Positions 1-36,735 of a stretch of 36,735 nucleotides of DNA are shown here, in pieces. The stretch's first letter is position 1; the number at the start of each line of letters is the position of its first letter. The notes under the pieces are model-generated. The model was given only the letters and a program-made list of their open reading frames with translations, was not told the origin of the DNA and did not search any database. The position numbers and the translations under genes are program-made. Source of the DNA: Candidatus Cryptobacteroides merdavium (GTDB taxonomy: Bacteria; Bacteroidota; Bacteroidia; Bacteroidales; UBA932); assembly GCA_017694755.1 (NCBI GenBank), contig JADIMO010000100.1, positions 1 through 36,735 on the forward strand, written 5' to 3'.

Positions 1-1836
1 ATCCGTGAAATCCCGAGGCTCGGCATCCCGCGCATCCGCATGGCAGACGGTCCGCAGGGCGTGAGGAATGATACCAAAAGCACGATGTACCCTTGCGGTG
101 CGGCTACTGCGGCCACATGGAACAGGGAGCTTGCCTATGCTTACGGAAAGTCTCTCGGGAACGATGCCCGTGCCCGCGGCGTACATATCATGCTCGGACC
201 GGGGGTGAACATCTACCGTTTCCCGAAGTGCGGAAGGAGTTTCGAGTATTACGGTGAGGACCCCTATCTGACTTCCGAGACTGCCGTGGCATATATTGAG
301 GGAATGCAGTCGGCCGGGGTGATGTCGACTATCAAGCATTTCTGCGGGAACAACCAGGAATATAACCGCAACAACGGCTCTTCCGACATAGACGAGCGTA
401 CCCTGAACGAAATCTATCTCCCGGCTTTCCGCAAGGCTGTGCAGGTGGCCCATACGGGCGCCGTGATGTCGAGCTACAATTTGGTGAACGGACTGCACAC
501 GACTGAGAACAAGGCTCTTATCAAAGACTTGCTTCGAGACGAATGGGGTTTCGAAGGCATTTTCATGTCGGACTGGACGGCTACCTATTCATCCATCTGC
601 GCCGCCAACAACGGACTGGACCTTGAGATGTCTTGGGGCCAGTTCATGAATCCGAATACTCTCGGCAAGGCCATAGAGACAGGTACCGTGACGGAAAAGA
701 CCATCGATGAGAAATGCCAGCATATACTCCAGACTCTCATAGAGTTTGGCTTCCTGGACCGTGAGCAGAAGGTCGCTTCCATTCCGGAGGACAATCCTGA
801 GTCGGACCTGACGGCGCTGAATGTGGCGCGTGAGGCCATTGTCCTGCTCGAGAACGAGGACAATTTCCTACCATTTTCGAATAAGGTGAAAAAAGTAATG
901 GTTACGGGTCCGAATTCGGGCAATATCCCTACGGGCGGCGGCAGCGGCTTCGTTGAGCCGTTTCATACCATATCCGTGACGGAAGGCGTAGGTGAGTTTT
1001 ACAAGTCCGCGGATGATGCGGCCAAGGCCGATGCCGTGATATATTGTGCCGGGTTCAATCATCATTTGGAGGGAGAGGGCTTCGACAGGCCGTTTGAATT
1101 GCCGGAGGTACAGATAGCTGAAATAGACTCCCTTGCCGCGATAAATCCGAATCTGGTGGTAGTGGTCAATGCCGGCGGCGGGGTGGATTTCAATCCGGTT
1201 CTGGCCAAGGCGAAAGCTGTGCTCATGGCATGGTATCCGGGTCAGGCTGGCGGCAAGGCTATAGCCGAGATTCTTGCAGGCAAGGTCAATCCGAGCGGTC
1301 GTCTACCGATTACGATAGAGCGCCGGTTGGAGGATAATCCTGTGTATTACAATTATTATTGCAATACCGAGAGGCTCTGGAACAGCCCTGAACGCGTGAC
1401 CTATTTCGAAGGTGTATTCGTGGGCTACCGTGGCTATGACCGCTCCGACGTCGAGCCTTTGTTTCCGTTCGGCTATGGCCTGTCCTACACCGATTTCCAG
1501 TTCTCGGACATAATGGCCGAGAAACTTTCCGACGGCAGGGTGCGGGTGACCGCTTCCGTGAAGAATACCGGGAAGCGTGCAGGAGCCGAGGTGGTGCAAC
1601 TTTATGTCAATGATGAGAAGGCAAGTGTTCCGCGTCCTGAAAAGGAACTGAAGGGCTATGAAAAGGTTTATCTCGAGCCCGGCGAGTCCAAGAGTGTCGA
1701 GTTCATCCTTGATTCCGAGGCCTTTGCATATTATGACATGGACCTCCATCGTTTCACTGTCGAGCCTGGTATCTTCAACATCTTGCTCGGCGCTTCCTCC
1801 CGCGACATCCGTCTGACCACATCAGTGACGCTATAA
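1..1836 (+). CDS. Glycoside hydrolase family 3 beta-glycosidase, 5' truncated by window
   Basis: The frame is open from base 1, and the residues before the first internal ATG (position 40) already read as GH3 (IPRLGIPRIRMADGPQGVR), so the true start lies upstream. Visible GH3 features are the TIKHFCGNNQE substrate-site Lys-His, the nucleophile motif MSDW (Asp codon 571-573), an EGEGFDRP segment of the C-terminal alpha/beta domain where the acid/base residue usually lies, and a final fibronectin-III-like domain (NTGKRAGAEVVQLYV). Such enzymes release terminal sugars, often beta-glucosyl or xylosyl, from oligosaccharides, usually in the periplasm of Bacteroidota. The neighbouring sulfatase genes suggest a polysaccharide-utilisation cluster. 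The exact substrate cannot be told, and the signal peptide is outside the window. Confidence 0.93.
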   Translation: MREIPRLGIPRIRMADGPQGVRNDTKSTMYPCGAATAATWNRELAYAYGKSLGNDARARGVHIMLGPGVNIYRFPKCGRSFEYYGEDPYLTSETAVAYIEGMQSAGVMSTIKHFCGNNQEYNRNNGSSDIDERTLNEIYLPAFRKAVQVAHTGAVMSSYNLVNGLHTTENKALIKDLLRDEWGFEGIFMSDWTATYSSICAANNGLDLEMSWGQFMNPNTLGKAIETGTVTEKTIDEKCQHILQTLIEFGFLDREQKVASIPEDNPESDLTALNVAREAIVLLENEDNFLPFSNKVKKVMVTGPNSGNIPTGGGSGFVEPFHTISVTEGVGEFYKSADDAAKADAVIYCAGFNHHLEGEGFDRPFELPEVQIAEIDSLAAINPNLVVVVNAGGGVDFNPVLAKAKAVLMAWYPGQAGGKAIAEILAGKVNPSGRLPITIERRLEDNPVYYNYYCNTERLWNSPERVTYFEGVFVGYRGYDRSDVEPLFPFGYGLSYTDFQFSDIMAEKLSDGRVRVTASVKNTGKRAGAEVVQLYVNDEKASVPRPEKELKGYEKVYLEPGESKSVEFILDSEAFAYYDMDLHRFTVEPGIFNILLGASSRDIRLTTSVTL

Positions 1837-1848
1837 CGTCACTGATGT
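1819..1848 (+). terminator. Perfect 12-bp hairpin spanning the GH3 stop codon
   Basis: ACATCAGTGACG (1819-1830) and CGTCACTGATGT (1837-1848) are exact inverted repeats around a 6-nt loop holding the TAA stop. No strong T-tract follows, so a factor-assisted terminator or 3'-end stabiliser is as likely as a classic intrinsic terminator. Confidence 0.55.
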
Positions 1849-1857
1849 CTTGGCCTC

Positions 1858-2336
1858 TTATATTATCAATGTAATGTCCCGCATTGTGCGGACCTTCTCC
1901 GTATCTACAAGGCGGATGACGGGATCCTCGCGCAGGCAGTCCATCAGGACAGGCTCATCTTCCATAAGCACAGACTTCGGAGTGATGTCCGGCGGATTGG
2001 CATTGAACATGATTATCGAGTAGCCGTATGTGAAGAAAGATGTGTTTTCGGCGGCATTTCCCATGTACGAGTCCTGGATTGCAGGCTTATATTGCTTCAG
2101 CGCAGGCGTCATATGAAAGACATGGGGAATCCGCCGTAATTTTCATGCTCGAGGCATTCCCTGAATTTCTTGTCGAAATATTTGAGATTGCCTCCGTCAC
2201 TCATGAGAATGCATCCATGATGGACAACCTTTTCATCATTCCCTTTCGCCCATGACCATATCGCCATCATGGACCGCTTTCTGAAGGCATCCTTCAGCGA
2301 AAGCATGCTCATTTCTCTCTCCGGCCCTCTCCGCAA
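1858..2336 (-). pseudogene. Two overlapping small minus-strand ORFs, unknown and doubtful
   Basis: On the minus strand a 75-codon frame (2336 to 2109) meets an 84-codon frame (2112 to 1858) through an ATGA overlap. They could be a translationally coupled pair, one frameshifted gene, or chance. I recognise no domain in either product. The first carries a ...DGGNLKYFDKKF... stretch and the second starts TPALKQYKPAIQDSY. The right-hand part overlaps, on the opposite strand, a stretch that resembles the end of recO, which argues that at least the 75-codon frame may be a shadow. The whole interval 1850-2600 looks like decayed sequence between two catabolic genes. Confidence 0.2.
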
Positions 2337-2433
2337 TGCCCTGGCCGAAGAGATTCTCCGTTATATCGAATATCATATCGAGTCTTCCCTCAATGTCAAT
2401 TCACTCCGCGTCCTGCGGGAGCTTTTCGGGTGA
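2221..2433 (+). pseudogene. Possible 3' remnant of recO (DNA repair protein)
   Basis: The plus-strand frame from 2221, just after a TGA at 2218-2220, to TGA 2431-2433 encodes about 70 residues with no convincing start. Its C-terminal half (PLRNALAEEILRYIEYHIES..., then SLRVLRELFG at the end) matches, from memory, the C-terminal pattern of RecO: an RN...Y..H helix and a final SL-VLRELF. Only the last quarter of a RecO-length protein would be present, and nothing RecO-like precedes it, so it would be a non-functional fragment left by rearrangement. The resemblance is by eye only. Confidence 0.4.
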
Positions 2434-2469
2434 CGGACTGCCTGTCTGACATTGGTATTCTTTTTCTGG

Positions 2470-2502
2470 TTGGGTAAAATCGGAAGTTTTTGCTTATTTT
2501 TG
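2470..2502 (+). promoter_or_regulatory. Candidate Bacteroidota promoter for the sulfatase gene
   Basis: A perfect -7 box TATTTTTG (2495-2502; consensus TAnnTTTG) lies 21 nt after TTGG (2470-2473), a three-of-four match to the -33 TTTG box. It sits about 100 nt before the sulfatase ATG at 2602, implying a leader of roughly 90 nt. I see no riboswitch or clear operator in the leader. Confidence 0.5.
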
Positions 2503-2601
2503 TTGCCGTTGCATATGTCATGCGGTCCGCGTCTGAAATCAGCAGGCCGATGATACCGACAATCATGTGTCTATCTGTTTGACTTGATTTAATGTCTTGT
2601 T

Positions 2602-4038
2602 ATGAAGAGGTTTCTTGCAATGGGGATTGCAGCCCTGCCGATATGTTCATGTACGGAAAAGGCTCCGGAAAAGCCCAACATCATCTTCATTCTGGCCGAC
2701 GACCTCGGATACGGAGATCTGGGCTGCATGGGTCAGGAGCGCTTCAGCACGCCCAACATTGACAGTCTTGCATCGGAAGGCATCCTGTTTACGCGCCATT
2801 ATGCAGGCTCTTCCGTGAGTGCCCCGTCGCGGTCATCGCTTATTACGGGCCTCCATACCGGCCACACTCCGATACGTGGAAACAAGGAGCTTCCTGACGA
2901 GGGGCAGTATCCTCTGCCCGGGGACACCTACAACATCTTCCGTCTTGTCAAGACGCACGGGTATTCCACGGGAGTCTTCGGAAAATGGGGTCTTGGAGGT
3001 CCCGGTACGGAAGGCGCTCCGGAAAGGCAGGGGGTGGATGAGTTCTACGGCTACAACTGCCAGCGTCTTGCGCATAACTATTATCCCCGCCACCTGTGGC
3101 ACAACGGTGAGAAGGTTGTGCTTGAAGGGAACCGTGGCCGTGGCGAGGGGGATTATGCTCCGGCCCTGATCCACCGTCAGGCCCTTGACTTCATCCGGAC
3201 GCATAAGGACGGTCCGTTTCTCATGATGTACACGAGTATCCTCCCGCATGCTGAACTCAGGTTGCCGGAGGAAGAGATAGCCAGGTATGCAGGGAAACTT
3301 GAGCCGGAGACAGTCTATCATGGCACAGACGAAGGTCCCTATTACAAGAATGGCGGCTACGGTTCCCAGGAGCATCCCCATGCGGCCTTTGCAGCGATGG
3401 TGAGCGTGCTTGACCGGCAGGTAGGAGAACTGATGAAGGCCTTGGAGGAGACAGGGCAGGCGGACAACACGATAGTGATATTTACCTCTGACAACGGTCC
3501 TCACATTGAAGGCGGAGCAGATCCGGAGTATTTCAACAGCAACGGAGGTCTCCGTGGCATCAAGCGCGACCTGTATGAGGGCGGAATCCGTGTGCCGATG
3601 ATAGTCAGGTGGCCCGGCCATATAGAGCCCGGCCGTGTCACGGATCATGTCTCGGCCTTCTGGGACTTCATGCCGACCGTGGCTGACATTCTCGACATGA
3701 CACTTCCGTATGATACGGACGGCATCTCATACCTTCCGACACTGCTCGGCAGGGGGGAGCAGCCCGGGCATGAATATCTCTATTGGGAATTCCATGAGAA
3801 CGGCGGCCGTCAGGCCATACTCAAAGGAGACTGGAAAGGGATAGTCTACGATGTGACTGGCGGCGGCAATATGCAGTTGTACAATCTTGCAGAGGATCCT
3901 TCCGAAGAATATGACCTTGCCTGCTCATATCCTGCCAAGGCTGAAATGCTCAGGGAAATGATGGATGCATCACGGACGGAATCTGATCTGTTCAAATTCG
4001 GTTCGGTTGCGTACGATGGGGACAAGAACAGAAAATAA
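2602..4038 (+). CDS. S1-family sulfatase, serine-type, probable lipoprotein
   Basis: This 478-residue sulfatase would hydrolyse sulfate esters on glycans. The start at 2602 gives a short signal peptide ending in ICSC, a plausible lipobox, so the enzyme is probably anchored at the cell envelope. The Asp-Asp metal site is ILADDLGYGD (D33-D34). The formylglycine motif is S73-A-P-S-R77, the serine version converted by the radical-SAM maturase anSME, as is usual in gut Bacteroidota. A GKWGLG lysine segment (K128) and a TSDNGP metal site (D297-N298) follow, so the catalytic set looks complete. The substrate is not inferable from sequence alone. The next gene starts 9 nt downstream, so they are probably co-transcribed. 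Confidence 0.93.
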   Translation: MKRFLAMGIAALPICSCTEKAPEKPNIIFILADDLGYGDLGCMGQERFSTPNIDSLASEGILFTRHYAGSSVSAPSRSSLITGLHTGHTPIRGNKELPDEGQYPLPGDTYNIFRLVKTHGYSTGVFGKWGLGGPGTEGAPERQGVDEFYGYNCQRLAHNYYPRHLWHNGEKVVLEGNRGRGEGDYAPALIHRQALDFIRTHKDGPFLMMYTSILPHAELRLPEEEIARYAGKLEPETVYHGTDEGPYYKNGGYGSQEHPHAAFAAMVSVLDRQVGELMKALEETGQADNTIVIFTSDNGPHIEGGADPEYFNSNGGLRGIKRDLYEGGIRVPMIVRWPGHIEPGRVTDHVSAFWDFMPTVADILDMTLPYDTDGISYLPTLLGRGEQPGHEYLYWEFHENGGRQAILKGDWKGIVYDVTGGGNMQLYNLAEDPSEEYDLACSYPAKAEMLREMMDASRTESDLFKFGSVAYDGDKNRK

Positions 4039-4047
4039 CACTGGAAC

Positions 4048-6349
4048 ATGATGAATAACAGTAATTTTAAACGGCTTGATGCTTGCCGCGGGCCTTCTGC
4101 CTTCGGCAGCAGGACATTCAGCCGACAGGCAGGCATCGCCCAATTTTGTCTTTTTCATGGCAGAGGATCTCACAAGCCAGAGTTTTGCCATGTTCAACGG
4201 CGGCAACGGGGCATTGACTCCTAATCTGGAACGTATGGCGGAACATGGGGTCACGTTTGTCAATGCATATTCGAATGCCCCCGTCAGCTCTGCCGCACGA
4301 TCTATTCTCATTACGGGCATGTATGCCCCTTCGTGGGGATTGTCCTGACACCGGAAACATGTGCAGGTGGCCTTGCCGGAAGACATAAGGCTTTTCCCAT
4401 GGTATCTGAGAGAAGCCGGTTATTACACATGCAATGCCTCCAAGACTGACTATAACTGCGTCATGGACAAGGGAGCATGGGACTCCGTAAAAGGAAATAT
4501 GGGTGACTGGAGGAAAAGACTGGAGGAAGGCTCTGAAGATACTCCTTTCTTCCATTGCTTCACATCCACCACAAGCCATGAGAGTTCACTCCAGTTTCAG
4601 GAGGGTGATGTCTGTACGGCGGGGACGCAATATGATCCCGCTGATGTGGTGCTCCGTCCGTATCATCCGGATACGGAGACATTCAGATATACATATGCAA
4701 GACATTACGACAGAATTGCAGATATAGACAGGGAGCTTGGCCGGATGATTGCCATGCTTGAAGAGGACGGGCTTCTTGATGACACATTCATCTTCTTCAT
4801 GGGGGACAACGGAGGATGCCTTCCGTTTTCCAAAGGCTATACCGGTGAGGCCGGACTGAATGTGCCTCTTGTGGTCTATGTCCCTGAAAACTGGAAAGAC
4901 CTTGCCCCGTTCAGTTATGGCGAAAGAGCCGGATGTTTCGTTGATTTTCTTGATCTTGCCCCGACCTTGCTCAATCTTGCGGGAGTGGATCTCCCGGCTC
5001 ATCTTGACGGAGAGCCTTTCATGGGGACAGGTGTCAGTGCCCGGGATCTGCGCAAAAAGGATGAAGTGTATTGCTATGGGGACCGTTTCGACGAACTCTA
5101 TGCAATGAACAGGACTGTCCGCAAGGGCAATTTCAAGTATTCGAGAAATTTTTTCCCGCATCATTCCAAATCCCTGTTCTGCAGTTACAGATACAGGCAG
5201 GCTGCTTTCCGTGAATGGAAAGAACTTCCCCTTCTTGAAGATGAGGATCCTGTCGTGAGGATGCAGGCTGCATCATTCCTGGCTATGACGAAAGGAAAGA
5301 ATCCGGGACCTGTTCTGAAGTCCGCCCTTGCGGAGGCTGCGAACCAGTCAGCCGCCCTCATGATTCTCAATGAGGCTGCCTTCCTGCATGAATACAATCC
5401 CGCATGGGACCTCTCGGTCAAGAAGTCGGATGTACTGAATTTTTCTAAATCCGGAGGTGAGCGCCTTTCTTTCCTTGACAAGGACTTTGCTCATGCCCAG
5501 GTTTCTGAAAAGCCTGAAGTCAGGGTATTCTCCATGCCGCTTGAATATGTCGGAGACCCCGGTTCGAACGGTATCGTCCTTCCTGAGGAAAAGATGGACA
5601 ACGGGGCATACAGAAATGTCACCAAGGCTGAAATGACAGTATATCTGCCGGAAAGCAGCCGTCCCGTCCCTTGTATCCTGCTGTTTCCGGGAGGTGGCTA
5701 TGACAATGTACAGGTGGCCAATGCCGGCACAAAGGCCGCGGAATACCTCACAGCCCACGGCATAGCCGCCGTCGTGGTCAAATACAGGCAGCCGAACGGC
5801 CACCGGATGATCCCCATCATGGACGGACAGCAGGCCATAAGGATGGTGCGCCGTTCCGCTTCAGAGTGGAACATCATCCCGGACAAGATCGGCATCTGCG
5901 GCTCGTCTGCCGGCGGGCATCTTGTTTCCATGCTTGCCGTCCATACCGAGCCTGCCCGTCCTGATTCCCCTCGTGAACTGGAACATTATACCTCCCGTCC
6001 CGATTTCCTGATTCTGCTCAAGGCCGCGATCTGCTGGAGCAAAGGAAACACCATGAGGAACATACATGGCCCGGAACCTTCGGAAGAAACCGTCTTCTAC
6101 TGCAATGCCCTGAATCATATCACGGCAGATCATATGCCCACTTTCATAGCCCATTGCTATGATGATCCTGCCGCCCCTTCAAAGTATACCGTACAGTATT
6201 TCCTGAAACTTCAGGAACTTGGCATCCCCGCCGAACTCCATGTCTATGAAAGCGGCGGTCACGGCATAGGCTGGTCCCCGAAGAACAGCCGCCCTATGGA
6301 TTCATGGAAGGACGCCCTTCTGAAGTGGCGCTACTTGTGGCCGGAATAG
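4048..6349 (+). pseudogene. Sulfatase-acetylesterase fusion interrupted by an in-frame TGA
   Basis: The N-terminal sulfatase half (metal motif FFMAEDLTS, formylglycine-type site SSAAR, then ITGMYAP) stops at TGA 4346-4348. The same frame resumes at once (HRKHVQVALPEDIRLFPWYLREAGYY) and runs to TAG 6347-6349, with GTG 4361 the first start codon after the stop. The downstream 662 residues hold the rest of the sulfatase (KTDYN, FFMGDNGG), a short HEAT-like stretch and an alpha/beta-hydrolase domain from about residue 420, with G514-SSAGG nucleophile (Ser516), YDDP and GGHGIG for Asp and His. That domain resembles carbohydrate acetylesterases. The 5' end may also be shifted: ATG 4048 leads in a different frame from the signal-peptide-like MLAAGLLPSAAG beginning at 4079, across an A/T run. 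The intact ancestor would remove sulfate and acetyl groups from one glycan; the esterase half could still be made from 4361. Confidence 0.8.
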
Positions 6350-6440
6350 CCTTTTGTGTCGGTTACGTGGAATTTTTCTTGGCTGTTTGTAAAATACGTT
6401 TTATATACAAGAGGGTGAGTTTTTCATCCTCTTTTTTTTC

Positions 6441-6456
6441 ATGCCCGGCTGGGCAT
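6441..6456 (+). terminator. Short hairpin after the sulfatase-esterase gene
   Basis: ATGCCC-GGCT-GGGCAT (6441-6456) is a perfect 6-bp stem with a 4-nt loop, followed by AATTTT and preceded by a run of eight T. It would separate the catabolic cluster from the recombinase gene starting at 6504. The rest of the 154-nt gap holds a TACGTTTT box (6395-6402), one base from the -7 consensus but without a well-spaced -33 box, so I do not call it a promoter. Confidence 0.45.
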
Positions 6457-6503
6457 AATTTTCAACGGCATGCACGAAATCCGACATAATAAAATCATTT
6501 AAG

Positions 6504-7703
6504 ATGGATTCAATAAGATTGAAATTCAAAGCACCGGCGGTGCGGAGCAGGGAGGGTGTGCTGGTTTATCAGATCATTCATGACCGGGCCGTCCGCAGTA
6601 TCGCCACAAGTCATCGCATATTTGAGAAAGAATGGGATGACAGGGAACAGACGGTAATCATTCCGGATATGATTCATTTGCGCTATGAACGGCTCAATTC
6701 CATACGGAGTGACATAGCCTGGGAAATGAAATGTTTTGATGTTCTTGCGCAACGCTTTGGAGAGAAGTCCCATACGGTGGATGATATCGCCGATGCATTT
6801 CTTCTGGCTACGGCCGGGGGCAAAGGCGTGTTTGAGTATCTGCGTGACAGGATACTGCATCTCAGACATTTGGGCCGATATCGCTGCAGTGAAACCATGG
6901 AATCGACATTGCGTAGCTTCATGCGTTTCCGGGGCGGGCTTGACATCACTTTCCGGAGACTCACCAAGGATGTGGTCGAACAGTATGAGGCATATCTCAA
7001 GTCCAGGGGGCTGACCCGCAATACAAGTTCATTCTATATGCGCAATTTCCGGGCAGCGTATAATTCTGCGGTTGATGAGGACCTTACTGTAGACAACCAT
7101 CCGTTCAGGAACGTGTATACGGGTGTGGACAGGACTTCCAAAAGGGCGATTGCAATCAGTGACATCCGGCGGCTGAAGGCATTGGACCTGAGGCGTCATC
7201 CGTCCTTGGAGTTTGCCAGGGACATGTTGCTTTTCAGCTTCTATACCAGGGGCATGAGCTTCGTGGACATGGCCTATCTCAGGAAAAAGGACATGACAAA
7301 CGGGTACATTACCTATCGGCGCAAGAAGACAGGACGGCGGCTGACAATGGAGAGTACAGGTGAAGTCCAGGCTATTGTTGCCAAATACGGGAGCAGGACG
7401 CAATATCTCCTGCCCATCATCACTTCTGAAGACGGGAACGAAAGGCGACAGTACAAGAGCCAGCTGATGCGTGTCAACAGGCTCCTGAAAAAGGTGGGGG
7501 AAATGGCCGGACTGACAATTCCCCTGTCCACATATGTCATGAGGCATGCATGGGCGACGATTGCCCGCGACAAGGGCATAGAGCTGTCCGTCATAAGCGC
7601 CGGGCTCGGACATGACAACGAAGCCACCACACGGATATATCTTGATTCTATCAGGGCAGTGAAAGTGGACAGGGCACATCGTGCCATTCTTGATGATTTA
7701 TAG
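6504..7703 (+). CDS. Tyrosine site-specific recombinase (integrase), probable inverter of the adjacent promoter
   Basis: This 399-residue protein has the Bacteroidota integrase layout: an N-terminal SAM-like DNA-binding region, core-binding helices (about 105-205) and a catalytic domain. The catalytic residues visible are R249 (FYTRGMS), the Lys of YRRKKTGR (about 274), Y344-V-M-R347-H348 (Tyr replacing the first His of HxxR, which is common in this group), H370 (GLGH) and nucleophile Y379 (TRIYLDS). The set is complete, so the enzyme should be active. Its stop is only 45 nt before the first of two inverted repeats (7749-7768, 7928-7947). Recombinases encoded beside invertible promoters in Bacteroides often act on the neighbouring repeats, so local DNA inversion is the most likely job. 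It could instead serve a distant site. Confidence 0.93.
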   Translation: MDSIRLKFKAPAVRSREGVLVYQIIHDRAVRSIATSHRIFEKEWDDREQTVIIPDMIHLRYERLNSIRSDIAWEMKCFDVLAQRFGEKSHTVDDIADAFLLATAGGKGVFEYLRDRILHLRHLGRYRCSETMESTLRSFMRFRGGLDITFRRLTKDVVEQYEAYLKSRGLTRNTSSFYMRNFRAAYNSAVDEDLTVDNHPFRNVYTGVDRTSKRAIAISDIRRLKALDLRRHPSLEFARDMLLFSFYTRGMSFVDMAYLRKKDMTNGYITYRRKKTGRRLTMESTGEVQAIVAKYGSRTQYLLPIITSEDGNERRQYKSQLMRVNRLLKKVGEMAGLTIPLSTYVMRHAWATIARDKGIELSVISAGLGHDNEATTRIYLDSIRAVKVDRAHRAILDDL

Positions 7704-7748
7704 ATACTTGCAGATGATATGAACAGCATCTGACCTGAACGGAAGTGT

Positions 7749-7768
7749 GTATCTCTATGGTAGAGATA
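7749..7768 (+). repeat. Left inverted repeat of the invertible segment
   Basis: GTATCTCTATGGTAGAGATA is identical to the reverse complement of 7928-7947. The unit is itself palindromic (10-bp arms around TGG, 7748-7770), as expected for a recombinase core site with two facing binding elements and a short crossover region. Confidence 0.9.
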
Positions 7769-7781
7769 CAATACATCAGCG

Positions 7782-7813
7782 CAAAAATACGCAAAAAAGT
7801 TTAACTAACCGAA
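7782..7813 (-). promoter_or_regulatory. Minus-strand promoter inside the invertible segment
   Basis: The minus strand carries TATTTTTG (7789 to 7782), a perfect Bacteroidota -7 box. TTCG (7813 to 7810), three of four bases of TTTG, lies 20 nt upstream. Transcription would leave leftward near 7775, cross the left repeat and run antisense to the integrase gene. In the flipped state it would fire into the UpxY-like gene. Confidence 0.62.
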
Positions 7814-7927
7814 TTTATCCGATTTTTTTATAGACCTGTTATCTGATATGACCTGCCGCTGATTATTGCAAAAAAAAGACTGACCTGATGCTTTGTGTCT
7901 GTCATACAGACAATTGCTGCAAGTGTA

Positions 7928-7947
7928 TATCTCTACCATAGAGATAC
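7928..7947 (-). repeat. Right inverted repeat of the invertible segment
   Basis: This is the second copy of the 20-bp repeat in opposite orientation; on the plus strand it reads TATCTCTA-CCA-TAGAGATA plus C. It ends 5 nt before the ATG at 7953, so in an ON transcript the palindrome could fold as a hairpin immediately upstream of the start codon. Confidence 0.9.
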
Positions 7948-7952
7948 GCAGC

Positions 7953-8531
7953 ATGAAAATGGAATCTCAATGTGTCAAACCTGAAGGGAAAACGGTAGCC
8001 GATGGGACTATCGGCCGCGGAGCGCATCCTAAAGGCTGGTATGTGGCTCAGGTTCACATGAAGTGCGAAAAAAAGTCGGCGCAGAGGCTGGAGGCACTCG
8101 GGTATGAGACATTTGTTCCGGTACAGAGCGAGATTCATCAATGGTCGGACAGAAAAAAGAAGATAGACCGGATAGTGATACCGCTTTCTGTCTTTGTCCG
8201 GTCAGATGAGGTGGCGGTAAGAGTGGTTGAAAGGCAGCCTTTTGTGTATCGGTTGCTGTGCGCACCGGGTGAAAGCAGGCCTGCGAGGATACCTGATGAC
8301 CAGATTGAACGTTTCAGATTCATGCTGGGGAACTGTGATTCAGAAGTGACCGTCGAGGCTCTTGAGGTAAAGAAAGGAGACGCCGTCAGGATTGTCAGGG
8401 GGCGGCTCAGGGGACTGGAAGGGTTCATTACGGAAGCGGAAGACTCAAAGCCAAAGGTTTCCATTGTCATAGACCACATAGGATGTGCCAGCGTCAGGAT
8501 AGACAAGAGTGACCTGGAAATCATCAAATAA
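7953..8531 (+). CDS. upxY: UpxY-family NusG-like transcription antiterminator
   Basis: This 192-residue NusG paralogue would bind elongating RNA polymerase and let it read through termination signals in its own long operon. An N-terminal NGN-like domain begins at KGWYVAQVHMKCEKKSAQRLEALGY with a VPVQSEIHQWSDRKKK segment. A KOW-like domain follows (VKKGDAVRIVRGRLRGLEGF). The frame is open upstream to TTG 7893, but that codon lies inside the invertible segment. ATG 7953 (or 7959), just outside the right repeat, is the better start because the protein then stays the same in both orientations. UpxY genes normally head capsule loci; here a T6SS follows 20 nt after the stop. No UpxZ partner is seen. 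Confidence 0.9.
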   Translation: MKMESQCVKPEGKTVADGTIGRGAHPKGWYVAQVHMKCEKKSAQRLEALGYETFVPVQSEIHQWSDRKKKIDRIVIPLSVFVRSDEVAVRVVERQPFVYRLLCAPGESRPARIPDDQIERFRFMLGNCDSEVTVEALEVKKGDAVRIVRGRLRGLEGFITEAEDSKPKVSIVIDHIGCASVRIDKSDLEIIK

Positions 8532-8551
8532 TCATCCTTCTTCAGGGCGAT

Positions 8552-10786
8552 ATGGATAAATATACAGAAATCCTTTCTCAAATTCCGGGTGACTTCCTGC
8601 ATCTGGTGAAGTCATTTGCACTTGATGCCAATTCTCCGGAAATAGAACCGGCACATATATTCCGTGCCCTTCTCCACAAGAATGCCGGTCTGGTTGATTT
8701 TATTGAAAACAGGCTGGATTCGGATTATTACTATCTCTTGGAATGGGCAGATGTCCGTCTCAGACAGGTTGCCAGGTCGCCTTATCCGATGAAGGGCATG
8801 CAGTATTCTGCTGAGGCCAAGGATGTCATAAAGGAAGCTGCGGACCTGGCCGGCAGGCTGGGACTGCCGGGACCGGATGCCCGTTGTCTTCTGGCTGCCG
8901 TCGTGTCCCCGGGCGTCGGTTTTTCCGCCGACAGGCTCAAGACATTGCCTCTTTCCGCCGAGAGCATCATCAAGGCGCTTTCAGGCGAGGGAGATGCGGA
9001 CAGGGCGTCCGTGCATGAAGTCCGGAGACCGCATTTGTCTGAAGACAAGGACGGTTATTACGTAGAGTTGCTTCAGATGCTGCCGGAGCTGCCGGTAATA
9101 GGGTTTGATGAGAAGATCCGTTCAATGATTGAAATCCTTTCCCGGAAAGACAAGGCAAATGTCATGGTCATCGGTGAGCCGGGTACCGGAAAAAGCAGCC
9201 TTGTCTATGGCCTGCTTCAGATGGTGAAAAACGGTACAGTGCCGGCATCATTGAAGAATCTGTATCCGGTCGAGCTTGATCTGATTTCGCTTTCCCGTGG
9301 CGTCAGCTACAGGGGAGAAGTGGAGGACAGGTTCAAGACTGCGGTGAATGAACTGGGAAGCCATGCCCAGCCTCTGCTTGTCATAGAGAATTTCCACAGG
9401 GTGGAAGACCGGCAGTCGATGTTGAACGGGATTGTCCCCATGCTCAGGAAGCTGTTGTCGGAGAACCGTTTCCAGATGATCTGCACATCAACGGCAGACG
9501 GTTTTACAAAAGATGTGGAGAAAGACAGGGAACTCCTGTCATTTTTCGGAAAAATCAGCATAGAAGAGCCGTCGGAAGAGATTTCCGTGGAAATATTGAC
9601 AAGCAAGATGCCGTCTTATTCGGAATTCCATCATCTGGAAACGGAAGAAGGCGTTGCAGTGGAGATTGTGAGACTGGCAAAGCGCTATATGTCAGAAAGC
9701 TGTCTGCCGTCTTCAGCCATTGATCTTCTTGACAGGTCAATGGCCGCAGCAAAGGTCAGGCAGGAATTGGAGAATCCTGACGGAAAGCCGGTGCGCCTTG
9801 ACAAGGACTTCATAAGAGATGTCGTGGCCGGAATGACCGGGATTCCTATGGGAAATATCCAGTCGGAGGAAAGGGTGAGGCTCTCAAATGCAGAGGAAAT
9901 ATTGCATCGGCGCGTCGTGGGGCAGGATCATGCGGTGAAAAGCATATTGGATGCAATATATGAATCCCGTTCAGGACTCAATAAGAAAGGCCAGCCGATA
10001 GGTTCGTTCTTTTTTCTCGGCCCGACGGGCACCGGAAAGACCGAACTGGCCAAGTCATTGGCTGAATTTCTGTTCGATGACGAGGCTTCCATCCTGAGGT
10101 TTGACATGTCGGAGTACAAGGAGGAACATTCCGTTGCCTTGCTCTATGGTGCTCCTCCGGGATATGTCGGATATGAGGAAGGCGGTCTGCTTGTGAACCA
10201 GATCCGCAGGCATCCTTATTCCGTGGTACTTTTTGATGAGATAGAAAAGGCTCACAGGTCGGTTTTTGACCTTTTCCTCCAGATTCTTGACGAGGGAAAG
10301 CTGCATGACCGTCTCGGACGTGTCGGCGACTTTTCGAATGCGTTGATAATCTTTACTTCCAATATCGGCAGCGATTATATTTTCAAGTCATTTGAGGCCG
10401 GCCGTATCCCGGCACATGACCAGTTGCTGGAGGTCATGCAGGGGCAGTTCCGACCTGAATTTCTTGCCCGTCTGACAGAGATCATACCGTTCTCACCGAT
10501 TACGGAAAAGATGATATACAAGATTTTTGACATCCATATCAGAAATCTCATGAAATCTCTGGAAGAGCAGGACATAAAACTTGAAATAGATGATACTGCG
10601 AAGCAATATATAACAAAGGTCGGCTTCAACACCCGTTATGGGGCACGCCCGGTGCTCGGCATCATCCGCAAGGAGATACGCCGTCCGCTGTCTAAGATGA
10701 TCATTTCAGGAGATGTGGTATCCGGAGACACTGTCATCATGAAATATGACAACATGAAAAATGAAATGGTCTGGGAAATTGACTGA
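8552..10786 (+). CDS. tssH: TssH/ClpV-type AAA+ ATPase of the T6SS
   Basis: This is a 744-residue ClpB/ClpV-class unfoldase that would dismantle contracted TssBC sheaths for reuse. A Clp-N-like helical region (about 1-145) precedes D1 with Walker A GEPGTGKS (208-215). D2 has Walker A GPTGTGKT (490-497), Walker B VVLFDE (558-563), the pore loop GAPPGYVGYEEGG and a ClpB-type C-terminal domain ending near GARPVLGIIRKEIRRPL. The D1 Walker B reads PLLVIENFH, lacking the usual Asp-Glu, so D1 may bind but hardly hydrolyse ATP. The linker between D1 and D2 is short, leaving no room for a full coiled-coil M domain. Position directly before tssB supports TssH over a housekeeping ClpB. Confidence 0.92.
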   Translation: MDKYTEILSQIPGDFLHLVKSFALDANSPEIEPAHIFRALLHKNAGLVDFIENRLDSDYYYLLEWADVRLRQVARSPYPMKGMQYSAEAKDVIKEAADLAGRLGLPGPDARCLLAAVVSPGVGFSADRLKTLPLSAESIIKALSGEGDADRASVHEVRRPHLSEDKDGYYVELLQMLPELPVIGFDEKIRSMIEILSRKDKANVMVIGEPGTGKSSLVYGLLQMVKNGTVPASLKNLYPVELDLISLSRGVSYRGEVEDRFKTAVNELGSHAQPLLVIENFHRVEDRQSMLNGIVPMLRKLLSENRFQMICTSTADGFTKDVEKDRELLSFFGKISIEEPSEEISVEILTSKMPSYSEFHHLETEEGVAVEIVRLAKRYMSESCLPSSAIDLLDRSMAAAKVRQELENPDGKPVRLDKDFIRDVVAGMTGIPMGNIQSEERVRLSNAEEILHRRVVGQDHAVKSILDAIYESRSGLNKKGQPIGSFFFLGPTGTGKTELAKSLAEFLFDDEASILRFDMSEYKEEHSVALLYGAPPGYVGYEEGGLLVNQIRRHPYSVVLFDEIEKAHRSVFDLFLQILDEGKLHDRLGRVGDFSNALIIFTSNIGSDYIFKSFEAGRIPAHDQLLEVMQGQFRPEFLARLTEIIPFSPITEKMIYKIFDIHIRNLMKSLEEQDIKLEIDDTAKQYITKVGFNTRYGARPVLGIIRKEIRRPLSKMIISGDVVSGDTVIMKYDNMKNEMVWEID

Positions 10787-10877
10787 ATGGCTGTCCCGGG
10801 CGCTGCGGGGACAGTCCGCTCCGGCGGAGAAGATTCAGTCTGACACAAGTAAAACCAAAATAAATCAACAGCAATAC

Positions 10878-11333
10878 ATGGCAAAGAAAACTGTTATCAC
10901 CAAGATCCTTGATGCTAATGCGCAAGACGGTGTCATAGAGTTTCCGCAGAACAGGACGCTCTATGTGGATCAGTTTACTGACAAGGCTCCGAATACCGAT
11001 GAGGAAAGGGAGGTCTTCAAACCGAAGAATCTGAAAGAGGTATTCGAGCACTATCAGCCCTCAAAGGAAGGAGTCGCACTTGAAACTGAAGAAGGCGGCT
11101 CTGTCTATGAGGATTTTGAGTTCCGTCAGATCAAGGATTTCGAAGATGAGCAACTCATCGGCCAGAGTGCCCTGCTTTCTGACAAGAAGGCAAAAATCGA
11201 CGCCTATAATGCGATTATCCGCCAACTTGAAAAGAACAAGCCTTTGCGCAATGCCCTCAAAGATCCTGATTCACGGGAAAGTCTGTTAAATGTTCTCAAA
11301 TCCCTTCTTGCGGATATAGAGGACGCAGAATGA
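10878..11333 (+). CDS. tssB: TssB (VipA-like) small sheath protein
   Basis: This 151-residue protein would pair with TssC to form the contractile sheath. The frame is open from 10761, overlapping tssH, but the 39 extra residues are low-complexity and unlike TssB. ATG 10878 (MAKKTVITKIL) gives the family length and start. Characteristic features are the DERE-VFKPKNLKEVFEHYQP segment and the acidic stretch FEFRQIKDFEDEQLIGQS, followed by a helix with SLLNVLKSLLADI. It lies 10 nt before tssC and 91 nt after tssH. Confidence 0.9.
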   Translation: MAKKTVITKILDANAQDGVIEFPQNRTLYVDQFTDKAPNTDEEREVFKPKNLKEVFEHYQPSKEGVALETEEGGSVYEDFEFRQIKDFEDEQLIGQSALLSDKKAKIDAYNAIIRQLEKNKPLRNALKDPDSRESLLNVLKSLLADIEDAE

Positions 11334-11343
11334 AATCAAGCTT

Positions 11344-12729
11344 ATGTCTACACAAGAACAATTATCCAACAATGCAGCCGGTGAAGAGCTCCAGCTCCAT
11401 TCTGCCGGTGCTCCGGCAAAGCCGGAGGAACTTCTTCAGGCCGGACTCAAGGGGCTTGACAAGTTCGGCGGGTTCCAGCTTGTGAAGGGCCTTGTCAAAG
11501 GTGCCGAGAACATGGACCCGCGCCGCAAGGCCGTAAAAAATATATTTCTGAACGATTCGACCTATGCGGATACCCGCAAGAAGCTCAGGAATGAGCTTGC
11601 CATGTGGGTGGAGATTCTCAGCCAGGGCGGCTCCGATCCGATGCAGATCATAGACATGTGCAAGGAGCGGTGTGCAAAGGCTGAAGAGAACCTCCGGAAC
11701 AATCTCTTCAATGTCCATGAGGAGATCCGTACCTTGGAGGTGGCATACCGTGCACTCGACTCATTCTTCGCCAATGCCGGACAGTCCAAGGTTGACTGCG
11801 TTACACTGATGAATGTGGACAAGACGGAACTCGGCTCCCATGATTCTGAGGATACGGTGGCCGTGCGCGATGAACTGGAGAAATATTATGACCGTCTAAG
11901 CCTGAAGAACAATTACAGCCTTCTTGTCGTTCCGGGGTATCTCGGAGACAGCGACACTGTAAGGATGTGGGCATCCACGGCTTACCGGAACAAGATTCTT
12001 CTTATAACCGATTTCAAGGACAGCCTCAATTTCAGCATGCTGAAAGAAGAGCTTGACGACGCCAATCTCCAGGGGCAGGATGTGCAGCTCGCCAATGTGG
12101 TCATGACCTGCAATTATATTCTGGGCCGCAAGAAGTCAGAGGCTGCAGATGAGGATGACGATGTCTACATACCGGCATCTGCTGCATTGGCCGGCCGCAT
12201 GACCAATACGGATGAAGTTGTGATAGCCCAGGGTATCGCCGGCAAGAAATACGGCACGCTCAGCAATGTGAAGGGTGCCCGCATGGAAATGCGCAAGTCT
12301 GAAATCGCCTCTGTGATTGACCAGGGAGTGGTTCCTATCGTGGAAGAGGATGGACGTGTCATGGCATTCTCAAACCGTTCCCTCTACAACGGTGCCACTG
12401 TCGGACTGCAGGAATATCCGATTGTCCGCGTATTCGACTGGATGGGCAAGGTGTTCCAGAATTTCTTCAACGATGAGGCATTCATCAACTGGAATTCATC
12501 GGTGAAGGCCGAACTTCAGCAGGCGGTCCATGACTTTCTGAGTGATTATAAGGGACCGGGCAAGCTTATAGAAAACTACAACCTGAAAGGAATCAATCAG
12601 GATCCTAAGACAAAGGACATTTCCGTACAGGTGGAACTCAAGCCTTTCTTCGCCGCCAAGAACTTCCTCATTGAACTGACGGGTCACAACGGGACGGCCG
12701 GAGTTGACTGGGAACAGAATGTACAGTAA
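11344..12729 (+). CDS. tssC: TssC (VipB-like) large sheath protein
   Basis: This 461-residue large sheath subunit has an N-terminal helical region with the NIFLNDSTYADTRKKLRNEL segment and a central sheath fold (SLLVVPGYLGDSDTVRMWA). The C-terminal part contains FDWMGKVFQNFFNDEAF, a helix (AELQQAVHDFLSDYKG) and the final beta-strand region VQVELKPFFAAKNFLIELTGH used to interlock with TssB. The length and C-terminal pattern are those of the Bacteroidota T6SS sheath. It is coupled closely to tssB. An AT-rich 52-nt gap separates it from the first Hcp gene. Confidence 0.93.
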   Translation: MSTQEQLSNNAAGEELQLHSAGAPAKPEELLQAGLKGLDKFGGFQLVKGLVKGAENMDPRRKAVKNIFLNDSTYADTRKKLRNELAMWVEILSQGGSDPMQIIDMCKERCAKAEENLRNNLFNVHEEIRTLEVAYRALDSFFANAGQSKVDCVTLMNVDKTELGSHDSEDTVAVRDELEKYYDRLSLKNNYSLLVVPGYLGDSDTVRMWASTAYRNKILLITDFKDSLNFSMLKEELDDANLQGQDVQLANVVMTCNYILGRKKSEAADEDDDVYIPASAALAGRMTNTDEVVIAQGIAGKKYGTLSNVKGARMEMRKSEIASVIDQGVVPIVEEDGRVMAFSNRSLYNGATVGLQEYPIVRVFDWMGKVFQNFFNDEAFINWNSSVKAELQQAVHDFLSDYKGPGKLIENYNLKGINQDPKTKDISVQVELKPFFAAKNFLIELTGHNGTAGVDWEQNVQ

Positions 12730-12781
12730 TTCATATACTTGATACGTTACATTTTAATTCATTCATCAATTAATCAAAATT

Positions 12782-13189
12782 ATGGCAACAAGAACTGCAA
12801 CCATCTCAGCAGATGGTATCCAGGACCGTGAAGTGCTGTTCGTGAGGTATGAACTCAACCAGCAGACTGATGTGGAAGGGCAGCCTACCGGCACTACACG
12901 CGGCGGAAAGATTACCGTCAAGGTAAAATCCAACGATGACGGCAACACTGACATCCTTGAATGGATGATTGACACCTATATGAGCAAGTCGGGACAGATA
13001 TCCTTCCCGAACCGCCAGGGCGGGGAAATGAAGCACCTGTCATTCAAAGAAGGCTATGTGGTGGAATACGCAGAGACATATGACTCAACCAATGACCTTC
13101 TCCAGTACGAGGAGTTCACCATTTCCGCAAAGGAAATCCAGGTGGGCAACGCCCGTCATAACAACCGCTGGACCATTGACAACAACTGA
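12782..13189 (+). CDS. tssD: TssD (Hcp) tube protein 1
   Basis: This 135-residue Hcp of the Bacteroidota type would stack as hexamers to form the inner tube and can carry effectors in its lumen. Typical features are VEGQPTGTTRGGKITVKV, DILEWMID (the Hcp helix region) and the closing pattern YEEFTISAKEIQVGNARHNNRW. ATG 12782 has an AT-rich upstream region. A strong hairpin lies 8 nt after the stop, suggesting that this tube gene is made in higher amount than downstream genes. Confidence 0.92.
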   Translation: MATRTATISADGIQDREVLFVRYELNQQTDVEGQPTGTTRGGKITVKVKSNDDGNTDILEWMIDTYMSKSGQISFPNRQGGEMKHLSFKEGYVVEYAETYDSTNDLLQYEEFTISAKEIQVGNARHNNRWTIDNN

Positions 13190-13197
13190 TCCGGCAC

Positions 13198-13246
13198 AGC
13201 GGCCATCCTGCCTTCCGGTGTGATCCGTCAGCGGGCAGGAGCCGCT
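13198..13246 (+). terminator. GC-rich hairpin after tssD1, probable attenuator or mRNA stabiliser
   Basis: AGCGGC-cat-CCTGCC (13198-13212) pairs with GGCAGG-a-GCCGCT (13234-13246), 12 base pairs with a small internal bulge and a 21-nt loop. The downstream sequence CCCGATTTTATTAT is weakly T-rich. It would limit transcription into the next genes or protect the 3' end of the Hcp message, and is a plausible place for UpxY antitermination to matter. Confidence 0.55.
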
Positions 13247-13280
13247 CCCGATTTTATTATAAGCCTATTCATCAGATATT

Positions 13281-13766
13281 ATGGCATTGCACGGAAGTTT
13301 AAAGATTGGCGGAAGGACTTATGGCGTGGTGGAATGCGAGTATGAGTTCACGCAGGCGGTCGACAGGACAGGAAAGCCTACATCACGTCCGAGGGGAGGC
13401 GAGATCACCATCGTTGTCCCTGCTGTCAATGACGATGACATGTTCTTCTATAACTGGATGTTCCATAAGTCGGAAGTGAAGGCAGGCATATTGCGTTTCT
13501 GCATATATACCAATGACAACAAGCCGAGCTACAAGACGGTGAGTTTCGCCAATGCCTACTGCATCTATCTCAAGGATTATTTCAATGACCATGACGGCCG
13601 GCTGATGTATACCACGATAAAGATATCTGCACAGATGATCAGGGTGGGAAGCATCAATTCGACCACCTTCATGAATGCGTGGACTGATGATCCGGCTGAT
13701 ATACTTTCCTCCAACCTTGGGGACTTTGTCCGCGACTCCATTGCGGAGAAGATAAATCCATTCTGA
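13281..13766 (+). CDS. tssD: TssD-like (Hcp) protein 2, extended
   Basis: This second Hcp-family protein (161 residues) diverges from the first but keeps the pattern: TGKPTSRPRGGEITIVV, a W-containing helix (FFYNWMFHKSEVKAG) and YTTIKISAQMIRVGSI. A 30-residue C-terminal extension (DDPADILSSNLGDFVRDSIAEKINPF) is absent from tssD1. It lies 7 nt before vgrG, so it may be the Hcp ring that contacts the VgrG spike or an effector-loading variant, while tssD1 builds the bulk tube. That division of labour is inference from position. Confidence 0.85.
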   Translation: MALHGSLKIGGRTYGVVECEYEFTQAVDRTGKPTSRPRGGEITIVVPAVNDDDMFFYNWMFHKSEVKAGILRFCIYTNDNKPSYKTVSFANAYCIYLKDYFNDHDGRLMYTTIKISAQMIRVGSINSTTFMNAWTDDPADILSSNLGDFVRDSIAEKINPF

Positions 13767-13773
13767 ATCCAAT

Positions 13774-15798
13774 ATGTCAACAACAGTCTCCAAACTCGTC
13801 CTCACCATCGGCGATGCAAGGTCGGAAGACTTTCTTATAGAAATCGACGGCACCTTGTTCCAGGTTGATGACTTTACCCTGGTGCAGTGTCTCATGCAAC
13901 CGAATACACTCACGTTCAGAATGCGTAAGGGACCTAAGGAAGGCGAGGATGAGCCCAGATTCAAGACATGCGGGAATATCATCGGCAAGGATGTCTCCCT
14001 TGTTCTTGAAACCGACAACATTGAAAAGCTTTCGCTTAAATCGGATTCCGTCAAGACCGGTGAGATAAAGTTCAACGGCATCATCACTTCTGCTTCCGGC
14101 TCGCGTTCACAGTCTGAGTATTGCATTGATGTCGAGGCAAGGAGCCATGATGCGCTCCTGATGGACAATCCAAGCTGCAAGTCTTATGAAGACATGACGC
14201 TGAATGAGATTGTCGAAGATGTGGTCGGGGAGTATTCGGACCAGATATTGCCGGAGGCGGATGCCCGTTTTGCCGAGTCTCTGCCTTATACTGTCCAGTA
14301 CAATGAAACGGACTGGCAGTTTCTTGTCCGTCTTGCTCAGAGGTTCGGAGAATGGATATACAATGACGGCGAGCATCTGATATTTGGCAAACTGCCTCAG
14401 GGTGAGACTGTCATGTTGGGTTATCCTGACAAGGACATACCTTTTTACAATGTGGACCTCAAGATGCAGCACACCTCATTCAGCCATGTGGCATCTTCGT
14501 ACAACTCATACGATGCCACCAGGAAGGAAGGTGAGGAGGAGATGGAGCGGGAATACAACAATCTCGCAGATCTCGTATTCAATGCTGCAAAGGACCGCAT
14601 GACCAAGCCTACGCTCCAGAATCTTCATTCAGGCGGATTTGCAGACAGTGACGGACGTTCCACGGTTCTTAATGTATCCACCAAGACACAGGCCAGGGGA
14701 GAAAAGGCCGGGATGCTGACCTATTCCGGAATGACCTATTGCTCCCGCCTCAGGATAGGCAGCACGCTTGTCATCCGCGACAATTTCCTGTCCGATGACA
14801 TGGCCGGCCATATGAGTGAGGTGGACCAGGATGAGATACTGATAACTGAACTTGTCCACACCTTTTCTGCCGATGACATCTACAGCAACCGTTTTGTAGG
14901 TATTCCTTCGGCATGTGACTATCCGCCGTATTCTGACAGCGATGTATATCCCGCCGCCTCTTCATGCAGGGCAAAGGTGACTGACAATGAGGATCCGCAC
15001 AATCTCGGCCGTGTGCGTGTCCAGTTCGACTGGCAGGCTCAGCTTGATACCGAAATGATGACGCCCTGGCTCCGCATTTCACAGCCGTATGCCGGTGGAG
15101 GAAAGGGCTTCAGTTTCATTCCCGAAATAGGGGAGGAGGTGATGGTGGACTTTGAGGGCGGAAACGCTGAAAGGCCGTATGTCAAGGGAATGCTCTATAA
15201 CGGTGTCGGCGACCCTGACGTGAAATGGCTTCCGGACAATAACAGCAGCAACAAGGTCAAGGCCATCCGCACACGCAACGGTCATACCATAGAAATCCAC
15301 GATGAAGGCAATGACGGATATATCCGCATCTATGACAACGGCAAGGAAAACTATATCCTGACCTTCTCCACCGATCAGAAACTCATCAAACTGGAATCGA
15401 CCGGCAACATAGAGCTCTACGCCAAGAACGACATCATCATGCATGCCGGCCATGACATAAACGCTTCTGCCGACAATGACATTATCATCGCCGCATCTCA
15501 TGATATGCAGCGTACGGCCGACAACGACATCAGGGAACATTCCGGCAATGACCGTTCTGCTTCTGTGGGCAGGAATGACTCCCTTTCCGTTGCATCCAAC
15601 CAATTTGTCAAAGTTGATGAAAACAAGGATGAACAGATAGCCCGCAGACTGCAGACTACTGCCGAAAATATCAGGACTGAAGCCAAACTGTCCCTGTTGG
15701 AATACTCTACGACCCATCACCAGAAAGCATCTGCAACCATGGCTGTCAACGCAGGCGACCGCATTGACATTAAGGCCGGGAAGGTGAAAGTCAACTGA
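13774..15798 (+). CDS. vgrG: VgrG (TssI) spike protein
   Basis: This 674-residue VgrG trimer subunit would cap the Hcp tube and puncture the target. The N-terminal two-thirds is gp27-like. A gp5 OB-fold follows at about residues 390-475 (NLGRVRVQFDW, then FSFIPEIGEEVMVDFEGG and RPYVKGMLYNG). The C terminus has repeated short strands with NDI/HDI motifs (about 540-620), the intertwined beta-helix needle. It ends at DIKAGKVKVN with no extra effector domain. The PAAR-like tip gene follows 13 nt downstream. Confidence 0.94.
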   Translation: MSTTVSKLVLTIGDARSEDFLIEIDGTLFQVDDFTLVQCLMQPNTLTFRMRKGPKEGEDEPRFKTCGNIIGKDVSLVLETDNIEKLSLKSDSVKTGEIKFNGIITSASGSRSQSEYCIDVEARSHDALLMDNPSCKSYEDMTLNEIVEDVVGEYSDQILPEADARFAESLPYTVQYNETDWQFLVRLAQRFGEWIYNDGEHLIFGKLPQGETVMLGYPDKDIPFYNVDLKMQHTSFSHVASSYNSYDATRKEGEEEMEREYNNLADLVFNAAKDRMTKPTLQNLHSGGFADSDGRSTVLNVSTKTQARGEKAGMLTYSGMTYCSRLRIGSTLVIRDNFLSDDMAGHMSEVDQDEILITELVHTFSADDIYSNRFVGIPSACDYPPYSDSDVYPAASSCRAKVTDNEDPHNLGRVRVQFDWQAQLDTEMMTPWLRISQPYAGGGKGFSFIPEIGEEVMVDFEGGNAERPYVKGMLYNGVGDPDVKWLPDNNSSNKVKAIRTRNGHTIEIHDEGNDGYIRIYDNGKENYILTFSTDQKLIKLESTGNIELYAKNDIIMHAGHDINASADNDIIIAASHDMQRTADNDIREHSGNDRSASVGRNDSLSVASNQFVKVDENKDEQIARRLQTTAENIRTEAKLSLLEYSTTHHQKASATMAVNAGDRIDIKAGKVKVN

Positions 15799-15811
15799 CC
15801 CTCATATATAA

Positions 15812-17179
15812 ATGAACTCAAAGGAATTCGATGCCCTGCTTGCCGAATTAAGAAAAGGTGCGGCCGGTATACAGAAGATATCCAAGACATTGGGACTTAC
15901 ATTGCCTTCCAGGTTTCCTGCCCAGGTGGTGATGCTCAATGACTGTCTGGATGTCTATTCCGCATCGAAGACGATGATTTCGGCTGTTGTGGATGATGCG
16001 GCCGGCGGTTTTACCTTGGAGTCAGTGGCAACTCTTTCTAAGGATTTTGATGCCAATTGGGACAATTTTGCAGAGCATTACAATGACCTGTTCAAGAAAT
16101 TGACCAACGGACAGCAAAATAATATCCTTGAAACTTTCGCCACAACACAGTTTTCCCCCAGTGTCTTTAATGCCGGCAGTGTCATTAAGAATGAGACTCC
16201 GGCCATATTGGGCGGAATAGTGTCATTCAATGCCGGTATAAATGCTTTTGGCGGGAGCTGGCGTGATCCGCAGGAAGCCGCCATGAAAATAAAGACCGGT
16301 GTAAATACCATTGTCAAGGCTACTGAACAGATAGCAAATTCGCTCAACAATGTCATCAAATTTTATGAGAACCCGGTAAAACCGGAAAATGCGGCGGGCA
16401 GCGTTTTGCTGGAAAGACTTGGCAAACTGCATGAAACCAAGCTGGTCGGCGGTGCCATTTCGACAGTCAATCTCGGTGCCGACGGTATTGCTGTCTATGG
16501 AAATGTGGCCGGCGCCATCGGAAATCTCGGGCAGGGAAATCTGAAAGGAGCAATAGGCAATGCCACGGCAGCTGCAAAAAATGCAAAAAAAGTGGTTGAT
16601 GACATCCGCAGTTTCGGGAAGGGTGTCCCGACCGGTGCGGCGGCAAACATAGGAACCTCGTCCGGCATTTCGGCAACAGGCAATGCCGATCAGAGCAAAA
16701 CACCGGCTCAGGGGCAGAATGCCGCTGAAAAGAATGACAGTGATTCAGCCGCATCCGATACCTATGTATGTTCAACAGCCACCATGAAATGTTCTTACGG
16801 CGACAGAACCGCGAAACTCACTGTGTATCCTGATCGTACCGTATTTTTGACTGGCCAGCCGATGGCAAACATTTCCGATCATGTGTCAATGTATAATATC
16901 GCGGCATTCGGGAAATGTCATACGGTCTCTTTTCCTCCCACCGGCTCCGCAACCGCTGCCAACCATGGCAAGCTCACCCCAATGCCTTGTATCCCGGGCA
17001 CCGTAAGCGAATGGCAGAACGGCAAGGATGACTATATCATAAAAGGAAAGCCGGCCCTGTTGAAATCATCCTGGTGCAGATGCCAATGGGGCGGAATAGT
17101 GACAATAACCGATGACGGACAGACAGATACCGGACCGGCGGATCTGAGCCGGCAGCCTGCCGGGACATTCGGAAAATAA
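15812..17179 (+). CDS. DUF4280 PAAR-like tip protein with long N-terminal domain
   Basis: This is a 455-residue protein in two parts. Residues about 318-437 match DUF4280, a PAAR-like spike tip: Cys320, CSYG (327), LTGQPMANISDH, FGKCH (369), LTPMPCIPGT (393) and WCRCQWGGI (422, 424). The first 290 residues are helical and rich in Gly/Ala (NVAGAIGNLGQGNLKGAIGN near 231-250), joined by a Ser/Ala/Gln linker. I do not recognise this N-terminal region. It could be a docking/translocation module or an effector placed before the tip. It follows vgrG by 13 nt, so it should sharpen the spike. No signal peptide is seen. Confidence 0.88.
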   Translation: MNSKEFDALLAELRKGAAGIQKISKTLGLTLPSRFPAQVVMLNDCLDVYSASKTMISAVVDDAAGGFTLESVATLSKDFDANWDNFAEHYNDLFKKLTNGQQNNILETFATTQFSPSVFNAGSVIKNETPAILGGIVSFNAGINAFGGSWRDPQEAAMKIKTGVNTIVKATEQIANSLNNVIKFYENPVKPENAAGSVLLERLGKLHETKLVGGAISTVNLGADGIAVYGNVAGAIGNLGQGNLKGAIGNATAAAKNAKKVVDDIRSFGKGVPTGAAANIGTSSGISATGNADQSKTPAQGQNAAEKNDSDSAASDTYVCSTATMKCSYGDRTAKLTVYPDRTVFLTGQPMANISDHVSMYNIAAFGKCHTVSFPPTGSATAANHGKLTPMPCIPGTVSEWQNGKDDYIIKGKPALLKSSWCRCQWGGIVTITDDGQTDTGPADLSRQPAGTFGK

Positions 17180-17254
17180 CAATCCTGTTTGCGGAAGATG
17201 TCCGATTCGGTTTTCTCCGCCGGCAGATGAAATGTTTACATAAAATGCTGCAGT

Positions 17255-17590
17255 ATGAATAAATGGAATTTTATGAGCAATCCGTTCGGAGATGTCATCC
17301 TGGATGTTTTTCTGAAAAGAAACAGGATAACCGTTCTGAACCATAAGCGTGAAACCTGTTATGACGGGGACGTATTCGGTGCAATCTCTTTTCTGCGCTC
17401 TGTGATAAACCTCTTCATAAATGAGGGACTGATGAAGACCACCCTTGTGTTCAATCTGCATTATAACGATAATGTGGAGGCCATGACCGGATCCTTCAGC
17501 TCTTCCCTTGATTCATTGATGCGCAGTTACAGGTATTCAGACAAGATCCGTCTTAAAAAGCGTACTGTCGGAATGGATGTGCGAGGATAA
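17255..17590 (+). CDS. Small unknown T6SS-linked protein
   Basis: This 111-residue protein (MNKWNFMSNPFGDVILDVFLKRNRI...) has no domain I recognise, no signal peptide and no membrane segment. Its mix of short strands and helices would fit an effector adaptor or chaperone. It lies between the PAAR-like tip gene and the lipase gene, where such adaptors are often encoded. Its base composition is like the T6SS core; the AT-rich cassette begins just after its stop. ATG 17273 is a possible alternative start. Confidence 0.6.
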   Translation: MNKWNFMSNPFGDVILDVFLKRNRITVLNHKRETCYDGDVFGAISFLRSVINLFINEGLMKTTLVFNLHYNDNVEAMTGSFSSSLDSLMRSYRYSDKIRLKKRTVGMDVRG

Positions 17591-17674
17591 ACAAGAATTT
17601 CATTATTGGGATATATTGATATGTCAATGGTGCAATAAAATATTCTGATCTCCCTTGAAAACAATGAATCGGAT

Positions 17675-19474
17675 ATGGCAGTCAGTGAGATTGGGGCAAA
17701 AGAGGTCGGTAAGACAGACAATTGCTCTGAAAAAGTAAAGGTACATCTTGTATTGGTGGTAGTATTCAATAATATCAAAGAGCGCAACGGTTCTTTTGTA
17801 CCACTGGGCAGTTCTGCAGATTATAAAAATGTAATAAATAGGGCAAGATCAGAAACTGGAGCGGATAGAAAATTTATTGCAAAAACCATATATCTGTCTG
17901 AATATGATGAGAAAGAGATTCAGCGTTTCAGATTCAAATGGCAGGGTATTTTTGATTCTTACATCAATAACGCCTTGATTGAAGATATTGAAATAAGCAT
18001 ATTTTCTCCTGCAAGCAATTCATATTCATTGTCATCAATTTTTGTAAATCATTTGTTTTTCGGAAATAGAATAATGTCGGCTGATATTTTTTCCGCTTTA
18101 ACTGATCTGGTGACAAAACCTTTTGATTTGACTTATTCCAAGATTAAGGTTAACAATATTATTCCTTTGTTTTTGACATCTGCAAATGATTTTGATGCAA
18201 AGAGCACGCAGGTGGAAATAAATATTCCGGATGATAAGGATGCACAAGTTGCGGCTATCTTATGTGAATATGCATATTATTATCTGAACAAAATGGAATA
18301 TGACGATTGTTCCACAAATGACGGCGTGCCGATAGTCGGATTTATTCAAGACAGAATAAAACGTTATGGTTCCATATATACAAGATATGAGTCTTCAAAA
18401 AACGAATTGAAAATTGTACGGCATTATTTAAACTTAGAACGGTATTCTGCAGCTGTAATCTATCCCGGGAATTCATTACTGACTGAACTCTTCGACACAT
18501 TACCGTTCTCAGAACTATATTCTGCCTCTACAATATATTCAAATAATTCATTACTGACTGAATTCATCGATACATTGCCCTTCCCGATAAACAAGCTTAC
18601 AGATTTTCTTCTGGCAATAGTAAATTCACCAGACAGTCGGGACAAGAAGATAGAGGAGACGATTGAGCTTTCAACAGTGAATGAAAAGGTAAAAAATTGG
18701 AAAGTCATCCATACATTGGCAGAAGAGAACAAGGATATCATTCCATTAATATTCAAGGTGCCATATATAAGTATAGAGTTTACTCAAAATGATTCCTCGA
18801 CTGGATTTTCATCCGTTTTGTATGCTAATTTAGAAGAGAAAAAATGCATCTTTTGTACAAAGGGGAGTGATTTCGGTTGGGATATTTTGACTAATCATGA
18901 CTGGTTGGGGACAAATATTCTTCAAGGGTTATGTGGGATGTCAGATCAGTATACGCAATCTTCACTCTTGGCGTCAATGCTTGACAACATTGTCAGGGAT
19001 GATTGGCAATTGTTTTTTACGGGTCATTCTTTGGGTGGAGGGCTTGCCAGTAATAATGCTTTGGTAACAAAATACCGGCATGCAATAACGTTTAATGCTG
19101 CTGGCCTTAATTGGAATAGGATTCGAAATCTTGAAACATTATCTCAAAATCCACGAAAACGGGTTCATCCATTCATTATACAGGGCGAGGTTTTAAATAA
19201 TTGTTTGAAATATTTGGGGCAAGCGGCTTACGGATCTTCATATGCAGAAGTTAAATCCGGTACTGCATCCAATATTATTGAACCGGAGGACGGTTCTTTA
19301 GGCTGTTCGGAGCGGCATTCTATGGTAAATTTTCTGACATCCAAATCTCAATTGGGAAAGATTAAAGTCAATCCATTAAAGGTCGACTCATATCAAGAAG
19401 ACCAATATAGCGCATTATTCAAGGATATGAAATTGCAATTTAATGCTGGCTTACATGGCAGTATTCAACAGTAG
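17675..19474 (+). CDS. Class-3-type lipase, candidate T6SS phospholipase effector
   Basis: This 599-residue protein has a lipase nucleophile elbow TGHSLGGG (Ser452) followed by NNALVTKYRHAITFNAAGLN, the pattern of class 3 lipases. His548 (SERHSM) is a likely catalytic histidine, and an Asp in EPEDGS just before it is a candidate third member. The N-terminal 400 residues are unrecognised and contain a 25-residue tandem duplication. No signal peptide is seen, which suits delivery by T6SS rather than the Sec route. It sits after vgrG and the PAAR-like tip and before a putative immunity gene, as for Tle-type antibacterial lipase effectors. Target lipid and export are unproven. Confidence 0.75.
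   Translation: MAVSEIGAKEVGKTDNCSEKVKVHLVLVVVFNNIKERNGSFVPLGSSADYKNVINRARSETGADRKFIAKTIYLSEYDEKEIQRFRFKWQGIFDSYINNALIEDIEISIFSPASNSYSLSSIFVNHLFFGNRIMSADIFSALTDLVTKPFDLTYSKIKVNNIIPLFLTSANDFDAKSTQVEINIPDDKDAQVAAILCEYAYYYLNKMEYDDCSTNDGVPIVGFIQDRIKRYGSIYTRYESSKNELKIVRHYLNLERYSAAVIYPGNSLLTELFDTLPFSELYSASTIYSNNSLLTEFIDTLPFPINKLTDFLLAIVNSPDSRDKKIEETIELSTVNEKVKNWKVIHTLAEENKDIIPLIFKVPYISIEFTQNDSSTGFSSVLYANLEEKKCIFCTKGSDFGWDILTNHDWLGTNILQGLCGMSDQYTQSSLLASMLDNIVRDDWQLFFTGHSLGGGLASNNALVTKYRHAITFNAAGLNWNRIRNLETLSQNPRKRVHPFIIQGEVLNNCLKYLGQAAYGSSYAEVKSGTASNIIEPEDGSLGCSERHSMVNFLTSKSQLGKIKVNPLKVDSYQEDQYSALFKDMKLQFNAGLHGSIQQ
18440..18589 (+). repeat. Tandem duplication (2 x 75 bp) inside the lipase gene
   Basis: Units 18440-18514 and 18515-18589 each encode 25 residues with the shared core NSLLTE-(F/L)-DTLPF. 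They agree closely in the second half, including the identical stretch AATTCATTACTGACTGAA, and diverge in the first half, so the duplication is not very recent. Confidence 0.8.
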
Positions 19475-19500
19475 TTTTCTTTAATCAGAGAAATCAAATT

Positions 19501-20514
19501 GTGGCTTGCTGCAAGTCGGGTTGTCGTATGATAGTAAATGGTAATGCACATAGTTTATATCCGGCTATAATTCATGTGGGATTTATAGCTGATAAGGACG
19601 GTAATGAAGTTCATATTCCATTACAATATCCCTTTCAAGATGTATGGGGAGATTGTAACATTGACTATTTTTCTGATTGTGGACTTCCTTGCATATTGAA
19701 GATTGTGTGGTTGTCAATCATTGAACATTCTTTTTATTCTGCTGCATATGAATTCTGTCAGAAGGATATGGCATTGGACTCTGAACAGCTGATTGTAGGA
19801 ATGGCTCCTTATGGCGGTGTCGCAATATGGTTGAAAAGTGAAAAGAAATCTGTCCTCATCACTTGGTTTAAAGGCGAAAAAACGAAGATAAAAACAGCAG
19901 ATCTTGTTTTGGCACACCCGGATATGACTATAGGTGAATATTGTGATTACTACATCAACAACGACCCGCAGGTAAAAGAAAACCTGGAAAAGAACGGCTT
20001 GCCGCCGAAAGATCTGTTTGACAAATATATGCAGCAGTTCTCCTACCGGTATCTGCCCATGTTTGAGAAGTGGGACGGGGAGAAGTGGGTGCCTTATGAG
20101 GAGGGGGAGACTGCGCCGGAGTTCGTCAGCATTGAGGAGGCACTGTTTGACGGGACGCATGACAAGCTGAATGACGGAGGTCTGCTGAAATTCCATGAGG
20201 CGGGGAAACCGAAAAAGTTGGCGGTGAAATGGAAGATGGGGCGGTCTGAGTATTCTGCATATTTCTGGTTCGGAGAGGAGATGATACGTGAGATTTTCGG
20301 AAGGTTCTACGGGGCGCATCCGGACACAAGGACAGACTTTCTGATACACATTGATGCGGAAAGCAAGAAATATGAATTGGGGCTGTTCCGGAGCGGACTG
20401 AAAGAGCCGCATGTCATTCCGGAAAAGGCTTATCAGCTGCTGGTGTTCAAGAACAGGTTCGAGGACTTCCGCTCGGACAACTACAGTCAGGAACGCGGGG
20501 CCTGGATATGGTGA
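19501..20514 (+). CDS. DUF2931-like protein, candidate immunity to the lipase
   Basis: This 337-residue protein starts at GTG 19501 or ATG 19528. I assign it to the DUF2931 type from the segment MAPYGGVAIWLKSEKKSVLI and the overall layout (LDSEQLIVGMAPYGGVAIWL, then a later FWFGEEMIREIFGRFYG). It directly follows the lipase effector candidate (26 nt), the usual place for a cognate immunity gene. Immunity proteins to periplasm-acting lipases generally carry a signal peptide; none is clear here, so the role is uncertain. Oddly, the first 150 codons are AT-rich like the lipase gene and the rest GC-richer like the core, so the gene is a mosaic with a join near 19960. Confidence 0.65.
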   Translation: MACCKSGCRMIVNGNAHSLYPAIIHVGFIADKDGNEVHIPLQYPFQDVWGDCNIDYFSDCGLPCILKIVWLSIIEHSFYSAAYEFCQKDMALDSEQLIVGMAPYGGVAIWLKSEKKSVLITWFKGEKTKIKTADLVLAHPDMTIGEYCDYYINNDPQVKENLEKNGLPPKDLFDKYMQQFSYRYLPMFEKWDGEKWVPYEEGETAPEFVSIEEALFDGTHDKLNDGGLLKFHEAGKPKKLAVKWKMGRSEYSAYFWFGEEMIREIFGRFYGAHPDTRTDFLIHIDAESKKYELGLFRSGLKEPHVIPEKAYQLLVFKNRFEDFRSDNYSQERGAWIW

Positions 20515-20611
20515 CCGGCAACGATGGAAGCAGGCAAAAAAGGATATAGGCGAAAAAGGTTGCGGCAAGAATGGAGGCCGATGAGAATGGAAATCTTAAA
20601 TACTTGATGAT

Positions 20612-20941
20612 ATGGCAAATGAAGAAATCTACGATGATGATGAGTTCATCATCAATCTGACAATTGACGGTACGGCTTACGAAGAAGTCGAAGTCAAGGT
20701 GACGGATCCGAACAAGACAATCCGTGACCAGATCTCCAGCATCGTGGCAGTTTTTGAGCTGCCGAAGCTTGACAACGGAGGCAATCCGATTCAGTATCTG
20801 CTCGGACAGATCATGGATGACGGCGCAGAGCCTGAAATCCTTGAATTTGAGGATGAGGACGGAAGGGAGCAGGCCCTTGTGGACTATAATATCCAGCCGG
20901 GGGATCATCTTCACCTCATTTCAGTGCCTATTGCAGGATGA
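20612..20941 (+). CDS. Ubiquitin-like (beta-grasp) modifier protein
   Basis: This 109-residue protein has a beta-grasp pattern: two N-terminal strands (EFIINLTIDG, YEEVEVKVTD), a helix (TIRDQISSIVAVFEL), and late strands with the ubiquitin-family turn LVDYNIQPGDHLHLISVP. It ends PIAG, so the terminal Gly is already exposed and could be adenylated without trimming. An E2-like gene follows 9 nt later, and JAMM and E1-like genes lie in the same operon, which makes a protein modifier much more likely than a sulfur carrier or chance. The acidic N terminus (NEEIYDDDE) would be a flexible tail. A YukD-like secretion-linked relative is the alternative. Target proteins are unknown. Confidence 0.8.
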   Translation: MANEEIYDDDEFIINLTIDGTAYEEVEVKVTDPNKTIRDQISSIVAVFELPKLDNGGNPIQYLLGQIMDDGAEPEILEFEDEDGREQALVDYNIQPGDHLHLISVPIAG

Positions 20942-20950
20942 CGACAAAAC

Positions 20951-21667
20951 ATGCAGCTCAAAATGAACGAAGCGATAAATAAATTCAATCAGAAGGAGTT
21001 GTCAGGACGGGATGCCCGTCTCTGGAAGGAATGGAAGGAGCTTGATTCGCTGTGTGCCAGACGCAAGGCTGCGGCGGAAAACCCGCGCAAGCCTTCGTTG
21101 TCCTATATCATCCGCAGGAAGAATGCGATGGGACTTCCGGTGGAGTATGAGATATGGTACAGGGTGAAGTCCATAGTAGGAGTCAAGGGGGATACGATAC
21201 CGCGTGAGCCGATATTCGGATATCTGCACAAGATGAGCATTGTCCTCCCTAACAATTACCCGTCCGCAGACGGCAATCCCATATTCACCTTCCGTTCGGA
21301 TGTGTGGCATCCGAATATCCGGTATTCGGGAAGTTTCAAGGGACATGTCTGTCTTACCATCAAGGAGATGGGTGTACTTGCATCCCTGAAGGACCTGGTG
21401 CTGCGTGTGGAGATGTATCTCAAATATCAGCTCTATCATGCACAGAACACTTATCCTTATCCAGAGGACCAGAATGTGGCCGAATGGGTAAGGGAAGAGG
21501 GTGAACCCAACGGATGGGTGCGCTTCGGCCAGGACATGTCTGAGGATGACGGCGGCCGTGGTGCCGACAGGGTCCAGGAAGCAGGGACGGAAAGAGGTGA
21601 CCAGACGGAGAGTCCGGAGAATGGACAGGCAAAGGCAGGTCCGAAGATTATTGCAAAGAAAATATGA
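20951..21667 (+). CDS. E2-like ubiquitin-conjugating enzyme (UBC fold)
   Basis: This 238-residue protein would accept the Ubl from the E1 as a Cys thioester and pass it to targets. The UBC core runs from about 50 to 175: strands YEIWYRV and YLHKMSIVLPNNYPSADGNPIFTF, then W119-H120-P121-N122 and catalytic Cys134 in GHVCL. The HPN-to-Cys spacing is 14 residues, a little longer than the 10 of eukaryotic E2s. The following helix (LKDLVLRVEMYLKYQLYH) and YPYPEDQNVAEWVREE fit the C-terminal helices. The last 45 residues are a charged tail ending IIAKKI. The stop overlaps the next start (ATGA). Confidence 0.87.
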   Translation: MQLKMNEAINKFNQKELSGRDARLWKEWKELDSLCARRKAAAENPRKPSLSYIIRRKNAMGLPVEYEIWYRVKSIVGVKGDTIPREPIFGYLHKMSIVLPNNYPSADGNPIFTFRSDVWHPNIRYSGSFKGHVCLTIKEMGVLASLKDLVLRVEMYLKYQLYHAQNTYPYPEDQNVAEWVREEGEPNGWVRFGQDMSEDDGGRGADRVQEAGTERGDQTESPENGQAKAGPKIIAKKI

Positions 21668-22707
21668 TGAGAAAATTGATTGTGTCGCTGTTGGCGGCAG
21701 CATTGTTCTGCACCTCGGCATGGGCAGATCGGGAGCTTGTCGTCAGGCTTGACCCTGATGAGAACAGGGTCCAGACGATGGAGCTCGGATATGCGGCTGT
21801 GACTTTCCGTTTCGAGGAGGCGCATGCCAACAAGGCAAAGGTCATGGTTTCGGTCGAGAACCGGACACATTCGGAGGCCATCCTCCTCTTCAAGTCAGAG
21901 AAGGATGAACGGATGCTGAAAAGGTGCGAAGACAGGATTCTGTTTGAGAAATCCTATGGAGGAGAAAAGGGATACCGTACGGTATCCGGCTGCAATTACA
22001 TCCGGAATGAATATGAGCTGGTCGAGCCGGCCTATACTCTTGACCTGTTCCTTGCCGAGGTCCCGACGACGGGTACTGCCGAGATTGTCATACCGTTTTA
22101 TATGGCAAATCATTATCATTCCAGGTTCCTGAGACGGGACAAGTACAGGATTTTCCGCGAGGATGTCATAAAGTTCATTGTTGAGGCCAAGGACTGGACA
22201 GAATCTGACACTACATATGTGAAGATGAAGAAGGCCGTGTCTGACTTCAAGGCCAGTCTGGAAGATGTCAGATTCTGCAGGAACAGGATGCACCGTCCTT
22301 CCCTTGAAGAACAGCAGAAGCCTTATCTCACCGTGAGGGACAGTCTGACGGCTGTCATAGACAGCATACTCGGAAATCCGTGGTGGATGTCCCAGGATCT
22401 TCCTCACAGGTCGTATTCAAAACTGAAGGCCGAACTGCAGTCTGTCGATTTTTCAGACCTTGTCTATGACTGCGGCAGGCATCGTCCTGTCCACAAATGC
22501 AGTTATTGTCCTTTGAGTGCGGAGCAGATATATCATCGGCTTGATGACATATATCAGAAGCTGCATACGGGCAGGATAGCAAAGGAGGATGCCGTAAGGA
22601 CTGCGAAGACACTGAACAGCTGCTGGCAGCAGAACAAGTCCCGCCGTCGCGGCAGCTTCTATGCAGGCAAGATTGCAGAATATTATGGCAGGATAATAAA
22701 CTTCTGA
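21664..22707 (+). CDS. Secreted/periplasmic protein of unknown function
   Basis: This 347-residue protein has a clear Sec signal peptide (MMRKLIVSLLAAALFCTSAWA, cleavage before DRELV). No further membrane segment is seen, so it should be periplasmic. Residues 59-76 (KVMVSVENRTHSEAILLF) resemble a segment of the JAMM protein's periplasmic part (residues 44-61). A CSYC pair sits near residue 280 in a Cys/His-rich stretch, and the C-terminal quarter is helical and basic. Overlap of its start with the E2 stop shows translational coupling. I do not recognise the family. A part of the T6SS trans-envelope complex, in place of TssO-TssR, is one possibility. Confidence 0.75.
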   Translation: MMRKLIVSLLAAALFCTSAWADRELVVRLDPDENRVQTMELGYAAVTFRFEEAHANKAKVMVSVENRTHSEAILLFKSEKDERMLKRCEDRILFEKSYGGEKGYRTVSGCNYIRNEYELVEPAYTLDLFLAEVPTTGTAEIVIPFYMANHYHSRFLRRDKYRIFREDVIKFIVEAKDWTESDTTYVKMKKAVSDFKASLEDVRFCRNRMHRPSLEEQQKPYLTVRDSLTAVIDSILGNPWWMSQDLPHRSYSKLKAELQSVDFSDLVYDCGRHRPVHKCSYCPLSAEQIYHRLDDIYQKLHTGRIAKEDAVRTAKTLNSCWQQNKSRRRGSFYAGKIAEYYGRIINF

Positions 22708-22710
22708 CTT

Positions 22711-23862
22711 ATGCGTCCGTCCGTGGCTATCATATCGGCATTGTTGTCTGTCCTGCCGTCCGTCCTATGTGCAAAGGAATTCACCGACACATTGCATACG
22801 GAAGGCGGAGATGCCGTCATCATCAGATACAGCATTGAATATGACGGGAATGACATCCTTGTTTCCGCATCAGGGACTCCGCGTATCATACCTTCCGACA
22901 AATTGAGAAAGGCATGCCGGGGAGACCTTGACAAGCTGGATGTCGTCATATTCGGCCGTGTCGGTGATTTCGGAGATGTCAGGTGGAACGGGCTGAATCC
23001 GGCCACATTCATGGTGCCGGCCAATCTGGACTACAGGAAGAACGATGAAGGATTCCATATCTTAGGAGAGTCTCAGCCCATTGTGTTCACCAAAAGGGAC
23101 GGGAATGGGGCGCAGGTTGACTTTCCTGTCTTCATCGCGCTGCCCGAAAGGAAGCAGTCCTACAGGATTATGGCCAGGACCTCAGCACCGTTGAAGGTCC
23201 GTATGGCGGGGGAGGCGGATAAAGGCAGACGGGCAGATGCGGCAACTTACGGCGATGTCCGCGCCCGGTCTCATGCAGACCCGAAGCCGGCAGAGAATGA
23301 AGCAGACATGTCGAATGCCATGGGAAGCATTGAAATGATCCGCCGCCTGTTGGCCGAGGCGGACGGACTGCCTTTTTCCCAGACTCTCCAGATGGAAATC
23401 TATAATTTGGGAGCGCTCAAAAACCGGATAACGGACAGGGCGGTCATAGATGAAATCAATGCCGTGATGTTTGAATACACCCGGAAGGAGGCAGAACTCA
23501 AGGAACGGCAGAATGCTGCGGCTCTGGCGGCAAAGGCGGAGGAACAGGCATTGCTGGCAAGACAGAAATCCGAGGAGGAAGCCCGTCAGAAGGAAGCTGA
23601 GGAAGAGGCACGGCTGCAGGCTGAACAACAGCAGAAGCGGACTTTCGGGATGATAGCCGGAGGTGCGGTGCTTGCGGTATTGTGCTTCATCGGCAATGCT
23701 GTCATCAAGCATTTGGGCAATGTGAGGAACCAGCGCAATATAATGGAGATGCAGCAGTCCCTTACAAGACAGGCAGAAAGTGAGGCCCACCGGCGTTCGC
23801 AGTCTGCCATACAGGACGCAGTCAGGAAAAGACGCAACAATTCAACACGAAAATCCATATAA
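22711..23862 (+). CDS. Signal-peptide protein with coiled coil and single membrane span
   Basis: This 383-residue protein has a signal peptide (MRPSVAIISALLSVLPSVLC), a periplasmic beta-rich region (about 25-165), a linker, a helical region, a Glu/Ala/Gln-rich coiled coil (about 255-310), a membrane segment (MIAGGAVLAVLCFIGNAVI, about 314-332) and a basic cytosolic tail of 50 residues. The layout suggests a structural element bridging periplasm and cytoplasm, comparable in plan to TssO of the Bacteroidota T6SS, but I see no convincing sequence match. It lies 3 nt after the preceding gene and abuts the JAMM gene exactly. Confidence 0.75.
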   Translation: MRPSVAIISALLSVLPSVLCAKEFTDTLHTEGGDAVIIRYSIEYDGNDILVSASGTPRIIPSDKLRKACRGDLDKLDVVIFGRVGDFGDVRWNGLNPATFMVPANLDYRKNDEGFHILGESQPIVFTKRDGNGAQVDFPVFIALPERKQSYRIMARTSAPLKVRMAGEADKGRRADAATYGDVRARSHADPKPAENEADMSNAMGSIEMIRRLLAEADGLPFSQTLQMEIYNLGALKNRITDRAVIDEINAVMFEYTRKEAELKERQNAAALAAKAEEQALLARQKSEEEARQKEAEEEARLQAEQQQKRTFGMIAGGAVLAVLCFIGNAVIKHLGNVRNQRNIMEMQQSLTRQAESEAHRRSQSAIQDAVRKRRNNSTRKSI

Positions 23863-25968
23863 ATGAAACTGATCCGATTACATACGCTGATCGCATCCTT
23901 ATTGCTGATCGGCATGTCGCCTTCTGTGGCCTATGCCGAGAAAGTCACAAAGAATGATGTCACCATGACATATTCTGCCCTTGATGACGGCAGGATAATG
24001 GTCACAGGTGTAGAGAACAGATCCGACAAACTGATAATGCTCTCGATAGACGGTGTAGACTCCAAGTGCATCACTGTCAATGCCGGCACGAGCGTGCAGG
24101 TGAACCAGTATGCGGAACAGACCGTCAAGTTTGACTATGCCAAGAACAGCGGGGCCGTCCTTTGGCAGGCCTCTGAAAAACAGAAGGAAGTTGTTTCGCC
24201 TGAGTCTGACGGGACCGGTGAGACCTCTGATGTCACGGATGCGGCAGCAGTGCATGCCGCTCCTTCTTCCGCGGAGCACCGTCCGGCCAGGACAGCAAGA
24301 CGTGCAGGAGGCAATGCGTCCGAGACTTATCTGGAACTCATGAACAATGATGAGTTCTTCGGCATTGAGGCGGTGGAGACTTATGTCCGGAAAGCAGATG
24401 CCTATGCCGAGGCTCTTTCCGCTTCTGCGGACAAGAACCAGTTCATAATAGACCATGACCTGAAGGCATTCCTGCTCAATTCCATTGAGGAGATTGACAG
24501 GAAACGGGAAGAAATACCGCAGGTGGCCCGGGAAATCGTGTCAACATCAAAGGCTACAGCCATTTCCAATCCTGAAATAGTGGTCAAGTATGTGGTGGAG
24601 ACATTGAACAACAGGCTGCGGGACCGTGAAGATGCCTATGACAGGCTGAATGACCTCGTTTCCGGAGTGCAGGAAGAAGATGCACGTCCGCATCCGCTGA
24701 CACTCGACGGCGGTCTGGTCAACTATGCTGTTGTTGCCGTCATATTCCTGATATTGCTCATCTGGATAATTGTGGCCATAAGCAAGAAGAAAAAGAGCCG
24801 GAAAGAGCAGCATCAGGCTGTTGCGGATGTCCATGTGCATCAGGATGACGCCAATCAGGCTATCGTGGTGAGGAGACGGACCACTTCCATCCTGAAAAAG
24901 CAGAGTCTTGAAGACGTGGTGGACAACCCTGCATATCTGGTCGTCGAGACTTCCGACTTTGTCCAGGATTCCGCGGTAAGGCGCATATATGTCAAGAACT
25001 CATGTATCAAGGACATCTACAATCTTTACGCAGAAGATCTCCGCAATGCGGACAATCCCAAGGAGGACGGATGCATGGTCCTCGGACGTTGGGTGTATGA
25101 CGAGGCTGCGCATGTCTATGACATTTCGATGGAGATTGCCGTCTTTCCCGGGGATGATGCCGTCTTCAAGGAATATGAACTGAATTTCGGCGGCAAGATA
25201 AAGCTTCGGATTGCAGAGAAGCTCCGCAAGCTGAGACGGGATACCAATCTGCAGTATGATCTCACCTGCTGGATTCATTCGCATCCTGGACTCGGAGTAT
25301 TCTTCAGCAATTCGGACAGCAATGTGCAGATGCAGCTGAAGCATGCCCAGCATCCTAATTTCCTGGTGGCTTTTGTCGTGGATATCCTGACTTCAGATCA
25401 GGAGCTCGGCATATTCACATTCAGAAAGGACGGGACAATCAATTCAAGAGGAGACCTCACCAGGATGTATTCCCTTGAAACCATGTATAAATGGGCTCTT
25501 GAAAGCGAAAGGAAGACATTCGTCCCCGAGAATTATTGCAATGTGCTTGAAAATGCAGGGGCGAGGACAGTGTCCTGTTATGGGATAGAACTGAACAACA
25601 ATGCAATCATAGACATGGTGATGATTACGGAAGAAGCCGCCGCGGGACTTGCCGGCTGGGCCGTCGGATTCACGGCAGACAGCGGCAAGGGAAAGGAGTA
25701 TGTCATATCGGGCATAGTCAGGGACAGTGAAAAGCCGGCGGCAGGAATCCAGGGATGTCTTGTGTGCATAACCCACATGAGCCTGCCCACCATCCAGCGT
25801 CTTGTCGCATCGGAAAGCACTGAAGTGAATTTTGTCCTCGTATATTCCTCCAGGCAGATGACCTTGACTTCAATCCCTGTCATAAACGGGGAGGTGGTGA
25901 CTGACGAAAGTTTTTATGGGGACGTAAATGTTGATGACCTGAAGATATGGACACGAAGAAAAAGATAG
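23863..25968 (+). CDS. Membrane-anchored JAMM/MPN isopeptidase (deubiquitinase-like)
   Basis: This 701-residue protein has a signal peptide (to about residue 25), a periplasmic region (26-285), one membrane span (about 287-306, ending in a KKKKSRK stop-transfer) and a cytosolic catalytic part. The JAMM zinc motif is complete: Glu424 (SMEIAVFP), then H472-S-H474-P-G-L-G-V-F-F-S482-N-S-D485. Such zinc metallopeptidases cut isopeptide bonds to, or trim the C termini of, ubiquitin-like proteins. Since the Ubl already ends in Gly, removal from targets is the more likely role. A second MPN-like or regulatory region follows (about 565-701). It overlaps the next gene by 22 nt. Confidence 0.88.
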   Translation: MKLIRLHTLIASLLLIGMSPSVAYAEKVTKNDVTMTYSALDDGRIMVTGVENRSDKLIMLSIDGVDSKCITVNAGTSVQVNQYAEQTVKFDYAKNSGAVLWQASEKQKEVVSPESDGTGETSDVTDAAAVHAAPSSAEHRPARTARRAGGNASETYLELMNNDEFFGIEAVETYVRKADAYAEALSASADKNQFIIDHDLKAFLLNSIEEIDRKREEIPQVAREIVSTSKATAISNPEIVVKYVVETLNNRLRDREDAYDRLNDLVSGVQEEDARPHPLTLDGGLVNYAVVAVIFLILLIWIIVAISKKKKSRKEQHQAVADVHVHQDDANQAIVVRRRTTSILKKQSLEDVVDNPAYLVVETSDFVQDSAVRRIYVKNSCIKDIYNLYAEDLRNADNPKEDGCMVLGRWVYDEAAHVYDISMEIAVFPGDDAVFKEYELNFGGKIKLRIAEKLRKLRRDTNLQYDLTCWIHSHPGLGVFFSNSDSNVQMQLKHAQHPNFLVAFVVDILTSDQELGIFTFRKDGTINSRGDLTRMYSLETMYKWALESERKTFVPENYCNVLENAGARTVSCYGIELNNNAIIDMVMITEEAAAGLAGWAVGFTADSGKGKEYVISGIVRDSEKPAAGIQGCLVCITHMSLPTIQRLVASESTEVNFVLVYSSRQMTLTSIPVINGEVVTDESFYGDVNVDDLKIWTRRKR

Positions 25969-28352
25969 TCAAGGCGCTCCTCTTGCTCGGGAGCCTGATT
26001 CCGGCATGCATCTGTGCGGATGCCCGGGATGCTGAAGTTGCCGGTATCCGGTTCTGTGACCGGTCGTACAGCTATGGTATGGGCAATGATACCATAAGGG
26101 TATATTTCAATGTTCTCGGAGATGACGGGAAAAGGATATCTGACTTGACTCCTGAACGCTTCGACGAGATGCTTTATTTTTATGAGGACGGGACTGAAAT
26201 ACAGGACAGGAGCGTAAGACGCATCAGCACGGGCATAAGGATTCCGCGTGAATATACGTTTTCTCTCCTGCTTGACCGCAGCATTCCGTCTGAAGGAAAG
26301 CGGCAGATACTGGATGCGGTCCGGAACTTCATGGAAGCTGCTCCGGATACAAGTGTCTTTGTATCTTTCTATGGGGACGAGGTGACAAACAGCATCCTTG
26401 CTTCGGAAGAGAATTTCGGGATTGTTGAGGCCATTTATCTTGATACTACGGCGATTGACGGCAAGGCCTTCTACAGCGGGGTATATTCGAAGCTGGCGGA
26501 GTTCTCACCGGAAGACGCCGAATACATCGGTGAAGTGAAATCGGCAGAATACAGCCAGAACCGTCTCATAAGTGCCAGGGCCGCCGAGAATCCCGGAAAG
26601 AATGTGCTGATGGTCTTTGCAGAAGGAAGCCGCAGGCCAGATGATGAACAGCTTGACTATATCAAGGTTTCAGACTACCAGTCGCGGCATTCCGCATTCT
26701 TGCCCAAGGTGTATGCCTTCTATTATACCGCTGACGGCGAGGATACAAGCATAGACATAACTCTTGACGGTATAACTCAGCCGAAGGACAGCGCCAACAA
26801 TGTCATCCAGGATTTGAGGGGCCGTTATCTGCCGTCATCGGACATGTCCGAGGTCCTGTCTTCGTTCGAGCAGATAATAGAAGATGCAACATTCGATTAT
26901 GAACTGGCATATTCCGCCGTTCCGGACAAGATATATTCAGGCAATGTGGAATATTCCGCCAAGTGGGGCCGTATTCCTGCCGGAGAGGCGACATTCACGA
27001 TAGGTTCTGCTGAACGTCCGTGGCCGGAGCACAGACAGAGCACGACAAGCATTTTTGTAGAACTGTTTGTCGCAATTCTGGTTACGGTGCTGACCTTTGC
27101 ATTCTTCTTCCTCATAATGAAGGTGGCGGTGCCGTATGTCAGGTTCCTGACATTCAAGTCCAGATACTACAAGAAATACCAGCCTGAGGAGAATGTCCAG
27201 GTGCGTATCTGCCATTATTGCAAGCAGGAACTGAAGCCGGGGCAGGTGATAGTGACAAAGTGCAGCCACTGGATGCACAGGCATTGCTGGGAAGAGAACG
27301 GATACAAATGCGCTGAATTCGGACAGAACTGCAAGACAGGCATCCAGGATCATGTGGAATGGAGGGAACTCTTCAAATGGAATACGGTCAAGGACTGTTC
27401 GCAGACTATAGCCGGCATACTTGCCGGACTGGTGAGCTGGATAATTTATGAAGTATGCGGCAGGGGCGGTTTCACAGGCCTGTCCAGGGCGATAGTCGGA
27501 TTTGTTCTTGACGGTTCAGGTTCACATGCATCATTCATTGACGACTGTGTCGCGCGTACGTCATCGTTCCTTATGATCGGACTTCTTTTGGGCTTCTTCA
27601 TTTCACTTGTATTCAGATACAAGGATGATGTCCGCAACAAGGACTGGAAGATATGGTTCAAGATCGTGGGCCTTTCATGTCTCACGGCACTCATAGGAAT
27701 GGCTGCCTTTGCAATAGGGGCTGACCTGTTCTGTCTCATATTGTCCTGGTCCGGAAAGACATACATTCCTTGGTACTGTTCTCTTCCTGCATATATGCTG
27801 TTCTCGATAAGTGTTTCCCTTGCATTGACCATAAAGTCAACCATACCTGTCAGAAGTGCCCTTTTCGGAGGCCTTTGTTCGTCCCTGATAGGTTTTCTTG
27901 TCCTGTATTTCACCAGGTTTACGGGAAGCGGGTATGAATGGCTCAACATGCTGCTTGCCTTCATCATCTACGGAGGCGGGTTGGGAGCTTCTCTGATTAC
28001 CGTGAGGATGCTCGCCGAGAAATATTTCCTTGTGGTCCAGAACGGTGTGAAGGCAGGAATGAGGATTCCTATCCACAAATGGATGAATGCGGTCGGCGGC
28101 GGCAACAAGGTTTCCATCGGAATGACCGGGGAATGCGAAATCCAGATGAACTGGGAAAAGGGGAACAAGGTGGCCAAGGAACATGCCCAGCTTTTTATCG
28201 ACCATGAAAAGGGACTGCCGGTCATCAAGCCGCTTGCAACCGGAGTGCTTTACAATTCGCGGGCTGAACTGCCAGTCAACAGGACTGCTGTCCTTTCCAA
28301 TGGAGATACCTTCAAGATTGGGGACACTATTTTCAAATATGAAGAAAACTGA
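25947..28352 (+). CDS. Polytopic membrane protein with vWA-like, RING-H2-like and FHA-like regions; candidate E3
   Basis: This 801-residue protein has, in order, a signal peptide (to about 24), a periplasmic region like vWA domains (YTFSLLLDRSIPS near 103-115, a damaged MIDAS; LMVFAEGSRR near 221), membrane span 1 (about 371-392), a cytosolic zinc-ligand array C422-x2-C425-x13-C439-x-H441-x2-H444-x2-C447-x7-C455-x6-C462, six more membrane spans (485-690) and an FHA-like tail (717-801, ending LSNGDTFKIGDTIFKYE). The array follows RING-H2 spacing except for the last pair (x6, not x2). Seven spans place RING and FHA parts both in the cytosol. With E1, E2, Ubl and JAMM genes alongside, an E3 role is the natural guess. 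The FHA-like part lacks the usual Arg and Ser that bind phosphothreonine. Confidence 0.75.
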   Translation: MDTKKKIVKALLLLGSLIPACICADARDAEVAGIRFCDRSYSYGMGNDTIRVYFNVLGDDGKRISDLTPERFDEMLYFYEDGTEIQDRSVRRISTGIRIPREYTFSLLLDRSIPSEGKRQILDAVRNFMEAAPDTSVFVSFYGDEVTNSILASEENFGIVEAIYLDTTAIDGKAFYSGVYSKLAEFSPEDAEYIGEVKSAEYSQNRLISARAAENPGKNVLMVFAEGSRRPDDEQLDYIKVSDYQSRHSAFLPKVYAFYYTADGEDTSIDITLDGITQPKDSANNVIQDLRGRYLPSSDMSEVLSSFEQIIEDATFDYELAYSAVPDKIYSGNVEYSAKWGRIPAGEATFTIGSAERPWPEHRQSTTSIFVELFVAILVTVLTFAFFFLIMKVAVPYVRFLTFKSRYYKKYQPEENVQVRICHYCKQELKPGQVIVTKCSHWMHRHCWEENGYKCAEFGQNCKTGIQDHVEWRELFKWNTVKDCSQTIAGILAGLVSWIIYEVCGRGGFTGLSRAIVGFVLDGSGSHASFIDDCVARTSSFLMIGLLLGFFISLVFRYKDDVRNKDWKIWFKIVGLSCLTALIGMAAFAIGADLFCLILSWSGKTYIPWYCSLPAYMLFSISVSLALTIKSTIPVRSALFGGLCSSLIGFLVLYFTRFTGSGYEWLNMLLAFIIYGGGLGASLITVRMLAEKYFLVVQNGVKAGMRIPIHKWMNAVGGGNKVSIGMTGECEIQMNWEKGNKVAKEHAQLFIDHEKGLPVIKPLATGVLYNSRAELPVNRTAVLSNGDTFKIGDTIFKYEEN

Positions 28353-28386
28353 CAGAAAACATTATCCTGATTATTATCATAACTGA

Positions 28387-29124
28387 ATGAAAAAAGTATT
28401 TTTATTATGTATTCTGGTGGCTGCAGCCATGGAACTGATGGCGCAGACACCTGTGGACCACTTCAATGTGGGGCCTTATGTGGTAGACTATAACGGAAAG
28501 GGCGATGTCAAGTACCGTCTCCGCGACAACATTGACCTGTATGAATTCTTCGAACTCCAGAAGGATACTGTGGTCATTTCCAAGGTGTCGGGGGAATCTG
28601 TCAAAAGCGCGGTCCAGATATCTGCGAGGTATGGCTCGTCCGTGTCATCTTCCAATGAGCTCGGAGTTGACTGCGTATGGAAGAGGAACATAGCTCCAAA
28701 CCTTTATTTCAATGGCGGACTTTCACTGCTTTGGGGATATCATCAGATGGAGAATGGCGACCGGTCCGGGATGCGCAACCTGTTTGAGGCGGGCATCCCT
28801 CTGCAGATTGAATTGGGCAGGCTTGACCGCAAATGTGCCTCTTTGTATGGCATTGCCGGTGTAATACCTTCATTCTATTCCACGAAAAACACTTTCCGTC
28901 GTCTTTTCACCGGGAATGCGGATGTGGAGGGTATTCTCGACGGCTGCGGCTTCCTGCTATCCCCTGTCCTTGAGTTCGGAGGGAACATACCGGTCGGAGG
29001 AACAGTCGTCCGCATCGGTGTCTATGGGGAGTATAAGATCAACTGCACTTCGGCCCCGTACGGCAGCTGCCGGAGTGCAGACAACAGCATGTTCATAGGA
29101 ACCAGAATCGGAGTCGTCCTCTGA
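28387..29124 (+). CDS. Outer-membrane beta-barrel-like protein
   Basis: This 245-residue protein has a signal peptide (MKKVFLLCILVAAAMELMAQ, cleavage after AQ or before TPV). The rest is alternating amphipathic strands rich in Gly and aromatic residues (LYFNGGLSLLWGYHQM, VVRIGVYGEYKINC, FIGTRIGVVL at the C terminus), as in small outer-membrane barrels. It has two Cys near the C terminus. Its place among T6SS genes suggests an outer-membrane anchor or channel rim for the apparatus, but family membership is not recognised. It starts 34 nt after the preceding stop. Confidence 0.68.
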   Translation: MKKVFLLCILVAAAMELMAQTPVDHFNVGPYVVDYNGKGDVKYRLRDNIDLYEFFELQKDTVVISKVSGESVKSAVQISARYGSSVSSSNELGVDCVWKRNIAPNLYFNGGLSLLWGYHQMENGDRSGMRNLFEAGIPLQIELGRLDRKCASLYGIAGVIPSFYSTKNTFRRLFTGNADVEGILDGCGFLLSPVLEFGGNIPVGGTVVRIGVYGEYKINCTSAPYGSCRSADNSMFIGTRIGVVL

Positions 29125-29144
29125 CATGGCCTGATAGGGAAATT

Positions 29145-30350
29145 ATGGAAAGGAAGATGACATATGAGTGGGGTGACGGTGTATTTACCTTGCTTTCGTG
29201 GTTCAGGAAAGAAAAGGTGCAGAATGCCCGGATTCTCGTTGCCGGTGCCGGCGCATTGGGCAATGAGGTCATCAAGGACCTGTCCCTGTTCGGTGTGGGC
29301 CATATCTTTGTGGTTGACTTCGACCGCATCGAACTCAGCAATCTCACCCGTTCCGTCCTTTTCCGGGAAAAGGATGCCATGGTACATGAATATAAGGCGA
29401 AGATTGCGGCAGAACGTGCCATGGAGATAAATCCGCAGATAAAGGTGACACCGATTGTCGGGAATCTTTTTTCTGATGTCGGCCTGGCCCTGTACAGGTC
29501 CGTTGATGTGATTATAGGATGCCTTGACAGCAGGCTTGCCAGATATCAGCTCAACCGTATGGCGATGCGTGCCGGAAAGACTTGGATTGACGGCAGCATT
29601 GAGAATCTTACTGGGGTGGTGAAGGTGTTTACGCCCGGGATCAACTGTTATGAATGCGGCCTGTCAAGAGAAGAGTTCAATATCATAATGCTCCGCACCG
29701 GGTGTGCCGATGTGGTCAGAAACCAGACCTCGATGGGCAGGGTCGCCACAACTCCTGTCAGTGCCTCCATCATAGGTGCCATCCAGGCACAGGAAGCGTT
29801 GAAGATGATTCATCTGGATGCATACGGAGCGGACAGCCTGCCTTTCACTACATTGCAGGGCAAGATGTTCCGTTACGAAGGGCTGACCAATTCCACAGGA
29901 GTCTACAGGCTTTCATCCTGGAAAAGGAACTGTCCTTCACATGGGGTGTGGGAGCCGGTCATTGAGGCCGGAAACCTTTCGGCTGACATGTCTGTCAGGG
30001 ACGCACTTTCTTCCCTCGGAAAGATATGTGGTTCAGGGACTGTGGAGATAAACATGATGAACAACAAGTTCATAGAGGCCATAGTGTCGGATTCTCCTGA
30101 GAAAGAATTCAGGGTTATGGTCCCTGAATCCAGACTGGATGAAACCGTTTCAGGCGATGCGGAAATGCGGAGGCTGAGCTATAAGACCATATTCCACAAA
30201 CGCTTCTTTGAGAACATAGACGGCTCGTTCCCATATCAGGACCTTACCTTGAGGCAGATAGGCATACCATATTACGATGTCATCAAAGTGACATCCGGCA
30301 AGGGCGAGTTTTTCGTGGAGTTGTCCGCTGACAAGAAAATGTTTGAATGA
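29145..30350 (+). CDS. E1-like Ubl-activating enzyme (ThiF/MoeB/UBA fold)
   Basis: This 401-residue protein would adenylate the Ubl C-terminal Gly and load it on a Cys. It has the nucleotide loop G34-AGALG, D58 and D60, N66-LTR69, Lys84/Lys86 and GCLDSR (D128). Zinc ligands appear as CYEC (168, 171) and CPSH (263, 266), the second with His in place of Cys. Cys187 (RTGCADVV) aligns with the usual catalytic Cys position, followed by TTPVSASIIGAIQAQEALK. Residues about 281-392 form a beta-grasp-like tail (LTLRQIGIPYYDVIKV), comparable to the UFD that recruits E2. Its stop overlaps the TssG start (ATGA), tying the Ubl genes to the baseplate genes. Confidence 0.88.
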   Translation: MERKMTYEWGDGVFTLLSWFRKEKVQNARILVAGAGALGNEVIKDLSLFGVGHIFVVDFDRIELSNLTRSVLFREKDAMVHEYKAKIAAERAMEINPQIKVTPIVGNLFSDVGLALYRSVDVIIGCLDSRLARYQLNRMAMRAGKTWIDGSIENLTGVVKVFTPGINCYECGLSREEFNIIMLRTGCADVVRNQTSMGRVATTPVSASIIGAIQAQEALKMIHLDAYGADSLPFTTLQGKMFRYEGLTNSTGVYRLSSWKRNCPSHGVWEPVIEAGNLSADMSVRDALSSLGKICGSGTVEINMMNNKFIEAIVSDSPEKEFRVMVPESRLDETVSGDAEMRRLSYKTIFHKRFFENIDGSFPYQDLTLRQIGIPYYDVIKVTSGKGEFFVELSADKKMFE

Positions 30351-31240
30351 TGGCCGGTTCCGAAATACCCTCCGGGCTGAAGGCGGAAGTCCTTCTTGAC
30401 TATATTCCTCGGGAAAGGCGCAGGTTTGAAATCTGCGGCTCCCATAAGCGGAATGCCTATCATGATATACTGGATATCGCTTCCGGGGAGGACGGGACAT
30501 GTGACATTTCCATAGGAAGGGACGGGCTGTATGATATTCTTCCGGAAGGCCTCTTCCACCCTGTCGACCGCTTTGAGAACATACCTGCCAATGAGTATCA
30601 TGAACGTTTTGAGGAGGAATGCGAGGCGCAGAAGACGGAAGAGGCGGAGGCACGGCATTTCTTCAGGCCGTTTGACGCTTTTCTGGCCGAACTCGGCAGT
30701 GTGGCGTACGGCTTCGGGCAGAAACATTATTCGGACAATGATGTCCTGTGCGGCATCCTGTGCGATTCGATGCCGGAGATATACAGGAACAACCGTTTTG
30801 TGGCCAAGGCCATGCCGTTCGTCCCCATGTGCAGCAGAATTAGGGGAGACAGGACTTTGTTGAGTCTGATACTGAGGAAGATATTCTATGATGAGAGCCT
30901 GCGGATGGACATGGACTGCGTCCCGGAGCTTCTCAGGGATGAGAGTCCGCGCTATTGCTCCTGTCTGGATGAACAGCCTGCCGATGGAGAGGAGACATAT
31001 CTGGGAAACGAATTCATTGAAGATATCCTGACATACAGGATTCATTATTGGAATGGGGATGAATGTGATTCCGATTTTCTGTCATTCGTGTCGGAAATCA
31101 GGGTTTTCGAGGATTTTGTGAACGACTGGTTTTCCGGGATTGAATCGGCGGTACGGTTTGATGTCAGCACCGATTCGCTTCCTGTCAGGCTGTCCGATGA
31201 CATGATATGCAATTATCTGAATTATAATACCAACATATAG
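30347..31240 (+). CDS. tssG: TssG-like T6SS baseplate protein
   Basis: This 297-residue protein is assigned mainly by context (tssK, tssE and tssF follow) and by the segment ISIGRDGLYDILPEGLFHP plus a later EARHFFRPFDAFLAELG, which I recall as typical of Bacteroidota TssG. In other T6SSs TssG forms wedges with TssF, TssE and TssK around the VgrG hub. No signal peptide or membrane segment is seen, as expected for a cytosolic wedge part. It is translationally coupled to the E1 gene. Confidence 0.65.
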   Translation: MMAGSEIPSGLKAEVLLDYIPRERRRFEICGSHKRNAYHDILDIASGEDGTCDISIGRDGLYDILPEGLFHPVDRFENIPANEYHERFEEECEAQKTEEAEARHFFRPFDAFLAELGSVAYGFGQKHYSDNDVLCGILCDSMPEIYRNNRFVAKAMPFVPMCSRIRGDRTLLSLILRKIFYDESLRMDMDCVPELLRDESPRYCSCLDEQPADGEETYLGNEFIEDILTYRIHYWNGDECDSDFLSFVSEIRVFEDFVNDWFSGIESAVRFDVSTDSLPVRLSDDMICNYLNYNTNI

Positions 31241-31244
31241 ACCG

Positions 31245-32234
31245 ATGTCCAGGAAAGTAACATGGAAAAAGGGCATGAGGCTCAGTGCGGAGATCTTTGA
31301 TGCCGCCGACAATGCGAAAGAAGAGTCATTGTCACTCGTGTCCATGCTGGCTTCTGCCGGAAGATCCGGCCTTTTTGCCGGACCGAAGCCGTTTGAACTG
31401 ACACTCAATATCAATGACAATGTTCTGGAAGTGGCGTCGCTGTCCTGCCATGGGGTTACGGAAAGCGGCAAGGTGATTGATGTTGAATTTGATTCCAATT
31501 ATTCACATACTTTTGACACGAGGCTCGGCATACCTTCCGGCAGCGGGGCGGATGCCTGGCTCCTTGTCCTGAAGATGCACGGCAGGAAATGGAGGGAAGT
31601 GGACGAGATGTATTCGGAATCCGAATATACGTTTGAACTGCAGGGCGAAAACACCAGGATTGATGCGGATTCGCTGCCTGTCGGCCGTATAGTCAACCGT
31701 TATGGCTGGAGGCTGGACGAGATGGACTTTGTCCCTCCGTGCCTGTTTGTAAGATCGCATCCGATGTATCAGAGACAGTTTGAAGAAGCGTCGGAACTTC
31801 TGGGAAAGATTTCCGGGAAATGCCGTTCGTCGGAAAACTGCGTGGCAAGGACCTTCCTTTCGGCAGTGTGGCCGGCTGCGGACAATGTGCTGATAACTTT
31901 TGATAAGGAGCGCGACATGCTCACTCCCGACCGCCTCTATGCGGGAATCCAGCAGTTTGTCAATTCATTTGTCATTGGCTGCAGGCTGGATGAACATATA
32001 AATCTGGAGAATCCGGAACCTTTCATGCTGTATGTCCGGAAGCCGTATGACAGGAGGAACCTCCTGCAGGACATAGCCCAGGGGCTGGCCCTCTGTGCGG
32101 AGATAGTCCTGAAGGTGGAGACTGTGTGTGCAATGACCGAAGAGAGGAGGAGCGTGCCGGAAGAGCCTGAACCGGAGAAAAAGCCTGAGCCGCAGAAGCC
32201 GGTCAAAAACCGTTGGGACGGGATTGAAATCTGA
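31245..32234 (+). CDS. tssK: TssK baseplate protein
   Basis: This 329-residue protein begins with the TssK pattern VTWKKGMRLSAEIFDAAD. The central part shows LVLKMHGRKWREVDEM and YGWRLDEMDFVPPCLFV. The tail has DIAQGLALCAEIVLKVE and a Pro/Glu/Lys-rich stretch ending KNRWDGIEI. TssK trimers link the baseplate wedges to the membrane complex, so in this locus TssK is the part expected to touch whatever replaces the membrane complex. It lies 4 nt after tssG. Confidence 0.85.
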   Translation: MSRKVTWKKGMRLSAEIFDAADNAKEESLSLVSMLASAGRSGLFAGPKPFELTLNINDNVLEVASLSCHGVTESGKVIDVEFDSNYSHTFDTRLGIPSGSGADAWLLVLKMHGRKWREVDEMYSESEYTFELQGENTRIDADSLPVGRIVNRYGWRLDEMDFVPPCLFVRSHPMYQRQFEEASELLGKISGKCRSSENCVARTFLSAVWPAADNVLITFDKERDMLTPDRLYAGIQQFVNSFVIGCRLDEHINLENPEPFMLYVRKPYDRRNLLQDIAQGLALCAEIVLKVETVCAMTEERRSVPEEPEPEKKPEPQKPVKNRWDGIEI

Positions 32235-32245
32235 ATTTTCACACA

Positions 32246-32746
32246 ATGGCAGGATTCATATGCATACCGTTGTCTGTCTCGCCCGGCAGTTCACCCGTGC
32301 TTCTGAGGGAAGAAGGTGAGCTGGAGAAAAGCATTGACAACATACTGGACCTGATAATATTCACACCGAAGGGTTCGTTCAGCGCAGACCCTGAATTCGG
32401 GTTTGAATATTGGAACCATGAGTTCTCCAATATGGACATACGCGAATTCAACAACAATTATGTCGGCCTCATGTCTTCCGGCGGTGTTCTGAATGAAATT
32501 TCAAGACGGGAGTGTGAAGACAGCATAAGGGAGAGCATTCTGGCATACGAGCCGAGACTTCTGCAGCCCGATGTAAAGATAAGTCTCAACCCGAGTGACA
32601 AGGTGCGGAACGGCAACAGGATTTCAAAGTATGAAATGCGCATCACCGTCACCGGGGCAATTGATGACGGGCTCGGAGTCAGACGGCAGTATGAGAAGAG
32701 GGTAGCCTTTATGGTGGAGCCCGTGGCACATAAGATCAACATCTGA
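32246..32746 (+). CDS. tssE: TssE (gp25-like) baseplate protein
   Basis: This 166-residue gp25-like protein shows the family signature at residues 28-55: SIDNILDLIIFTPKGSF, then PEFGFEYW, and a later REFNNNYVGL region and ISRRECEDSIRESILAYEPRL. gp25-like proteins start sheath polymerisation at the baseplate. Bacteroidota TssE often show such an N-terminal extension. It is separated from tssF by one base. Confidence 0.88.
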   Translation: MAGFICIPLSVSPGSSPVLLREEGELEKSIDNILDLIIFTPKGSFSADPEFGFEYWNHEFSNMDIREFNNNYVGLMSSGGVLNEISRRECEDSIRESILAYEPRLLQPDVKISLNPSDKVRNGNRISKYEMRITVTGAIDDGLGVRRQYEKRVAFMVEPVAHKINI

Positions 32747-32747
32747 T

Positions 32748-34526
32748 ATGGACAATACGATCCGCAAAGAAATAGAACAGCTTGAAGCTGACCTGAAGAA
32801 GGCGGGGCATGACATCAGTGATCCTGTCGCCGGGCTGATTGTGACCGCATTGTTGCATCAGGCGCAGAAGATCAGGGACGAGATTGAGAATATGCCGCAG
32901 AAGGTGGCGGACAGGCTGTGTACATATTTCATCCCGAGAAACAAGACAGGAGCGGTGCCTTCCATCTGTCTTGTGAGGCCGGAGCTGAAGTCAAGGAAAG
33001 GACTTGAGCCTCATGTTCTTACTTCCGGTACAGTGTTTTCCTACAAGCTGGACGCGAAGCAGACCCTGTCATACAGCCCGCTCTTTGCCAATCTCATAAT
33101 TCCATTTTCAAGGCTCCACCTTCTGACCCCGCATGTGCTGAAGTGCGGAGAATCTGTCAGGAAAGTCACGACCGGAAGAAAGGGCCAAGTCTGGCTCGGA
33201 ATGGAGGTCGATACGGAAATAGAGACTTTCAACGGTCTTTCATTTCTGATAAAGGGCACCGGAGGACTCCTGCCGGAAAGGATATCAGTAGGCAACGGCT
33301 CTGTCGGGCTGGCATATTCACCGGTATCCCGGACAGAAGACATCCCCATGCTGGAACCATTTGACTCACAGCAGTCCATGGATGTTTTTCTTGAGGTCCT
33401 GTCATGCTGGAAGAGTGTCCTGTCGAACATGGAGGATGCGCGGCTGTTTTATATTACCGACAGTCTCGATGACCGTGACGCATTCAAATGCAGGGCCTAT
33501 CCAAAGGCTTTCCAGCAGATGTTGGAAAGCAGTGAACTGGATTTGTTTGAGAACAATACCCTTTGGGTACTTTTTGACTTCGGGGACGATTATGAGGTGC
33601 CTGATGAAATAGAAATCATTCCGAATGCTGTCCCTGTGGCAAATGTCAGCCAGTATAGCGTCACACTGACACAGACATCACCGATGGCAAGGCTTACAAA
33701 GAATGACGGCTCGTTTTTCCTCAAGGTGGTGGAGACTTCCTCTTCATCGCACAAGCAGGGATTCAGCATGGTGGACGATGAGGTGGTGATCCGGGACTTT
33801 GGAGCCTCATGCTATGACAGCAATGCCCTCTACCGTGACGTACGGAATCTCTATAACCATTTTGTGGATGACTATCATGCCTTTATGGAATATCATGGAC
33901 TGAAGGACGGGGAACTGATAAAATCGTTGAGGGAGACTGTCAACCGTATAGGCAAGAGCGTCATGTCAGGCCAGGAAGGCAGGGCCATGTTTGACGAAGG
34001 AGTCTATGTCATGCGCAATGTCAACCTTGCAGGCCAGACATCTTCCATCCGTGTGTCATATCTTACGACACATGGAGCTTTGGGAAACACGCCCAAGGCT
34101 GGAGAAATGATGGAAAACAGAAAGGACGCCGCCCTTGAGAAGGATGTCGCCGTCATAATGTCCGGGACAGGCGGGGAGGACAAGGCTGATGCGGACCGGA
34201 AATATGAACTGTTGAGATACTATACCCTGACATCTGACCGGCTTTATACCAAGATGGATATTGACGCTTTCCTCAGGATGCAGCTGCTCAAGGAATTCGG
34301 GAAGGACGAAGTCAGGCGTATAGGCTACAATATCACCGTTCAGGGCGCAGGATGCGGCCCGAAACTGGGCAGGGGCCTGTATGTGGACATCTTTTTCAAG
34401 GACAGCAAGAATTATCAGAAGGCAAGGTCCGTGAGCCTGGACAGGAAGCTCCGGCAGCTGATGACGGAAAAGTCATGCATATCCATGCCAATAATGGTGA
34501 ACCTGTCCTGTATGGAAAATTATTGA
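32748..34526 (+). CDS. tssF: TssF baseplate protein
   Basis: This 592-residue protein has the TssF layout: an N-terminal helical region (IRKEIEQLEADLKKAGHDISDPVAGLIVTAL) followed by MPQKVADRLCTYFIPRNKTGAVPS, a beta-rich middle (TSGTVFSYKLDAKQTLSYSP, YITDSLDDRDAF, NTLWVLFDFGDDYEVPDEIEI) and a C-terminal part with a YYTLTSDRLYTKMDIDAFLR helix. TssF with TssG makes the wedge core. Gene order K-E-F with one-base gaps supports assignment over a phage gpJ-like baseplate gene. Confidence 0.85.
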   Translation: MDNTIRKEIEQLEADLKKAGHDISDPVAGLIVTALLHQAQKIRDEIENMPQKVADRLCTYFIPRNKTGAVPSICLVRPELKSRKGLEPHVLTSGTVFSYKLDAKQTLSYSPLFANLIIPFSRLHLLTPHVLKCGESVRKVTTGRKGQVWLGMEVDTEIETFNGLSFLIKGTGGLLPERISVGNGSVGLAYSPVSRTEDIPMLEPFDSQQSMDVFLEVLSCWKSVLSNMEDARLFYITDSLDDRDAFKCRAYPKAFQQMLESSELDLFENNTLWVLFDFGDDYEVPDEIEIIPNAVPVANVSQYSVTLTQTSPMARLTKNDGSFFLKVVETSSSSHKQGFSMVDDEVVIRDFGASCYDSNALYRDVRNLYNHFVDDYHAFMEYHGLKDGELIKSLRETVNRIGKSVMSGQEGRAMFDEGVYVMRNVNLAGQTSSIRVSYLTTHGALGNTPKAGEMMENRKDAALEKDVAVIMSGTGGEDKADADRKYELLRYYTLTSDRLYTKMDIDAFLRMQLLKEFGKDEVRRIGYNITVQGAGCGPKLGRGLYVDIFFKDSKNYQKARSVSLDRKLRQLMTEKSCISMPIMVNLSCMENY

Positions 34527-34527
34527 T

Positions 34528-35601
34528 ATGGCATCACAATATTTTACAGTATCACCGGGCTCGAAGCCTGACCCCCAGGTAAAGGATGTGCAGCGCATGC
34601 TGAATATAATCCGGACAAGATACAACATGAACTGGGAGTATCTGTCCGAAGACGGCATATATGGCAAGGATACGGCCAGGGCTGTGAAAAGTTTCCAGGT
34701 CCATAAGGGGATTGTCCCTGCATCCGGCATGCTCGGGCCGACGACACTTGGCTATATCAGGGATCTTTATGGCACCGTTCCGATGATAAAGGCCGCGTCT
34801 GAGGACCTTAAGCCGTATCATGATACGGCCGGTCTGGCCGACAGGTTCATTGTTGTGAAGATTGCCGACATGATTGCCGGATATGTGGAGGGTATCAACG
34901 GTTTGATTGAGGAAGAAATCCAATATGTGGCAAGGCACGGGAAACTTGACACAAGTGTTCTGAAGAGCCGTTATTATTCTTTTGTCACACGCAATGATTC
35001 CAATATGCGTGAACTGAAGAAAATGATAAGGGATGCTGACACGCCTGGGTATAAAACCAGGAAAAGAAGTACTGTGAAGAAGGCTCGGAAGGCGATGGCG
35101 GAACTGACGGCCGAGCTTAAGAGGTTTGATCCGCTTGATATACTTAAAAGGTATGACATTCCCGGAAGAGTCGGGAAATACCTTAAAAACAAGGGCATAG
35201 TTTCCGGTATGGATATTAAGACCCTGAAGAACAATCCCATATTGAAGCAGGTTACAGGCAGCCGGCTTCTGACCGTTTTCGGAATGAAGGATATCATGCT
35301 GGATCTGTGTTCTGTTGATGAGTGGGGTACGGAAGAATGGAAGGCAAGGCTTTCGGAGCATTTCTTTGATTTTCTGGACGGTCTTGTGATAGGATATGCT
35401 TCTGCGGTGATCGCACAGATTGTTGTCGGCCTCGTGGGGACGGCAGTATTGTCTGCAGGATGGATCATGGTCATCGTGGCGCTGGTTGCGGTGGCGATTG
35501 CGGCAGGACTCAGTTTCATTATGGACGAGGCCGATGTGTCGTTTTCAAAGAAGGCTGCTGAAGGCTATTCAGCAATACTCGGACATATATGGTTGACATA
35601 A
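34528..35601 (+). CDS. Peptidoglycan-binding-domain protein with hydrophobic C-terminal hairpin
   Basis: This 357-residue protein has an N-terminal PG_binding_1-like domain (about 12-80: DPQVKDVQRMLNII, SEDGIYGKDTARAVKSFQ, SGMLGPTTLGYI), a long charged helical middle and a C-terminal pair of hydrophobic segments (about 285-306 and 309-331). There is no Sec signal, which is odd for a domain that binds cell-wall peptidoglycan. Delivery by the T6SS itself as a wall-binding, membrane-active effector would explain it. A structural part anchoring the apparatus is the alternative. The gene abuts tssF (one base) and overlaps the kinase gene by 13 nt. Confidence 0.72.
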   Translation: MASQYFTVSPGSKPDPQVKDVQRMLNIIRTRYNMNWEYLSEDGIYGKDTARAVKSFQVHKGIVPASGMLGPTTLGYIRDLYGTVPMIKAASEDLKPYHDTAGLADRFIVVKIADMIAGYVEGINGLIEEEIQYVARHGKLDTSVLKSRYYSFVTRNDSNMRELKKMIRDADTPGYKTRKRSTVKKARKAMAELTAELKRFDPLDILKRYDIPGRVGKYLKNKGIVSGMDIKTLKNNPILKQVTGSRLLTVFGMKDIMLDLCSVDEWGTEEWKARLSEHFFDFLDGLVIGYASAVIAQIVVGLVGTAVLSAGWIMVIVALVAVAIAAGLSFIMDEADVSFSKKAAEGYSAILGHIWLT

Positions 35602-36735
35602 GACAGATATATGAGACAGGCCGGCTTTTCGATGGCCATTACAGACTTCTGAAGCCTCTCAGCACTGCAGGCGGCTCAGCGGACGTATGGCTGGCCGCGG
35701 ATGTCAATACTGTTGACGGGGATCTGGATGTGGACAAGGCTACAAAGGTTGCCATCAAGATATACAGGCCCAGGAACATCATTGATATGGAAGGGGAATT
35801 CCAGTTCCGGAACGAGTTCCGCAAGGTGTTCAGCTGCCATCATGAGAACATAATACAGCCCACCTATTTTTCAATATTCCAGGAAACTCCCTATCTGGTG
35901 ATGCCATATTGCCCGGCCGGCTCATCGGAAAACCTCATAGGCAGGATAAAGGACAGTGAAGGCCTTTGGAAGTATATATGCCAGGTGGCGTCCGGCTTGG
36001 CATATCTCCATGAGCATGTGCCTCAGATCATCCACCAGGACATAAAGCCGGCCAACGTGCTGATTGATGACAACGGCAATTATGCCATTACCGACTTCGG
36101 CATAAGCGCTGAAATGGGAGGGATGGATGCCGGCTCAGAAGATGAAAGCGGCGGCACATTCGCATATATGGCCCCGGAGCGTTTCGTCGAAGGGACACCG
36201 CCGATGCCGGAAAGTGACATCTGGGCTTTCGGTGCGACGATATATGAAATGATATCCGGCGATGTGCCGTTCGGCAATGAAGGCGGCCGTGTACAGGACA
36301 GGGATACGGCGGTGCCTCCTCTCGGCCAGGATGTCCCTGAATCAATAAGGCAGCTGGTCTGCTCATGCCTTTCATACGATCCTGCATCAAGGCCGACGGC
36401 CCGCGGCATAGTTGACATGGTGATGAAAAGGCGCTATTCAAAGAACAGGAAGCTGGCCGCCATCATCTCAGCTGTTGCCGTATGCGTTTCCGTCATTCTG
36501 GTTGTCATCTTCGCGTCAGGGCATGCTTCCGATGTTGAGGAGAATTTCAGTTCCATGTGCGGCAGAGGGGACGCCTTGGTGGCTGCGGAGGCCGATGCGA
36601 TTGCACGCAACGGAGGTGTGCCGGACTTGTCCTGCATTACGGGGCTGGAGCAGGCCGTGGTCTTGTATCACAATGCCTGCAACGACGTTCCGAAGAATTT
36701 CAAGGGAAGGGAGGCGGTCCTTCACAAGGTGGAGC
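35589..36735 (+). CDS. Transmembrane Ser/Thr protein kinase, 3' truncated by window
   Basis: The frame starts at ATG 35589, inside the previous gene, and is open to the window end (382 codons seen). Residues about 18-275 are an eukaryotic-like kinase: a loose Gly loop (LSTAGGSADVWLA), VAIK (Lys57), HQD-IKPAN (Asp151, with Gln in place of the usual Arg), TDFG (Asp169), MAPE and DIWAFGATIYEM. A membrane span follows (about 289-311), then a region that should be periplasmic. In Pseudomonas, PpkA with Fha1 triggers T6SS firing, and here too an FHA-like region is encoded upstream in the operon. The periplasmic tail could be a sensor. The true C terminus is outside the window. Confidence 0.92.
   Translation, partial: MVDIRQIYETGRLFDGHYRLLKPLSTAGGSADVWLAADVNTVDGDLDVDKATKVAIKIYRPRNIIDMEGEFQFRNEFRKVFSCHHENIIQPTYFSIFQETPYLVMPYCPAGSSENLIGRIKDSEGLWKYICQVASGLAYLHEHVPQIIHQDIKPANVLIDDNGNYAITDFGISAEMGGMDAGSEDESGGTFAYMAPERFVEGTPPMPESDIWAFGATIYEMISGDVPFGNEGGRVQDRDTAVPPLGQDVPESIRQLVCSCLSYDPASRPTARGIVDMVMKRRYSKNRKLAAIISAVAVCVSVILVVIFASGHASDVEENFSSMCGRGDALVAAEADAIARNGGVPDLSCITGLEQAVVLYHNACNDVPKNFKGREAVLHKVE

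Follow-up and report, generated by a model that had tools for sequence, protein, structure and literature searches.

A ubiquitin-like conjugation cassette within a Bacteroidota T6SS locus and its possible role in T6SS assembly

The T6SS locus of Candidatus Cryptobacteroides merdavium (GCA_017694755.1) contains a five-gene cassette for ubiquitin-like conjugation, comprising a ubiquitin-like protein (Ubl), an E2, a JAMM protein, a candidate RING E3 and an E1. The reading towards which we lean is that the cassette controls T6SS assembly by attaching Ubl, at the inner membrane, to one of the T6SS components, the JAMM protein reversing this modification where present. The DNA analysed, here called the window, is the 36,735-nucleotide stretch at positions 1 to 36,735 of JADIMO010000100.1, and all coordinates refer to it. 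The five genes, all on the plus strand, span 20612-30350 and lie where they had been predicted, with short junctions where they adjoin, which confirms both the coordinates and the observation of a five-gene ubiquitin-like cassette; the earlier interpretation of the cassette is partly supported. Among the matches listed in searches of an open-access library, there was no Ubl conjugation cassette linked to T6SS or to extracellular contractile injection systems (eCIS), an earlier mention in subscription papers being possible.

The cassette belongs to a type iii (Bacteroidota) T6SS locus, where effector genes flank it on one side and baseplate genes on the other. The Ubl gene (20612..20941) encodes a 109-aa beta-grasp protein with the C-terminus ...HLHLISVPIAG and is followed, after a gap of 9 bp, by the E2 gene (20951..21667, its start likely at 20963 as judged from relatives), whose product has a UBC fold by profile, the motifs WHPNI and GHVCL, and a predicted catalytic Cys134. 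Two envelope genes and one further gene, likewise on the plus strand, are interleaved among the cassette enzymes. The first (21664..22707) encodes a cassette-associated secreted or periplasmic protein with an N-terminus that by eye is signal-peptide-like; 59 relatives were called adjoining E2, and no Pfam match was found above cut-off. The second (22711..23862; 58 relatives called) has a signal-peptide-like start and one transmembrane (TM) segment near 314-332 by hydropathy. In the predicted JAMM deconjugase (23863..25968), a start that by eye is signal-peptide-like is followed by a periplasmic part, a TM segment at 289-307 (hydropathy) and a cytosolic JAMM domain. Its gene shares a 22 bp overlap with that of the candidate RING E3 (25947..28352), in which a hydrophobic start precedes a periplasmic vWA domain (94-316), a TM segment (373-391), a RING-H2-like array (C422-C462), about six TM segments and a C-terminal FHA fold (691-801). 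The third interleaved gene (28387..29124) encodes a secreted, perhaps outer-membrane, 245-aa protein with a hydrophobic start and is not universal, 13 relatives having been called across 78 loci. The stand-alone E1 (29145..30350; 401 aa) contains a ThiF/UBA adenylation domain, a predicted catalytic Cys187 and a CxxC...CxxH arrangement (168, 171, 263, 266), and its gene overlaps the downstream tssG by 4 bp.

The type iii T6SS markers present in the window are Bacteroidota-type TssC and TssD, VgrG, ClpV and gp25. Upstream of the cassette, on the same strand, are the genes for ClpV, TssB, TssC, two Hcp proteins and VgrG (8552..15798; PF17541 TssC at 8e-128, PF17642 TssD, Phage_GPD, AAA_2), with TssB assigned by position and relatives. 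They are followed by a DUF4280 protein (15812..17179; PF14107, 2.5e-27), which we take to have a PAAR-like role, and by the effector slot. This slot holds a candidate effector (17675..19474), with a GHSLGG motif by eye and no Pfam match at 0.001, and a neighbouring DUF2931 protein (19501..20514; 6e-6); relatives of the pair (17675..20514) occupy the same slot in another cassette genome, G388. Downstream of the cassette, also on the plus strand, is tssG (30347..31240), assigned by synteny through a profile match (E 6.1e-30) to the gene beside tssN-tssK in the canonical locus G285. It is succeeded by tssK (31245..32234; TIGR03353, 4.5e-11, under the curated cut-off), tssE (32246..32746; GPW_gp25, PF04965, 1.2e-8) and tssF (32748..34526). 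The tssF gene itself gave no Pfam match and was assigned by position and relatives; the same-position gene in G285, a relative by way of the G046 copy, matches PF05947 T6SS_TssF at 9.6e-7. Promoter-like sites in the window number 46 against 25.5 expected, and terminators are at chance level.

By sequence or by model, the five cassette proteins are members of the Ubl, E1, E2, RING and JAMM families with intact diagnostic residues. When ten window proteins were scanned singly against Pfam, only E1 was clear (ThiF, 4.8e-48); E2 (UQ_con, 4.2e-5), JAMM (Prok-JAB, 0.0027) and RING (Prok-RING_1, 0.0036) fell under the curated cut-off, and Ubl drew unrelated matches only, at 0.07 or worse. Ubl, JAMM and RING stayed unassigned or under cut-off when single sequences were scanned with Pfam, NCBIfam and PADLOC, and a PF14464 search of the window's own genome gave no match. 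The family assignments are made because profiles from alignments of relatives match solved structures, namely UBE2K for E2 (5.3e-9), Rpn11 for JAMM (3.5e-9), and UBA7 (2e-35), MoeB (2e-29) and UBA1 for E1. The best score of the Ubl profile against single-copy ubiquitin chains was 0.0011, the most frequent ubiquitin sequence scoring 0.022, and hhalign aligned the profile to ubiquitin with 94.6% probability (E 7e-8). The AlphaFold2 model of Ubl has a beta-grasp fold (pLDDT 82.7), and Foldseek placed ubiquitins and other Ubl domains among its best rows; of the two folds on which the original prediction depended, beta-grasp is recovered by structure prediction and UBC by profile match.

The C-terminal Gly predicted for Ubl is present, as a single Gly (IAG) and not as GG; it is invariant in 46 aligned sequences, and 73 of 76 relatives terminate exactly at it, the other 3 extending 2-4 residues beyond. 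Equally invariant are H120, P121, N122 and C134 of E2 (n=32), the JAMM catalytic set E401, H472, H474, S482 and D485 (n=27) and C187 of E1 (n=28). The spacing of HPN and Cys is kept in 78/78 E2 sequences and HxHP-x6-SxxD in 65/65 JAMM sequences. That the genes are decayed or accidental, functionless neighbours is extremely improbable and is refuted in the main by residue conservation: the sub-threshold Pfam scores would agree with decay, as would two in-frame stops in the E2 match of one cassette genome (G242), which indicate a broken or misassembled cassette there, but the catalytic residues stay invariant even where the aligned sequences share as little as 16-33% identity, and the linkage to T6SS is conserved.

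The candidate RING E3 matches RING-H2 domains of solved structures weakly by alignment profile (0.0018), and its Prok-RING_1 (PF14446) score of 17.7 bits does not reach the curated cut-off of 29.1. The array is kept in 69/71 sequences, with eight zinc ligands in cross-brace order that are all invariant (n=33), the last pair having the spacing Cx6C instead of the narrower classical Cx2C. The alignment has 991 columns, of which only 26 are invariant; all eight ligands fall in these, so their conservation is beyond chance. Of 7,993 proteins scored, 539 are RING homologues at E 1e-5 or better, and of 120 listed, 3 are named. TFIIH-type structure matches spanning vWA to RING were set aside (rmsd >20). 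The JAMM and RING-like parts had been described as membrane-anchored, and both are predicted membrane proteins; the vWA and FHA folds seen in the AlphaFold2 model of the RING protein had gone unnamed. The FHA fold has M, K, S or A in 33/33 in place of the usual Arg, which is the defining residue of phosphothreonine-binding FHA domains, and most vWA metal-site motifs are degenerate, so the names of the two domains need not reflect what they sense.

The linkage between cassette and T6SS is not accidental, as the original prediction had conceded a neighbourhood survey might reveal it to be, and it is stable across distant relatives. Among 78 public loci, with E2 identities of 35-91%, T6SS genes lie near the cassette in 73, in two gene orders, and the E1-to-tssG gap is at most 150 bp in 61 of 66. 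The hosts are gut and rumen bacteria, including the named isolates Barnesiella sp. An22, Xylanibacter muris and Palleniella intestinalis. An order-wide survey of 393 genomes found a clear E2 match in 6, of which 5 also carry TssC, itself held by 18 genomes (hypergeometric 6.6e-7, kinship ignored); a seventh E2 match (G040), covering 52 residues at E 1.8e-4, is excluded from this count. The five T6SS-linked cassette genomes fall in five families and have one Ubl copy each, and Ubl was not found in 7 other T6SS-bearing genomes. Functionally tested bacterial Ubl-E1-E2-JAB operons are mainly anti-phage, and the E1 is similar to PADLOC E1-E2 models (1.6e-15); an anti-phage Ubl system (Bil, Bub or CBASS-like) travelling with the T6SS is nevertheless very unlikely, as no PADLOC model matches Ubl, E2 or RING, the sole BilC match (1.2e-4) falls outside the JAMM motif, cassette and T6SS genes intermingle in two different orders, and a scan of viral contigs found no relative.

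The predicted incorporation into the T6SS holds for most loci but is not exclusive. It also occurs without a T6SS, beside an eCIS in two genomes of one genus (G474 and G568) and beside srfB at two loci (L104 and L109), so its substrate may lie outside the T6SS. A further cassette locus (L045) showed no T6SS gene across its 20.6 kb, and TssC gave no match in that genome. In the eCIS genomes the cassette head gene starts some 120-140 bp from a PAAR gene that adjoins genes for large proteins, one of which carries an eCIS_core domain. This proximity, together with the effector slot adjoining the cassette in the window, would suit placement of Ubl on effectors or spike proteins as a licence for cargo loading, the job staying the same while the injection machine varies. 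We consider this unlikely, as E1 is tight against the baseplate gene tssG in most loci, and the effector-slot genes change between loci whereas the cassette does not.

If the cassette controls T6SS assembly, E1 would adenylate the C-terminal Gly of Ubl, accept Ubl on Cys187 and hand it to Cys134 of E2. The RING, placed by prediction at the cytosolic face between the periplasmic vWA and the polytopic membrane domain, could recruit the charged E2 to a membrane or baseplate site. The tag, which would license or position assembly, may be received by a baseplate or membrane-complex subunit, tssG and tssK being the genes directly next to the cassette. The membrane-anchored JAMM may then remove the tag; it would be unneeded for Ubl maturation in the 73/76 relatives that encode a bare C-terminal Gly, and no proteolytic role would be required. 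Reversible conjugation, as first proposed, would not be universal: no catalytic JAMM relative was found in nine genomes of one rearranged (L106-type) branch, so tag removal is not essential. Post-translational control of T6SS assembly is known mainly as phosphorylation (PMC10482370), and the layout would be analogous to PpkA (writer), PppA (eraser) and Fha, a ubiquitin-type mark replacing phosphate. In G258, whose T6SS sheath nests within the cassette clade, no E2 or Ubl match was found genome-wide and no JAMM, RING or E1 match in the 47 kb examined, where Ser/Thr kinases, one PP2C and FHA proteins are present. Two kinases also lie near the T6SS of the cassette genome G388, so the cassette is no plain substitute for phosphorylation.

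TssN, TssO and TssR gave no match in 5/5 cassette genomes, including that of the window (completeness 68-99%), whereas among four canonical control genomes TssN and TssO were found in 4/4 and TssR in 2/4; matches to TssP were swamped by PKD-type noise. In B. fragilis, TssN is described as a polytopic protein that recruits TssK through a cytosolic domain resembling a ubiquitin-like fold, and a vWA-like domain is described for TssR (PMC10781749). It is therefore possible, though on balance doubtful, that the cassette envelope proteins (21664, 22711, JAMM, RING and 28387) form an alternative membrane complex replacing TssNQOPR, with Ubl as a covalent docking part and not a switch; the free Ubl, polytopic RING protein and periplasmic vWA would stand in for the TssN and TssR features. 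The idea that cassette proteins are diverged TssN/O/P/Q gained no sequence-level support, hhalign showing no profile similarity to Ubl, RING, JAMM, 21664 or 22711 (probability <=3%; TssP and TssQ as single sequence only). Moreover, none of cassette E2, Ubl, TssN, TssO and TssR was detected in G258, G247 and G331, so that other solutions or undetected homologues exist.

A broader and distinctly speculative proposal, in which we place little confidence, would make ubiquitin-type conjugation a control layer of Bacteroidota contractile injection machines, in which free Ubl ligated onto a membrane protein of the T6SS-bearing cell builds, when required, the ubiquitin-like baseplate dock that is a permanent part of TssN in canonical systems, firing sites being RING-assembled and usually JAMM-erased and the kit being re-used for eCIS. 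If control of assembly by tagging is true, bacterial ubiquitin-like conjugation gains the job of running a secretion machine, a new use of ubiquitin-type chemistry. The substrate search could begin with about a dozen neighbouring proteins, and the anchoring and positioning of T6SSs without detectable TssN would become a directly testable question.

RING/E2/JAB operons were reportedly treated by Burroughs in 2011. The eukaryote-like Caldiarchaeum operon likewise combines Ub, an E1-like, an E2-like, a small RING and an Rpn11-type JAMM protein (PMC5654768, PMC6043591); this archaeal system is not known to be linked to a secretion machine. The window's Ubl model and JAMM profile both match Caldiarchaeum proteins, but in the window both JAMM and RING are predicted to be membrane proteins and the RING chain adds vWA and FHA folds. 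Bil (BilABCD; PMC11354881) and Bub share with the cassette a bacterial Ubl, E1, E2 and JAB set. Bil has paired Ubl domains in BilA, paired adenylation domains in BilD and a CEHH motif in BilB (PMC11354881), whereas the cassette has one 109-aa Ubl, one adenylation domain in its 401-aa E1 and a eukaryote-like HPN E2; the E1 profile matches the BubCD structure at 1e-12, against 2e-35 for UBA7. The vWA-MoxR/FtsH conflict-system Ubl modules with a prokaryotic RING also group E1, E2, Ubl, JAB and RING within a single operon, and are described with fused Ubl-E2 in an EAD1/caspase context (PMC7159879), whereas the context here is contractile injection. With the type iii T6SS that has TssNQOPR (PMC10781749), the window system shares TssB, TssC, TssD, VgrG, ClpV, tssG, tssK, tssE and tssF; it differs in having no detected TssN, TssO or TssR and in carrying the Ubl cassette. 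In PpkA/PppA/Fha, threonine phosphorylation controls T6SS assembly (PMC10482370), and PpkA has an external vWA sensor (PMC3224232). No kinase match was obtained among the ten proteins scanned with Pfam. By analogy, both arrangements would comprise a membrane writer with an external vWA, an eraser and an FHA-fold part, encoded at a T6SS locus; in the cassette the FHA is without the usual Arg, and the mark would be Ubl, not phosphate.

The T6SS of the window is of the Bacteroidota type, and the closest relatives of its sheath are found among Bacteroidales; the window covers all of contig C71 in a genome of 2.5 Mb (140 contigs, 89% complete). The first block of the system comprises ClpV, TssB, TssC (PF17541, 8e-128), two Hcp/TssD proteins (PF17642) and VgrG, and is followed by a DUF4280 protein and then a candidate effector with its neighbour. 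Between this effector slot and the baseplate genes the order is Ubl (20612-20941), E2 (20951-21667), two envelope genes, JAMM (23863-25968), RING (25947-28352), a third envelope gene and E1 (29145-30350), all on the + strand. The baseplate genes are tssG (assigned by synteny), tssK, tssE (gp25) and tssF (assigned by position and relatives).

After tssF lies a protein with a peptidoglycan-binding domain and a C-terminal transmembrane (TM) segment (34528-35601), which has a weak relative at the same place in G388, a cassette genome of another family, and, judged by eye, a similar-looking counterpart in G258, a genome whose T6SS is considered below. Directly upstream of ClpV (6504-8531) are genes for a phage-type integrase and for a NusG-domain protein, both recognized by Pfam, which suggest a mobile island with an antiterminator; a NusG-like relative occupies the same place in G388, and integrase-like relatives lie near the G258 T6SS.

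The diagnostic residues of the cassette are widely conserved. In 73 of the 76 Ubl genes called, the C-terminus is exactly Gly (IAG in 64, FPG in 7 and IPG in 2) and the remaining three run 2-4 residues beyond it, the call at locus L092 being only 57 aa long; in the Ubl of the window, the C-terminal 12 residues, from D98 on, are DHLHLISVPIAG. HPN and Cys stand at constant spacing in all 78 E2 proteins, and HxHP-x6-SxxD is kept in 65/65 JAMM proteins. The RING array is present in 69/71, the two exceptions being srfB-linked loci in which the last spacing differs, and all eight ligands are invariant in a 33-row alignment (26 invariant columns among 991). In E1, Cys187 and the CxxC...CxxH set are likewise invariant in the alignment. 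A counter-example is the E2 match of G242 (L004, L014), which has T6SS tail genes and an intact Ubl as neighbours but contains two in-frame stops and is broken or misassembled. Because the Ubl is usually encoded already mature, the JAMM protein is there likely a deconjugase rather than a maturation enzyme.

Hydropathy and flanking charge predict for JAMM a signal-peptide-like start, a periplasmic part, a TM segment at 289-307 and a cytosolic JAMM domain, and for RING a periplasmic vWA domain, a TM segment at 373-391, a cytosolic RING, about six further TM segments and a cytosolic FHA fold. These topologies would therefore anchor both the predicted writer and the predicted eraser at the inner membrane, with cytosolic active parts.

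The survey of the order covered 393 genomes. E2 was matched in seven of them, including a weak 52-residue match in G040 that was left out of the linkage count, and TssC in 18, one of them a contig-end fragment. TssC was present in five of the six clear-E2 genomes (chance 6.6e-7, kinship ignored), and these five belong to five different families. The sampled genus-mates of the window genome (G008, G368) gave no E2 match and the E2 of G388 shows 86% identity, a pattern that suggests horizontal transfer.

A scan of public genomes yielded 91 encoding stretches; after selection, 80 remained, representing 78 distinct loci. Commensals that carry the cassette include Barnesiella sp. An22, Xylanibacter muris and Palleniella intestinalis. 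At least one T6SS core gene (tssG counted by synteny) lies in the fetched stretch at 73 of these. The other five are the srfB-linked L104 and L109, the short contigs of L060 and L114 (6.7 and 5.1 kb) and L045. TssC occurs elsewhere in the L114 genome and was not found in that of L060. At L045 (Muribaculaceae, 20.6 kb) there is no T6SS gene in the stretch and no TssC match in the genome, and this cassette is proposed to be orphan or decaying. JAMM was matched at 66 of the 78 loci; of the other 12, L043, L050 and L080 are incomplete stretches.

The cassette and TssN, part of the TssNQOPR membrane complex of canonical type iii systems, did not coincide. In 17 genomes with a strong TssC match, TssN exceeded the cut-off in seven, E2 in five, both in none and neither in five, two of the last (G270, G239) lying on contigs shorter than 7 kb. 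Searches for TssR and TssO gave no match in any of the five cassette genomes or in G258, G247 and G331; the absence of TssR is weak evidence, since the search also failed to find it in two of four TssN-bearing test genomes. In an unrooted sheath tree of 24 rows, which contains no member of the rearranged (L106-type) branch, the 11 cassette rows fall together on one side of a branch, with the single exception that G258 is nested inside them. The G258 genome has no E2 or Ubl match, and the 47 kb fetched around its T6SS (L026-L028) match no cassette profile except tssG. Protein kinases, a PP2C and FHA proteins surround this T6SS. One kinase, one PP2C and one FHA protein occur in G247, and G331 has a PP2C together with relatives of these kinases. 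G388 carries the cassette plus two kinases, and the stretches fetched for G046, G178, G242 and G285 showed no kinase relative. The T6SSs of G258, G247 and G331, with neither TssN, TssO and TssR nor an E2 or Ubl match, yet with Ser/Thr kinase, PP2C or FHA genes nearby, are possibly a third Bacteroidota type of control or anchoring.

Two gene orders occur around the cassette, that of the window and E1-tssG-tssK-tssE-tssF-Ubl-E2-x-x-RING. The second is found at L106-L108, L110-L113 (E1 being incomplete in the L110 stretch) and L115; L114, an incomplete stretch with only Ubl and E2 visible, is grouped here by its Ubl tail, which throughout L106-L108 and L110-L115 is PFPG or PIPG. A catalytic JAMM was not found in any of the nine genomes of this branch searched, the single weak match (L107 genome, 4.6e-4) lying at profile positions 106-232, which precede the JAMM part.

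The cassette also occurs beyond the T6SS. In a phylum sample of 395 genomes it was present in the window genome and in G474 and G568, which represent one genus of another order of the class. Here, an nSTAND gene (by Pfam in G474), E1, Ubl (ending in VPG, and in VPGGK), E2, JAMM, RING and an ion-channel gene diverge from an adjoining PAAR gene. Beyond the latter lie large genes, one of which in G474 encodes an eCIS_core domain; these are followed by genes for tail tube, sheath, CIS_tube and gp25 (in G568 the Pfam test covered the sheath alone). The E1-to-sheath distance is about 20 kb (G474) and about 43 kb (G568). The cassette in these genomes (G474: L130, L131, L137 and L138; G568: L132, L133 and L139-L141) adjoins an extracellular contractile injection system. 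At L104 and L109 it adjoins srfB, and in G016, the genome of L104, both srfB and an srfC-like gene are Pfam-confirmed, a contractile sheath locus lying on a different contig. The srfB-linked cassettes (L104, L109; G016 contig C685, L019, L020) have extra Ubl-like genes, one of which, by eye, encodes a tandem Ubl whose IAG is followed by a fused C-terminal part, and G016 has a second JAMM.

Beyond the family assignments, we infer each step of a mechanism in which the Ubl would be attached to a T6SS component at the inner membrane and control assembly, with JAMM removing it where present. By analogy, such a regulatory job would be akin to that of the PpkA/PppA/Fha threonine phosphorylation pathway, and it is favoured because of the pattern of kinase, PP2C and FHA genes versus the cassette among related T6SSs; a role as membrane dock is also allowed. 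Against regulation by conjugation stand the FHA fold, which is without the usual Arg in 33/33, the vWA metal site, which is degenerate in most, the cassettes outside the T6SS, the branch without JAMM and the broken E2 of G242. Among the matches listed from an open-access library, none combines a Ubl conjugation cassette with a T6SS. The available text of a T6SSiii census (PMC10781749) does not mention such a cassette and gives all or part of TssNQOPR in all 443 systems from complete genomes; its main detection model demanded at least one TssNQOPR gene, and a model without them was also run. Ubl conjugation and the T6SS are each of a known kind, and it is their combination that would be new.
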